A stretch of 56,673 bases of DNA, from the NCBI GenBank assembly GCA_017550025.1, contig JAFYLU010000031.1, positions 1 through 56,673 of the forward strand. Direction: 5' to 3'. A program made the translations under genes and the position numbers. The number at the start of each line of letters is the position of its first letter. The stretch's first letter is position 1. Below the pieces are notes generated by a model. That model was not told the DNA's origin, made no database searches, and worked only from the letters and a program-made list of their open reading frames with translations. The stretch is from Bacteroidales bacterium (GTDB lineage Bacteria; Bacteroidota; Bacteroidia; Bacteroidales; UBA932). Positions 1-56,673 of this stretch are shown here, piece after piece.

Positions 1-1
1 A

Positions 2-1123
2 TGGATCCGAAGCACACCTTGCGCCAGGACCGGCAAGGCCAGATACCGTATAAATGCCTTCTACGACCTCAAGGACAGGGCATCGCAGGTATATACGCAG
101 AAGCAGGTCAGCATGGAAGCCATGAAGGGAAGCACCCGTCTCGGAACCAAGATAGTCAACTGCAAGGACCTGAGCTTCTATTACGGAGACAAATGCTACC
201 TTGACAGCTTCACATATAATTTCCAGAGATATGAGAAGGTCGGCATCGTCGGCAGGAACGGAGCCGGCAAATCCACTTTCCTCAACATCATAACCGGAAA
301 CTACACACCGGAGATGGTATGCACGGATCCGGAGATATACAAGACACTGGAGAAACCTCTTCCGGGCCTCATGACGGGAATCATCGAGAGGGGTGAATCG
401 CTTAAGATAGGATATTACCATCAGAGCGGCATGTCATTCAATCCGGATGACACCGTGCTTGACATCGTCAACGACACATGGCTGCTGAACCGCTTCCTCT
501 TCCCTCACGAGATGCTCAACAACAAGATCGAGAAGCTCAGCGGAGGAGAAAGACGAAGGCTCTACCTTCTCACAATACTCATGCAGCAGCCCAACCTGCT
601 CATCCTTGACGAGCCTACGAACGACCTCGACATCGTAACCCTGAACATCCTTGAGGAATATCTCCAGGAATTCGGCGGCTCACTTATCATCGTCTCTCAT
701 GACAGACATTTCCTCGACAAGCTCGTGGACCATCTCTTCATATTCTGCGGAGACGGACTTGTAAAGGACTTCATCGGAAGCTACAGCGAATACCGCGAAT
801 TCATAAAGGAATACGAGGCACAGCAGCGCTCACAGGCAAGGGCGCAGGACAAGGCTGAAAAAGAGAAGGCGGCACGGAACGCTCCTGCACAGGAAGCACC
901 TGCAAAGAAAAAGAAACTGACTTACAAGGAGCAGCGCGAATTCGAGCAGCTCGAGAAGGACCTTGAGGCACTGGCAGCGGAAAAGGCCGAACTTGAGGAG
1001 AAGCTCAGCAGCGGCACCATGCCTTTCGACCAGCTTCAGGCTGCATCGGAACGCATTGGTCAGATAATGGAAGAGACAGACGAGAAGGAATTAAGATGGC
1101 TCGAACTGTCAGAGAACATGTAA
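2..1123 (+). CDS. ABC-F family ATPase (Uup-like), 5'-truncated by the window edge
   Basis: This is the C-terminal part of a soluble ABC-F protein, a family of duplicated ATPases that act on ribosomes rather than in transport. The reading frame is open from base 2, and the residues before the first in-frame Met (113) already look like the end of an ABC-F interdomain linker (ARTGKARYRINAFYDLKDRA), so the real start lies upstream of the window. The second nucleotide-binding domain is complete: Walker A GRNGAGKST, ABC signature LSGGERRRL, Walker B LLILDEPTNDLD and the switch histidine in VSHDRHFLD. A charged, coiled-coil C-terminal tail rich in Lys, Glu and Ala follows, as in Uup. The first ATPase domain is not visible. 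The gene ends 6 bases before the convergent antiporter gene. Family is secure; the ABC-F subfamily is inferred. Confidence 0.9.
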   Translation, partial: WIRSTPCARTGKARYRINAFYDLKDRASQVYTQKQVSMEAMKGSTRLGTKIVNCKDLSFYYGDKCYLDSFTYNFQRYEKVGIVGRNGAGKSTFLNIITGNYTPEMVCTDPEIYKTLEKPLPGLMTGIIERGESLKIGYYHQSGMSFNPDDTVLDIVNDTWLLNRFLFPHEMLNNKIEKLSGGERRRLYLLTILMQQPNLLILDEPTNDLDIVTLNILEEYLQEFGGSLIIVSHDRHFLDKLVDHLFIFCGDGLVKDFIGSYSEYREFIKEYEAQQRSQARAQDKAEKEKAARNAPAQEAPAKKKKLTYKEQREFEQLEKDLEALAAEKAELEEKLSSGTMPFDQLQAASERIGQIMEETDEKELRWLELSENM

Positions 1124-1129
1124 AGATCC

Positions 1130-2524
1130 CTACGAAATCATATCAGACTTCCTCTCGGACTTCAGAGTCAGCATGCAGACCACGATTCCGAGAACGGCTC
1201 CTATGACTATCGTCATATTGGCGAGGTCCCAGCTTGTATCTGCCACACTGCCCACCACAATCTTTGAAAGAAGGGAGTCACCGATGAGGTAGCCTGAAAG
1301 TCCCACGAAGCCTGCGGCAGTTCCGGCCGCATTCTTCGGAACGAGATTCAATGCCTGGATGCTGACAAGAGCTACAGGTCCATAAATACAGAACCCGATC
1401 AATATCAATGAGATATACACCAATGTCTTTGGAGAGATTCCTGTAGCGGCCGCTATAGCCGGCACCTGCCAGTACACCAGACATCCGACAAGAACGAGGC
1501 ACATGAAAATTATGTTCGGAGGAGCGCACTTTCCCTTGAAGAACTTCAATGAAACCCAACCGCAGACGATTGTTCCCAAGGCTCCCACGTAATTATGTAC
1601 CGAAAAGGCCATCTTGCTTTCCGAAGCCGTCATGATCCCTGACTCCTGCAGGTAGGTCGGAGCCCAGTCCCCTATTCCGTATCTGACAAGATAGACAAAG
1701 GCATTTGCAAAGGCAATCAGCCATATCCATTTGTTCTTCAGCACATAATCAAACAACTGCGTCCTGAACGATGGTTTCTCGCCCACTTTTTCCTTGGTCT
1801 TCACTCCGGAATGATCATTCCTCCAGTCAGCGACCGAAGGCAGTCCGCATGATTCCGGAGTATCCCTCAAGGCCCACCAGCAGAAAGCAGCCAGAACAAG
1901 TGCAAATGCAGAAGGCACAATGAAATCCGCTCTCCATGTCTGCCTGATGCCCATATCGGCAAAAAGGTTGACTCCGAAGATTGCAAGTATGCCGAGAGTT
2001 CCCGAACCGAAGGTGTGGGATGTATTCCACAACGACATCTTGAAGCTGCGTTCATTATTGGAAAACCAGTAGGCCATCACTCTTCCGCAAGGCGGCCATC
2101 CCATTCCGGAAATAACTCCCACAAAGAGCATTATCACAAATAGCATTGCGATATTAAGACTCATGTCTGTGGTAGAAAATGGCAGAAATCCAACAGCCAT
2201 CATAACCAGCGAGGCAATCACCAGTCCCACCGTAAGAAACTTTCGGGCATCAGAACGGTCAGAAAGGGTTCCCATCACGAATTTGCTGAACGCATAGGCG
2301 ATAGACACTGCCGATGCAGCAATACCGATTCCCTGCTTGTCTGCCAGGCCTTCCGCAATCATGTCGGCTGAAGCCAGCGAGAGATTCTTCCGGACAAGAT
2401 AATATGCCGCATAGCCGACGAAAGATCCCATGAAGACCTTGAATCTCATTGATTTGTAGAATCTGTCAACTTTTTCTTCCGGAACCGGTTTTCCGGGCTT
2501 CGGGGGTGCAAAGAAGCCTGCCAT
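1130..2524 (-). CDS. glpT: Glycerol-3-phosphate:phosphate antiporter (OPA family MFS)
   Basis: A 464-residue, 12-helix inner-membrane protein of the organophosphate:phosphate antiporter family, which imports glycerol-3-phosphate in exchange for phosphate. The N-terminus carries GYAAYYLVRKN and the centre FVYLVRYGIGDWAPTYL. These hold the two arginines that bind phosphate in E. coli GlpT. MGWPPCGR, RDTPESCGLP and AAGTAAGFVGLSGYLIG also match GlpT closely and extend over the whole length. GlpT is preferred over the hexose-phosphate relative UhpT on this recalled similarity, but substrate is not proven. It converges with the ABC-F gene and diverges from grpE. A TAnnTTTG-type -7 box lies on the minus strand at 2583-2590. 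Confidence 0.85.
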   Translation of the reverse strand: MAGFFAPPKPGKPVPEEKVDRFYKSMRFKVFMGSFVGYAAYYLVRKNLSLASADMIAEGLADKQGIGIAASAVSIAYAFSKFVMGTLSDRSDARKFLTVGLVIASLVMMAVGFLPFSTTDMSLNIAMLFVIMLFVGVISGMGWPPCGRVMAYWFSNNERSFKMSLWNTSHTFGSGTLGILAIFGVNLFADMGIRQTWRADFIVPSAFALVLAAFCWWALRDTPESCGLPSVADWRNDHSGVKTKEKVGEKPSFRTQLFDYVLKNKWIWLIAFANAFVYLVRYGIGDWAPTYLQESGIMTASESKMAFSVHNYVGALGTIVCGWVSLKFFKGKCAPPNIIFMCLVLVGCLVYWQVPAIAAATGISPKTLVYISLILIGFCIYGPVALVSIQALNLVPKNAAGTAAGFVGLSGYLIGDSLLSKIVVGSVADTSWDLANMTIVIGAVLGIVVCMLTLKSERKSDMIS

Positions 2525-2582
2525 ATATGGATAATTTCTTAATGATCGATTTCAGGATGCCGTTTGGGGCACACAAAGATGG

Positions 2583-2590
2583 CAAAAATA
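2583..2590 (-). promoter_or_regulatory. Candidate -7 box for the glpT-like gene
   Basis: On the minus strand this reads TATTTTTG, matching the Bacteroidetes TAnnTTTG element, about 60 bases upstream of the start codon. No convincing -33 TTTG is seen at the usual distance. Confidence 0.35.
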
Positions 2591-2694
2591 ATGATATCCG
2601 GCAATTGTTTTACCTTCGTACGACATTAGGGGCTGACACAACCCGACATTTTACTGCCATATTGTCAGTATTTTCCGGATGGCAGATTATTTGT

Positions 2695-2702
2695 TATCTT
2701 TG
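2695..2702 (+). promoter_or_regulatory. Candidate -7 box for grpE-dnaJ
   Basis: TATCTTTG is followed by GC, the typical Bacteroidetes -7 element, 116 bases before the grpE start. The -33 position holds only a weak TTTTCC. No CIRCE-type inverted repeat is visible. Confidence 0.5.
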
Positions 2703-2818
2703 CAGCCCGTCAGAACAGGGACAGCTCCTTGCCTGACGAAGCATTGTGATGCCACTCATCACAGCGGCCAAGGCCGCCACATTATTTAGCAGGATATCAA
2801 CAAAGGAGATTAAGAAAT

Positions 2819-3445
2819 ATGTCAGAAAACACAAAGAAAGAAGGAACCGTTCAGGAGGAGATTCAGGAAGCCCAGGTCCAGGAAGAGGTTCAGGCAGTGC
2901 AGGAGGAAGAAGTGAAGGAAGAGGCAGCCAAAGAAGAAAAGAAGGGATTCCTCAAGAAGGGAAACAAGGACAAGGCAAAGATAGAGGAGCTCGAGAAGAA
3001 GAATGCGGAACTCGAAGAGAAGGTTGCGAAAGACAAGGACGACTATATCAGGCTGATGGCGGAGTTTGACAACTTCCGCAGACGCACATCCCAGGAGAAG
3101 CTTGAGCTCGTGAGCATGGCTTCAACCGACACTATCAAGGGACTCCTCCCTGTGCTTGACGACTGCGAGAGAGCTCTCAAGGTACTGCTCGAATCTGACG
3201 ACAGCGATGCTGCCAAGGAAGGAACAGAACTGATCTTCAGCAAGCTCATGGGATATCTCAGGTCAAAGGGACTTGCAGTGATTGACGCCATGGGCAAGGA
3301 CTTTGACACTGACCTTCATGAGGCAGTAGCTCAGTTCCCGGTACAGGATGAGGCTATGAAGGGAAAAGTCTTCGATGTGGTTCAGACCGGATACACCCTC
3401 AACGGCAAGGTCATCCGCTTTGCAAAGGTTGTAGTGGGTATTTAG
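2819..3445 (+). CDS. grpE: Nucleotide exchange factor GrpE
   Basis: Cytoplasmic co-chaperone that releases ADP from DnaK. The 208-residue protein starts with an unusually acidic low-complexity tail (residues 1-45, Glu/Gln/Val/Ala repeats). A Lys/Glu coiled coil follows (about 45-85), then the GrpE core: LMAEFDNFRRRTSQEK, LLPVLDDCERALK and the C-terminal VLQTGY-like segment VVQTGYTLNGKVIRFAKVVV. The start is fixed by an AAGGAG ribosome-binding site 9 bases upstream, which is stronger than most in this genome. It sits 29 bases upstream of dnaJ, the usual pairing, while dnaK is encoded 30 kb away. Confidence 0.97.
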   Translation: MSENTKKEGTVQEEIQEAQVQEEVQAVQEEEVKEEAAKEEKKGFLKKGNKDKAKIEELEKKNAELEEKVAKDKDDYIRLMAEFDNFRRRTSQEKLELVSMASTDTIKGLLPVLDDCERALKVLLESDDSDAAKEGTELIFSKLMGYLRSKGLAVIDAMGKDFDTDLHEAVAQFPVQDEAMKGKVFDVVQTGYTLNGKVIRFAKVVVGI

Positions 3446-3474
3446 TCTGTCCGGACTCAATAACTTAGAAGTTT

Positions 3475-4653
3475 ATGGCAAACAAGAGAGATTACTACGA
3501 GGTGCTGGGCGTCGACAAGAACGCTTCCGCCGATGAGATAAAGAAGGCATACAGAAAACTTGCCGTCAAATACCACCCTGACAAGAACCCGGACAACAAG
3601 GAGGCCGAGGAGAAGTTCAAGGAGGCTGCCGAAGCATATTCTGTATTGAGCGACGCTGACAAGAAGGCCAGATACGACCAGTTCGGACACGCCGGAGTAG
3701 ACGGTGCTGGTCCTGACTTCAGCCAGGGATTCGGAAATCTCAATGACATTCTCAACGATCTTTTCGGAGGAGCATTCGGAGGTGGATTCGGTGGCGGATT
3801 CGGAGGGTTCGGCGGCGGATTCGGAGGAGGCCGCGGAGGTCAGCGACAGCAGAGAGTATATAGAGGACGCGACATACGCGTGCGCGTGAAGCTGACACTC
3901 GAAGAAATTGCAAAGGGCGTCGAGAAGGAAATAAGCATAGAAAAGAGCGTTCCATGCAGCGAATGTGGCGGAAAAGGAGCGAAGAACAGTTCTGACATCA
4001 AGACATGCTCTGCCTGCAACGGTACAGGTCAGGTACAGAGGGTGGTGAATTCATTCCTCGGCCAGACAGTCACATATTCTACATGCCAGCAGTGCGGCGG
4101 AGAGGGAAAGGTAATTACAAACCCATGTCGCAGCTGTGGCGGTACAGGACTCGTACGCAAACGCGAGACCATCAAGGTGAAGATTCCGGCAGGAGTGGAA
4201 GCCGGCATGCAGCTCACCATCCAGGGCGAGGGCCATGCAGCAAAGAACAACGGAATCAACGGAGACCTTCTCGTAGTGATCGAGGAGCAGGAACATCCAA
4301 ACCTCAAGCGCGAAGGCAGCAACCTCTACTACACAAAGATAGTATCGCTTCCAGATGCCATTCTCGGAGCAGAAGTAGAGATACCATGCCTGGACGGTCC
4401 ATATAAGGTAAAGGTAGATGCCGGAACCCAGTCAGGAACCGTAGTCAGACTCCGCGGAAAGGGACTCCCGACAGTAAACGGCTATGGGGGCATAGGTGAT
4501 CTTTATGTTAAATTTGCAGTATGGATCCCTAAAAAACTCGACCGCGAAGACAAGGCAGTGATTGAATCTCTCCGCAACAAAGAGTCTTTCAAGCCTAATC
4601 CGAGCAAGGAAGACAAGGGATTTTTCGACAGATTGAAGGATCTTTTTGACTAA
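3475..4653 (+). CDS. dnaJ: Chaperone DnaJ (Hsp40, type I)
   Basis: Cytoplasmic J-protein that delivers unfolded substrates to DnaK and stimulates its ATPase. The 392-residue protein has the full type I layout. The J domain spans residues 5-70 with His34-Pro35-Asp36. A Gly/Phe-rich hinge (about 85-125) has six near-perfect GGGF-type repeats. Four CxxCxGxG zinc-finger motifs follow ([32 protein letters not shown]), then two C-terminal beta domains. It follows grpE by 29 bases and is probably cotranscribed with it. An AT-rich hairpin after the stop could terminate the pair. Confidence 0.98.
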
Positions 4654-4658
4654 AAACA

Positions 4659-4688
4659 CGAAAAATTGCTTTTTTTTCGATTTTTTTA
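4659..4688 (+). terminator. Candidate terminator after dnaJ
   Basis: CGAAAAA (4659-4665) can pair with TTTTTCG (4673-4679), and a seven-T run follows. The stem is short and AT-rich, so it is weaker than others in the window. Confidence 0.4.
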
Positions 4689-4697
4689 TCAAAAAAG

Positions 4698-4728
4698 TTT
4701 GGAGGTTTAAATTTTATTCCTACCTTTG
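4698..4728 (+). promoter_or_regulatory. Promoter of rplS
   Basis: TTTG at 4698-4701 and TACCTTTG at 4721-4728 are separated by 19 bases, an excellent match to the Bacteroidetes primary sigma consensus (TTTG, 19-21 bases, TAnnTTTG). Transcription would begin near 4735 and give a leader of roughly 75 bases. Confidence 0.75.
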
Positions 4729-4744
4729 CAATCCCAAAATCAAA

Positions 4745-4783
4745 GCAACCTCTTGCGAAGGGTGAAAAAAAGCGCAATGTTGC
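4745..4783 (+). promoter_or_regulatory. Structured 5' leader of rplS, possible L19 autoregulatory element
   Basis: Two nested perfect helices: GCAAC (4745-4749) pairs with GTTGC (4779-4783), and TTGCG (4753-4757) pairs with CGCAA (4773-4777). The internal loop is asymmetric (CTC against T) and the apical loop is purine-rich (4758-4772). It lies between the promoter and the L19 start codon, where ribosomal protein leaders that bind their own product are found. The structure is visible in the sequence; its role is inferred. Confidence 0.5.
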
Positions 4784-4807
4784 CACAAATTAAAATTGAA
4801 TACAGAA

Positions 4808-5179
4808 ATGGATTTTATTAAAGTAGTAGAGCAGGCATTCGCAAACGATAAAGTAGCCAGCTACCCTAAATTCAAGGCCGGTGACACAATCACCGTTACC
4901 TACAGAATCAAGGAGGGTGATAAGGAAAGACTCCAGAAGTTCAGAGGAACTGTAATTCAGCTTCGCGGAGCTTCAGCAGCAACAAGAACATTCACAATCC
5001 GCAAGGTTGCAAGTGGAGTAGGTGTTGAGAGAATCTTCCCAATGGAGTCACCATTCATCGAGTCTATCGAGCTCAACAAGGTCGGTAAGGTTCGTAGAGC
5101 AAGAATCTTCTATCTCCGTGAACTTTCAGGTAAGAAGGCACGCATCAAGGAGAAGAAGGTCGCAACAAAGAACGACTAA
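4808..5179 (+). CDS. rplS: 50S ribosomal protein L19
   Basis: Large-subunit protein at the interface with the small subunit. The residues FKAGDTITVTYRIKEGDKER, QKFRGTVIQ, TFTIRKVASGVGVERIFP and KVGKVRRARIFYLREL are diagnostic of L19. The ATG at 4808 is chosen over a TTG at 4796, giving 123 residues and a start (MDFIKVVEQ) like other L19 proteins. No Shine-Dalgarno sequence is visible, as is common in this phylum. The C-terminal tail is very lysine-rich. It is probably cotranscribed with the tRNA 14 bases downstream. Confidence 0.97.
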   Translation: MDFIKVVEQAFANDKVASYPKFKAGDTITVTYRIKEGDKERLQKFRGTVIQLRGASAATRTFTIRKVASGVGVERIFPMESPFIESIELNKVGKVRRARIFYLRELSGKKARIKEKKVATKND

Positions 5180-5193
5180 TTTAGCCGCATAAC

Positions 5194-5267
5194 GGCTCCG
5201 TAGCTCAACTGAATAGAGCATCTGACTACGGATCAGAAGGTTACAGGTTTGAATCCTGTCGGAGTCA
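5194..5267 (+). tRNA. tRNA-Arg (anticodon ACG)
   Basis: A full cloverleaf folds by eye. The acceptor stem is 5194-5200 with 5260-5266 (one G-T pair). The D stem is 5203-5206 with 5216-5219. The anticodon stem TCTGA/TCAGA encloses the loop CTACGGA, giving anticodon ACG at 5228-5230. The T arm ACAGG/CCTGT encloses TTTGAAT. The discriminator is A5267 and CCA is not encoded. ACG reads CGU, and after deamination of A34 to inosine also CGC and CGA. It sits in the rplS transcript path and ends just before a strong terminator. Confidence 0.95.
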
Positions 5268-5276
5268 CAAAGATTT

Positions 5277-5326
5277 AACCCATTGAAAATCAAGCATTTA
5301 AAAGCAGATTTCAATGGGTTTTTTCG
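5277..5326 (+). terminator. Rho-independent terminator after rplS/tRNA-Arg
   Basis: AACCCATTGAAA (5277-5288) pairs perfectly over 12 bases with TTTCAATGGGTT (5309-5320), followed by TTTT. The loop is about 20 bases. It closes the rplS-tRNA unit. Confidence 0.85.
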
Positions 5327-5435
5327 TACATTTCTGACCACGCGACACTTTTAAAAGTGTAAAGATCTTTGGCCTTGGCTGTGCTACTAAATGTGATCAC
5401 GCAAACATTATGGAAACATTACCTTACATTTTTTA

Positions 5436-5864
5436 ATGATGAAAAGAGTTATATTGATTTTTACAGCAACAATAGCTTTGGCAGGGTGTTCTGCGCCTAA
5501 AAGGATACCACAGACACAAGAGAAGCCAAGGATTGTTGTAGTAGACTTTTTGAATTTTGAAAAATTTGAGAAAGAGGGATTTTTCATCTCGTCAACTCCA
5601 TATATGAAGGATTATCGGAATATAGGAGAGATAACTATTTTAATAACACCAAAAGTGGGAGATTATAAAGTCCCTTCTGAATTAAATCCCAACTGGCATA
5701 CTATAGAGCGGAGGGCAGAAACAATAGATAACGATGAGGTATTGGATATTGCCGTGCAGGAGGCAAAAAAGAGAGGTGCAGATGCTCTTGTTAATCTTAA
5801 AATAAAGCGCGACTATAATGACCGAGATATATATGTAACCGGACTTTGCATTAAAAGACTATAA
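5436..5864 (+). CDS. Small lipoprotein of unknown function
   Basis: A 142-residue secreted lipoprotein. The N-terminus is a lipoprotein signal peptide ending in LAGC (Cys18), so it is anchored in a membrane facing the periplasm or surface. The mature part is mixed alpha/beta with a conserved-looking tail (LDIAVQEAKKRGADALVNLKI) that resembles the AxxxGADAlv segment of small YjfN/DUF4156-like or heavy-metal-binding-like lipoproteins, but I cannot assign a family. Codons are more AT-rich than neighbouring genes (many AAA, ATA, TTA), and both flanks are low-GC noncoding DNA, which hints at later acquisition. A second ATG at 5439 is an equally possible start. Confidence 0.7.
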   Translation: MMKRVILIFTATIALAGCSAPKRIPQTQEKPRIVVVDFLNFEKFEKEGFFISSTPYMKDYRNIGEITILITPKVGDYKVPSELNPNWHTIERRAETIDNDEVLDIAVQEAKKRGADALVNLKIKRDYNDRDIYVTGLCIKRL

Positions 5865-6546
5865 TATGACAAAACCTGAAAGACTTAACGTCTTATAAGG
5901 GTATTAGGTGGAAACCATACGACTGAATTAGCAAGAAAATCGGCACATGTGAGACTTGAATCTCCATAATGAGGTCGGGGCAATAAGGAATATAAAGAGG
6001 ATAAAATCCATAATAAATACCTATCCTGCTATTAATCGAGACTCGCTTTAAGGTTGAGAATGGGCTAAAGGGAAAAGCAGCAGGATTCTTGATCTTTACT
6101 GTCAGGATATACTGAAGTAAAGTACATTTTGCAGACCGTTCCTACAAAAAACAGCGAATATTTGTAGGAACGGTTCATGTTTACCGGCTTATACCCTCTG
6201 TTTCGATACCGTTCGACGAAAAATAGGGCAATTCTTGTATGAACGGTACAATTTAGAGCAAATCGGCAGTTGATGTAGATGACATGCCACCCCCGGCCAG
6301 GGGGTGCTCAAGCGAAGAGAGAGCGGGGGTCATCGGAATCAGCTGCCTATTTGCTGTCTGACAAGTATAAAAGGTATATTATTTCCTTTTTTATGGATTG
6401 TTCAGGTACTACGGCTGATTTATATTTTTCAGCCTGACGTAACACCCTGCGGCATGCGAATATTCTGTATTGCACAGTCCTCTATAATGATTTGAAAACA
6501 TCAAACATGTTTTTTAAATTTGGGGAATCATTTTAAACTGCCATAT
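5865..6546. other. Gene-free AT-rich stretch with several inverted repeats
   Basis: About 680 bases hold no convincing gene. Visible structures: ATCCTGCT (6023-6030) can pair with AGCAGGAT (6079-6086); a perfect 14-base stem (6135-6148 with 6161-6174); TACCGTTC (6207-6214) with GAACGGTA (6241-6248); and CACCCCC (6288-6294) with GGGGGTG (6300-6306). The core ACCGTTC/GAACGGT recurs in two neighbouring hairpins. A 25-codon open stretch near 5890-5965 ends in consecutive stops and could be a decayed gene end or chance. It may hold a small RNA or remnants of an inserted element; neither is shown. Confidence 0.5.
6135..6174. repeat. Perfect 14-base inverted repeat
   Basis: ACCGTTCCTACAAA at 6135-6148 and TTTGTAGGAACGGT at 6161-6174 form a hairpin with a 12-base loop. 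The same ACCGTTC/GAACGGT core recurs at 6208-6247. There is no T-run after either arm, so a simple terminator is unlikely. Confidence 0.7.
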
Positions 6547-7782
6547 ATGAATATTGCTTTATACACTCTAACCTCCCCGTTACATGACGAGAAAGCTGTC
6601 AAGAATGCATCCATGCAGTTCCTGAAAGATATAGAAAAAGAACTGGAGATAAGTTTTGATTTCAGAGGAAATGACTTTTCGCGATACGGCGAGGGTGAAC
6701 TTGACCTTATATTCGTACGCACAGGAGGCACGGAAGGGCTGTTCAAAGAAGTCCTGCCGCGCTTGAAAGGAAGGATCCTTATACTCACATCAGGCAAAAG
6801 CAACTCATTGGCAGCATCTCTGGAAATAATGTCCTACCTGAACCAGCAGGGAAGATGCGGTGAGATATTGCACGGAAACACTGCATATATAGCAGAGAGG
6901 CTGAAACTCCTTTATAAGATTGCATCTGCAAGGAAAGCACTTGAAGGTCAGAATCTCGGAATCATCGGGCAGCCATCCGACTGGCTGATATCCAGCAAAG
7001 CTGACAAGGAAAAGGTGAAATCCACCCTGGGAATCAATCTTGTCGAGATTCCTATAGATGAACTGGCAGAGGATATCAGGAATGCAGACCTGCATGTATT
7101 GGAGGATAACGCACGGATCCATGAAGTCAGATCAGAAATCAGCCAAAACCTTTCACGATATGAGGAAGGAGCACTGAAGATATATATCGCTCTGAAAGCA
7201 ATCATAAACAAATACAGGCTGTCAGGACTGACACTGCGTTGTTTCGATCTGCTTGACAAGATCGGAAACACAGGATGCCTCGCACTGGCCATGCTCAACG
7301 CAGAAGGTATTCCTTCAGGCTGCGAGGGCGACGTACCAGCCCTCATTACAATGGCTATAGGAAATGCAGTCACAGGAAGCTGCGGTTTTCAGGCCAATCC
7401 GGCGAGGATTGATCCGATGACGGGCGAACTGCTTCTGGCACATTGCACCGTCCCTCTTGACATGGTCAGGAAATTTTCACTCGCAACTCATTTCGAATCA
7501 GGTATAGGCATCGCGGTGCATGGCGAAATCCCGACCGGAGACGCTACTATATTCAAAGTATCCCGAGACCTGTCAAGATCGTTCTGCGCTGAAGCGGAAC
7601 TTACAGCAAATCAATACGAAAACAATCTCTGCCGCACACAGATTATCCTGAAGCTTAAGGAAAACGGAGAACAGATCTGCAAGGAATACTTCCTTAAGAA
7701 CCCGGTTGGAAACCACCACATTGTATTCTCCGGAAGCCATAAGGATATTTTTGAGACATTAATGAATCTGATTCAAAGTTAA
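6547..7782 (+). CDS. FucI/AraA-like sugar isomerase family protein
   Basis: A 411-residue cytoplasmic protein of the L-fucose/L-arabinose isomerase superfamily (COG2407-like), whose members convert aldoses to ketoses with a divalent metal. The C-terminal half holds the recognisable motifs: GIPSGCEGDVPALITMAIG, with the metal-ligand Glu and an Asp, then FQANPARID and LLAHCTVP with a candidate ligand His. It is shorter than FucI (about 590) or AraA (about 500), mostly in the N-terminal half. The ATG at 6547 is chosen over an upstream TTG (6520) because homology-like sequence begins with MNIALYTL. It lies 40 bases before a GH31 gene and is likely cotranscribed. Exact sugar unknown. Confidence 0.75.
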   Translation: MNIALYTLTSPLHDEKAVKNASMQFLKDIEKELEISFDFRGNDFSRYGEGELDLIFVRTGGTEGLFKEVLPRLKGRILILTSGKSNSLAASLEIMSYLNQQGRCGEILHGNTAYIAERLKLLYKIASARKALEGQNLGIIGQPSDWLISSKADKEKVKSTLGINLVEIPIDELAEDIRNADLHVLEDNARIHEVRSEISQNLSRYEEGALKIYIALKAIINKYRLSGLTLRCFDLLDKIGNTGCLALAMLNAEGIPSGCEGDVPALITMAIGNAVTGSCGFQANPARIDPMTGELLLAHCTVPLDMVRKFSLATHFESGIGIAVHGEIPTGDATIFKVSRDLSRSFCAEAELTANQYENNLCRTQIILKLKENGEQICKEYFLKNPVGNHHIVFSGSHKDIFETLMNLIQS

Positions 7783-7822
7783 AACCGTACCTTTTACATC
7801 CATATTTTAAAGTCAACATTTA

Positions 7823-10363
7823 ATGAAAACAAGTATCATCCAATCGGCATTATGTGCTGTTCTTCTGTTTCTGACTGCAGGGCTGTCGGCACAGACAACT
7901 AATAATGTGGCCTATCAGGATGCCACTGTCCGTTTCACTGTGATCACTGACGGTGTCATCAGACTGGAATGGGAGCCTGAAGGAAAATTCACGGATCTTC
8001 CTTCCTTCGTGGCTTCTGAAAGAAACTATCCTGAAATTGAATTCAAGGTCAGAAAGGCAGGCAGAAACATTAAGATTGAAACTGCCAGAATGACCCTTTC
8101 ATACAAGACCGGAAGCGGCAGATTTACAGCAGATAACCTGTCCATCAAGGCTAATGACGGATTCTTCACATGGAAGCCCGGCATGAAACAAAAGGAGAAT
8201 CTCAAAGGAACATTCCGCACACTTGACGGAATGGATGGAGAGATGCAGACACAGGATTGGGTAAAGGACAGCAAGAAGGGTGAAAAGCATCCTTTCGAAG
8301 ACGGAATCCTTTCCAAGGACGGTTGGACATTGATTGACGAATCGGACAATTTCCTTTTCGATGACTCGGATTGGGCCTGGGTAAAGGAAAGAGAATCAAG
8401 CGAGTGCCAGGACTGGTATTTCATGGCATATGGACATGACTATAAGGCTGCACTTAAGGACTTCACAGTCTTTGCAGGCAAGATGCCACTGCCTCCACGA
8501 TTCACTTTCGGATACTGGTGGTCACGTTACTGGGCCTATACAGATACAGAGATGAGGAATCTGGTGAGCAAGTTCCATGCATATGACATACCTCTTGATG
8601 TGCTTGTGGTTGACATGGACTGGCACTACACCGACGAAGGACGCGGAGGATGGACAGGATGGACATGGAACAGAAGTCTTTTCCCTGACCCGGTAAAATT
8701 CATGGAGTATCTGAACAACAATGGACTGAAAGTCACTCTCAATCTGCATCCTGCAAACGGATTCCACCCATGGGAGGAGAGGTATAACGCACTTGCAGAA
8801 GGAATGGGACTCAATCCTGCAGATTCCAGCCATATCGAATGGATCGGCTCTGACAAGAATTTCATGTCCAATATGTTCAGGCATATCATGCACCCAATGC
8901 AGGAAGATGGCGTGGACTTCTGGTGGCTGGACTGGCAGCAGCATGTCTACGACACAAAGATGACCCGACTCCATAACACATGGTGGATCAACTATTGTTA
9001 TTTCAGCGACATGGCACTTCATGGAGACAGACGACCTCTGCTCTACCATCGCTGGGGAGGTCTCGGCAACCACCGTTATCAGATAGGATTTTCAGGAGAC
9101 ACAAGAATATCATGGGAATCTCTTGAATTCCAGCCATACTTCACAGCTACAGCCTCAAATGTGCTCTACGGCTACTGGAGCCACGACATCGGAGGTCATG
9201 ACGGAGCAGGACTCGACCCGGAAATGTACACAAGATGGCTGCAGTACGGCGGTTTCAGTCCTGTAATGCGCACACACAGCACGAAGAACGGACGCTTCAA
9301 CAAGGAGCCGTGGGTGTTTGCAGAAGAGTACACAAATATAATCCGCCAGACAGTACGCCAGCGATATGAAATGGTACCGTACATCTACACCATGGCACGC
9401 AAAGGATATGACGAGGGTATAGCTCTCTGTCGTCCGCTTTACTACGACTGGCCGGAAGCACCGGAGGCATATGACGTGAAATACCGCAGCCAGTACATGT
9501 TCGGCGACGACATGCTCATCGCACCTGTCACCAAGCCTATGACCGACGGATTTACAGAGATGGAAATCTGGCTTCCGGAAGGCAACTGGTATGAGCTCCA
9601 CACAGGTGTCCTCCTCAAAGGAGGCGCAACAGTGAAGCGTCATTTCGCCCTTGACGAGTACGGAGTTTATGTCAAGGCTGGTTCTGTGCTTCCATTCTAT
9701 GGGGAGGATGTAGATAACCTTAACAGCAACAATGAAGATATCCATATCACGGTATTTCCTGGAGGAGAGGGCTGTTTCGAGATGTACGAAGATGCAGGTA
9801 ACGACAAGAATTATGCAGAGGCTTACGCAACGACATGCATTTCAAACAGATGGGACGGCAACATACAGACAGTTACGGTCTCACCTCGCGAAGGCACTTA
9901 CGAAAACATGCCGGCAGAAAGGAATTTCAAGGTAAAGGTGGTTGCATCAGAGGCCCCTTCTGGCATTAAAGTTAACGGAAAGGAGGTTCCTTTCGAATAT
10001 CTCGGAAAAGGACTCGCATTCGAAATTGACATTCCTGTGGCAGATTGTTCTGTCGAAAAGAAGATTGTGATCACATATGCAGATGACCAGCCTGCACTCG
10101 CTGACGGTCTTATATATCTGTCACGCCGCATGGCACGCAGCATCGAAGCGCTCAAGTTCCGCACTGGTGCTGACCCTATAGATGATCTCGCCATGATGGG
10201 AACAATCAACGAGGCTATCATGTATAATCCGGAAAAGGCAGCGGAACTTGCAGAAGCATTCATGAAGAACTACAGTAATCTTCATGAAATCCTAAAGAGA
10301 CAGCCACGAATGACAGAAGAAGACATACAGTGGTTCCTGAAGCATTGCGGTCGGGAACTATAG
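7823..10363 (+). CDS. GH31 alpha-glycosidase, secreted, with helical C-terminal extension
   Basis: Retaining alpha-glycosidase of family GH31 (alpha-glucosidases and alpha-xylosidases), 846 residues, with a signal peptidase I leader ending LSA-Q (about residue 23), so periplasmic or secreted. The N-terminal beta-sandwich spans about 25-215. The TIM barrel has the predicted nucleophile Asp370 in WWLDWQQ and acid/base Asp426 in GFSGDT, plus VVDMDWH and SHDIGGH. Beta-sandwich domains follow to about 770. The last 75 residues form a predicted helical tail not typical of short GH31 proteins. WLDWQQ differs from the WMDASEP of the other GH31 here, so this one more likely acts on alpha-glucosides or another substrate than on xylosides. 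Confidence 0.9.
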   Translation: MKTSIIQSALCAVLLFLTAGLSAQTTNNVAYQDATVRFTVITDGVIRLEWEPEGKFTDLPSFVASERNYPEIEFKVRKAGRNIKIETARMTLSYKTGSGRFTADNLSIKANDGFFTWKPGMKQKENLKGTFRTLDGMDGEMQTQDWVKDSKKGEKHPFEDGILSKDGWTLIDESDNFLFDDSDWAWVKERESSECQDWYFMAYGHDYKAALKDFTVFAGKMPLPPRFTFGYWWSRYWAYTDTEMRNLVSKFHAYDIPLDVLVVDMDWHYTDEGRGGWTGWTWNRSLFPDPVKFMEYLNNNGLKVTLNLHPANGFHPWEERYNALAEGMGLNPADSSHIEWIGSDKNFMSNMFRHIMHPMQEDGVDFWWLDWQQHVYDTKMTRLHNTWWINYCYFSDMALHGDRRPLLYHRWGGLGNHRYQIGFSGDTRISWESLEFQPYFTATASNVLYGYWSHDIGGHDGAGLDPEMYTRWLQYGGFSPVMRTHSTKNGRFNKEPWVFAEEYTNIIRQTVRQRYEMVPYIYTMARKGYDEGIALCRPLYYDWPEAPEAYDVKYRSQYMFGDDMLIAPVTKPMTDGFTEMEIWLPEGNWYELHTGVLLKGGATVKRHFALDEYGVYVKAGSVLPFYGEDVDNLNSNNEDIHITVFPGGEGCFEMYEDAGNDKNYAEAYATTCISNRWDGNIQTVTVSPREGTYENMPAERNFKVKVVASEAPSGIKVNGKEVPFEYLGKGLAFEIDIPVADCSVEKKIVITYADDQPALADGLIYLSRRMARSIEALKFRTGADPIDDLAMMGTINEAIMYNPEKAAELAEAFMKNYSNLHEILKRQPRMTEEDIQWFLKHCGREL

Positions 10364-10385
10364 ACCAACACACATATGAACATAG

Positions 10386-10420
10386 AATCCCGGCTGCAGC
10401 ACAATCTGCAGCCGGGATTT
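10386..10420. terminator. Bidirectional terminator between GH31 and xylE
   Basis: AATCCCGGCTGCAG (10386-10399) pairs with CTGCAGCCGGGATT (10406-10419) across a 6-base loop, with TTT on the plus side. It lies between convergent genes and could serve both. Confidence 0.85.
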
Positions 10421-10445
10421 TACATAATATCTCGTAGATAAAGGA

Positions 10446-11927
10446 TTATTTGCCTTTCTTCCAGAGCTTTGACATATCCTCAAGCGTCTTGCCCTTTGTT
10501 TCAGGAACAAGCTTCCATACAAAGACTGCAGCTACCACGCAGATCACTCCGTAAAGTCCGTATGTGAATGCATGACCGAAGTTCTCCATAGAGCCAAGGC
10601 TCATGTTGTACATCGGAAGAAATGTTGAAGAAACGATGAAATTGAATATCCACTGGAAAGCAACTGCAATGGCTACTGCTGCGCCACGGATAGTGTTAGG
10701 GAAGATCTCAGAGATAAGCACCCAGCAGATAGGTCCCCAGCTGAACATGAACGACGCGCTGTATACCATGATGCTGATTACAGCCACAACCGGAGGAAGT
10801 GATGCAGATACGCTTGTCACAGCCACACCGGCAGCTCCAAGGGCCATACCGAGTGATCCGAAGATAAGGAGAGGCTTGCGGCCTAATCTCTCTACTGTAA
10901 AGATAGCCACGAGGGTGAATGTTATGTTCACCACACCCATGAGCACTGTCTGCATCATAGGGTTGCCCATACCGAGAGATTCGAATATACGTGGAGCGAA
11001 GTAAAGCACAGCATTGATTCCCACAGCCTGCTGGAATACGCTCAACATTATACCCACGAAAATGACGAGCCATCCGTAAGTGAAGAGTTTCTCTGTCTTT
11101 TCTGTCACGGTAGACTTGATGTCCGCAAGGATAGCTTCCGCCTTGCTCCTGCCGTTGATCTTTGCAAGGATATTCAACGCCTGCGCATCATTGCCGGTCA
11201 TGGCCAGATATCTTGGAGTTTCAGGCACAAGGAAAAGAAGCACTGTAAAAAGTCCTGCAGGAATCGCCTCGCTGACAAACATATACCTCCATCCCGTCTC
11301 GATCATCCACTGTGCTTCGCCAGGGTTCATGACCTGATTGATGCCTTCAGCGACCTTCTGAATGGCGGGAGCGATATGGTCACCAAGAATGAGGAAGTTT
11401 ACGAAATACACTACCAGCTGTCCGAAGATGATGGCAAACTGGTTCCATGACACAAGCGTACCGCGAAGATTGCTCGGAGCTACCTCCGCTATATACATAG
11501 GACAGATTGCGGATGCAAGTCCCACTCCGACACCACCGAGGATACGGTAGAGATTGAATGCGACAAGGAGGGAGAATGAAGGTGCACCCTTTTCAAAGAA
11601 GATGAATTCAGGACAATATGATCCGAGTGCCGAAAGGAAAAAGAACACACCTGCCATGATGAGGGACTTCTTTCTTCCGAAGCGGGAAGCGCAGATTCCT
11701 GAAATCGCAGCACCGATGATACATCCTATCAGGGCGCTTGATGATGTGATACCATGCATGAAATCGGTGTAGACGAAATCCTTTGCACCCATGAAGAAGG
11801 CCTGAAGGCCCTTCTCTGCACCAGAAATCACAGCTGTATCATAACCGAAGAGAAGACCTCCGATTACTGCAACAAGGACTATCGAAAACAGATAGCCCCT
11901 GCTGCCTTTATCAGTTGATTGAGTCAT
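10446..11927 (-). CDS. xylE: D-xylose:H+ symporter, MFS sugar porter
   Basis: A 493-residue, 12-helix inner-membrane proton symporter. Sugar porter motifs are all present: GGLLFGYDTAVISG, RFGRKKS, PETPRYL, GRKPLLIFG and PETKGKTLE. The residues that contact xylose in E. coli XylE are conserved in context: NQFAIIFGQ, FQQAVGINAVLYFAP (two Gln and Asn), FSWGPICWVL (Trp) and AFQWIFNF (Gln-Trp). This supports xylose rather than glucose or arabinose as substrate. It is last in the minus-strand unit after xylA, separated by 129 bases that carry a hairpin and a tandem repeat, so expression may be partly independent of xylA. Confidence 0.93.
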   Translation of the reverse strand: MTQSTDKGSRGYLFSIVLVAVIGGLLFGYDTAVISGAEKGLQAFFMGAKDFVYTDFMHGITSSSALIGCIIGAAISGICASRFGRKKSLIMAGVFFFLSALGSYCPEFIFFEKGAPSFSLLVAFNLYRILGGVGVGLASAICPMYIAEVAPSNLRGTLVSWNQFAIIFGQLVVYFVNFLILGDHIAPAIQKVAEGINQVMNPGEAQWMIETGWRYMFVSEAIPAGLFTVLLFLVPETPRYLAMTGNDAQALNILAKINGRSKAEAILADIKSTVTEKTEKLFTYGWLVIFVGIMLSVFQQAVGINAVLYFAPRIFESLGMGNPMMQTVLMGVVNITFTLVAIFTVERLGRKPLLIFGSLGMALGAAGVAVTSVSASLPPVVAVISIMVYSASFMFSWGPICWVLISEIFPNTIRGAAVAIAVAFQWIFNFIVSSTFLPMYNMSLGSMENFGHAFTYGLYGVICVVAAVFVWKLVPETKGKTLEDMSKLWKKGK

Positions 11928-11953
11928 TTACTTATATTTAATTGTTTAGAAGA

Positions 11954-11998
11954 TCCCCGGTCAGGCCGGGGATGACATTTGGGTCAGGCCGGGGATGA
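11954..11998. repeat. Tandem 17-base repeat with hairpin between xylA and xylE
   Basis: GGTCAGGCCGGGGATGA occurs at 11959-11975 and again at 11982-11998. The first copy sits in a perfect hairpin, TCCCCGG (11954-11960) with CCGGGGA (11966-11972). It is GC-rich against AT-rich surroundings and looks like a REP-type intergenic element. A related CCCGG-rich segment lies upstream of dnaK near 33740-33790. Confidence 0.65.
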
Positions 11999-12016
11999 TG
12001 ACCTCTGTAAAAGACA

Positions 12017-12046
12017 AGGCTGCGCCTGGGAAACCATGCGCAGCCT
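12017..12046 (-). terminator. Hairpin after xylA, possible attenuating terminator
   Basis: AGGCTGCGC (12017-12025) pairs with GCGCAGCCT (12038-12046). On the minus strand the sequence after the stem is TGTCTTTT, a modest T-run. It lies 11 bases past the xylA stop and before xylE, so it may lower xylE expression or protect the xylA mRNA end. Confidence 0.6.
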
Positions 12047-12056
12047 GTCAATTGGA

Positions 12057-13373
12057 TTAGCAATACATATTGAGGATAGCCTCGTAAAGCTCCTGCTTTC
12101 CAGAAGTCTGTTTAGGCTCGCCTACTTCCTTACCGTATGCGTAAACTTCCTCGAGAGTAAGTTCTCCGTTCTCGAACTTCTTGCCCAGACCCTCGTCAAA
12201 GCTTGCATAACGCTCTGCCACCATCTTGCAGATAGGTGACTCCTCGAGAAGAGCTGCTGCGTTCTCAAGAGCGCGTGCCATTGCATCCATAGCTGCGATA
12301 TGTGCGATGAAGATATCCTCAAGGTCTGTCGAGTTGCGACGGGTCTTTGCATCGAAGTTTGTACCACCGTTGCCGAGACCGCCGTTGCGGATGATCTGCA
12401 TCATTGCCTGTGTAAGGTCGAATGAATCGATCGGGAACTGGTCTGTATCCCATCCGTTCTGATAGTCACCGCGGTTTGCATCGATAGATCCGAGCATACC
12501 TGCATCAACTGCACATGCGAGCTCGTGCTCAAATGTATGGCCTGCGAGGGTAGCATGGTTGACCTCGATGTTCACCTTGAAGTCCTTGTCAAGTCCATGA
12601 GCCTTAAGGAATCCGATAACTGTCTCGGTGTCAACATCATACTGATGCTTTGTAGGCTCCATCGGCTTTGGCTCGATGAGGAATGTTCCTGTGAAGCCCT
12701 TGCTGCGTGCATAGTCACGTGCAAGAGTGAGCATCATTGCGAGATGTTCCTTCTCACGCTTCTGGTCTGTGTTGAGAAGGCTCATGTAACCCTCACGACC
12801 ACCCCAGAACACATAGTTTGTTCCGCCGAGTTCGATAGTTGCGTCAATAGCGTTCTTGATCTGGACAGCTGCACGAGCTACAACATCGAAATCAGGATTT
12901 GTAGCGGCACCGTTCATATATCTCTTGTTTCCGAACACATTGGCTGTTCCCCAAAGTAGCTTGATGCCTGTCTCTGCCTGCTTCTCCTTGAGATATGCCA
13001 CTACTTCCTTGAGTCTTGCCTCATATTCCTCAACTGATGATCCTTCGTCAACGAGGTCAACATCATGGAAGCAATAGTACTCGATACCTATCTTCTGCAT
13101 GAACTCGAAACCTGCGTCCACCTTATCCTTGGCAGCCTGTACAGGACAAGCGGCACCAGCCCAAGGGAATGTCTTTGTTCCGCCACCGAACTGGTCAGCA
13201 CCCTCTGCGCAGAGTGTGTGCCACCATGCCATAGAGAACTTAAGCCACTCGGCCATAGTCTTGCCGAGGACTACCTTCTGCGCATCATAATAACGGAATG
13301 CGAGTGGATTTCTGCTTTCTTTACCTTCAAACTGGATCTTACCGATGCCAGGGAAAAATTCTTTAGTTGCCAT
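12057..13373 (-). CDS. xylA: Xylose isomerase
   Basis: Cytoplasmic metal-dependent enzyme converting D-xylose to D-xylulose. The 438-residue length and sequence fit the longer class II xylose isomerases common in Bacteroidetes. Key segments: [30 protein letters not shown] (catalytic His and Asp), [24 protein letters not shown] (metal Glu), [17 protein letters not shown] (metal Glu and His) and [20 protein letters not shown]. No signal peptide. It lies 32 bases after xylB. Its AT-rich leader shares 13 identical bases (AACAATTAAATAT) with the leader of xylE. Confidence 0.98.
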
Positions 13374-13405
13374 AGTTTCAGTATTAATATTTAATTGTTA
13401 TATAA

Positions 13406-14872
13406 CTACATTCTTGACTTCCAGAGCTCGTAGGCTTCATTATATGCTGCCGTATCAGACGGCTCAATGACAGCAAGTTTCTCAAGCGTTGCAAAAGCTT
13501 CCTTGTTGTCCTTGTATATGCCTGCACCTATACCGGCACCTTTGGCTGCACCTACAGAACCGTCAGTGTCATAGAGTTCGATCACAGCACCTGTCACTCC
13601 TGCGAGCGTCTCACGGAATATCGGGCTGAGGAACATATTGGCATGACCTGCATGTATCTTGTTCACATTCATACCCATCTGTTCCATGATTCCGATGCCG
13701 TATTTGAACGAGAAGACGATTCCTTCCTGTGCTGCGCGAAGCAGATGAGACTTGTCGTGTATATTGAAGTTCACACCATGTACAGAACATCCTGTCTCCC
13801 TGTTCTGAAGCATACGTTCAGCACCGTTTCCGAACGGCATTATGCTCACTCCTGCGCTTCCGATCGGAGCCTGTGACGCAAGCTCGTTCATCTGGGCATA
13901 TGAGATTCCTTCCGGAGCCACATTCCTCTTCATCCACGAATTGAGGATTCCTGTTCCGTTGATGCAGAGAAGTACTCCGAGACGGGTCTGTTCTTCAGTA
14001 TGATTGACATGAGCAAATGTGTTCACGCGTGACTGCGGATCGTAATTGACCTCGCCGAGGACTCCGTATACAACGCCGGAAGTACCTGCTGTAGAAGCGA
14101 TTTCTCCAGGATTGAACACATTGAGAGACAATGCATTGTTAGGCTGATCTCCCGCACGATATGTGATAGGGGTGCCTTCGGCAAGTCCGAGTTCCGCTGC
14201 AGCAGACGCGCTCACACGACCCTGCTCGGAGAATGTAGGACGGATCTCCGCGAGGATTGACCTGTCCATTCCGTAATGGTCAAGCAGAATCTGCGCAGGA
14301 GCTCCCTCCGCAAAATCCCAGAGCATACCTTCCGAAAGGCCGGAAACCGTAGTACAGATCTCGCCACTGAGCTTCATTGCGATATAGTCGCCAGGAAGCA
14401 TTATCTTGTATATCCTGTCATAAAGTTCAGGTTCGTTTTCCTTGACCCATGCAAGCTTCGAAGCGGTGAAGTTGCCCGGTGAGTTGAGAAGATGCGACAG
14501 ACAGTTCTCATGTCCGAGGGTGTCAAAAGCCTTCTGGCCATATGGCACCGCCCTTGAATCACACCAGATGATTGACGGACGGAGTACATTCTGATCCTTG
14601 TCCACACAGACCAGACCGTGCATCTGATATGATATACCTATGGCCTTGATGTCCTTTGGATCTGCTCCTGATGATGCCATGATGTCAGCTGTGGCAAGCT
14701 TCAGATTCTCCCACCATGAGGCTGGATCCTGTTCTGCCCAACCCGGCTTTACAGCTATTATCGCAGCTTCTGTTTTCGGATAGAATGCAGATGAGACACA
14801 TCTGCCTGTATGTGCATCAACGAGGCTCGCCTTGACCGACGAACTTCCGATATCATAACCTAATAGATACAT
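13406..14872 (-). CDS. xylB: Xylulokinase (FGGY family)
   Basis: Cytoplasmic ATP-dependent kinase making D-xylulose-5-phosphate. The start at 14872 is chosen because the protein then begins MYLLGYDIGSSSVKASLVD, the FGGY phosphate-binding loop at the N-terminus; the longer frame would add 23 non-homologous residues. The result is 488 residues, usual for XylB. Other landmarks: YQMHGLVCVD, IIWCDSRAVPYG, LPGDYIAMKLSGE, AGDQPNNALSLNVFNPGE, TAGTSGVVYG and GAAKGAGIGAGIY. It lies between the GH31 gene (72 bases) and xylA (32 bases) in one transcription direction. Confidence 0.95.
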   Translation of the reverse strand: MYLLGYDIGSSSVKASLVDAHTGRCVSSAFYPKTEAAIIAVKPGWAEQDPASWWENLKLATADIMASSGADPKDIKAIGISYQMHGLVCVDKDQNVLRPSIIWCDSRAVPYGQKAFDTLGHENCLSHLLNSPGNFTASKLAWVKENEPELYDRIYKIMLPGDYIAMKLSGEICTTVSGLSEGMLWDFAEGAPAQILLDHYGMDRSILAEIRPTFSEQGRVSASAAAELGLAEGTPITYRAGDQPNNALSLNVFNPGEIASTAGTSGVVYGVLGEVNYDPQSRVNTFAHVNHTEEQTRLGVLLCINGTGILNSWMKRNVAPEGISYAQMNELASQAPIGSAGVSIMPFGNGAERMLQNRETGCSVHGVNFNIHDKSHLLRAAQEGIVFSFKYGIGIMEQMGMNVNKIHAGHANMFLSPIFRETLAGVTGAVIELYDTDGSVGAAKGAGIGAGIYKDNKEAFATLEKLAVIEPSDTAAYNEAYELWKSRM

Positions 14873-14944
14873 AGTTTTAGTTTTAGCTGTTATAATATGC
14901 AAATTTAATAAAAGTCTTGACAATCCGTCATGTTCCATCAACTT

Positions 14945-17800
14945 TTACAGACGTATCGAGTATTCAGATCCAGCCTCATACTGCAAAGACATGACATTCT
15001 TCCTTCCGTCTTTCGACACGGAGATGATGTTGAAGGTTCTCTCCTGCGGCATGCCGGAGAATTCTCCCTTGCGGGCACCGACAGTAAGGACATTCTCATC
15101 CGAATCATAAGTGAACCTTATCATTGACGCCTCTCCCTTCTCATAATCATAGTTGACTCCCTCGTCTTCATAAAGCGTGAACGATCCGTCAGCCCCCTTA
15201 TATACATAGATATCAAGGACATCCGCCGGCTTTTCGTCAGACCATTGCATTTCAGGGCCGACAGGGATTATAGATCCGGCACGCACATACAAAGGCATCC
15301 TCTCATATGGAGCAGCAACCTGCGCCGTATGTCCTCCAGGCATGAACTCATCAGTATAGAAGTCATACCAGCCCTCGCATTCAGGGAAATACATCTCACG
15401 GGTACGGGCCCCATATTCATATACCGGTGCTGCCATGAAAGCAGGTCCGAACATATATGCATCGCCTATGTCAAGCACATTTCTGTCATCAGGGAAATCC
15501 ATGACAAGAGGTCTCATGATGGTATAGTCATCAAAACAAGTAAGTCCCGCAAGTGAATAGATATATGGCATCAGACGGTAGCGCAACCTGATATAATAAA
15601 GAATTGACTCATATGCAGGATGTCCCTCCTGAGCTATTTCCCATGGTTCTCTGTAAGGGAACTGGCCATGTGCCCTGAAAAGCGGACAGAACGCGCCGAA
15701 CTGGAACCAGCGGGTATTCAGCTCGCGCCACTCCTTATGGTCTTCGTTTTCTTTTCCCGTAATGTCCCATATCTGCTGTCCGGCCACATATCTGTTCTCG
15801 ACGCAGAATCCTCCTATGTCCATGGTCCAGTATGGAATGCCGCTGACAGCGAAATTGAGTCCTGCAGATATCTGGGCCTTCATATCTTCCCAACGGGTGG
15901 CGATATCTCCGCTCCATGTGGCAGTGGAATATCTCTGCAGACCTGCGAATCCGCTTCGTGTAAGCAGGAACACGCGTCTGTCCGGATCCGCCTCCCTCTG
16001 TCCGTTATATATCGCATCCGCATTGACAAGGGAATATGCATTGAAATATTCCGTCGAAGGGCCAAGGGCGGTAGGGCCGCAGAGAGCCTTGCGGTACTCC
16101 ATATCCGTACAGTCGCGGATATTCGGCTCGGAAGCATCCATCCACCATGCATCGATACCGAGAGGATAATAATGCTCATACATCTGATTCCAGAAAAGCT
16201 TTCTTGCGCCTTCCGCATATGCATCATAGAAGCCGTACAGATATCCTGTTCCTATCCAGTCCCTCACACCGTCCTGCACCGACTTTTCATACATCCATCC
16301 CTTTTCGGCGAACTCGTCATAATGTTCTGTTCCCACATAGAACTTCGGCCATACGGAAATCATCATGCGTCCGTTCATTGAATGTATCGAGTCCACCATC
16401 GCCTTCGGATCTGGGAATCTTGCAGGATCGAATTGATGGCTGCCCCATGCATCCTCTTCCCAATGGCTCCAGTCCATCACAATGTTATCAATCGGGATAT
16501 TTCTCTTCCTGAAGCCTTCAAGGGCCTCGATCATCTCTGTCGATGTCTTGTATCTCTCACGGCTCTGCCAGTATCCCATGGCCCATTTAGGCATCACAGG
16601 AGCCTTTCCTGTCAGGGTACGGTATCCGGATATGACCTCATCCATATCATCTCCGGCAATGAAGTACCAGTCCATCTGCCTTGACATCTCGCTCCACCAC
16701 TGCTGCTTCGACTGTTCTCCTTCATCCACCTTGTCATATGCACGCAGACCGAGATACGACACCTGACCGTCCGGTTTCCATTCCACCTTCAGAGGAGTCT
16801 TCTCCCCTGCCTCGAGGCAGACCTTGAACTTGTAGCTGTTAGGATTCCAGGCGGTACGCCATCTCTCCGGAACCACGACCTCTCCCCCTATTGACACTGT
16901 GGTGTATCCGGCATAATAGAGGCTGAACTGATATTCTCCTGATTCGGGAGCCTCCAAAAAGCCTTCATAAACGACTTCAGCCCCTCCGAACTGAAAATCT
17001 TCCGGAAGATTGACGACCTTTGCCATCTCGGGAGCGATAAGATGTTCGAAATAAAGCTGCGGCTCTTCACGTACGAGTACATTACCGTCTGCAGCGACAT
17101 AAGTTCCTGTCAGAGAACCTTTCCTGCCCTGGGCATCATAGAGTGTAAAGACCTCTCCAATCTGCTTGTAATCATCCGGATTGCCGAAACGCATCATGGA
17201 ATAGCTGTCCATCAGCACACCATATCCCTTGCTGGACACTATGAAAGGAACAGAAACCTTCGTGTTATATTGGAAGAGCTGTTCATTCTTCCCCTTGTAG
17301 TTGAACTCATCAGCCTGATGCTGACCGAGTCCGTAAAAAGCCTCATCTTCAGGAGAGTCGAAGACCTGACGGAAGGTATATCCGCTTGTTCCTTCGACCC
17401 TTATCGGCTCAAAGGTCTTTCCACCGCCTTCCTGCTCCGCAAGGATGACGTTGCCCTCCTTGTCCTCAAACCTGACCTCACCTGTAGACATCGACACCAC
17501 AGCCTTCAAGGCCGAGGTCTCGACCACCAACATACCGTCTTCCTCGACGAGATCGAATCCGGTCCTGCCTTCCTGCGGCAGGACGACAAGGCTTTGAGGA
17601 TCGGCAAACTTCCGTTCGGGGGTCGCAGAAACATGGACAATCTTGTCACCGACTACTTCGAGACGGACAAGACGGGGTCCGTTTTCACACGGATCCTGCA
17701 CCTTTACAATTACTCCGCGTCCGTTTTGAACATATGGCTTTGCACATGAGAGTACAATAAGTGCCAGAGCCATCAGGCATGCCAGGGTTTTAGATTTCAT
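14945..17800 (-). CDS. GH31 alpha-xylosidase lipoprotein with PA14 insert
   Basis: A 951-residue retaining alpha-glycosidase that probably removes alpha-xylose from xyloglucan-type oligosaccharides. The lipoprotein signal ends IVLSC (Cys19). Layout: N-terminal beta-sandwich (about 25-225), PA14 domain inserted at about 230-370 (YEGFLEAPESGEYQFSLYYA), then the TIM barrel with predicted nucleophile Asp555 in WWMDASEPN and acid/base Asp632 in TWSGDIATRW, then C-terminal beta domains. WMDASEP with an inserted PA14 matches bacterial alpha-xylosidases of the Cellvibrio Xyl31A and Bacteroides xyloglucan-locus type. Being first in the unit with xylB-xylA-xylE supports a xylose-releasing role. Activity is inferred. 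Confidence 0.9.
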   Translation of the reverse strand: MKSKTLACLMALALIVLSCAKPYVQNGRGVIVKVQDPCENGPRLVRLEVVGDKIVHVSATPERKFADPQSLVVLPQEGRTGFDLVEEDGMLVVETSALKAVVSMSTGEVRFEDKEGNVILAEQEGGGKTFEPIRVEGTSGYTFRQVFDSPEDEAFYGLGQHQADEFNYKGKNEQLFQYNTKVSVPFIVSSKGYGVLMDSYSMMRFGNPDDYKQIGEVFTLYDAQGRKGSLTGTYVAADGNVLVREEPQLYFEHLIAPEMAKVVNLPEDFQFGGAEVVYEGFLEAPESGEYQFSLYYAGYTTVSIGGEVVVPERWRTAWNPNSYKFKVCLEAGEKTPLKVEWKPDGQVSYLGLRAYDKVDEGEQSKQQWWSEMSRQMDWYFIAGDDMDEVISGYRTLTGKAPVMPKWAMGYWQSRERYKTSTEMIEALEGFRKRNIPIDNIVMDWSHWEEDAWGSHQFDPARFPDPKAMVDSIHSMNGRMMISVWPKFYVGTEHYDEFAEKGWMYEKSVQDGVRDWIGTGYLYGFYDAYAEGARKLFWNQMYEHYYPLGIDAWWMDASEPNIRDCTDMEYRKALCGPTALGPSTEYFNAYSLVNADAIYNGQREADPDRRVFLLTRSGFAGLQRYSTATWSGDIATRWEDMKAQISAGLNFAVSGIPYWTMDIGGFCVENRYVAGQQIWDITGKENEDHKEWRELNTRWFQFGAFCPLFRAHGQFPYREPWEIAQEGHPAYESILYYIRLRYRLMPYIYSLAGLTCFDDYTIMRPLVMDFPDDRNVLDIGDAYMFGPAFMAAPVYEYGARTREMYFPECEGWYDFYTDEFMPGGHTAQVAAPYERMPLYVRAGSIIPVGPEMQWSDEKPADVLDIYVYKGADGSFTLYEDEGVNYDYEKGEASMIRFTYDSDENVLTVGARKGEFSGMPQERTFNIISVSKDGRKNVMSLQYEAGSEYSIRL

Positions 17801-17841
17801 ATAAGGTTATCTTTAGTGGTCAGTGTAATTCTTTCAGCTAA

Positions 17842-17849
17842 CAAATATA
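17842..17849 (-). promoter_or_regulatory. Candidate -7 box for the GH31-xylBAE unit
   Basis: The minus strand reads TATATTTG, a TAnnTTTG match, 42 bases before the GH31 start codon. The -33 region is weak, which fits a promoter needing an activator. It lies in the 165-base divergent region shared with the GH51 gene. Confidence 0.5.
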
Positions 17850-17965
17850 CTGAAAGTCAGACATCATCAGCACAGAAGGAAGGAAAAATGTTATTGTTTT
17901 GAAACATATTATGATAATAATAAGCAAGGAATTCATATATTTACGGATGATTAACTGAAAAGTCC

Positions 17966-19510
17966 ATGAAAAAGATCTTCATCGCCGCCATGGCGGCATT
18001 GGCCATGCCTCTGATGGCATCTGCACAAATAAAGGTAAACATCAGCATCGATGCCGCACCACGCGACAGCATGATGATCCCGAAAGAAATCTACGGCCAG
18101 TTCGCCGAGCATCTTGGAGCATGCATCTACGGAGGCCTCTGGGTAGGACCTGAATCTGAAATTCCCAATACTGACGGCTACAGAAACGATGTACTCGAGG
18201 CTCTGAAGACATTGAAGGTTCCCGTGATGAGATGGCCGGGCGGATGCTTTGCAGATGAATATCACTGGCGTGACGGTATCGGTCCCCGCGAAGACAGACC
18301 GAGGATGGTGAACAGCAACTGGGGCGGCACTGTGGAGGATAATTCATTCGGAACCCACGAATTCCTCAACCTCTGCGAAATGATCGGATGCGAACCATAT
18401 ATCAGCGGAAATGTCGGATCAGGCACAGTGGAAGAGCTCGCAAAGTGGGTGGAATACATGACCGCAGCAGACGGTCCTATGGCAAGACTGCGTGCAGAAA
18501 ACGGACGCGAGAAGCCTTGGAAGGTCAAATATCTGGGCGTAGGAAACGAGAGCTGGGGATGCGGAGGCAATATGGTTCCGGAATATTACTCACACCTTTA
18601 CAACCGTTACCAGACCTATTGCCGCGACTACAGCGGAAACAAGCTTTACAAGGTAGCAAGCGGAGCAACCGACTATGACTACAACTGGACAGAGGTGCTG
18701 ATGAAGAGCATCGGCAGCAGGATGCACGGCGTATCCCTTCATTACTATACAGTCAAGGGATGGGACGGCAGCAAGGGCTCAGCCACAGAATTCACCCCTG
18801 AAGAGTACTACAACACACTTGGCAAGGCCGTTGAGGTGGAAAGCGTGCTCAAGAGACATATCGCCATCATGGACAGCCATGACCCTGAGAGAAAGATCGA
18901 CCTCCTCCTCGACGAATGGGGAACATGGTTCGATGTGGAGCCGGGCACAAATCCGGGACATCTCTTCCAGCAGAACACGATGCGCGACGCAATGGTGGCG
19001 GCATTGAGCCTCAACATCTTCCACAAGTACACTTACAGACTGAAGATGACAAACATAGCACAGATCGCCAATGTACTCCAGTCGATGGTGCTGACTAAAG
19101 AAGACCGTATGGTGCTCACTCCGACATATCATGTGTTCAGGATGTACAATGTCCATCAGGATGCGCTGTATCTTCCTATGACATGCGACGCCGGAACCTT
19201 CACTGACGGTAACGGAAGGGAATGTCCTGTCGTGGATGTCACAGCATCGCGCAGCCAGAACGGCAGCTTCAACATAACCCTGACGAACACCGACCTGGAC
19301 AATGACGCTGAAATAGTCATGGACATCCCGGGAATAATCATCAGGGAGGCAGAAGGCGAGATCCTGACTTCCGGACAGATACAGGACTTCAATGACTTTG
19401 ACGCTCCTGAAAAAGTGAAGCCGGAGAAATTCGGCAACTTCAAGATAAAGAACGGCAGGATTACCATAAAGATGCCTTCCAAGTCAATCATATCATTATC
19501 TGTAAGATAA
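17966..19510 (+). CDS. GH51 alpha-L-arabinofuranosidase
   Basis: Retaining arabinofuranosidase that strips arabinose side chains from arabinoxylan or arabinan. The 514-residue protein has a signal peptide ([21 protein letters not shown]), so unlike many cytoplasmic GH51 enzymes it is exported, probably to the periplasm. The TIM barrel holds [14 protein letters not shown], acid/base Glu195 in [15 protein letters not shown] and nucleophile Glu317 in LLLDEWGTW. The C-terminal beta-sandwich runs from about 400. It is transcribed away from the xylose operon across a shared 165-base regulatory region, suggesting coordinated control. Confidence 0.95.
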
Positions 19511-19519
19511 CAGCAGAAA

Positions 19520-19549
19520 CAGCGGGGCGGCCTATCGGCTGCCCCGCTG
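19520..19549. terminator. Hairpin between convergent GH51 and HdeD-like genes
   Basis: CAGCGGGGC (19520-19528) pairs with GCCCCGCTG (19541-19549). The stem is strong and GC-rich, but T-runs are poor on both sides. Its position between convergent stops still suggests termination. Confidence 0.55.
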
Positions 19550-19582
19550 CCACTAACACTATACTACTACTATGTCGGCGGG

Positions 19583-20170
19583 CTATTCAATATCAAAATT
19601 CGTATGAAGATCCTTCAGCTTTACCGATAAAGAGCAAAGCAGGAATCCGAACAGAATCAGTCCGCTGCCCGCCAACACGACCACTGTTGCAATTCCCGCA
19701 CCGAAAGGATTGACAAGCACCAGTACAGACAAGATCAGCAGCAGTATTCCACCGGCTGTGACAAGTCCGCCGCCAGGAACCTGAAGCGTACCGAGGTCAT
19801 CTGAAAAGCTGAAGAGCATGAAGCTGTTGTAAAGCATCCAGAAACCCATCATGATCGGAAGCATTACAAGGGTCACTCCCGGATATATGCAAAGGAAAAG
19901 ACCAAGGATCAGGTCAAGAAGGCCACCGATGATCACATATCCCTTCATGAGAAAATAATTGCCGCTCGTAGCTGCCGCAATCAGTTTGGCAGCTCCGACA
20001 ACCAGCATCAGGACTCCGAAGATTATGCTCAAGGTCACATAGCTTTCGAGGGGAAAGACAAAGACTACGATGCCTGTCACAAGGCAAAGCACGCCTGCCA
20101 CAAGAAAAAGCCACCAGTGCACTACTGCACGAGAGGCCATCTTTGTAAGGTTCTCAAAATGTCGTTTCAT
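19583..20170 (-). CDS. HdeD-like (DUF308) membrane protein
   Basis: A 195-residue inner-membrane protein with six predicted helices in three pairs, typical of the DUF308/HdeD family: WWLFLVAGVLCLVTGIVVFV, LSIIFGVLMLVVGAAKLI, IIGGLLDLILGLFLCIYPG, MGFWMLYNSFMLFSFSDD, GGILLLILSVLVLVNPF and TVVVLAGSGLILFGFLLC. HdeD is linked to acid resistance in E. coli, but the biochemical role of the family is unknown. It follows the GH10 gene by 89 bases with a terminator between, so it is probably a separate unit. It seems unrelated to xylan use. Confidence 0.85.
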   Translation of the reverse strand: MKRHFENLTKMASRAVVHWWLFLVAGVLCLVTGIVVFVFPLESYVTLSIIFGVLMLVVGAAKLIAAATSGNYFLMKGYVIIGGLLDLILGLFLCIYPGVTLVMLPIMMGFWMLYNSFMLFSFSDDLGTLQVPGGGLVTAGGILLLILSVLVLVNPFGAGIATVVVLAGSGLILFGFLLCSLSVKLKDLHTNFDIE

Positions 20171-20221
20171 ATCATTGTTCGTTTATATACGGCACAATGA
20201 CAATTCAATTTCCATGCTAAT

Positions 20222-20251
20222 GCAAAAGGAGCAGCCTTTCAGCCGCTCCTT
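20222..20251 (-). terminator. Rho-independent terminator after the CBM-GH10 xylanase gene
   Basis: On the minus strand AAGGAGC (20251-20245) pairs with GCTCCTT (20232-20226), and TTTTGC follows. It lies just past the GH10 stop at 20260. Confidence 0.75.
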
Positions 20252-20259
20252 CCGTCAGA

Positions 20260-22014
20260 TCATTTGAAATCCTCCGCCAGATTCCTGCCGGCAATGCCGT
20301 CACAGAAGTATTTGTATGCCTCCTTACGCACATAATCGGCGTCAAAGAGATTCGGAGAGTCACCCTTGAGCCAGTAGATATGCTCTGCAGGCGCGTCAGA
20401 AAGAGTCCAGAGCGTGATGCCGGAACGCTGTGCCTCAGGAACATTCTCCATATACGAGCGCACGATCATCTTGTATGTATTGGCCTGGTTATTAAGCTGC
20501 TGCAGACTAGGATGATCCGTACCGACCGAGACATCGAGTTCTGTAATACGCACAAGCTTGCCGGTAGCCGCCATGACCCTGAACATCTCGTCCACCTGTT
20601 CCTTCTTTATGGACACATTCACATGCATCTGCGTGCCGAGACCGTCAACAAGAGGAGCACCTGTACTGTTGTTGCTGTCGATGTAATTCGCAAAAGCTAT
20701 GATTGCATCAAGCTTGCCCGGACTTATCTCAAGATTGTAATCATTCACAAAAAGCTTGGCCCCTGGAGCGCAATACTTCCTTGCATATTCAAATGCCTTC
20801 ACCGCATACTCCTTTCCGATATAATATCCCCAATACCAGTGATCGGAAGCCCAGTTGAGATTAAGAGTGTTTCCTTCGACCGGAGCCTTGTCCTGTCCGT
20901 TGAACACATTGTTGATGCCGCGCCACGCATTGGATCCGTCTGCAATAGGCTCGTTTATCACATCCCAAGCCACGACACGGTCACCCATATGCTCGGCCAT
21001 CTGTCTGATCCAAGACTCCATGGCTCCAAGAAGAATCTCCTTCTTTTCTTCCGGAGTCTTGTTCACGCTGCGTGCCGAAGCCGCCTGCGCATTCTTCTTT
21101 CCGAACCTGAAGTCATCAAACCATATCTTCGATCCGGGCTCTCCTCCGAACTGCAGGCCGATACGCTCTATATCGCCAAGCTCGTTCTCTCCAAGCGTGA
21201 ACTCGCCACAAAAATATGTCCAGTCATTACCCGGAGTGAACATATCCTTATAAATGCCATCATAATCCGCATTCTGACCGAGGAACTGGCAGGTCAAGCC
21301 ACTGTCAGACCTGGCGTAGAATTCATAACAGTAGGTCTCTCCTTTGACAAGATAGTCGTTCAAGGTCCAGAACAGCTGTGCATCCCACATGTTCACGCAA
21401 TCCGAACCGATGGTAAAGCGGATTGCCTTTCCGCTGCCGTCACGTCCGGGCTGTTCCAGGGCATAGGTGAACTTTCCCCAGAAGCCTGACCATCCGTCGG
21501 TCCCCTGCTCGAAGCCGGAATTCGACACAACATTGTCAAACTGGCCTGAAGAAGAGCCGCCCCCCTGGGCAGACGGTGCGATGAGAGACTTCAGATACTG
21601 CTGCTGTTGCTGTGTATGCCATAGGAAATTATGTCCATACAGGTTGATATCACGGGGAACAAGGGCTGTGAATGCATCAATGGTACCGAAGTCAAGCTTT
21701 CCGTTGGGCCTGACCACCGAAGAATGCTTCATGGCATTCCCCATCGTGAATATCTGGAAATTCCTGTCTGCTACTGTCTTGTAAACAGGGTCGTTTATAT
21801 AAAGACCGGCATCCAGTCCCAGTCCTACCGTCATGCCTGGAGCATATTCCTCCACATATTCCTTTATGTCCTTATATTTCGCGATCTGTTCGGCAAGGGT
21901 CAGAACAGGTTTTTTATTTGGAACAACCGGATCTGTCTTCTCATCACAACATGCAAAGAGTGCCACGGAAACAGCCAGGGGAAGAAGGTGCTTCAGGAAT
22001 TTAATGTCTGTCAT
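20260..22014 (-). CDS. GH10 endo-1,4-beta-xylanase lipoprotein with internal CBM
   Basis: A 584-residue retaining endo-xylanase, probably a surface lipoprotein: the leader ends ALFACC (Cys22). The GH10 barrel is split. Residues 35-145 carry the first strands (FTMGNAMKH, GHNFLWHTQQQ), about 158-305 form a beta-rich carbohydrate-binding module of CBM4_9 type (NVVSNSGFEQGTDGW to KIWFDDFRFGKK), and the barrel resumes with acid/base Glu355 in WDVINEP and nucleophile Glu492 in RITELDVS. CBM insertion at this loop is known from Prevotella and Bacteroides xylanases. Long poly-Gln and Gly/Ser linkers flank the first junction. It probably makes the first cuts in xylan at the cell surface. Confidence 0.93.
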   Translation of the reverse strand: MTDIKFLKHLLPLAVSVALFACCDEKTDPVVPNKKPVLTLAEQIAKYKDIKEYVEEYAPGMTVGLGLDAGLYINDPVYKTVADRNFQIFTMGNAMKHSSVVRPNGKLDFGTIDAFTALVPRDINLYGHNFLWHTQQQQQYLKSLIAPSAQGGGSSSGQFDNVVSNSGFEQGTDGWSGFWGKFTYALEQPGRDGSGKAIRFTIGSDCVNMWDAQLFWTLNDYLVKGETYCYEFYARSDSGLTCQFLGQNADYDGIYKDMFTPGNDWTYFCGEFTLGENELGDIERIGLQFGGEPGSKIWFDDFRFGKKNAQAASARSVNKTPEEKKEILLGAMESWIRQMAEHMGDRVVAWDVINEPIADGSNAWRGINNVFNGQDKAPVEGNTLNLNWASDHWYWGYYIGKEYAVKAFEYARKYCAPGAKLFVNDYNLEISPGKLDAIIAFANYIDSNNSTGAPLVDGLGTQMHVNVSIKKEQVDEMFRVMAATGKLVRITELDVSVGTDHPSLQQLNNQANTYKMIVRSYMENVPEAQRSGITLWTLSDAPAEHIYWLKGDSPNLFDADYVRKEAYKYFCDGIAGRNLAEDFK

Positions 22015-22123
22015 AGTTCAGTGTCGTTAGTTTTCAATCTGTAAATATAGCCATTCCGCTGTAAATTCCATATTCATCATTTATATTTTGCAAAACGAAA
22101 GCCTGAAACAGATGGACTTAAAC

Positions 22124-22151
22124 AAAAAATGGCGGCACCATGGCCGCCATT
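22124..22151 (-). terminator. Rho-independent terminator after transketolase
   Basis: On the minus strand AATGGCGGC (22151-22143) pairs with GCCGCCATT (22136-22128), and TTTTTTG follows. It sits 25 bases past the transketolase stop and before the GH10 promoter region. Confidence 0.85.
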
Positions 22152-22175
22152 CTGATATTCCGATCCAACCGGAGG

Positions 22176-24191
22176 CTAAAGCATAGCCTTCACCTGATTG
22201 TAGACATTTTCTGCTGTGAAGCCGAGCTTCTCGTCAAGCACCTTGTAAGGAGCCGAGAATCCGAAGCTTTCAAGACCGAAGACTTTGCCGTTGCATCCAA
22301 CGAGTCCCTGGAGATTCACAGGAAGACCGGCTGTAAGTCCGAATGTCTTTGCTCCTGCAGGGAGCACGCTTTCCTGATATTCCTTTGACTGGCTGCGGAA
22401 GAGTCCCTCTGAAGGACAGCTGACAATACGTATCTTCACGCCCTCCTCACGAAGAAGTTTCGCTCCGGCCTCCAGTGTAGCCACTTCAGAACCTGAAGCC
22501 ACGAGGATCACATCCGGATTTTCATCAGAACCAGCAACAATGTATGCACCCTTTTCAGCGCCCTCATAGCATGTTCCTTCCGTAAGCATGTCTACATTCT
22601 GACGGGACAGGATAAGTCCTGTAGGAGTATCTGTATTCTCCATCGCCATTCTCCAGCATACAGTAGTCTCTTCTGCATCTGCCGGACGAAGAACGAGCAT
22701 AGAGTTCTTTCCGCTGTGGTTCTTCATCTTCTCCATGAGTCTGATCTGCGCCTCCTGCTCTACAGGCTCATGAGTAGGACCGTCTTCGCCTACGCGGAAT
22801 GCATCATGCGACCAGATGAACTTCACAGGAAGCTCCATGAGAGCCGCCATACGCACTGCAGGCTTCATATAGTCAGAGAACACGAAGAATGTTCCGCATC
22901 CTGCGATGACTCCGCCATGAAGTGTCATACCGATACATACGCATGCCATTGTGAGTTCCGCAACTCCGGCCTGGAAGAATGCACCGCTGAAATCACCCTT
23001 GGCAAATGCATGTGTCTTGTTGAGGAAACCGTCAGTCTTGTCCGAATTCGAAAGGTCAGCCGATGCAACCACCATGTTCGGAACATTTTCAGCAAGCATG
23101 CCCAAAACCGTAGCAGATGCGTTTCTTGTAGGGCTGCCCGCCTTCTGCTGAACCTTTGTCCAGTCCAGTTCAGGAGCCTTTCCGCTGAACCATTCAGCCT
23201 GCTTTGCCGCCATCTCCGGATTTGCCTCTGCCCATGCAGCCTCTTCAGCATGACGCTCTGCAACGATAGTCTTGAGCTCTGCCTCACGCTTTGCATAAAT
23301 TTCCTTGACCTCATCAAAGATCACGAACGGATCGTCAGGATTACCGCCGAGGTTCACTATTGTATTTCTGTATGCGTCACCGCCAAGAGGTGCGCCGTGA
23401 GTCTTGCAGTTGCGTTCATATGACGAATTATCCGCCTTTCTCGCTCCCTTGCCCATAACGCATTTTCCAATGATGAGCGTAGGACGGTCATTTATGGTCT
23501 TCGCTTCGTCAAGGGCCTTGCGGATCTGGTCGCAGTCATTTCCGTTGATTGTAATGACATGCCATCCCCATGATGCATACTTCATGGCAGTATCTTCTGT
23601 CATGACATCCGAGCACTCTGTAGAAAGTTGGATATCGTTCGAGTCATAGAACATTACGAGATTGTCAAGACCGAGAGTACCGGCAACGCGGCCTGCGCCC
23701 TGTGAAATCTCCTCCTGGATACCGCCGTCTGATATGTATGCGTAGATGGTCTCCTTTGCAAATGTAGGGTTTGAAGTACGTGCAGCAAGGAATTTGGCAG
23801 CTATTGCAGCACCCACTGCAAAGACATGTCCCTGTCCGAGAGGTCCTGATGTGTTCTCGATGCCACGCATCACATCCACTTCCGGATGACCGGGAGTAGG
23901 TGAGCCCCACTGACGGAACTGCTTGAGTTCATCGATAGTGAACTTGCCTGCCAGAGCGAGCTGCGCATAAAGCATAGGAGACATGTGGCCAGGGTCGAGG
24001 AAGAAGCGGTCACGACCTTCCCATTTCGGATTTTCCGGATCATACTGAAGGTACTCTGAATAGAGGACATTGATGAAATCTGCTCCACCCATCGCTCCGC
24101 CCGGATGTCCGGAATTAGCTTTTTCCACCATGGAAGCTGCGAGAATACGGATATTGTCAGCAGCTGAATTCATTACTTTAACGTCATTCAT
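22176..24191 (-). CDS. tkt: Transketolase
   Basis: Thiamine-diphosphate enzyme of the non-oxidative pentose phosphate pathway; it consumes the xylulose-5-phosphate made by XylAB. The start at 24191 (MNDVKVMNSAADNIRILAAS) is chosen because it gives a typical 671-residue protein; the open frame extends 55 codons upstream without similarity. Motifs: VEKANSGHPGGAMGGADF, RDRFFLDPGHMSPMLYA, HPEVDVMRGIENTSGPLGQG, and in the pyrimidine domain DAFRVGEDGPTHEPVEQ and LRPADAEET. The cofactor loop reads SDGGIQEEISQG rather than the usual GDGxxxEG form, a variant I recall from other Bacteroidetes transketolases. Its position amid xylan genes suggests coregulation. Confidence 0.95.
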   Translation of the reverse strand: MNDVKVMNSAADNIRILAASMVEKANSGHPGGAMGGADFINVLYSEYLQYDPENPKWEGRDRFFLDPGHMSPMLYAQLALAGKFTIDELKQFRQWGSPTPGHPEVDVMRGIENTSGPLGQGHVFAVGAAIAAKFLAARTSNPTFAKETIYAYISDGGIQEEISQGAGRVAGTLGLDNLVMFYDSNDIQLSTECSDVMTEDTAMKYASWGWHVITINGNDCDQIRKALDEAKTINDRPTLIIGKCVMGKGARKADNSSYERNCKTHGAPLGGDAYRNTIVNLGGNPDDPFVIFDEVKEIYAKREAELKTIVAERHAEEAAWAEANPEMAAKQAEWFSGKAPELDWTKVQQKAGSPTRNASATVLGMLAENVPNMVVASADLSNSDKTDGFLNKTHAFAKGDFSGAFFQAGVAELTMACVCIGMTLHGGVIAGCGTFFVFSDYMKPAVRMAALMELPVKFIWSHDAFRVGEDGPTHEPVEQEAQIRLMEKMKNHSGKNSMLVLRPADAEETTVCWRMAMENTDTPTGLILSRQNVDMLTEGTCYEGAEKGAYIVAGSDENPDVILVASGSEVATLEAGAKLLREEGVKIRIVSCPSEGLFRSQSKEYQESVLPAGAKTFGLTAGLPVNLQGLVGCNGKVFGLESFGFSAPYKVLDEKLGFTAENVYNQVKAML

Positions 24192-24373
24192 AATATGATA
24201 ATGTATATTGTTTTCAGGTTTATCTCGCAAATTTAACATTCTGTTTGTGATTTTCATGGCCTTTTGCAAATATTCTGAACCAAATTCAGGCATTCTGTCG
24301 GAATCATCATAATAATTGTTGAAAATCATAAGGAGATGACACAATAATACAATCAATGATTACCTATATTTAT

Positions 24374-24381
24374 TATCTTTG
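24374..24381 (+). promoter_or_regulatory. Candidate -7 box of the esterase-symporter-GH10-GH43-GH67 operon
   Basis: TATCTTTG matches TAnnTTTG, 24 bases before the first start codon. The -33 site is poor, consistent with a promoter that needs a xylan-responsive activator encoded elsewhere. Confidence 0.55.
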
Positions 24382-24405
24382 TACGGATGATAAAAATGCT
24401 CGGTC

Positions 24406-26022
24406 ATGAAACGGATCGTATCACTCATATCGATGCTGACAGCTGCCATGTGTCTTACCATGGAGGCGAAGGTAAGCCTTCCGTCAATCCTGTCGGACGG
24501 GATGGTGCTCCAAAGGGACAAGCCCATATGCATATGGGGAAATGCCGACAGCCGGGAAAGCTTCATAATCTGCTGGCAGGGCAAGAGTCATATCATCGAA
24601 TCCGGAGAGGACGGGAGCTGGTCGGCAGAGCTCCCGGAATGCGGCCCCGGCGGTCCGTATGAGATGACAATCGGCGATATCGTACTTAAAGACATTCTGG
24701 TCGGAGATGTATTCCTCTGCTCCGGACAATCAAACATGGAACTGCCGGTAAGAAGAGTCACAGACATGTTCGCATATGAAATCGCCGCATATGAGGAAAG
24801 CCGTATCCGGCAGTACTCCGTCCCACAGGTCTACGACTTCAACAGTCCGCAGGAAGACACACCTGCATCATCATGGAAGCCTTGTACACAGGAGAATGTG
24901 ATGGAATTCTCCGCCCTCGCATATTTTTTCGCCAAGGAAATATTCAGACAGACCGGTGTCCCTGTCGGCATTGTGAACTCAAGCTGGGGAGGCACACCTG
25001 TGGAAGCTTGGATATCAGAGGAGGCACTGAAAGATTTTCCGAAGCACATCAACGAGAAACGTCTTTATGAAGATTCCGGCTACAGGCACAGGATCAAACT
25101 GCTCGAGGGGGAGAATTTCCATCACTGGAACACTACACTTCACAAGAACGACCCGGGATTGAATGAAGCAATCCCATGGTTTGCCGAAGAATATGATGAC
25201 AGCAGCTGGAAAGAGACCGGCATGTTTTCGGATGAATGGGGAAATGACGGACTTAACCCGCAGGCCGGATCACACTGGATGCGCAAGGATTTCACTGTGC
25301 CGTCATCCATGTCCGGCAAGGCAGCAGTGCTGCGTCTGGGATGCATTGTCGATTCCGACTCCGTCTATGTAAACGGACACTTTGTCGGAAGCACCGGCTA
25401 TCAGTATCCTCCGAGAATCTATACTATCCCATCCGGAATTCTCCATGAAGGTATCAACAATGTAACTGTCAGGATAGTAAGCAACGGCGGGCAGCCTTCT
25501 TTCGTACCGGAAAAACCATACAAGATAATATCAGGAGACCAGGAGATCAATCTGGAAGGTACCTGGAGATACAGGCTCGGAACTCTGATGCCTGCCGCTC
25601 CGGAAATGATGTTTTTCCACTACAAGCCGGTATGCCTGTACAATGCCATGATACATCCGTTGAGAAAATTCGGATACAGGGCTGTGCTCTGGTATCAGGG
25701 AGAGTCGAATGTTGGCAGATGGAATGAATACGCTGCCCTTCTCACGCGGATGACAGGCTGCTGGAGAAAGGCGTTCAATGATGAGGACCTGCCGTTCTAT
25801 ATCGTCGAGCTCGCCGACTTCCTGCATGAAGACGACATTTCCGGACGCGAAGCATGGGCCCGGATGAGGGAAGAACAGGCCAGAGCCGTATCCATGAACA
25901 GACACACCAGACTCATCAGGAACAGCGACCTGGGAGAATGGAACGACATACATCCGCTTGACAAGAAGACACTCGGCAACAGAGCAGCCGAAGCAGTATT
26001 GAAGGATATAAGAAACAACTAA
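24406..26022 (+). CDS. Secreted carbohydrate acetylesterase (SASA / CE20-like)
   Basis: A 538-residue SGNH-type esterase of the sialate O-acetylesterase family; in this operon it most likely removes acetyl groups from xylan or xylo-oligosaccharides. A signal peptide (about residues 1-21) is followed by catalytic Ser109 in LCSGQSNMEL. VNSSWGGTPVEAW is the oxyanion glycine region, WYQGESN the second family block, and the Asp514/His516 pair lies in WNDIHP near the C-terminus. Between about 270 and 375 there is an inserted jelly-roll like a GH2 sugar-binding domain (HWMRKDFTVP, VYVNGHFVG), typical of CE20-like enzymes. First gene of a five-gene operon; the gap to the next is 12 bases. It resembles XynE of Prevotella xylan clusters. 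Confidence 0.85.
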   Translation: MKRIVSLISMLTAAMCLTMEAKVSLPSILSDGMVLQRDKPICIWGNADSRESFIICWQGKSHIIESGEDGSWSAELPECGPGGPYEMTIGDIVLKDILVGDVFLCSGQSNMELPVRRVTDMFAYEIAAYEESRIRQYSVPQVYDFNSPQEDTPASSWKPCTQENVMEFSALAYFFAKEIFRQTGVPVGIVNSSWGGTPVEAWISEEALKDFPKHINEKRLYEDSGYRHRIKLLEGENFHHWNTTLHKNDPGLNEAIPWFAEEYDDSSWKETGMFSDEWGNDGLNPQAGSHWMRKDFTVPSSMSGKAAVLRLGCIVDSDSVYVNGHFVGSTGYQYPPRIYTIPSGILHEGINNVTVRIVSNGGQPSFVPEKPYKIISGDQEINLEGTWRYRLGTLMPAAPEMMFFHYKPVCLYNAMIHPLRKFGYRAVLWYQGESNVGRWNEYAALLTRMTGCWRKAFNDEDLPFYIVELADFLHEDDISGREAWARMREEQARAVSMNRHTRLIRNSDLGEWNDIHPLDKKTLGNRAAEAVLKDIRNN

Positions 26023-26034
26023 AACAATAACCGC

Positions 26035-27447
26035 ATGTCGCATTCTAACATTGAATCAAAAGGATTCTACAAGCTTTCATGGCTTCAGAGAATCGGTTTT
26101 GGAGCAGGAGACATGGCCCAGAACCTCATTTACCAGACAGTCAGCATATGGCTTCTGTTCTTCTACACAAATGTCTATGGCATCAGCCCCGGTTCAGCGG
26201 CCATCATGTTCCTTGTCGTAAGACTGGTGGACGTCCTCTGGGATCCGCTTGTCGGAGCATTCGTTGACAAGAGCAACCCTAAATGGGGAAAATACCGTTC
26301 ATGGCTGGTCATCGGAGGTATCCCGCTTGTAGGTCTGGCAATCCTTTGCTTCTGGAACGGATTCAGCGGCTCAATCGTCTATGCATACATCACCTATGTG
26401 GGCATGAGCATGTGTTACACGCTGGTCAATGTGCCTTACGGAGCATTGAACTCATCCCTCACCCGCGACACTGAAGAAGTGACCATCCTGACATCAACAA
26501 GAATGTTCATGGCCAATCTCGGAGCACTTATCGTAAAGTCTCTGCCGCTGGTCATTGCAATATTCGCCCCGAAGGCGATGGACGGCTCTGCCATAACAGA
26601 CAAGCCGGAGTCCGCCACAGCATGGTTCATCACAATGACTATTTTTGCCCTGGCCGGTCTGGCACTCCTTATCTTCTCCTTCTCCCAGTGCAAGGAACGC
26701 GTGGTTATGGACCAGAAAGAGGCCGAAAATGTAAAGGTCAGCGACCTCTGGATGGAATTTGTCCGCAACCGTCCGCTCAGAGTCATTGCATTCTTCTTCA
26801 TCACAGCCTTCGCAATGATGAGCATCGGTAACGCTGCAGACGCATATTTCATGAACTACAATGTCGGAGCGACCCCTGTCATGACCACGGCTTTCATGTG
26901 GCTCGGAACTATACCGGCATTCATATTCATGCCTCTTGTTCCTGCCATCAAACGTAAGATCGGCAAGAAAGGCATGTTCTACCTTTTCCTCGGAACTGCC
27001 ATAGCCGGCATGGCAATGATGTACATCTTCGTATCAGTACCTGCACTCAAGCAGTTCTGGTTACTTTGCATTGCACAGTTCGTAAAGAGCACGGGCATCA
27101 TCGTAGCCACCGGATACATGTGGGCACTCATTCCTGAAGTGGTCTCTTATGGAGAATATACTTCCGGACGCCGCATCGCAGGTATCGTAAACGCTCTTAC
27201 CGGAATTTTCTTCAAGGCGGGAATGGCTTTTGGAGGAGTCGTGCCAGGCATCGTCCTCGCAATCGTAGGATTCAATGCAGAACTTCCGCAGCAGACAGCA
27301 CTTGCGGAGCAGGGTATCCTGTGGCTCGTATGCGTGATCCCGGCCATCCTGCTCGTACTCGCAATCTACATCATTTCTAAATATGAACTTGAGGATGATG
27401 TGATCGACAAGATCAACAAGGCAATCGAAGACAGATCTAAAAATTAA
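26035..27447 (+). CDS. GPH-family sodium/oligosaccharide symporter (xyloside transporter)
   Basis: A 470-residue, 12-helix inner-membrane transporter of the glycoside-pentoside-hexuronide family (MelB/XylP type). Family signatures: [34 protein letters not shown] followed by [38 protein letters not shown] and [17 protein letters not shown]. It lies between the acetylesterase and GH10 genes with gaps of 12 and 4 bases. This is the position of the symporter (XynD type) in Prevotella xylan clusters, so xylobiose or short decorated xylo-oligosaccharides are the likely cargo. The cytoplasmic GH43 two genes downstream could then cleave them. Confidence 0.88.
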
Positions 27448-27451
27448 ACAT

Positions 27452-28546
27452 ATGAAACGTTTTTTCATTTTTGCTTCCGCAGCACTGATCGCAGCCGGCT
27501 GCGCATCGCAGGAGCCTCAGGGCATAAAGGATGCATTCGAAGGCAAATTCCTTATAGGAACAGCCCTCAACGCATGGGAAATCACCGGAGCCGACACGGC
27601 TGGAGTTGCTCTGGTCAAGAAACACTTCAACTCAATAGTTGCAGAAAACTGCATGAAGAGTGAGGAGATCCATCCGGAGGAAAACGTCTACAATTTCGAA
27701 CTTGCAGACAAGTTCGTGGAGTTCGGCGAAGCGAACGACATGTTCATCATAGGCCACTGCCTCGTATGGCATTCACAGCTGGCAAAATGGTTTGCATACG
27801 ACGAGAGCGGTGAATATGTGACACCGGAGGTGCTCAAGCAGCGCATGAAGGACCATATCACCACCATCATGACACGCTACAAGGGCCGCATCCACGGATA
27901 TGATGTAGTCAATGAGGCCATTATAGAGGACGGATCATACAGAAAGAGCCCGTTCTACGACATCCTTGGAGAAGAATTCATCCCATGGGCATTCGAGTGC
28001 GCCCATGCAGCAGACCCTGACGCTGAACTCTACCTCAACGACTACGGCATGAGCGATCCCGGCCGTCGTGACGGATATGTGAAGCTGATCAGGCAGCTCA
28101 AGGAAAGAGGTCTGCGCATCGACGCAATCGGAATGCAGGCACATGTCGGACTTGACTACCCTACTGTCGAGGAGTTTGAGGAAAGCCTCATGGCATTTGC
28201 CGGAACAGGCGTCAATGTGATGATCACAGAGTGGGACATGACAGCGCTTCCAACAGTGAACATGGGTGCAAATGTTTCTGACTGGGCAGAATACAGAGAG
28301 CAGCTCAACCCATACAAGGACGGCCTTCCTGAAGAGGTTTCAGCACAGTGGAACGCAAGGATGAAGAGCTTCATGGATCTCTTCCTAAAGCATTCAGACG
28401 TAGTGACACGTGTAACAGCATGGGGCGTGAGCGACAATGACTCATGGAAGAACAACTGGCCGATTCCGGGACGTACAGACTACTGCCTCCTCTTCGACCG
28501 CAATCTCGAACCGAAACCATTCCTTAACGAATATCTAAACAAATAA
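27452..28546 (+). CDS. xynA: GH10 endo-xylanase lipoprotein
   Basis: A 364-residue retaining xylanase, single-domain GH10. The lipoprotein leader ends IAAGC (Cys17). Barrel motifs: [24 protein letters not shown], acid/base Glu155 in [24 protein letters not shown] and nucleophile Glu260 in MITEWDMT. The NEA in place of the commoner NEP is also found in Bacteroidetes XynA-type enzymes. Without a CBM, it probably works on short oligomers in the periplasm or at the cell surface, unlike the CBM-containing GH10 of this window. Starts 4 bases after the symporter gene and ends 4 before GH43, so it is tightly coupled. The symbol follows the Prevotella precedent and is provisional. Confidence 0.93.
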
Positions 28547-28550
28547 CGCT

Positions 28551-29522
28551 ATGGCAACCAAGAAAAGATATCTTTTCCCTGCCGACTTCATGGCAGACCC
28601 TTCAGTGCATATCTTCAACGACAGGATATACATATACCCTTCGCATGACTGGGAATGCGAAAACGTTGAAAACGACAACGGAGACCAGTATGTAATGAAG
28701 GATTATCATGTCCTTTCCACAGACGATCCTATGAACGGCGAGGTAATTGACCACGGATGTGCACTCAAGCTTGAGGATATACCATGGGCGGGCCGTCAGA
28801 TGTGGGACAACGACTGCCAGGAGAAGGACGGCAAATACTATATGTACTTCCCTCTCAAGGACAAATGTGACATATTCCGCATCGGAGTAGCAATCGCCGA
28901 CCGTCCGGAAGGTCCTTTCATTCCACAGCCGGATCCGATCCGCGGAAGCTACAGCATGGATATCTGCGTCCTCAAGGAAGGAGATGACTATCTGATGTAT
29001 TTCGGCGGACTCTGGGGAGGACAGCTCCAGAGATACAAGGACAACAAGGCTCTCGAGAGCGCATATCTTCCTGAAGGAGATGAGCCTGCACTTCCAAGCC
29101 GCGTCGTGAAGCTTACTGACGACATGCTCCAGTGGGCAGAAGAGCCAAGGCCTGTATTTGTAGTCGATGAGGATGGCAATCCTTTGAAGGCCAATGACCC
29201 TCACCGCTTCTTCGAGGCGAGCTGGGTACACAAGCATAACGGAAAATACTACTTCTCGTATTCGACAGGTGACAGTCACCTCCTCTGCTATGCAATCGGA
29301 GACAATCCTTATGGACCGTTCACATACAAGGGCGTGATTCTTACCCCTGTAGTGGGCTGGACAACCCATCATTCCATCCTCGAATATAAGGGAAAGACAT
29401 ATCTGTTCCACCATGACAGCGTTCCTTCAGGAGGCAAGTCATGGCTCAGGAGTCTGAAGGTATGCGAACTCACATACAACGAGGACGGAACGATACAGAC
29501 AATCGAAGGAATTGATGAATAA
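28551..29522 (+). CDS. xynB: GH43 beta-xylosidase / arabinofuranosidase, cytoplasmic
   Basis: Inverting five-bladed propeller glycosidase, 323 residues, with no signal peptide, so it acts in the cytoplasm on imported oligosaccharides. The GH43 triad is visible: Asp16 in FMADPSVH (base), Asp137 in SYSMDICVL (pKa modulator) and Glu222 in RFFEASWVH (acid). The short one-domain form resembles the exo-xylanase/xylosidase partner of XynA in Prevotella bryantii (GH43_1-like, from memory). It lies between GH10 and GH67, and its last codons overlap the GH67 start by 8 bases. Whether it prefers xylose or arabinose cannot be told from sequence. Confidence 0.9.
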   Translation: MATKKRYLFPADFMADPSVHIFNDRIYIYPSHDWECENVENDNGDQYVMKDYHVLSTDDPMNGEVIDHGCALKLEDIPWAGRQMWDNDCQEKDGKYYMYFPLKDKCDIFRIGVAIADRPEGPFIPQPDPIRGSYSMDICVLKEGDDYLMYFGGLWGGQLQRYKDNKALESAYLPEGDEPALPSRVVKLTDDMLQWAEEPRPVFVVDEDGNPLKANDPHRFFEASWVHKHNGKYYFSYSTGDSHLLCYAIGDNPYGPFTYKGVILTPVVGWTTHHSILEYKGKTYLFHHDSVPSGGKSWLRSLKVCELTYNEDGTIQTIEGIDE

Positions 29523-31467
29523 TTTCCTCAAGATACTGATCATCATATGCATTGCCATTACCGGATGTTCAAGACAATCCGGCAATGGCAATCTCTTATG
29601 GCTGCCTGCCGACGACATCCTTTCAGATGCAGAGACTATAGTGGATTCTTCTCTGGACCTGAAGAATGACGGCTTCATGATCAGGGATACGGAGACCGGC
29701 AGAAAAATCATGGCAAAGACGGAAATCGGAGCCATGTACGGAAAATATGCCCTTCAAAGGATGGAGAGGACAGGCAAGGCCTCCGGCAGAATAGATATCA
29801 AGGAAGAGCCGTCTTACGAAAGAAGGATACTCAACCATTGGGATAATCTGGACAATACGGTGGAAAGGGGCTATGCAGGTCATTCGATATGGCATTGGGG
29901 AGAAGCCCTGGATGCGGAACTGATAGATGAATATGCCAGACTCAACGCATCTGTCGGAATCAACGGAAGTGTCCTGAACAATGTAAACGCCTCACCAGAA
30001 ATACTCTGCAGAGAGAATCTGGAGCGCGCAGCCGAGATTGCGGACATCATGCGCCCGTACGGCATACATGTGTATCTGTCCGTGAATTTCTCTTCTCCTT
30101 CTGCACTCGGAGGTCTTGAAACTTCTGACCCTCTGGATCCGGAAGTCAGGAAATGGTGGGCATCGAAAGCTGCAGAGATATATTCTCTCATACCAGACTT
30201 CGGAGGCTTTCTTGTCAAGGCTAATTCAGAAGGCCGTCCGGGACCGCAGGACTTCGGACGCACACATGCAGACGGGGCAAACATGCTTGCAGATGCTCTT
30301 AAACCGTATGACGGCATAATAATGTGGAGGGCATTCGTTTATTCTGCACAAAGCAGCGACAGAGCAAATCAGGCTTATGAAGAATTCCAGCCCCTCGACG
30401 GTCAATTCAGGGATAACGTATTGATACAGATCAAGAACGGTCCTATTGATTTCCAGCCACGAGAGCCTTTCAGCCCTCTCTTCGGTCAGATGCCGCAGAC
30501 ACAGCTTATGCCGGAATTCCAGATCACTCAGGAATATCTGGGATTCTCAAACCATCTTGTGTACCTGCACCCGCTCTTCAAGGAATGCCTTGACAGCGAC
30601 ACATACTGTAACGGCCAGGGATCTACCGTTGCGGCAATAACAACAGGCAAGACATATCCTTCAGTTTACAGGACCAGTGCAATTGCAGGAGTCGCAAACA
30701 TCGGCCGTGACGAGAACTGGTGCGGGCATCATTTCGCTCAATCTTCATGGTACGCATTCGGACGAATGGCATGGGACACCAGTCTGTCATCAGAGGAAAT
30801 CGCCCGCGAATGGCTCATGCAGACCTTCACTCCTGCTCCCGAGTTCACAGAACCGGTTCTCGAGATGATGCTGACTTCACGTGAGGCAGCTGTAGACTAC
30901 ATGATGCCTCTGGGTCTGCATCATATTTTCGCATGGGACCATCATTACGGGCCGGAGCCATGGTGCGAGATAGAAGGGGCACGTCCCGACTGGCTTCCGA
31001 AATACTACCATAAGGCCGACAGTCATGGAATCGGCTTTGACCGCACAAGGGACGGAAGCGGAAATGTAAATCAATACCATGAGCCTTTGGCATCCATCTA
31101 TGATTCCATAGAGACATGTCCGGAAGAGCTGATCCTCTGGTTTCACCACGTGCCATGGGCACACATAATGCCATCAGGCAGGACTCTTTGGGATGAGATG
31201 TGCCGCAGATACGACCGAGGCGTCATGAAGGTTCGTGAATATCAGGATATATGGGAACAGATGGAGCCATATATTGATAAGAAGAGATGGGAGGAAGTCC
31301 GAGGAAAACTGAAGATTCAGGAAAAAGATGCTCGATGGTGGCGTGACGCATGCATCCAATATTTCGGCGAGTTCTCCGGAATGCCTGTACCGCATGATAT
31401 AGAACAGCCCGAAATTCCTTTAGATGAACTTAAGAAAATAAAGCTTGACCTCAAGCACCATAATTGA
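29515..31467 (+). CDS. aguA: GH67 alpha-glucuronidase lipoprotein
   Basis: Inverting enzyme that removes (4-O-methyl)glucuronic acid from the non-reducing end of xylo-oligosaccharides. The 650-residue protein starts at the ATG at 29515, inside the end of GH43; the lipoprotein signal ends AITGC (Cys18). Key segments: HWDNLDNTVERGYAGHSIW, general acid Glu239 in VKANSEGRPGPQDFGR, and the base pair Asp312 (NGPIDFQPREP) and Glu340 (EFQITQEYLG), spaced 28 residues as in known GH67 enzymes. C-terminal helical domain from about 470. Last gene of the five-gene xylan operon. Export makes it a periplasmic or surface partner of the GH10 enzymes. Confidence 0.95.
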   Translation: MNNFLKILIIICIAITGCSRQSGNGNLLWLPADDILSDAETIVDSSLDLKNDGFMIRDTETGRKIMAKTEIGAMYGKYALQRMERTGKASGRIDIKEEPSYERRILNHWDNLDNTVERGYAGHSIWHWGEALDAELIDEYARLNASVGINGSVLNNVNASPEILCRENLERAAEIADIMRPYGIHVYLSVNFSSPSALGGLETSDPLDPEVRKWWASKAAEIYSLIPDFGGFLVKANSEGRPGPQDFGRTHADGANMLADALKPYDGIIMWRAFVYSAQSSDRANQAYEEFQPLDGQFRDNVLIQIKNGPIDFQPREPFSPLFGQMPQTQLMPEFQITQEYLGFSNHLVYLHPLFKECLDSDTYCNGQGSTVAAITTGKTYPSVYRTSAIAGVANIGRDENWCGHHFAQSSWYAFGRMAWDTSLSSEEIAREWLMQTFTPAPEFTEPVLEMMLTSREAAVDYMMPLGLHHIFAWDHHYGPEPWCEIEGARPDWLPKYYHKADSHGIGFDRTRDGSGNVNQYHEPLASIYDSIETCPEELILWFHHVPWAHIMPSGRTLWDEMCRRYDRGVMKVREYQDIWEQMEPYIDKKRWEEVRGKLKIQEKDARWWRDACIQYFGEFSGMPVPHDIEQPEIPLDELKKIKLDLKHHN

Positions 31468-31499
31468 CACAAGTCATATTTTCAGAATGAAATAACAAT

Positions 31500-31525
31500 C
31501 AGGGCGGCCCATAAGGACCGCCCTG
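31500..31525. terminator. Hairpin between the xylan operon and the winged-helix gene
   Basis: CAGGGCGG (31500-31507) pairs with CCGCCCTG (31518-31525) with a 10-base loop. T-runs are short on both sides. It sits between convergent genes. Confidence 0.6.
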
Positions 31526-31551
31526 AAACTTTCAATCAAGAAATATCCTGA

Positions 31552-31767
31552 TTAAGCGTTAAGAGTGTAGTACTCGCATGACTTTGAGCCCTTTACCTCA
31601 ACCTCTACATTGAGCTTGCCCTCACGAGCGAGCCATCCGAGAGCTGTATAGAACTCTGCGCTTCCAAGACCAGACTCCTTCTTAAGCTTTGTCTCTGTCA
31701 TTCTGCCATTGGCATTGAGCGCATTCCAGATAACGCCTGCGTTGCTTCCGATGTTGTTGATTTCCAT
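31552..31767 (-). CDS. Small winged-helix protein (DUF2582-like)
   Basis: A 71-residue cytoplasmic protein. MEINNIGSNAGVIWNALN, MTETKLKKESGL and FYTALGWLAREGKL outline a winged-helix fold of the DUF2582 family, frequent as a standalone small protein in Bacteroidetes. The ATG at 31767 is preferred over a TTG 12 bases upstream. A TATCTTTG box on the minus strand (31846-31853) gives a leader of roughly 70 bases. DNA binding is plausible from the fold, but its targets are unknown and no link to the adjacent xylan operon is shown. Confidence 0.8.
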   Translation of the reverse strand: MEINNIGSNAGVIWNALNANGRMTETKLKKESGLGSAEFYTALGWLAREGKLNVEVEVKGSKSCEYYTLNA

Positions 31768-31845
31768 AGTTTCAATCAATTTAAAATCATTACTTCATTG
31801 ACGGACAGTTCCGTCGCTAATTCTGTTTCTATTTTATTCGGGGGG

Positions 31846-31853
31846 CAAAGATA
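31846..31853 (-). promoter_or_regulatory. Candidate -7 box for the winged-helix gene
   Basis: The minus strand reads TATCTTTG followed by C, a strong -7 match, 79 bases before the start codon. The -33 region is not clear. Confidence 0.55.
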
Positions 31854-32063
31854 ATCAAATAATTTTATAACTGATTTTAACACAATTAATTATGACAGTC
31901 TGATACACTTTGAATTTTTCAAGGCACAAATAACGGCACTTTCATTTTATTCCAAATAAGACATATTTGATTACAAATCATCAAATATAATGGTAACATA
32001 AAAAATATAGAATTTTTCTGTTTTTATGTGAGTTTCAACTATATTTGGATAAAATTACACAAA

Positions 32064-32870
32064 ATGAAAAAGTTACTCATCCCTATTTTAAGCATTATGA
32101 TGCTTATAAACAGCATCCCGTCATATGGCTGGGGTGCAAAAGGCCATGACATCGTTGCCGCAATCGCAGAACAGAACCTGACAAAAAAGGCAAAGAAAGA
32201 GATCAACAAGCTTCTCGGCGGCAAATCTATCGTTTACTATTCGTCATGGATGGACAATATCCAGAACTCCCCATATTGGAAGGACGGCTACTACAAGACC
32301 AAGACCTGGCATTATGCCAATGTAGACAAGGGACACACTTACGAGACAATGAGCAAGAATGAGAACGGAGACGTCGTAACCGCTCTTGAGATGCTTTCAA
32401 AAGAAATGACAGTCAACTATGACAACCTCACCGACAGCATGAAAGTCGACTATCTGAAGATGATCGTTCACCTTGTAGGAGACCTGCATTGCCCGATGCA
32501 TGCCGGAAGACTGTCAGACCGCGGTGGCAACAAATGCAAGGTAATGTGGTTCCGCGAAGAGACAAACCTTCACTCTGTCTGGGACAGCAAGATAATTGAA
32601 TCTGCCCATAAATGGAGCTACAGCGAATGGTGCGACAATCTTGACCGTGCAGACAAGAAATACAGGAAGAGTGTTACGCGCGGTACATATCAGGAGTGGT
32701 TCACAGCGACTGTTGAAGGTGCGGCAAAGATCTACGATTATGTAGAAAGCTCGGAATCTGCAGTACCTGTACTCTCCTATCAGTTTGTATACGATTTCTC
32801 CCCAATGCTGGAAGAACAGCTTCTGCTTGCCGGATACAGGCTGGCTTATGTCCTGAACAGCATTTTCTAA
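32064..32870 (+). CDS. S1/P1 family secreted nuclease
   Basis: Zinc-dependent single-strand nuclease/phosphodiesterase, 268 residues from the ATG at 32064. The signal peptide ends SYG, leaving mature Trp-Gly at the N-terminus; in this family the first Trp coordinates zinc through its backbone. Other zinc-ligand segments are present: WGAKGHDIVA (His), SSWMDNI (Asp), TWHYANV (His), HLVGDLHCPMHAG (two His, Asp) and NLHSVWD (His, Asp). It is therefore probably active in the periplasm or outside the cell, in nucleic-acid scavenging. The upstream 300 bases are AT-rich with no clear promoter. It converges with the RluA gene. Confidence 0.92.
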   Translation: MKKLLIPILSIMMLINSIPSYGWGAKGHDIVAAIAEQNLTKKAKKEINKLLGGKSIVYYSSWMDNIQNSPYWKDGYYKTKTWHYANVDKGHTYETMSKNENGDVVTALEMLSKEMTVNYDNLTDSMKVDYLKMIVHLVGDLHCPMHAGRLSDRGGNKCKVMWFREETNLHSVWDSKIIESAHKWSYSEWCDNLDRADKKYRKSVTRGTYQEWFTATVEGAAKIYDYVESSESAVPVLSYQFVYDFSPMLEEQLLLAGYRLAYVLNSIF

Positions 32871-32895
32871 AAGAAATACTGCTTATTTCATGTGA

Positions 32896-33609
32896 TCAGG
32901 CCTTTATCCCCTTCCATGACGACGGGATAGGGGCCTCGATTGTCATAGGTTCTTTCTTTACGGGGTGAACGAAGGTGATCCTGCGTGCATGCAGGGAAAT
33001 ACCTCCGTCCGGATTCGATCGAGGCGCACCGTACTTGAGGTCTCCCTTGATAGGACATCCCAGATTCGACAACTGACAACGTATCTGATGATGACGGCCT
33101 GTCAGAAGTTCAACTTCCACGAGCCAATACCTTTCGGTCTTGTCGATCAGTCTGTAATTGAGCTTTGCGAGCTTGGCATCCTTACGCCTCTGGCCGGGAC
33201 GGCATATGTATGACTTGTTTTGCTTTTCGTTGCGCCACATCATATCCTCAAGATGTCCTTCCACTGGAGACGGAGCGCCACATACCAGAGCCCAATAATA
33301 TTTCTGTACATCAGAGTCTCTGAACATGGCATTGAGACGCTCAAGCGCCTTTGATGTCTTGGCAAGGACGACAATTCCGCTTACAGGACGGTCAAGACGA
33401 TGCGGCAGACCCATGAAGACCTGTCCGGGTTTGGCATCTCGTTGAGCGATAAAAGCCTTGTAAGCCTCTGTCAGAGGCTCGTCGGAGGTCTTGTCACCCT
33501 GTACAATCTCCCCTACCCTCTTGTTCACGACCAGAAGATGATTGTCTTCATATAAAATTCTTGAAGCGAGGTCTTCGAATTCCTCGCGCGGAAGTTCTCT
33601 GTAGATCAT
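32896..33609 (-). CDS. RluA-family RNA pseudouridine synthase
   Basis: A 237-residue cytoplasmic enzyme that isomerises uridine in rRNA or tRNA. The catalytic Asp lies in PHRLDRPVSGIVVLAKT. Other RluA blocks are ILYEDNHLLVVNKRVGEIVQ, KYYWALVCG, ELLTGRHHQIRCQLSNLGCP and the C-terminal ISLHARRITFVHP. No N-terminal S4 domain is present, as in short RluA/TruC-type members. The start at 33609 (MIYRELPREEFED) is preferred over an extension of 13 codons. The RNA target cannot be assigned. Confidence 0.92.
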   Translation of the reverse strand: MIYRELPREEFEDLASRILYEDNHLLVVNKRVGEIVQGDKTSDEPLTEAYKAFIAQRDAKPGQVFMGLPHRLDRPVSGIVVLAKTSKALERLNAMFRDSDVQKYYWALVCGAPSPVEGHLEDMMWRNEKQNKSYICRPGQRRKDAKLAKLNYRLIDKTERYWLVEVELLTGRHHQIRCQLSNLGCPIKGDLKYGAPRSNPDGGISLHARRITFVHPVKKEPMTIEAPIPSSWKGIKA

Positions 33610-33685
33610 AATCGTTTCTATATGCCAATACCGGCGCAAAAATAGCAATTATGTCATTACCGGAGGCATGTTGTCATGAAAATTC

Positions 33686-33725
33686 TGACATTTTGGCATA
33701 TATTTTTTCGTCTGTGACATTGGCA
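33686..33725 (+). promoter_or_regulatory. Two direct repeats upstream of dnaK, possible promoter or operator
   Basis: TGACATTTTGGCA (33686-33698) and TGACATTGGCA (33715-33725) recur 29 bases apart in the 220-base dnaK upstream region. Each has a TTGGCA core like the -24 half of a sigma-54 promoter, but the -12 GC is missing in both, so that reading is weak. No CIRCE element is present. Confidence 0.35.
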
Positions 33726-33829
33726 CAAGTTTAGATATTATCCCGGCGTCGCGTAAATGTCATCCCGGCTGACTATCGGGAGCGCATTACCGGAATATTT
33801 AGGAATAATAAATTAAAAATATAAGAATT

Positions 33830-35722
33830 ATGGGAAAAATCATTGGAATTGACCTTGGAACCACCAACTCATGCGTGGCAGTGATGGAAGGTAACGAGCC
33901 TACAGTCATCATCAATAATGAAGGACAGAGAACAACACCTTCAGTAGTGGCATTCACCGACGGTGGTGAGAGAAAGATCGGTAACCCTGCAAAGCGTCAG
34001 GCCATCACAAACCCTCACAAGACAATCTTCTCTATCAAGAGATTCATGGGTGAGAAGTACGATCAGGTGACAGGTGACATCGCACGCGTACCTTATAAGG
34101 TAGTAAAGGGCGAGAATAACACTCCTCGCGTTGACATCGACGGCCGTCTCTATTCTCCACAGGAAATCTCCGCAATGATTCTCCAGAAGATGAAGAAGAC
34201 TGCAGAGGAGTACCTCGGGCAGGAGGTTACAGAGGCTGTCATCACTGTACCTGCATACTTCTCTGATTCACAGCGCCAGGCTACAAAAGAGGCTGGTCAG
34301 ATCGCAGGTCTTGATGTAAAGCGTATCATCAACGAGCCTACAGCTGCAGCTCTCGCATACGGTCTTGACAAGCAGAACAAGGATATGAAGATCGCTGTAT
34401 ACGACCTCGGTGGCGGTACATTCGATATCTCTATCATGGACCTCGGAGACGGCGTATTCGAAGTTCTTTCGACAAACGGTGACACTCACCTCGGCGGTGA
34501 CGACTTCGACCAGGTAATCATCGACTGGCTCGCAGCAGAGTTCGCTTCAGAAAACGGCGGCATCGACCTCAAGAAGGATCCTATGGCTCTCCAGAGACTC
34601 AAGGAGGCTGCAGAGAAGGCAAAGATCGAGCTCTCAAGCCAGACTTCAACTGAAATCAATCTTCCTTACATCATGCCGGTAGACGGTATGCCAAAGCACC
34701 TCGTGAAGACTCTTACAAGAGCAAAATTCGAGCAGCTTGCTGACACCCTCATCCAGAGAACAGTGGAGCCATGCCGCAAGGCGCTTCAGGATGCAGGTCT
34801 CCAGCCATCAGACATCAACGAGGTACTCCTCGTGGGAGGTTCTACACGTATTCCTGCCATCCAGGCAGTCGTAGAGAAGTTCTTCGGAAAGGCTCCTAAC
34901 AAGAGCGTGAACCCGGACGAGGTAGTAGCAATGGGAGCTGCAATCCAGGGTGGTGTACTCGCAGGTGATGTGAAGGATGTCCTTCTCCTTGATGTGACTC
35001 CGCTTTCACTCGGTATCGAGACTCTCGGCGGCGTGATGACAAAGCTCATCGAGGCCAACACTACAATCCCTACAAGAAAGTCACAGGTATTCTCTACAGC
35101 CGCTGATAACCAGCCTGCAGTAGACGTACATGTTCTTCAGGGAGAGCGTCCGATGGCAAAGGACAACAAGCTCATCGGCAACTTCATCCTTGACGGAATC
35201 GCACCTGCACCAAGAGGTGTACCACAGATCGAGGTGACATTCGACATCGACGCAAACGGTATCCTCAACGTGTCTGCAAAGGACAAGGCTACAGGCAAGG
35301 AACAGAACATCCGCATCGAGGCTTCATCAGGACTTTCTGACGCAGAGATCCAGAGAATGAGGGATGAGGCAAAGGCTAACGAGGCTGCTGACAAGGCAGA
35401 GAAGGAGCGCATCGACAAGATCAACAATGCTGACGGCATGTGCTTCCAGACAGAGAAGAATCTCAAGGAGTACGGCGACAAGATCCCTGCAGAAAAGAAG
35501 TCTGCAATCGAAAACGCCATGAACTCACTCAAGGAAGCTGTAAAGGCACAGAACATCGCTGACATCGACAAGTACAACGCTGAGCTCGAGGCAGCATGGC
35601 ATGCAGCTTCAGAGGATATGGCAAAGGCTGCACAGGCAGGCCCACAGCCAGGAGCACAGGGTCCTTTCAACGGACAGGCAGGTCCGCAGGGCGCTGACGA
35701 CCAGGGAGTTGACGAGCAGTAA
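33830..35722 (+). CDS. dnaK: Chaperone DnaK (Hsp70)
   Basis: Cytoplasmic ATP-driven chaperone, 630 residues. The ATPase domain has [17 protein letters not shown], the [21 protein letters not shown] block, [13 protein letters not shown] and [13 protein letters not shown]. The interdomain linker [19 protein letters not shown] leads into the substrate-binding domain, and the C-terminal lid ends in a Gln/Gly/Pro-rich tail and DDQGVDEQ. It stands alone, about 29 kb from grpE-dnaJ, with a single-gene terminator behind it. Confidence 0.98.
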
Positions 35723-35741
35723 AAGCTCAATACATCAGATA

Positions 35742-35784
35742 AAGAGGACAGTTCCGACATTTCGGGACTGTCCTCTTGCTTTAT
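35742..35784 (+). terminator. Rho-independent terminator after dnaK
   Basis: AAGAGGACAGT (35742-35752) pairs with ACTGTCCTCTT (35767-35777). The inner TCCGA/TCGGG can extend the stem, and a T-rich stretch follows. Confidence 0.85.
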
Positions 35785-35853
35785 TTATGCTGCAGAATTG
35801 CAGTTTGGTGCATGGTTTGACATGAGAAGGCTGGGACATTAAATGACAGGATT

Positions 35854-37185
35854 ATGACGACTGCTATAATCTGTATCTTTGTTATCGGCTATGCGTTGAT
35901 AGCATTGGAAAACTGGACAAAGGTCAACAAGGCTGCCGTAGCTCTTATTATGGCTGTATTCAGCTGGACCTTGTATTACTGGGGATTCGGGGCGACAGAA
36001 GGAAATATAACTGCCTTTACAAAGGCTCTTGGGGAAACCTCCGAAGTCCTGTTCTTTCTATTGGGAGCCATGGTGATAGTGGAAGTGGTGGACACCAACG
36101 GTGGATTTGATTTCGTCAGAGAGAAGTTAGGTTCAAAAAACAAGAGAGGCCTGCTCTGGAAGTTATCACTGACCACATTCTTCCTCTCCGCAGTACTGGA
36201 CAACATGACCACTGCAATCATCATGACAATGATAATGGACAAGCTGGTGTCTGAAAGGAAAGACAAGTTGTTCTATGCATCTGCCATAATCCTGGCGGCA
36301 AACAGCGGAGGCGCATTCTCCCCTATCGGAGACGTGACTACCATCATGCTTTGGGTCAAGGGCAACATATCCACTTTCGGAGTGATCAGGTCATTGTTCT
36401 TCCCATCATTGGTTTCAGTACTCGTACCTGTCATAATAATGAGTTTCTTCCTGAAAGGAGATCTCGCACCCGACACAGACACCTCGACGGAATGCAATGA
36501 CAGCCGCATAGGAATAAGTAAGGGCGAAAGGACTGTTGTCTTTTTCATTGGTGTGGGCGGACTGCTTTTCGTACCTGTATTCAGGTTCCTGACAGGACTT
36601 CCTCCTTTCATGGGAATATTGCTGATTCTTTCCCTGCTCTGGGTTGTGACGGAATTCATATTCAAGCAAAGGAAATACAAGGACATTCCTTCATCGGAAT
36701 TGCCTGATGTATCAGCACTCCTGCATAAGATAGATTTGAGCACCATCCTGTTCTTTCTTGGCATACTGACCACTGTCTCCGCTCTGTCAGAGACAGGAAT
36801 ATTGAAGTCTGCCGGCAGATTCCTTGACAATGCTTCCGACGGAAATCCGTATATAGTGACTGCTGCCATCGGCTTTCTGTCAGCTGTTGTCGACAATGTC
36901 CCTCTCGTGGCAAGCTGCATGGGCATGTATGACGTGATGCAGGAAGGGGGCGGGACAATCCGGGAGCTGGCATTATATGGGGTCGACGGTACATTCTGGG
37001 AACTTCTGGCCTACAGTGCAGGTATCGGAGGAAGCATGCTCATCATCGGTTCAGCAGCCGGAGTGGTTGTGATGGGACTGCAGAACATATCATTCGGATG
37101 GTACCTGAAAAACTTCAGCTGGCTCGCCTGTCTGGGATACATATCCGGCATACTGACCTATCTGATACAGGACATTGCCGTATGA
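35854..37185 (+). CDS. nhaD: NhaD-type Na+/H+ antiporter
   Basis: A 443-residue inner-membrane protein with 11-12 helices of the NhaD group in the ion transporter superfamily. Landmarks include ALENWTKVNKAAVALIMA, FFLLGAMVIVEVVDTNGGFD, LSAVLDNMTTAIIMTMI, ANSGGAFSPIGDVTTIMLW and the second inverted-repeat block FLSAVVDNVPLVAS, each with polar residues placed for cation binding. It would export sodium in exchange for protons and so support the Na+-coupled symporter encoded in the xylan operon. It stands alone between dnaK and the convergent lipocalin-like gene. Confidence 0.9.
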   Translation: MTTAIICIFVIGYALIALENWTKVNKAAVALIMAVFSWTLYYWGFGATEGNITAFTKALGETSEVLFFLLGAMVIVEVVDTNGGFDFVREKLGSKNKRGLLWKLSLTTFFLSAVLDNMTTAIIMTMIMDKLVSERKDKLFYASAIILAANSGGAFSPIGDVTTIMLWVKGNISTFGVIRSLFFPSLVSVLVPVIIMSFFLKGDLAPDTDTSTECNDSRIGISKGERTVVFFIGVGGLLFVPVFRFLTGLPPFMGILLILSLLWVVTEFIFKQRKYKDIPSSELPDVSALLHKIDLSTILFFLGILTTVSALSETGILKSAGRFLDNASDGNPYIVTAAIGFLSAVVDNVPLVASCMGMYDVMQEGGGTIRELALYGVDGTFWELLAYSAGIGGSMLIIGSAAGVVVMGLQNISFGWYLKNFSWLACLGYISGILTYLIQDIAV

Positions 37186-37229
37186 ATCACACAGTACAAA
37201 AGCTTGAGCCAGCTGACTGTTTATGGAAT

Positions 37230-37685
37230 CTACTCTACAGGGATGGATTCCACACGGACATATTTCTGAACAAATGACGGATCGTCTTTTGCAATCCAGT
37301 ACATTTCGTTCTTTGTAAGGTCTCTGATGATATACCTGTGCGCCCAATCTCCTGAATCATGATCGTAAACGCCCCTGATGATGGCTCCAAGTTCAGGATC
37401 TGTCTCGATATTGTAAGATCCTGTCACCACATGCGGTATATCAGAAAAACTGTCAAGGTTCTGATAGATCTTGTATGATCTGTCATTGCGCACTATCTCC
37501 AGGAAGACATATGTGCCGGCCTCGAGGGCACTACCGTTCCACTCGACAAGCTCCCACTTTCCAGAGATATTATTTGCATTGACATCAAGGTATTCCGGCA
37601 CAGGCTGCGACTGATCCTTGTTGTCGCATGAGATCAGGGCTGTGGCAGCCGCCAGAATCATCAATATTAAATTTCTAATCTTCAT
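37230..37685 (-). CDS. Lipocalin-like lipoprotein
   Basis: A 151-residue lipoprotein; the leader ends ALISC (Cys20). The mature part begins after a short linker with NNISGKWELVEWNG, a typical opening of Bacteroidetes lipocalin-like domains, and continues with alternating beta strands (TYVFLEIVRNDRSYKIYQ, HVVTGSYNIETD, NEMYWIAKDD). This predicts a small beta-barrel. Last of the nine-gene SusCD-protease operon, 18 bases after the DUF1573 gene. Ligand unknown. A role in binding peptides or a hydrophobic product is only a guess. Confidence 0.8.
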   Translation of the reverse strand: MKIRNLILMILAAATALISCDNKDQSQPVPEYLDVNANNISGKWELVEWNGSALEAGTYVFLEIVRNDRSYKIYQNLDSFSDIPHVVTGSYNIETDPELGAIIRGVYDHDSGDWAHRYIIRDLTKNEMYWIAKDDPSFVQKYVRVESIPVE

Positions 37686-37703
37686 ATAAATGTTTTTATT
37701 TTC

Positions 37704-38492
37704 TCACTGTTTTGCATCGTTTATGACGACTTTGACCGAAGAACGGCTCGGGGGCACTCCAAGGCCTTTGAGTATCACTACAGCATTCCTTTCAGCGCCT
37801 TCTGCCGACGGATCATATTTAATCACGATCTGTCCTTCTTGTCCTGGCTGAACGATTTCAGGATCACATCTGAAAGTCAGGGACTGCGGAAGAAATGATG
37901 TCTCACATTCAAGCTTCAAGTCCTTCGCTCCGAGATTGATGAAGCAGAGTCTTTCCACAGCTCTGACACCGGATCTGAACTCCACTACATCGTTTCGGAG
38001 TCTTATCGTCCCCATCTGGATCGGCCAGTCCAATGACATATCCGCACCATTATTCACTTCCACTGACAGCCTGAGCACTGCCGCGGGATCTTCATGTGCT
38101 TCCGTATAGACAAAGACCTTTCTCTCGAATCTGCCAGGATGTCCTTTGGGATTATACATAAGCTGTATCTCGCCCTTCTGTCCCGGCAAGATTTCCTTTG
38201 CCGATACCGTCGCTGTCATACAGGAACATGTCGTCACGATCCTTATCCCCTTCAGAGATTCCGAACCTGTATTTTCGAATCTGTAGACGAAACATTTCGG
38301 AGAATCGGCCTCATTCATAGGCTCCGCTACGATATGTCTTGTATCGAATCTCATGAATGAAGATTCTTCGGACAGGCGGGGATCAGCTACACTCTCTACC
38401 TTTTCACGAGGAATGATGCGCAGCTGACCGGATGCGGTGACACCTGCTGTCATCGCAAGTCCATATGCCAATATAAGTCCGAAAAGTCTCAT
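37704..38492 (-). CDS. DUF1573 domain protein
   Basis: A 262-residue exported protein with a signal peptide (cleavage near TASG, residues 20-22). The DUF1573 domain spans about 60-160 (FVYRFENTGSESLKGIRI, TTCSCMTATVS, ILPGQKGEIQLMYNPKGHPG), an immunoglobulin-like fold with a conserved Cys-Ser-Cys. A second, degenerate Ig-like module follows (RLCFINLGAKDLKLECE, IVQPGQEGQIVIKYDP). It lies 2 bases after the protease gene, so the two are translationally coupled, which suggests physical or functional partnership. No enzyme motif is seen. Confidence 0.85.
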   Translation of the reverse strand: MRLFGLILAYGLAMTAGVTASGQLRIIPREKVESVADPRLSEESSFMRFDTRHIVAEPMNEADSPKCFVYRFENTGSESLKGIRIVTTCSCMTATVSAKEILPGQKGEIQLMYNPKGHPGRFERKVFVYTEAHEDPAAVLRLSVEVNNGADMSLDWPIQMGTIRLRNDVVEFRSGVRAVERLCFINLGAKDLKLECETSFLPQSLTFRCDPEIVQPGQEGQIVIKYDPSAEGAERNAVVILKGLGVPPSRSSVKVVINDAKQ

Positions 38493-38494
38493 TT

Positions 38495-40522
38495 CTACAG
38501 CCAGCCGTTTCCGTTTGCAGATTCGCGTACGGTAATCACGAACTTGTCAGTCCTGCTGCCGGTAACCTCGGCTTCTGTCTGACCGGTCTTAAGACCTTTT
38601 ACAATCATCTTACCGTCAACTATTTCAGCTGTAGCCACAGATGTATCCGACACCTTGACACTAAATGATCTGCCATCCATATACATTGACGGAAGTGCTG
38701 TAGTCTGACCGCCGACAGCAACATAAAGATTAGGGAAGCTCATATCCCTGCCAGCACCGCTGACTGCGTCAAGAAGAGCCGCCGCATTGATCTGACCAGA
38801 TCCCATCTTTCCCTTGAAGCTGTTCAAGGAGAATGTCATCAAAGGCGACGAACCTTCCAGATCAATCACATACTTGCTGTATGTCTTTGTTCCTGTAAGA
38901 TAGCTGTCAATCGGTGTAGCTGTCTCATAAAGAAGAGCACGGAATTCGTCCGCCTTGAAATGTCTGCGCATCTTGGCTGCGTATGAAAGGCCGAGTGCTG
39001 CAACTCCAGAGACATGCGGACATGCCATTGAAGTTCCTTCCATATATCCATAACCGCTCTCGCTGACGTGTGTCGGAAGAGTAGAAAGGACACATCCGAT
39101 CTCACCAACCATGTGGTTATCATCCACATATTCATAGTAATAGTCCTGATCACCGCCTGGTGCAGAGATAGTCGTACCCGGGCCATAGTTGGTGTATACT
39201 GCAGGTGTGAAGTCACCTGCGGTAGCTGCAACAGCAACGAAATCAGGATATGCTCCAGGGTAGCTGGCAGCCGCAGCTGCCTCATTTCCGCCGGCAAAGA
39301 TTGCGAGACCTCCATCAATCACGCCATCTGGAGATCCGGCATTATGGATAAAGTAGTCAAGAGCCTTTCTTTCAAGTACATTATACGCCTCCCACTCCTC
39401 GTCTGTAGAGTACTGCGGAGTCCACTCGTATGGATTGGCTGCACCAGAAATATATCCCCAGCTGCACTGGAGAATGACAGCGCCATTGTCGGCCGCATAC
39501 TTGATGGCCCTGACTTCTTCGAGTACTGTTCCGGCATACATTCCGGAGAAGATCTGGCATGACATGATCTTCACGCCCGGCTCCGAAGGAGTACCGCCGG
39601 CAATCGAGCTGATACCGATGCCGTTATTGTTCGTTGCAGCTATGACACCTGCAACATGAGTTCCGTGACCGGTATCGTACCTGCTTTCAACAGTAATTAC
39701 ACCTGTCTTGCCGACAAAGTTATATCCATGTATATCTCCGGCATATCCGTTTCCGTCATTGTCTTCGTAAGAATTCCAGATCTCACCCTCATTCACCCAC
39801 ATGCTTGCCTTAAGATCTGGATGAAACACATCCACGCCTTCATCGAGTACGGCTACGATGATTGAAGGATCTCCCTTTGTAATGTTCCATGCGTCCTTCA
39901 CATTGACATCAGCGCCCTGAACGAACTTGGTCGGACGGAGGTTGCCGTCATTGACCAGATGCCACTGATCCGGAAGAAGAGGATCGTTGAATGCAGCTGA
40001 TGCAGTCCTGCCTGCCAGTTCATTGATCTTGTCCATCGTAAGCGGAACCGCCTTCGAGTCAGATGCCCTTTTGAGTGTACGGTTATATTCCACTCTGCTC
40101 ACCTCTCCGAGCTTTGAAAGGTCTGCAGCGACCTTCTCTACAGAATGGTCTTCACTGAAGCGCACTACATACCAAAGGTGCAGCCCTTCCTGACGTGCCT
40201 TCTCTTCCGAACGGACATCTACAGGGAAAACTCTCTCTATCTGGTATCCGTCGACCAGTTCCAGTATCTCATCCACGCCGAGCACTCCGGAGCGGGTCAT
40301 CGGAGCAGACGGACCGCTCTTTGTCAGACCTGCCTTATCCAGGATATCGCTCACTCGCGCATCAAAGCGTACGAGGAGCTGACCGTCAAGGACATCAGCA
40401 GACATCTGCGGAAGCTGGTGTTCATCAGAAGGGAGGGATGCATCAGGTCCCTCGACCGAGCAGGAAATCAATCCTGCAGCCAGAGCCGATGCCAGCACAT
40501 ATATTATTTTTTTCATATCCAT
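38495..40522 (-). CDS. Subtilisin-like S8 serine protease, lipoprotein
   Basis: A 675-residue surface or periplasmic protease. The lipoprotein leader ends GLISC (Cys21). Residues 48-150 look like an inhibitor-type prodomain (QLLVRFDARVSD, WYVVRFSEDHSVEKVAADLS). The catalytic domain has Asp227 (VAVLDEGVD), His286 (GHGTHVAG), Asn413 in the oxyanion hole (FAGGNE) and Ser498 (GTSMACPHVSG), so all active-site residues are present. The C-terminus (about 600-665) is a BIG2-like Ig domain. The start overlaps the upstream LRR stop (TAATG), which favours 40522 over a second ATG at 40516. It is the only degradative enzyme in the SusCD operon, which points to proteins or peptides as the substrate. Confidence 0.95.
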   Translation of the reverse strand: MDMKKIIYVLASALAAGLISCSVEGPDASLPSDEHQLPQMSADVLDGQLLVRFDARVSDILDKAGLTKSGPSAPMTRSGVLGVDEILELVDGYQIERVFPVDVRSEEKARQEGLHLWYVVRFSEDHSVEKVAADLSKLGEVSRVEYNRTLKRASDSKAVPLTMDKINELAGRTASAAFNDPLLPDQWHLVNDGNLRPTKFVQGADVNVKDAWNITKGDPSIIVAVLDEGVDVFHPDLKASMWVNEGEIWNSYEDNDGNGYAGDIHGYNFVGKTGVITVESRYDTGHGTHVAGVIAATNNNGIGISSIAGGTPSEPGVKIMSCQIFSGMYAGTVLEEVRAIKYAADNGAVILQCSWGYISGAANPYEWTPQYSTDEEWEAYNVLERKALDYFIHNAGSPDGVIDGGLAIFAGGNEAAAAASYPGAYPDFVAVAATAGDFTPAVYTNYGPGTTISAPGGDQDYYYEYVDDNHMVGEIGCVLSTLPTHVSESGYGYMEGTSMACPHVSGVAALGLSYAAKMRRHFKADEFRALLYETATPIDSYLTGTKTYSKYVIDLEGSSPLMTFSLNSFKGKMGSGQINAAALLDAVSGAGRDMSFPNLYVAVGGQTTALPSMYMDGRSFSVKVSDTSVATAEIVDGKMIVKGLKTGQTEAEVTGSRTDKFVITVRESANGNGWL

Positions 40523-42171
40523 TATTCCTCTGATCTGTTATTAGGATTGTATTTCTTATTCTTGTAATGATGATAATAGTAGTCAAGGCTCACCGGCTCA
40601 TTGCTGAATCCTGCACTTTCACCATCCTTTGTCTTACCTTCCTGCGAGAACACAAGCGAGTAAGGATACCAGAGGTCAAGCTTAGGATGGTAAAGGAGCC
40701 AGTCCGGAAGTTCTCCCGTAAGACGGTTGAAGTTTATCGCAAAGAATTGTGTAGTCGGAAGTACCTTTGGAAGACCGATCAGAATCTCCGGCAAGGTATC
40801 GCACGCATGGACCTCTTCAGCTGTCCATTTCTCATGGTTGGACATTGTCGGAAGCGATCCGTGAAGATAGTTGACAGAGAGCCTGAGGGTATCCAGCTTG
40901 TTCCATCTGAGTATTCTTTCAGGGAAGTTATTCTCATCGACAAGACCGCCGATATTCTCTCTCGTATCATTTGCCATGTCATAAATGGTATATCGCTGGT
41001 TGGCGTTCATGACAAGGGCATGAAGATTCGGGAAGTTCTCCGGTGTAAGGATATCAGGAATTGTCTGGAAACAGTTCGAGCTGAGGTCGAGATATTCCAG
41101 ATTCTTCAGATTCTTGAAATCAGGGTGAAGGCTTGTCAAACCGTATGCTCCGATTGTAAGTCTCTTCAGATTAGTAAGCTTTGTAATGTGCTCTCCTGTA
41201 CCGAGGCTGCAAAGGAAGTGGTTTGCATTCGAGTAGATTACAATCTCTTCTGCAGCTGTAAGGTTCTGGATTTCAAAAGGTATTTCTTCCTTTGTCTTGA
41301 ACATGAAGAACTGAACATACTTCACTCGACCGACCATATCATCAGGCACGCCGGGACCCTTCTTCCAGACCTTGACATTATTCCAATGCTCCATCCTTTC
41401 AGATGTTTCCCATTCAGTATATATGTTCAAGGCACGGCTGATTGCAAGAAGTGAGAGGGAGTCTCCCTGCGGAGTGCCAACCGGAATCGGAAGGGCTGCC
41501 TTCTGAACTATCTTCATGCCTGCCGTAGCATCCATTCCAACGCTTTCGCGTGGTCTGAATTCCACTTCAGCGATACGCTCTGTATCGCGTGTATTGATCT
41601 TCCAGTCAAACCTCACGACAGTAGTGCGAGGTCTGCGTATTGTAAAGCCGTCCTCGCCTTCTGTGCTCGGAAGATCCAGAGTATCAAGCTTGTATGAGAG
41701 CCATTTTTCCGCACCTTCAGGCAGTACCACATCAAACTTAACGTTTGACTTCACCTTCACAGTGAAGAATCTTGAGTCATAGGCAGCAAATTCCTCGATA
41801 TCCACCTGTGTCTTTTCCGGCTTGATCTGGAAGTCAAATCCGGCCTGACTTACGGTAAAGTCCTTCTTCTCACCTGTCTCAAGATTCTGGATTCGGACAA
41901 TAGCCGAACGAGAGTCAGTGACGAGGGCAGAATCGACATTCACGGCACACTCCACGGTACCTCTTCCGTTTGCTGGAGAAACAGAAATCCATGGAGCATC
42001 AGTGATTACAACCCAGTTTCCTGAAGAGCTTACATTGATATTTCTTACACCTCCGGCAGGGCCGATCTCAATTGTAGAGGCATCCACTCCGAATTCCACT
42101 TCCGGAGTCTGTACGCATGCCACGGCAAGAGTCATGGCAACTGCGGCATATATGATTCTATTGATTTTCAT
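40522..42171 (-). CDS. BACON and leucine-rich-repeat lipoprotein
   Basis: A 549-residue lipoprotein; the leader ends LAVAC (Cys19). Residues 25-115 are a BACON domain (TIEIGPAGGVRNINVSSSGN, DAPWISVSPANGRG, IVRIQNLETG). A second BACON-like module spans about 115-215. From about 290 the protein carries leucine-rich repeats (LTNLKRLTIGAYGLTSL, LKNLEYLDLSSNCFQTIP, LDTLRLSVNYLHGSLP) and ends with a capping segment. No enzyme motif; a binding or scaffold role is likely. It is between the larger LRR protein and the protease, sharing one base with the protease start. Two LRR lipoproteins side by side in a SusCD operon is unusual. Confidence 0.88.
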   Translation of the reverse strand: MKINRIIYAAVAMTLAVACVQTPEVEFGVDASTIEIGPAGGVRNINVSSSGNWVVITDAPWISVSPANGRGTVECAVNVDSALVTDSRSAIVRIQNLETGEKKDFTVSQAGFDFQIKPEKTQVDIEEFAAYDSRFFTVKVKSNVKFDVVLPEGAEKWLSYKLDTLDLPSTEGEDGFTIRRPRTTVVRFDWKINTRDTERIAEVEFRPRESVGMDATAGMKIVQKAALPIPVGTPQGDSLSLLAISRALNIYTEWETSERMEHWNNVKVWKKGPGVPDDMVGRVKYVQFFMFKTKEEIPFEIQNLTAAEEIVIYSNANHFLCSLGTGEHITKLTNLKRLTIGAYGLTSLHPDFKNLKNLEYLDLSSNCFQTIPDILTPENFPNLHALVMNANQRYTIYDMANDTRENIGGLVDENNFPERILRWNKLDTLRLSVNYLHGSLPTMSNHEKWTAEEVHACDTLPEILIGLPKVLPTTQFFAINFNRLTGELPDWLLYHPKLDLWYPYSLVFSQEGKTKDGESAGFSNEPVSLDYYYHHYKNKKYNPNNRSEE

Positions 42172-42189
42172 TTTCGCATCCTCCTTCGG

Positions 42190-44814
42190 TTAATTCAACA
42201 TGATGTCACAATTCCTGATGTTCTGCGTCTTGTCATATATGAGGATATATGCACCCACCTGATATGCATAGCAGATGTCAGACGCGTCAAACACGATGTT
42301 CGGGTTATCGCTGATGTCAAGATAGTAGCAGAGGGTAGAGATAGTATCATCGATCTTGCCGAGGTTGTTGGAACCGATATAGAATCCACGCAGACCTCTG
42401 TGCTGATAGATACCCTCCGGCCAATCAGAAAGACATCTTTCACCGTTGGCATCACGCTGTCCTCTTATGGCAAAGACTGTAAGATACTGGCTGTCGAGAG
42501 GTTCCCATGGGAATGTCGAGAACTGATTATATGAAAGCTCGATTCCATAAAGATACGGCAGGTTTCCGGCATGCATCTCCCACGGAAGGTCCTTGAGGTC
42601 ATTGTAGGAGAAGTCAAACGAAGCAAGATGGATTGCATTCTCGTAATCGAAAGAGCCTTCAGGTATCTCGTTGATGTTACATCCTCTGAAATTGATGTTC
42701 ATGACCTTCGAGTTCGATTTTGCGAGCTCAACAGGATACTTTGTAAATTCCGGATTGTTCGCAATTGTCAAGGTCTCCACATACACACCACGGAAATCTT
42801 CAGGGAATGAAGAAATGTGATTGTAAGAGAAGTCGATAGACACAATAGCATACAATGATTCCGCATCAAAGATATTAGGGAACTGGGTGAACTTGTTGTT
42901 TCTGACAGAGAATGTCTCGGCATCCTCCATATAGCAGAACACCCCTGTCTCATCAACCGGGAATTCAGAAAGCTGGTTATTGTCAAAATATATCTGAACA
43001 GGCTTGATCACATTTCCCCATGCCTCCTCGATAGTATGGATCTTGTTTGATGAGAAGTCGATCATACCGAGCTTCTTCATGTTCTTGATTTCTTTCGGAA
43101 CAACCTCGAGATTGTTCTCATTGAAATAGATGATCTGAAGCTTTTCTCTTGAAGGTCCTGTAGCAAGTCCCTTGAAGCCCTTGAGAACCTCTTCCGAACT
43201 CCACTGTCTGTTGTTTGCAAGATTTACAAGTGCAAGTTCAGGCATCCTGGTGAGAGCCATAGGGAATTCCTTCATCTTCGGACAGTTGTAGATCTCCACA
43301 TCTGTACATGAACGGAGATTTGCAATCTCTTCAGGCAAGGTCTCGATCTCGCTGTTTGCGATAAAGAGCTGCTCAAGGTTGGTAAGATTGCCGATTTCCT
43401 TCGGAAGGCTCTTGAGACCGTTGTTGATCTTACCTGAAATCATATCCTTCGGCTGGATTCTCATCTTTCCTGTACCGAACTCAATGATCTCGTCTTCCTG
43501 CATAGTCTCATAGAGAGCCATCTCCGGAATGGATATGCCATTCTCTGCCAAAGCTCTCGCGATAGGTTCTGAGACCTGGGTAACCCTATGTACTTCACGA
43601 AGATACTCCGAATGTCTCTCCATACGCCTTGCTGTTCCCTTGCCGTTCGGCACAGTAGGGTCATATCCGGTCAAGTTACCATCATTATGATTACCAAGGT
43701 AGAGCTCGACAAGGGCAGTAAGCTGACCGATAGCTGGTGACATATGTCCGTAGAATCCGAAGTCACTGATGTTGACCATCGCCACACGGCCATTCGAATG
43801 AAGTGAGATTCCAGGCTGGTCTCCCCAGAGATCCGGATCCTTGTTGAAGTCCCAGTTACATCCTTTCGGATGATCCTCACCGATATAATACCAGTTCTCT
43901 CCGTTCAGAGACTTCCATATCTCATAAAGGGCATAATAGTCCTTGATATAGTCATCGCTTTCGTGAAGCTTGACAGGAATATCCGCATCCGTTGTCTTGT
44001 TGTCCTCCACTACAAAGACAGGGGAATTAACCTTCGTATTGGTTTCAAGAAGCTTCTTTCCGTCATCAAAGACACTGTAGCTCACGACCTTGTACTCACC
44101 GGCAGGCAGCGAAAGAAGCGTGTCACACGCACATGTCGAAGTCTGATATCCGTCTTCCACATCATCTGTATCGCGGAAATGGATATCGAAATCGGCAGGG
44201 AGATTCTCGAATACAGTGGTTGAGTTTCCTGTCCTGACCGAAACTGTCACATACGCAATCTCATCAAAGGTATATACTCTTTCAGCTGCCTTTGTCTGCG
44301 GCATATCCTTGAATTCGGACATATCCTTGACTACGGTAAACCTTACCTTACCTCTCTCACGGACATCCGCAAGCAGGTCATGAACACAAAGTCCGCCGGG
44401 AACCACCGTAAACGAAGCCAGGCTTCCTTCAGGCATGTCTGCATCATAAACAGACTTGTCGAACTTATCGAGAAGGGTATACTTGATCACCTGATAATCT
44501 CCTGCAAGAAGCTTGAGCTTGTCGCTTCGAAGACCGAATTCAGCTGTCTCTGCATTGAAAGAGTTCACGACAAGAGTCTGGGTGATACGCTCATTCTCGA
44601 AAGACAGGGTGACTTTAATCTTGGACACATCTCCAAGATATTCCAGCATCGCAGCCTTCGTACCAGGATAAGATGCCTTCTTGTACAGCTTGAACTGAAC
44701 ATATCCGTACTCATGGTCACGATAATCCGGCTCTTCCACCTCAACACAGCCTGTAAAGGCCAGGGCAGAGAGCATGGACACAATCCATAAAACGGAAAAT
44801 TTTAAAATTCTCAT
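42190..44814 (-). CDS. Large leucine-rich-repeat lipoprotein (DUF4458-like N-terminus)
   Basis: An 874-residue lipoprotein; the leader ends AFTGC (Cys23). Residues 30-290 hold two related beta-rich modules (LLAGDYQVIKYTLLDKFDK and LPAGEYKVVSYSVFDDGKK mark the same point in each), resembling DUF4458. A segment with WKSLNGENWYYIGED and CNWDFNKDPDLWGDQPG resembles the N-cap of plant-type LRR domains. About a dozen LRRs follow to residue 830, for example LTNLEQLFIANSEIETLP and LGMIDFSSNKIHTIEE. The long concave surface suggests binding of an extended polymer or a protein partner. Function is unknown. Gap to the next gene is 18 bases. Confidence 0.85.
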   Translation of the reverse strand: MRILKFSVLWIVSMLSALAFTGCVEVEEPDYRDHEYGYVQFKLYKKASYPGTKAAMLEYLGDVSKIKVTLSFENERITQTLVVNSFNAETAEFGLRSDKLKLLAGDYQVIKYTLLDKFDKSVYDADMPEGSLASFTVVPGGLCVHDLLADVRERGKVRFTVVKDMSEFKDMPQTKAAERVYTFDEIAYVTVSVRTGNSTTVFENLPADFDIHFRDTDDVEDGYQTSTCACDTLLSLPAGEYKVVSYSVFDDGKKLLETNTKVNSPVFVVEDNKTTDADIPVKLHESDDYIKDYYALYEIWKSLNGENWYYIGEDHPKGCNWDFNKDPDLWGDQPGISLHSNGRVAMVNISDFGFYGHMSPAIGQLTALVELYLGNHNDGNLTGYDPTVPNGKGTARRMERHSEYLREVHRVTQVSEPIARALAENGISIPEMALYETMQEDEIIEFGTGKMRIQPKDMISGKINNGLKSLPKEIGNLTNLEQLFIANSEIETLPEEIANLRSCTDVEIYNCPKMKEFPMALTRMPELALVNLANNRQWSSEEVLKGFKGLATGPSREKLQIIYFNENNLEVVPKEIKNMKKLGMIDFSSNKIHTIEEAWGNVIKPVQIYFDNNQLSEFPVDETGVFCYMEDAETFSVRNNKFTQFPNIFDAESLYAIVSIDFSYNHISSFPEDFRGVYVETLTIANNPEFTKYPVELAKSNSKVMNINFRGCNINEIPEGSFDYENAIHLASFDFSYNDLKDLPWEMHAGNLPYLYGIELSYNQFSTFPWEPLDSQYLTVFAIRGQRDANGERCLSDWPEGIYQHRGLRGFYIGSNNLGKIDDTISTLCYYLDISDNPNIVFDASDICYAYQVGAYILIYDKTQNIRNCDIMLN

Positions 44815-44850
44815 ATATATTACTTTTCTATTTCAATACAGGTTCTACTT

Positions 44851-47232
44851 CTACTCGGTAAGGTCAAGAGTGCAGACAAGAGCCAGAACGACATTGTTGT
44901 CACTGTTATAGAACAGGATATTTCCCTGCTCATAGTCAGACTCCGAGCCTTCAGGAGGGTACATGTAGATATCCACACCACCGTCAAGGAATTCAAACTT
45001 TCCTACTGTTTCATCATAGTTAAGGCCGTTTACCACGAACTGGTTACGCTTCACATATGGATTAGGAGCATACATCACAGCCGTTGTAGGGATAGAAATA
45101 CGGAAAGGCATTCCGGTCATTCTGTAGGTCAGGTGATAGATAGGGGCGCTATACTCCTTATATGCATCATAAAGGGTCTTGTCACTTTGTTCGGTAACCT
45201 CGACAAGAGTGGTTCCCAACATTTCCGCATACATTGCAGACTCACCTATGAGTTCAATCTTGACCTCCGCCTCTATCACCTGCGAAGGATCAAATATCGC
45301 CTCTACTATCGCCAATGTCTTGCCCTCAGCATCATAGAACACTACGAATCCTGTAGATGCTTCTGACGGAACCTCCTCGACATCCTTATACATATCAAGG
45401 ATTCCGCTTGAATGATGCTCGGTAAGGTCAGAGTAGCGAAGCCAGAAGCTGCTGTCGCCTGTAACTTCATTTGTTCTTGTCGAATCGAATATCTTATAAG
45501 AAGTATAAGGAACTGCAAAGAACATTGTAGCCTTATCTCTTGCATAGATATTATTATAAGTGAGGTTATAGACATAATCAGTCTCACCGAACGAGTTCTG
45601 ATAACGCTTCTTCTTCGAACCTGTGATCTCGCTGAAAAGAGCACCGGCAGCAAGGAGTTCATTTTCTGTAGCAGACATTGTCACATAAGGCATATCGGTT
45701 CCGTACTGGATGACAGGGACAGCATACTGCATGTACTCATCCCTCACAGCGTCACCAGCCTCATTGAAGAGCTGACTGCGGTCCGACCAATCGTTTCCGT
45801 TATTGAAGAACAGGTAAGCCTGCCTGATTGCACCGGTGTTCTGGCTGACAGTAACAGTAAGAGTCCTGGTCTGAAGCACATCGGCGCCTGTAGCCGTATC
45901 AAATGCAGAAAGTTCAATCTGAAGCCAGTCTGGACCTGCGGTATTGTTGACAGGCTTGCCGTCAACTACCTCCACTGCAAAGACACTCATATCCTTGTCT
46001 CCGAAAATATATCCGGTAGCCTTGACATCAATATATCCGGTCGCTGTCCTGAGGTTGCCAAGATAATTATAGTCAAGCTCGGCAAGCTGCATATCCATGC
46101 TGTGATATGCCAGATCACGACATCCCGGGATAGCGAGATCAAACTCATATATAGTCTCACCTTCATAAACGAACTTAACCTTGGCAGATGCATCTTCGAG
46201 AGGATATTTTGAAGATAGCGCCTGAAGATTGAATTCCAGCACACCTGCTGTTGCGTCACCTACTTCGAGATTGAGCCATTCAGGTCCTTCAAGAGTCCAG
46301 TTGCATTTCGAGTCTACATGGAGAGGAAGTCTGAAATCAGAACCTGTCCAGATAAGAGATGCCTCTGTAACACTCTCTTCTGTATAAAGATAACCGCTGC
46401 CAGTCTCACTGAACATGAACTCGTTATTATCATCCACCTGTGCGGCAAGCACAGAAAACTCGCGGCACGAAGGAAGAGTCACGTCAATTTCCTTTATGAC
46501 ATTGCCGGCATCCGCTCCGTCCTTCACCTTGAACAAAATCTTGCCGGTCTGCTCATCAAGTGATGTACCGGTGAGCACGATGTCAACAAGTCCTATAAGA
46601 CTTTCTGCAGGAATATCTGTATAAAGCCAGTCAGGGAGTTCCATATCCCATTCGCAATTCGACTCTATTCTCAAAGGCATCCTGAAATCCTTGTCGGCAG
46701 CAGACCAGACAAGCTCTACAGCTGAAGCCTTATCAGTGCTGAAGGAATAACCTTCCTCTTCATTTCCTACAAACGCGCCTTCTTCGATCTGGGCAAGATA
46801 GACTTCAAGATCCCTTTCTTTTCCCGGACGCATATACTTCGCGATAACCTTTGACTCGCCTCCCATTTCAAGAGTCACCTCACATGAAAGATTATCAAAC
46901 TCATCACCGTCATAGACAGCTATATCTATAGAAACAGTCTCCTTCTGACCTGCTGCCGCAACCTTGCCGGACACCTTGTCGACCTGGATGGAATTATCAT
47001 CGATCCAGAACCACTTGAGAGTCTTCACGGGGACTGAAACAGTCCAGTCCATGTTAGCCTCGAAGGTCAATGTAACAGTGCTGCCTGGAGCGAGATCATA
47101 CTTTTCTACGACTTCAGGGAACTCCGGTGTAATTACAACCTTTGGTTCAGGGCCACATGATACGGCTGCCATAGAGATGAGTGCCAATGAGACAGCTGCA
47201 GACCTTATTATATTACTGATTTTCATAATCAT
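44851..47232 (-). CDS. Lipoprotein with repeated BACON-like modules
   Basis: A 793-residue lipoprotein; the leader ends AAVSC (Cys26). The N-terminal half has at least three BACON-like Ig modules marked by the same landmark: ANMDWTVSVP, SNCEWDMELPDWLYTD and SKCNWTLEGPEWLNLE; a divergent fourth holds GPDWLQIELSAF. The second and third modules share a Cys before the Trp and another in a closing PSCRE/PGCRD motif, suggesting a disulphide per module. The C-terminal half (about 490-793) is a separate beta-rich domain with no family I can name. Its position after SusD and the DUF4984-like gene fits a surface lipoprotein that joins the SusCD complex. Gap to the next gene is 36 bases. Confidence 0.82.
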   Translation of the reverse strand: MIMKISNIIRSAAVSLALISMAAVSCGPEPKVVITPEFPEVVEKYDLAPGSTVTLTFEANMDWTVSVPVKTLKWFWIDDNSIQVDKVSGKVAAAGQKETVSIDIAVYDGDEFDNLSCEVTLEMGGESKVIAKYMRPGKERDLEVYLAQIEEGAFVGNEEEGYSFSTDKASAVELVWSAADKDFRMPLRIESNCEWDMELPDWLYTDIPAESLIGLVDIVLTGTSLDEQTGKILFKVKDGADAGNVIKEIDVTLPSCREFSVLAAQVDDNNEFMFSETGSGYLYTEESVTEASLIWTGSDFRLPLHVDSKCNWTLEGPEWLNLEVGDATAGVLEFNLQALSSKYPLEDASAKVKFVYEGETIYEFDLAIPGCRDLAYHSMDMQLAELDYNYLGNLRTATGYIDVKATGYIFGDKDMSVFAVEVVDGKPVNNTAGPDWLQIELSAFDTATGADVLQTRTLTVTVSQNTGAIRQAYLFFNNGNDWSDRSQLFNEAGDAVRDEYMQYAVPVIQYGTDMPYVTMSATENELLAAGALFSEITGSKKKRYQNSFGETDYVYNLTYNNIYARDKATMFFAVPYTSYKIFDSTRTNEVTGDSSFWLRYSDLTEHHSSGILDMYKDVEEVPSEASTGFVVFYDAEGKTLAIVEAIFDPSQVIEAEVKIELIGESAMYAEMLGTTLVEVTEQSDKTLYDAYKEYSAPIYHLTYRMTGMPFRISIPTTAVMYAPNPYVKRNQFVVNGLNYDETVGKFEFLDGGVDIYMYPPEGSESDYEQGNILFYNSDNNVVLALVCTLDLTE

Positions 47233-47248
47233 TATTGTTTAAGTCGTT

Positions 47249-48151
47249 TTACATTCCTTCTCTCTTAAGGCGCTCTGCCTCTTCATCGCTTACCCATTCC
47301 ATGACATTATAGAAATGGCCGACTGTTCCGACAGATACTCCGAGATTCTCCACATACATTTCAGTCCATATGTAAAGGTAGTTGCCGCATGGATAGAAAA
47401 TTGAATCATATAGAGCACTGTTGGTGACGAGAATCTTGTTGTCGCCATGGGCTGTTCCGAAAAACGATCCCTCATCACTTGCGACCTGATCAGGGTCCAT
47501 TGTAACGAAAGGTTTCATCGGATCTTCCGGGTTGAACTTCATTGTGACATCATAGCCGTCATTGATCCAGTCACGGCAGATGATCGTGTTCTCTTCCGTA
47601 GGATGCTTTTCAGTGTAGACAAGCTTCTGATATGAACCTGTCACACTATACTGATAGAGGAACATCGATGTAAGCACGCAATAACCTGTGAAGTTGTTGA
47701 TGTCGAAAGGACAACACTTCATGAGTACCGCCTTTGTCGTTTTTCCATAAAGAGGCATCTCAAGCTTTTCGTTCATCACAAGCTGGAGAGTAAATCCGAG
47801 GGAATCGCTTGCCTCGATGTTGTCATATTCGCCATGGACAAGAACATCTGCACGTGTCTCACCGGCCTTGATAGTGATGGTGTTGGACTGGAGACTGTAA
47901 TGATGATTCTCGATGGCATTGCTTCCGGCATCGATGATCTCCACTCCGAATGTACGGTCATAATCTCTGACTACTGTCGAAACGACAGGGATGCTGAAAT
48001 ACTCCACATCCTTCTGAACCGGATATGTCGCCATTGTATCAGCAAACATGACATATTCGGCATCGGAATATGTGACATATCTTTCCTGACAGCCGGCCAA
48101 AGCTCCTGCTGCAAGAAACGCTGCTGCAATATATTTCAAAATCTGCTTCAT
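47249..48151 (-). CDS. SusCD-associated lipoprotein (DUF4843/DUF4984-like)
   Basis: A 300-residue lipoprotein using the ATG at 48151, so the signal peptide begins MKQILKYIAAAFLAAG and ends ALAGC (Cys20); the longer frame would overlap SusD. The N-terminal half (YVMFADTMATYPV, YFSIPVVSTVVRDYDRTFGV, HHYSLQSNTITIKAGETRAD) is a Calx-beta-like DUF4843 fold. The C-terminal half (FTGYCVLTSMF, GSYQKLVYTEK, NLGVSVGTVGHFY) fits DUF4984. Such genes regularly follow susD. I recall that Bacteroides thetaiotaomicron BT2261-BT2264 has two extra surface lipoproteins next to a peptide-binding SusCD pair, and this gene occupies the equivalent position. Confidence 0.85.
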   Translation of the reverse strand: MKQILKYIAAAFLAAGALAGCQERYVTYSDAEYVMFADTMATYPVQKDVEYFSIPVVSTVVRDYDRTFGVEIIDAGSNAIENHHYSLQSNTITIKAGETRADVLVHGEYDNIEASDSLGFTLQLVMNEKLEMPLYGKTTKAVLMKCCPFDINNFTGYCVLTSMFLYQYSVTGSYQKLVYTEKHPTEENTIICRDWINDGYDVTMKFNPEDPMKPFVTMDPDQVASDEGSFFGTAHGDNKILVTNSALYDSIFYPCGNYLYIWTEMYVENLGVSVGTVGHFYNVMEWVSDEEAERLKREGM

Positions 48152-48161
48152 ATATCTATGT

Positions 48162-49703
48162 TTATCTGTTACTTTCATTAGGCTGGACCTGTGAACCCGG
48201 AGATATTATCTCATGATTAGGGATAGGCCATACGAATAGAGGGTCGCCGGCGGCAATCTTGAGCGAGCTTCCTTCAGACTGGGTCATTGACTGAGGAGTT
48301 CTCTCGAAACCTCTTCCCCAACGCTTCAGGTCATTGAGACGGAAACCTTCCATATAAAGCTCACGAACGCGTTCGTCTGAAACAGTATCAAGCCAGTTAG
48401 ACGCATTGACTGAAGTGTTTCCTCCCGAAGTATGTCTTGCCTGTCTCAATGTCGTAAGGTCAGCGGAAGCTGCAGACCAGTTCGCCTTCCTGCAATATGC
48501 CTCTGCACGGATGAGATACTGCTCTGCAAGTCGCATAGGCTTCGGCATATTCACATGATAGATCATATTCTGCATAAGTCCCTCATTACCAAAATACTTG
48601 ATAAGAAGAGGCCATGTCAGCTGGTGCGAATATCCTGTCTGTGCCTGGGCAAAATATGCTCCGTACCTCATATCATTGGATGCATAGAGGTTCAGGGCCC
48701 ATTCAGCAGGTACATAATCAGGGTAATAATAGTAGTAGTCAGTAGTGAAATTAAGGAAGACCGATCCCTGTGCTCCACCGTAAGAAGTAGAAGTATAGCC
48801 GATTCTCCATATATTCTCGAATGATGCATCGTTGGTCCACATCCAGTCGATGTATGAATAGGTCTTTGCTGCACCTGTGATAGGGCTTACCTGAGTCGTA
48901 TATGCAGATGTTGTTGCAAGAGCGAATGCATCTGAATCGATGAGGGCAGTCGAATGCCTGATCGCCTCATCCCAATCCTGCATATACAGAGCCACTCTCG
49001 CATGGATCGCATGCGCTGCCGCATGAGTGAAATATGCAGAATCGAAATAATCATTCTCCTCATCGAGCATATCCTCGGCCTTCTTCAGGTCATTGATAAC
49101 AAACTCGTAGGATTCCTTGAGGCTCGCACGCTTTGCAGGCTTCTCACCGAAATATGTATCTGCGAGAACCACTCCAAGCTCATCAGCTGCAGTCGCAGGA
49201 TCATAAGCCTTGCAGAAGCACTTGATAAGCTCCGAGTAAGCCAATGCACGTGCACAATATACCTCTCCGGTATAGTAGTCGAGGTACTGTATTTCCTCGT
49301 CATCTGTGAGGGTGTTCCTCAACTCCTCCACCTGGTCAAGATAGAAGTTACATAATCCTATCACTCTGTAGAGTGCGGCATAGACAGCCTCTACCTCGGA
49401 ATTGGTAGACCTGATGTCCCAGAGCCAGATATTACCGAATGTGTTGGAATTTCCCTGTACCGCATATACCAGGTCTGACTGGATATCCGGACAAAGGGTA
49501 AGATAGCCGCTGTAAAGGGCACTGCTCATATATGCGGAATAGATACCGGTAAGAGTCTGCTCCGCATCAGAGAAGGTCTTCATCGCCTCACCTTCCGGAA
49601 TATAATCTCCCGGAATCTTCTCGAGGCAGGATGCAAGACTGAAGGAAACGGCAATGAATGCCGCCAGCTTCATTATTTTCATATATATATTCTTCATCAT
49701 CAT
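48162..49703 (-). CDS. susD: SusD/RagB family nutrient-binding lipoprotein
   Basis: Surface lipoprotein that caps the SusC barrel and captures ligand. The 513-residue protein has a lipoprotein leader ending SLASC (Cys26). TPR-like helices carry typical SusD segments: FSDAEQTLTGIYSAYMSSALY, CNFYLDQVEEL, GEVYCARALAYSELIKCFCK, AHAIHARVALYMQDWDEAI, RLAEQYLIRAEAYCRKANW, LDTVSDERVRELYMEGFRLNDLKRWG and the terminal FVWPIPNHEI. It starts 6 bases after the SusC stop; a second start at 49682 is possible. Given the operon content the ligand is more likely peptide than glycan. The symbol denotes the family, not starch use. Confidence 0.95.
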   Translation of the reverse strand: MMMKNIYMKIMKLAAFIAVSFSLASCLEKIPGDYIPEGEAMKTFSDAEQTLTGIYSAYMSSALYSGYLTLCPDIQSDLVYAVQGNSNTFGNIWLWDIRSTNSEVEAVYAALYRVIGLCNFYLDQVEELRNTLTDDEEIQYLDYYTGEVYCARALAYSELIKCFCKAYDPATAADELGVVLADTYFGEKPAKRASLKESYEFVINDLKKAEDMLDEENDYFDSAYFTHAAAHAIHARVALYMQDWDEAIRHSTALIDSDAFALATTSAYTTQVSPITGAAKTYSYIDWMWTNDASFENIWRIGYTSTSYGGAQGSVFLNFTTDYYYYYPDYVPAEWALNLYASNDMRYGAYFAQAQTGYSHQLTWPLLIKYFGNEGLMQNMIYHVNMPKPMRLAEQYLIRAEAYCRKANWSAASADLTTLRQARHTSGGNTSVNASNWLDTVSDERVRELYMEGFRLNDLKRWGRGFERTPQSMTQSEGSSLKIAAGDPLFVWPIPNHEIISPGSQVQPNESNR

Positions 49704-49709
49704 CTTTCT

Positions 49710-52655
49710 TTAGAACATAAGGTCAAGTCCGAAGGTATACTGACGCGACATCGGGTACTGTGCCGCGTAGACATTTGACACGCCTTCCGGATCGAGACCC
49801 GAGAAGTTGGTGAAGGTCAAGAGGTTCTGTCCCTGTGCATATACTCTCAATCCTCTGATGAATCCGCTCTTCTTCAAGAGGCCGGAAGGAAGATTATATG
49901 AAAGCATCAGGTTCTTAAGGCGGAGGAACGAAGCATCCTCGAGGAGCCTGCTGTCAAATTCCGTATAGACGCCATGACGAGGTATGTCTGTCACATCACC
50001 CGGCTTCTTCCACCTGTCGAGGAGTCTGCGCGACTGGTTGTATGTCATGAAACGACCGTTGGACTCGTCGAAATAACGGTCATTGTTTATCATCCAGCGG
50101 TCACCCACCCAGCTGAACTGGGCGCTGAGGCTGAGTCCCTTCCATGAAAGTGCAGTACCGAATCCGCCCTGCCATGGAGCATGGTAAGATTTACCAACAA
50201 GTACCTTATCCTCGTCACGGAGTTCGTTTGTAATGTTTCCGTCCTTGTCATACCAGAGAGCATCTCCGTTTGAAGGATTCACACCGGCATAGCGGTTGAT
50301 GTAGAACTCTCCGACAGGATGTCCAACCACGAGCTTTGTACTTGTGTTGGATGTCTCATATTCTGTGACGCCGTTATAAAGTTCAGTGAGTCTGTTGTGG
50401 TTATATCCGACATTGACATTCACATTCCACATGAAGTCGCGGACCTGAAGAAGTGTAGCATTTACAGCAAGTTCCACACCCTTGTTCACCATAGCACCTA
50501 CATTTGACCACTTGTATCCGTAACCGTTCGACTGTGAATACGCGAGAGGCACAGACATGAGCATGTCAGAAGTCTTCTTGTTGTAAAGTTCGAGATCGAC
50601 ATTGAGTCTGTTCCAGAAACCGAAATGGAAGGCGAGGTTGGTAGTCCATGTATTCTCCCATGTGAGGTCCTCGTTACCCGGCTGAATAGGGGCAACACCT
50701 GCATCGCCCACATAGTCAGAACCACCTCCAACCAAGGCAAGGTGCTCATAATTAGGGATTTCAGAGTTTCCTGAAGTACCTGAACTGAATGCTATCTGTG
50801 CATTTGTAAGCCAGTCGCGGTATGAAGACATGAATCCTTCATTACGAAGATTCCACATGAAACCGACAGCTCCGAACATACCCCAGCGGTTGTTCTTTCC
50901 GAATCGTGACGATCCGTCTGTTCGGAGAGAGACTTCAGCATAATAACGGTCCGCGAAGTTATACTCGGCACGGCCGAAGAAAGATACACGCGAATAGTCC
51001 GAATCAGATGTGCTTGACCATGATGTAGCTCTGGTACCAGTCGAAATGTCTGTAAGCTTCGAGTTGGTCTGTCCTGCAGTCTTAACGCTGAAGGCCTCCA
51101 TGTGATAATCCTGCCACTCGTGTCCGAGGAGGAAATTGAAATCATGGATATTGTCAATATTGAACCTGTAGGTCAACGTGTTGGTAAGATGGAGGCCAAG
51201 GCCGTCCGAAGAACTTCTTGCAGCAGAACCTTCTCCCTGGTTAGGAAGATACTCCGGATAAGACTGGCTGAAACCGGTCGTGTGAGAGAAGTCGACAGCA
51301 AACTGTGACCTGAACACAAGATTCTTGTACAGAGAAAGTTCCGCAAATACTGTGGAAATCATCTTGTACTTCTTGTATGAAAGCGGATTGTTGGCAAGCC
51401 ACTCGAGAGGATTCTGTCCCTGACCTGTCCATGTACCGTCGTTGATGGAAGCGAGGGTTCCGTCCGCCTTGTAAGGATTATAATAAGGGAGCATGAAGCG
51501 GGCTGCAGAGATTGGAGTGACAAGAGTATATGCTCCTTCGTCAGCCTGCTTGATATTCTGGAAGTTCAACATGGTGTTTGTTCCCATCTTGAGCCACTTC
51601 GCCATCTGCTGCTCGAAATTGAATCGCATCGAATAGCGTGTGAACTCTGAACCTGGAGCAATACCTTCCTGATCGTAGTATCCGCCAGAAAAATAATAGT
51701 TTGTAGTCTCTGTAGCACCGGAAACGGAAAGTTCATGACTCTGGAGCATTGCGGAATCATTGAACACCACATCCATCCAGTTCACATCAGTCTTTGACAG
51801 GTAATCATAGTTCTGTCCTGCTGTAAGTCCCAGTTCCTTCTCATACTGGATACGCTCTGCCGTATTCATAAGGTCCCAGTTTCCATGAGCCATCGCCGAC
51901 CAACCCATCTGCATGCGATAATTGACATTCGGACGATCCATATTACGGCCTCGCTTTGTTGTGATCACGATCACACCATTGGCCGCACGGGCTCCGTATA
52001 TCGAAGTCGAGGATGCATCCTTGAGGATCGACATGCTCTCGATATCGGCAGGGTTAATGGTATTGAAGTCGGATGCAGATATCGCTACTCCATCAAGAAT
52101 ATAGAGCGGGGATGTGCCTGAATTGATCGAGTTCGTACCACGGATGGTCATTGTAGCAGATGCACTTGGCTCACCTGTGCTTGAAAGGACTGTCAGACCT
52201 GCAACCTGACCCTGGAGAGCCTGGTCAAAAGCTGCTGTAGGTGTAGTCTCAAGCTTTTCAGACTTGACTGTAGATACCGAGCCAGCAACAGTTCCTTTCT
52301 TACGGACACCGTAAGCGATGACCACAGCATCATCAAGGTTCATGGCTTCTGTCTGCATTACCACATTATAGGTAAATGTCTCGACAGAAGGAACGACAAC
52401 CTTGTCATCCAGAAAACCGATGCTGGAGAATGTCAGTTCCGTACCAGGAGTGACATATATCTCATAATCTCCATCAATTGATGTGATTACGCCATTGCCT
52501 GGTCCTGCCATCACGGCTACGCCTATCAGCGGAAGGCCGTCATCAGCAGATGTTACAACTCCGCTTACCTTGACAGAAGTCTGCGCGAAGGCAGCCCCCC
52601 AGAAAAGGATCAGCGACAAAGTCGTAAGAATCAGTTTTAAACAATTTTTCATCAA
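49710..52655 (-). CDS. susC: SusC/RagA family TonB-dependent outer-membrane transporter
   Basis: A 981-residue outer-membrane importer powered by TonB. The signal peptide ends AFA-Q (about residue 24). A carboxypeptidase-regulatory-like domain follows (VKVSGVVTSADDGLPLIGVAV), then the TonB box/plug start (DDAVVIAYGVRKKGTVAGSVS) and the plug motifs GQVAGL, IRGTNSINSGTSPLYILDGV and SILKDASSTSIYGARAANGV, then the 22-strand barrel ending MSRQYTFGLDLMF. There is no STN domain, so it should not signal through an ECF sigma/anti-sigma pair. First gene of the nine-gene operon, under a near-consensus promoter, with susD 6 bases downstream. Confidence 0.96.
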   Translation of the reverse strand: MMKNCLKLILTTLSLILFWGAAFAQTSVKVSGVVTSADDGLPLIGVAVMAGPGNGVITSIDGDYEIYVTPGTELTFSSIGFLDDKVVVPSVETFTYNVVMQTEAMNLDDAVVIAYGVRKKGTVAGSVSTVKSEKLETTPTAAFDQALQGQVAGLTVLSSTGEPSASATMTIRGTNSINSGTSPLYILDGVAISASDFNTINPADIESMSILKDASSTSIYGARAANGVIVITTKRGRNMDRPNVNYRMQMGWSAMAHGNWDLMNTAERIQYEKELGLTAGQNYDYLSKTDVNWMDVVFNDSAMLQSHELSVSGATETTNYYFSGGYYDQEGIAPGSEFTRYSMRFNFEQQMAKWLKMGTNTMLNFQNIKQADEGAYTLVTPISAARFMLPYYNPYKADGTLASINDGTWTGQGQNPLEWLANNPLSYKKYKMISTVFAELSLYKNLVFRSQFAVDFSHTTGFSQSYPEYLPNQGEGSAARSSSDGLGLHLTNTLTYRFNIDNIHDFNFLLGHEWQDYHMEAFSVKTAGQTNSKLTDISTGTRATSWSSTSDSDYSRVSFFGRAEYNFADRYYAEVSLRTDGSSRFGKNNRWGMFGAVGFMWNLRNEGFMSSYRDWLTNAQIAFSSGTSGNSEIPNYEHLALVGGGSDYVGDAGVAPIQPGNEDLTWENTWTTNLAFHFGFWNRLNVDLELYNKKTSDMLMSVPLAYSQSNGYGYKWSNVGAMVNKGVELAVNATLLQVRDFMWNVNVNVGYNHNRLTELYNGVTEYETSNTSTKLVVGHPVGEFYINRYAGVNPSNGDALWYDKDGNITNELRDEDKVLVGKSYHAPWQGGFGTALSWKGLSLSAQFSWVGDRWMINNDRYFDESNGRFMTYNQSRRLLDRWKKPGDVTDIPRHGVYTEFDSRLLEDASFLRLKNLMLSYNLPSGLLKKSGFIRGLRVYAQGQNLLTFTNFSGLDPEGVSNVYAAQYPMSRQYTFGLDLMF

Positions 52656-52683
52656 ATATTCTTTCTATAATTTTCTAAACTTG

Positions 52684-52714
52684 CAAAAATACTTAATTTT
52701 CACCACTAATCAAA
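52684..52714 (-). promoter_or_regulatory. Promoter of the susCD-protease operon
   Basis: On the minus strand TTTG (52714-52711) and TATTTTTG (52691-52684) are separated by 19 bases, a close match to the Bacteroidetes consensus. The -7 box is 29 bases before the SusC start codon. A complete core promoter suggests fairly constitutive or repressor-controlled expression. Confidence 0.7.
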
Positions 52715-52765
52715 GAATAAATCAACATCAGGCATATTTCACAAATAACATTCATCAAAACTTGA

Positions 52766-52797
52766 CAAAAAAGGCACGGACTTCACAGCCGGTGCCT
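52766..52797 (-). terminator. Rho-independent terminator after the DUF4906/BIG2 gene
   Basis: On the minus strand AGGCAC (52797-52792) pairs with GTGCCT (52777-52772), with an inner CCGG/CCG extension around one bulge, followed by TTTTTTG. It separates the upstream lipoprotein pair from the susC promoter. Confidence 0.75.
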
Positions 52798-52837
52798 CCC
52801 AAATACTTGATCAATTAACCAAAACACTTTCGTGCTT

Positions 52838-55159
52838 TTATTTCAATTCCGCAGTCCATACATGCGTACTTCCGGAAGAATCATAATAGGTCAGAGCCGT
52901 ATGCGCCCTCACATAAGGCCAGGCCCAGTCCACAAGCGCACCGGATTCATCCGCATGGTACTCCTGCGTCCAATATCCGCCACCGGATGAAAGTTCATAC
53001 TCAAAACCAACATATTCCCTCGTCAGATCGGCATAGATCAGACACATCCGCAACAAATACCGGTCATACCCGGGCATATACTCCTTCTCAAGCACTGTAT
53101 CAAGCACCCATTTTCCATATACGGAAGACACACTTGCCGTAAAATCACCATACCGGGCAGTAAAGCCGCATATTGTTGCACCCTGCATCAGCGCATCCTC
53201 GTCAGAGATGACTATCCCCCCACTTTCCGAATACTTCACATATGGGCTCGACACGGACCACGAATCCGCCTTCAGAGGGCTTTCCGAACCATCGCTATAT
53301 ACTCCTATGAGCACAGGTCCCGAAGACCCGGAATAAAACATAGGGGACATTTCTGCGCGAACATCTGTCACATAGGCATCAGTAACCTCCACCGACGCTG
53401 AGGCAGTATATATAGTCCCGTCGGGGCCGCATACACTGACAGAAACTTCAGCCAACCCTTTTGCCCGAGGACTAACGACACCGTATTGATTCACATCTGC
53501 CACTGAAAGTTCGGAACAGGTCCATCCGTCCGCACTGAATCCATATCCGCTCAAGTAGCCGTATGCAATCCATCCGCCGACAGATCCGTCATTATACTGT
53601 ACGCGATATCTCATCACAAATGTCTCACCCAGCGATACGACGACATCAGCAGCCTGAAGTTCGACACCTACGGCGGCAAGATTCTCCGTATAAGCTGTCA
53701 TAAATGCTTTCACACCACCGAGCTCGGCAACAATAACCGTCTCACCTTCAGAAACATGCGTAACTACACCAGGATAATCCACCCTTGCAGAAGATGATCC
53801 GCATGAATACGAGCACTGATTCGTGACCACTGCAGAAGAACCGTCTGAATACACCGCAACAACATTGAAGTACGAGCTCTTTTCCTTGCCATCCGCGCCC
53901 AACACGACACTGACCTCGGTAGTAGAGAATTCCATAGACACGACATAAGGTTCCAGGACATTGACTACACATTCGGCAGAGACATCCGGTCTGTCAGCGC
54001 TCACAGCCCTGACGATACAGCTTCCCTTTCCCACTGCACGAACAAGGCCGTCGGGATCCACAACCGCCACATCCGTATTATCCGACACCCACGAAACAGA
54101 TTTGTCACCGGCATCTGACGGCAGGACCTCCGCGATCAAATGAGCCTCGTCACCTGCATACATATCCATACTGTTTCTGTCAAGCCTCAGGCTTGTAACA
54201 TGCTGTATATAATCCGATATGACCTTCCAGGAGTCCCGGATCCCGATCCCCCCGTCCGTAAGCTTAAGCGAAAGGCTCAGGATCTGATTGCGTGCGACAT
54301 CAAAGTTGGACACATTATCCTTGCCGAGATACATCCTGTAGCTTACAGAGCCTTCACGGTCATCACCTTCATCAAAAGCACATCCAACCTCTATGAACGT
54401 ACACACATCTGCTTTCGTCGGCAGTCTTCCTGGCACTTTCAGCATCGGATCCGTATTGCCCGGCAGCAATGTACCCTGCATATTCTCGAACATATAGAAG
54501 CACGCCACACCACCCTCATTTAAAGACCGGACATCAGCATCGGAAGAATGATCCCCATATGAAACCTCTCCTTCCAAGGCCCTGCTTCCTGTCTCGGCAA
54601 AAGGTCTGACCTTCGTCGGAGCCTGCTTCAGGGCTACAGAACTCACATGAAGTCCTGTATTTCCGCAGTCAAAATCAAGCGTAATCTTCGCAACCAAACG
54701 CGAAAGGCTTACATTGACAGTAGAGCCAGACACGACACTTCGGCCTTTTATGCACCAGCTCATTGGAAATGCATCAACAGAATCTGAACCCCAGGACAAA
54801 GAGCAGGCAAGATTGCACACTTCGGACTCCACAAGCGGCACCTCCACATCTCCCACATTGGCAAGGGCATAAAAATCATAAGCCTTTCCCATCTCAAGTC
54901 GCATAGACATGTCGGTAAAAGAAGTGAAATACTTTTCCGCATCAAGAACTCCGTCGGAATATGCAAATATCTTGAGTGACTTCACCTTACACTCATCAGC
55001 CGCGAGGCTGCTTCTGGTAAGACCCTGTATTTCATCCATGCGGAAGATCACCTCATCCGACAGACATGAAGGTGTGCCTGTCTCTTCAGATACACAAGAC
55101 ACAACCGGAATGCACAATGACACAAGCAGACCGGTGAACATATTGCTGCCCCGTCTCAT
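52838..55159 (-). CDS. DUF4906/BIG2 surface lipoprotein
   Basis: A 773-residue lipoprotein; the leader ends PVVSC (Cys22). Residues 35-320 resemble DUF4906, a fimbrillin-like region of Bacteroidetes (VKSLKIFAYSDGVLD, YDFYALANVGDV, LSRLVAKITLDFD, CFYMFENMQG, NQILSLSLKLTD). A BIG2 Ig-like domain follows at about 325-400 (VTSLRLDRNSMDMYAGDEAH, SVSWVSDNTDVAVVDPDG). Further Ig-like modules fill the rest, each ending near ASVEV or VNVLEP-like strands. No enzyme motif. Its start overlaps the stop of the gene before it (ATGA), so the two are coupled. Probably a fimbrial tip, adhesin or surface stalk protein. Confidence 0.8.
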   Translation of the reverse strand: MRRGSNMFTGLLVSLCIPVVSCVSEETGTPSCLSDEVIFRMDEIQGLTRSSLAADECKVKSLKIFAYSDGVLDAEKYFTSFTDMSMRLEMGKAYDFYALANVGDVEVPLVESEVCNLACSLSWGSDSVDAFPMSWCIKGRSVVSGSTVNVSLSRLVAKITLDFDCGNTGLHVSSVALKQAPTKVRPFAETGSRALEGEVSYGDHSSDADVRSLNEGGVACFYMFENMQGTLLPGNTDPMLKVPGRLPTKADVCTFIEVGCAFDEGDDREGSVSYRMYLGKDNVSNFDVARNQILSLSLKLTDGGIGIRDSWKVISDYIQHVTSLRLDRNSMDMYAGDEAHLIAEVLPSDAGDKSVSWVSDNTDVAVVDPDGLVRAVGKGSCIVRAVSADRPDVSAECVVNVLEPYVVSMEFSTTEVSVVLGADGKEKSSYFNVVAVYSDGSSAVVTNQCSYSCGSSSARVDYPGVVTHVSEGETVIVAELGGVKAFMTAYTENLAAVGVELQAADVVVSLGETFVMRYRVQYNDGSVGGWIAYGYLSGYGFSADGWTCSELSVADVNQYGVVSPRAKGLAEVSVSVCGPDGTIYTASASVEVTDAYVTDVRAEMSPMFYSGSSGPVLIGVYSDGSESPLKADSWSVSSPYVKYSESGGIVISDEDALMQGATICGFTARYGDFTASVSSVYGKWVLDTVLEKEYMPGYDRYLLRMCLIYADLTREYVGFEYELSSGGGYWTQEYHADESGALVDWAWPYVRAHTALTYYDSSGSTHVWTAELK

Positions 55160-56262
55160 TGCAATTCGAATTCTACGATGTTCTTGATTCCTGGAAGTCC
55201 GTAATAGGCCTCCACCACATCACCTTTAAGACAAACCTTTCTTCCTAGCAGAGAAGGGTTATCGACAAGATTCAGAGCATCGCGGGCTGCACCTGCCGCA
55301 AGCTGGACAGACAGACACGAAGACCTTGAAGACACATTCGAACGAGGTCCCAGCAACAGATTAGTGCGGGAAGAAAACGGCTTTTCAAACGAAGCGGATG
55401 ACGACGACAAGTCACCGCCGACAATATGTCCGCACACCCAGACCCCCTCTTCTCCGACAGCCGACATAGCCTCCGAAACAGTCAGGGCATCATACACACC
55501 GCCACCTTTATCCGTGCCTCCGATGACATAGGTATCAGACACCCAGTTTCTGGATGTATCCACAGCAACAGAGACCTTCCCCGAACTTCCTTGGGCGACA
55601 TTTCCAGCAGAAGAGACCTCAACCTTCAGCTCAAGTACTTCCTGGGCATTCAGCTCCCTTGTCATAAGCACATGATCCTTACCATTGTCGTTAAGCACAA
55701 GGGAGACACCTCCCGGCTTGAAGTAAGCCACCCTCTTTTCCGAATACCCATATACAAGTCTGCCCGCTGGCGACTTCAGAAGCAGCACCCCTTCGGGATA
55801 GGCATCCAGAAAGGTCGAAGCAATCTTGAGTCTGATTCCGGCATTAATCTGCCGGCAGACCAGCTTCAGGTCCACCACACCACCGGCAGGTATCATGACG
55901 CATTGCTCATCACCAAACTGCGGTGCTGAAAAGGCCGGCTTTACAAATTCTTCCGAAACCACACTGACAACATAATTGCCGGACTGCAGGCTCATGGATT
56001 CGGGAGAATCACCATAGGCTCCTTCATATATGACACGTCCATCAGAATCCTTCACCGTCAGAATGAAATCCGAAGTATCAGGGACAGCAAGGCCGGCCTT
56101 TGTAAGGAGGTCCTGCTCTCGGGAAAATGCAATACGAAGTTCACCCGTCCCGATATCCTGCTGAATCCCAAGCATATTGCAGGACATGAAGACATACAAC
56201 GCCACCGGCAACAGAATGGTCCGAAGCCATGAATCTGGCAAAATGATAAAAGATTTGCTCAT
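55156..56262 (-). CDS. DUF4493 plus DUF6359 lipoprotein
   Basis: A 368-residue lipoprotein; the leader ends VFMSC (Cys28). The first part (about 38-235) matches DUF4493: GTGELRIAFS, DTSDFILTVKDSDG, MSLQSGNYVVSVVSEE and RQINAGIRLKI. From about 255 a second domain starts LTVSEAMSAVGEEGVWVCGH with VGGDLS, SVQLAAG, LNLVDNPSLLGRKVCLKGDV and YYGLPGIKNI, which fits the OB-like DUF6359. The fimbriae-type N-terminus with an OB-like C-terminus suggests a surface-displayed binding protein. A GGAGAAA ribosome-binding site precedes the ATG at 56262. It overlaps the next gene by 4 bases. Confidence 0.82.
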   Translation of the reverse strand: MSKSFIILPDSWLRTILLPVALYVFMSCNMLGIQQDIGTGELRIAFSREQDLLTKAGLAVPDTSDFILTVKDSDGRVIYEGAYGDSPESMSLQSGNYVVSVVSEEFVKPAFSAPQFGDEQCVMIPAGGVVDLKLVCRQINAGIRLKIASTFLDAYPEGVLLLKSPAGRLVYGYSEKRVAYFKPGGVSLVLNDNGKDHVLMTRELNAQEVLELKVEVSSAGNVAQGSSGKVSVAVDTSRNWVSDTYVIGGTDKGGGVYDALTVSEAMSAVGEEGVWVCGHIVGGDLSSSSASFEKPFSSRTNLLLGPRSNVSSRSSCLSVQLAAGAARDALNLVDNPSLLGRKVCLKGDVVEAYYGLPGIKNIVEFELQ

Positions 56263-56309
56263 CGTTCTTTCTCCTCAAACTTTTGCGACCGCAACATCGC
56301 GGACAAAGG

Positions 56310-56317
56310 CAAATGTA
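56310..56317 (-). promoter_or_regulatory. Candidate -7 box for the DUF4493-DUF4906 pair
   Basis: The minus strand reads TACATTTG, a TAnnTTTG match, 48 bases before the start codon. The -33 region has only a weak CTTTAAC at about the right distance. Confidence 0.5.
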
Positions 56318-56673
56318 AAGGGCTTGAACGAAAGCGTGTTAAAGAAAAAGAAAAATAAAATATTTCTGTTTTTTAAGGCTGATTTTTCTGTTTTTTATAC
56401 ATCATGTCAAAAAGTTTACTATTGATCGGACAATTATTTTAACCATGATGCCATAAAATTTCACGAGGCACCCGCATCAACTGCGAACGCCCCGCTACTT
56501 AACCTAAACTTAAACTATGAAAAACTTCAATGCAAACTTACATAAAAACTTTCGTTTTTACGCCCGTTAGAATAAAAATCAAGACCACATACTATCTTTA
56601 AAGGCAAAAGCGGTCATGACTTCTCAGCCAGCCGCACAGTCCCATTGTTCAACGAGGTCTATGCCTCAAAAAT
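56318..56673. other. AT-rich right end without a clear gene
   Basis: About 350 bases with no long reading frame. It holds long A/T runs (56340-56400) and, on the plus strand, an 18-codon frame at 56517-56570 (MKNFNANLHKNFRFYAR) after an A-rich leader. That frame could be a leader peptide or chance. The region may be the divergent control region of a gene beyond the window. Confidence 0.4.

Follow-up and report, generated by a model that had tools for sequence, protein, structure and literature searches.

A nine-gene SusCD operon with a coupled subtilase in Bacteroidales, a probable protein-utilisation locus built on the PUL plan

The window, a DNA stretch of 56,673 nucleotides, is one contig (C29) of a 2.62 Mb draft genome of a Bacteroidales bacterium (121 contigs, 83.5% complete). 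On its minus strand, between positions 37230 and 52652, lie nine co-oriented genes, some of them overlapping and none separated by more than 36 bases, whose products were assigned with Pfam and NCBIfam profiles (Table 1). In order they encode SusC, SusD, a DUF4984 protein, a BACON-repeat protein, a DUF4458/LRR protein, a BACON/LRR protein, an S8 subtilase, a DUF1573 protein and a lipocalin-like lipoprotein. The original prediction, made from the letters of the window, had placed nine minus-strand genes of these families, no gap exceeding 36 bases, after a single promoter and given every product a signal peptide. All nine open reading frames were recovered in place and on that strand, each family was found by Pfam or NCBIfam (the BACON-repeat and lipocalin-like proteins below cut-off), and inspection by eye located Sec-type signals on the SusC and DUF1573 proteins and a lipobox cysteine on the other seven.

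Table 1. Promoter and genes of the operon, with positions in the window.
Feature	Position	Strand	Evidence
Promoter, TTTG-N19-TATTTTTG	52684..52714	-	Exact fit to Bacteroidota consensus
SusC, RagA-like TonB-dependent transporter, 980 aa	49710..52652	-	TIGR04056, 789 bits; RagA top PDB match
SusD lipoprotein	48162..49703	-	PF07980, PF14322
DUF4984 lipoprotein	47249..48151	-	PF16372, E 6e-45
BACON-repeat lipoprotein	44851..47232	-	PF13004, 24.1 bits against a cut-off of 25, just below
LRR lipoprotein (gene 5), two DUF4458 stretches + LRR_10 + LRR	42190..44814	-	Pfam
BACON + LRR lipoprotein	40522..42171	-	PF13004, PF12799, PF13855, above cut-off
S8 subtilase lipoprotein, C-terminal GWL	38495..40522	-	Peptidase_S8_N + Peptidase_S8
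DUF1573 protein, Sec-type signal, without lipobox	37704..38492	-	PF07610, E 7e-22
Lipocalin-like lipoprotein, last gene	37230..37685	-	Lipocalin_4, 16.7 against a cut-off of 22.4, below

The reading as one operon is supported, with a single Bacteroidota-type promoter ahead of susC. The consensus used to call it, which we take to be TTTG-N19-TAnnTTTG, fits three sites in the window on both strands together, that of the operon included. By eye, the TAnnTTTG -7 element was also seen upstream of susC in 8 of 9 other loci with the architecture of the window operon (type I below) and was absent from the ninth (L151). A scan for sigma-70-type promoters and terminators was rejected: it gave 24 promoter-like sites against 25.1 in shuffles, hence no excess, and 12 terminator-like sites against 9.6. 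Downstream, the operon is flanked by a convergent CitMHS transporter gene; upstream, the adjoining gene pair (52838-56262) encodes DUF4906+Big_2 and DUF4493+DUF6359 products, with the promoter region between the pair and susC. The window further holds a xylan-type cluster (7823-31467) with two GH31, xylose-isomerase-like, FGGY kinase, alpha-L-arabinofuranosidase, GH10, transketolase, acetylesterase-like, MFS sugar transporter and GH67 genes.

Regarding the individual products, the SusC start was set at the ATG at 52652, the open reading frame list having a TTG start one codon earlier, and for the DUF4984 lipoprotein the ATG at 48178 is the first possible start and that at 48151 the likely one. 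The N-terminal part of the latter protein is DUF4843-like by a weak match to PF16132, below cut-off. Residues 33-871 of the product of gene 5 match PDB entry 4ecn (E 7e-146), which is presumably BT_0210. In a check of ortholog patterns, acidic residues commonly followed the lipid cysteine on the BACON, LRR, S8 and lipocalin proteins but not on SusD and DUF4984, which suggests that the former group is displayed on the cell surface. The lipobox pattern occurred in just 4 of 58 DUF1573 orthologs, and the DUF1573 protein is probably periplasmic.

None of the nine products matched a CAZyme family in Pfam or NCBIfam, which bears out the predicted lack of carbohydrate-active enzymes, and the largest intergenic gap in 41 complete loci of this type was 232 bases, so nothing sizeable is inserted there. 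Of the features by which a PUL is recognised, the operon thus has adjacent susC and susD genes and lacks a carbohydrate-active enzyme in the locus. This lack is a real contrast, because other SusC neighbourhoods of the same genome do match glycosidase families: among the 48 proteins scanned downstream of 17 other SusCs (of 49, one reaching the stretch end being dropped, and the type II locus being left out), GH18-like, alpha-amylase, GH97, GH3, GH2 and SusE were among the 25 of 50 families listed. Furthermore, for 86 proteins downstream of orthologous operons, the 25 most frequent of 79 Pfam families included no glycosidase.

A search with the S8 protein over genome contigs returned 80 loci, from which L115-L134, belonging to other phyla or distant Bacteroidota, were left out as matches to S8 alone. 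L055-L114 come from Bacteroidales, Bacteroidia, Rikenellaceae, Alistipes and Bacteroides (L104-L106), and five of them (L107, L109-L112) hold no orthologs of the operon; it does occur in Alistipes muris DSM 112343 (L086). Genes found on the S8 strand followed the window order in 70 of 70 stretches, short and duplicate ones included. Removal of four duplicates, of L171 (type II) and of L151, a second copy from the window's own genome, left 64 ortholog loci, 41 of which carry all nine genes in window order, a strongly positive outcome of the proposed neighbourhood check for SusC with an S8 protease and an LRR gene. In 18 of the 23 incomplete loci the stretch breaks off at most 250 bases from an outermost gene found, and L177 has 841 bases remaining beyond its genes. 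In L104-L106 the BACON slot is filled by a protein of 501-502 aa without a match to our queries, and a Pfam scan of the L104 protein gave no match. The true exception is L080, with S8-DUF1573-lipocalin alone despite 5.4 kb of upstream sequence being present; there (2137-8639) the three-gene tail is divergent from a 1007-aa open reading frame with a signal peptide and weak likeness to a SusC N-terminus. Two further complete loci were found, in G429 and in G322, a genome of another family. The nine-gene arrangement is therefore real and beyond chance.

The distance matrices of the nine proteins agree, and some members change faster than others. The S8 distance matrix correlated with those of the other eight proteins at r 0.78-0.89 and none of 500 permutations reached such values, with shared descent explaining much of this. 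Median p-distances across the 41 complete loci were 0.23 for SusC (often compared over the C-terminal part only), 0.40 for SusD, 0.43 for S8, 0.44 for DUF4984, 0.46 and 0.50 for the LRR proteins, 0.57 for the lipocalin, 0.69 for DUF1573 and 0.74 for the BACON repeat, the fastest-changing member. A conserved transporter combined with an outer binding protein that changes fast would be consistent with cargo of one kind taken from a changing source.

The linkage of subtilases to SusCD pairs extends beyond this operon. Within the genus, Peptidase_S8_N is present in 46 of 61 genomes, and the contexts of its matches were surveyed except for two at contig ends. A home-made S8 profile yielded 96 subtilases at 250 bits or more, 68 with at least 8.3 kb of upstream sequence; a same-strand SusD lay within 8.3 kb upstream of 53 of these 68 and an opposite-strand SusD of none, against a chance expectation of about 3.3% calculated from 21 SusCs in the genome, while 15 had no SusD upstream. 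A binomial figure for this excess takes no account of relatedness and is no true probability. Three architectures carry the link. Type I is the window operon, type II reads SusC-SusD-protein of about 840 aa-S8-lipocalin, and type III consists of SusC, SusD, a protein of about 280 to 300 aa, sometimes extra genes, an S8 of about 870 aa and then a protein of about 280 to 320 aa. The data support a genetic tie between the protease and the SusCD pair. One type III locus (L160, 5061-13992) encodes a RagA-like SusC, SusD and a subtilase of 874 aa, behind which comes a protein weakly predicted to lie in the outer membrane; this long S8, the one scanned, gave DUF3244 and Por secretion tail matches, both below cut-off.

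An alignment of 21 homologues (18 of type I, one of type II and two of type III) shows no variation at residues D227, H286, S498 and N413 of the S8 protein; from subtilase motifs we take the first three to be the catalytic triad and the fourth the oxyanion asparagine. The enzyme, described as intact in the original prediction, is accordingly predicted to be catalytically competent. No T9SS sorting domain was found in it, neither Por_Secre_tail nor DUF3244 matching at E 0.1, and it ends in GWL.

The SusCD-LRR part of the operon also occurs without the protease. Among 393 genomes of the order, the LRR gene is matched over nearly its whole length (>250 bits) in only seven, four of them also with S8 (G000, G061, G429, G322) and three (G114, G218 and G157, two of one genus) with SusC-SusD-DUF4984-LRR-LRR and no S8 match in the stretch examined; for G114, Pfam identifies the BACON-slot protein as BACON, and a further LRR protein follows it. 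The core is therefore not bound to the S8 protease, and these core-only loci contradict a view of the LRR and BACON proteins as obligate protease partners. The same genome bin holds two more copies of the first genes of the operon, both cut by contig ends, at 2249-13088 of L151 (contig C9) and 1-3201 of L250 (contig C53), with SusCs 90% and 81% identical to that of the window; these may be paralogues or bin contamination (6.4%).

The SusC of the window is nearer to RagA than to the glycan transporters. In the PDB it matched RagA best (575 bits), then the dextran SusC (8aa4, 364 bits) and the levan SusC (5t3r, 297 bits), and BT2264 gave 130 bits, the lowest among the long SusC chains matched. 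As a control, the SusCs of the genome were set against barrel regions from RagA and the dextran SusC, one repeat row and one 170-aa fragment being left out. The three type I SusCs of the genome scored 409, 406 and 376 bits against the RagA barrel at 37% identity, whereas the other 18 of 21 distinct SusCs reached at most 223 bits and 28% identity. The dextran reference is shorter than the RagA one, which leaves RagA/dextran ratios unbalanced, and in that unbalanced comparison the type II SusC of the genome scored 212 against RagA and 147 against dextran SusC. Searched against the full PDB, one type II SusC (L044) was slightly closer to the dextran SusC (347 bits) than to RagA (322 bits), so that a SusCD pair beside a subtilase need not have a RagA-like SusC; the single type III SusC so searched was RagA-like (611 against 384 bits). 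Judged by these matches, the window SusC is RagA-like and likely a peptide importer, with oligopeptides as its presumptive cargo.

The original prediction had compared the operon to Bacteroides thetaiotaomicron BT2261-2264, a locus with two extra lipoproteins and, to our knowledge, no protease. Both are SusCD pairs, and for the B. thetaiotaomicron one an oligopeptide-bound structure is described in PMC7782687. With its distant SusC, however, BT2261-2264 was ruled out as the closest relative, and the likeness is instead to RagAB of Porphyromonas gingivalis, RagA being the nearest solved SusC. Gingipain genes are located away from ragAB, which has, as far as we know, no LRR, BACON, DUF4984 or lipocalin partners. 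The resemblance does not extend evenly to SusD, which matches RagB weakly (52 bits) and 3kez best (81 bits). In that proteolytic species RagAB imports gingipain-cleaved peptides, according to a passage of PMC11817032.

The set is apparently already annotated, by gene families, in the model organism B. thetaiotaomicron. A table in PMC10434189 gives BT0207-08 as RagB/SusD and DUF4984 and BT0211-13 as BACON, S8 serine peptidase and DUF1573; if BT0206 is slot 1, the region BT0206-BT0214 agrees with the window at slots 2, 3, 6, 7 and 8, that is 5 of 9 slots in the right spacing, compared by published product names alone. In the open-licence literature, no paper on the function of the nine-gene set was found among the matches listed, none of the matches listed for BT_0210 by name was related, and the main text of PMC10994844 leaves BT0206, BT0207, BT0210, BT0212 and BT0214 unmentioned. 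Adjacency of SusD and peptidase genes in general is already in print: in Zunongwangia profunda 12 of 19 TonB receptor/SusD operons adjoin glycosyl hydrolases or peptidases, and the passages on them in PMC2864250 describe no LRR/BACON/S8 nine-gene set. The operon is no peculiarity of the window, being widespread in Bacteroidales and, by gene families, apparently present in B. thetaiotaomicron.

Taken together, we regard the operon as a protein-utilisation locus built on the PUL plan, with protein foraging the most likely reading and a fairly probable one, given that SusC resembles RagA, that the subtilase-SusCD linkage recurs and that CAZymes are absent. In such a machine the lipoproteins would sit on the cell surface grouped around SusCD, the BACON and LRR proteins would hold a polypeptide substrate and the S8 lipoprotein would cut it, after which SusD would close over the oligopeptides and the RagA-like SusC would import them with TonB. 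The DUF1573 protein would act in the periplasm, and the lipocalin-like lipoprotein may be a dedicated S8 partner, perhaps restraining the protease. The protein-foraging machine proposed originally is partly upheld, in its operon, its lack of CAZymes and the tie of S8 to a SusCD pair, whose SusC is RagA-like; its peptide import and its LRR/BACON substrate binding are conjectural, and the core occurs in three genomes with no S8 match in the stretch examined. The plan recalls the levan and dextran utilisomes of B. thetaiotaomicron, in which SusC2D2 is joined by surface lipoproteins and a hydrolase, as reported in part of PMC7618045. Both loci encode SusCD, a hydrolase and lipoproteins of the cell surface (predicted ones in the window), but the utilisome enzyme is a glycoside hydrolase and that of the window a subtilase.

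The protease could instead open a glycoprotein, with SusCD importing glycopeptides or glycans and the glycosidases encoded elsewhere in the genome. Precedents exist in passages of PMC11992087, where a mucin peptidase, BT4244-M60L, shares the B. thetaiotaomicron PUL BT4240-50 with glycosidases and where BACON is proposed as a carbohydrate-binding module by the title of a cited reference. Glycan or glycoprotein foraging nevertheless seems unlikely here, given an operon that lacks a CAZyme and whose gaps are too short to take an inserted gene across the 41 complete loci, the glycosidase-free commonest families of the downstream flanks, and a RagA-like SusC. Improbable, too, is a role outside feeding, in which S8 would be a processing or defensive surface protease, the LRR proteins adhesins and SusCD an importer of a cofactor or metal carrier. 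The core without S8 and S8 without the core would both agree with it, as would data in PMC10434189 that show a P. intermedia cluster, listed as PorV/PorQ, S8 peptidase and BACON, 7.8- to 11.3-fold higher in iron depletion. The same source gives BT0207-08 and BT0211-13 as lower in iron depletion with P 0.084-0.57 and 0.152-0.241, respectively, and since these values are not significant, iron regulation of the B. thetaiotaomicron genes was rejected; the S8-SusCD linkage in three architectures and the RagA likeness of SusC also speak against such a role. That SusCD-LRR and S8-DUF1573-lipocalin are two systems sharing a transcript by chance is very improbable: each half exists alone (L080; L153, L154, L155), but L080 is the sole locus of 64 with ample upstream sequence and no SusCD-LRR half, and intergenic gaps are near zero.

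If protein foraging is indeed its function, an on-board protease replaces the glycosidase in the SusCD plan, and the locus also offers a candidate new protease-partner pair. Glycan loci are well known in Bacteroidota, whereas matching self-contained protein loci are much less worked out, and as the strict-order set occurs in many Bacteroidales, Alistipes muris DSM 112343 and apparently B. thetaiotaomicron, the proposal is testable by standard genetics.

The steadiest partner of S8 may be the last gene of the operon, encoding the lipocalin-like lipoprotein. The window S8 ends in Gly-Trp-Leu (38498-38506), as do 51 of 55 complete S8 orthologs and 45 of 50 complete census subtilases shorter than 740 aa; out of 40 complete longer ones, a single protein has this end and 30 end in VK plus one residue. 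A lipocalin-like gene lies within 1.5 kb downstream of 40 of 48 subtilases that end in GWL or one of its near variants (GWF, AWL, GWM) but of only 1 of 40 others, the lipocalin profiles having been seeded with lipoproteins from beside S8 genes, some of them within this count, and the GWL and non-GWL subtilases looking like two clades, such that the contrast may reflect one old event. Type I and type II lipocalin-like lipoproteins are homologous (hhalign 99.6%). Because of this following of GWL-type subtilases, the sequences suggest a dedicated protease partner, possibly an inhibitor, the latter since small lipoproteins co-encoded with KLIKK proteases of Tannerella forsythia (mirolase included) are said in a passage of PMC7296668, citing unpublished data, to inhibit them. 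The solved relatives of the window S8 include mirolase. In both systems a protease is co-encoded with a small lipoprotein, but potempins precede their protease and the window lipoprotein follows it. Potempin homology of the last gene was not found: a PDB profile search with the lipocalin-like protein gave 2mhd as best match (E 0.009) and no chain labelled potempin. A bolder, rather doubtful idea is that the GWL subtilase and its downstream lipocalin form a conserved pair that is plugged into type I and type II SusCD systems and also occurs free of SusCD, the lipocalin being a cognate inhibitor or chaperone that would recognise the GWL tail or the active site and silence the protease until SusCD docking. 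The S8-lipocalin pairing was also found at genes unlinked to SusCD (L005, L046 and L169). At 6063-15812 of L046, without a same-strand SusD upstream, three S8-like genes lie close together, two of them on either side of a lipocalin-like gene.
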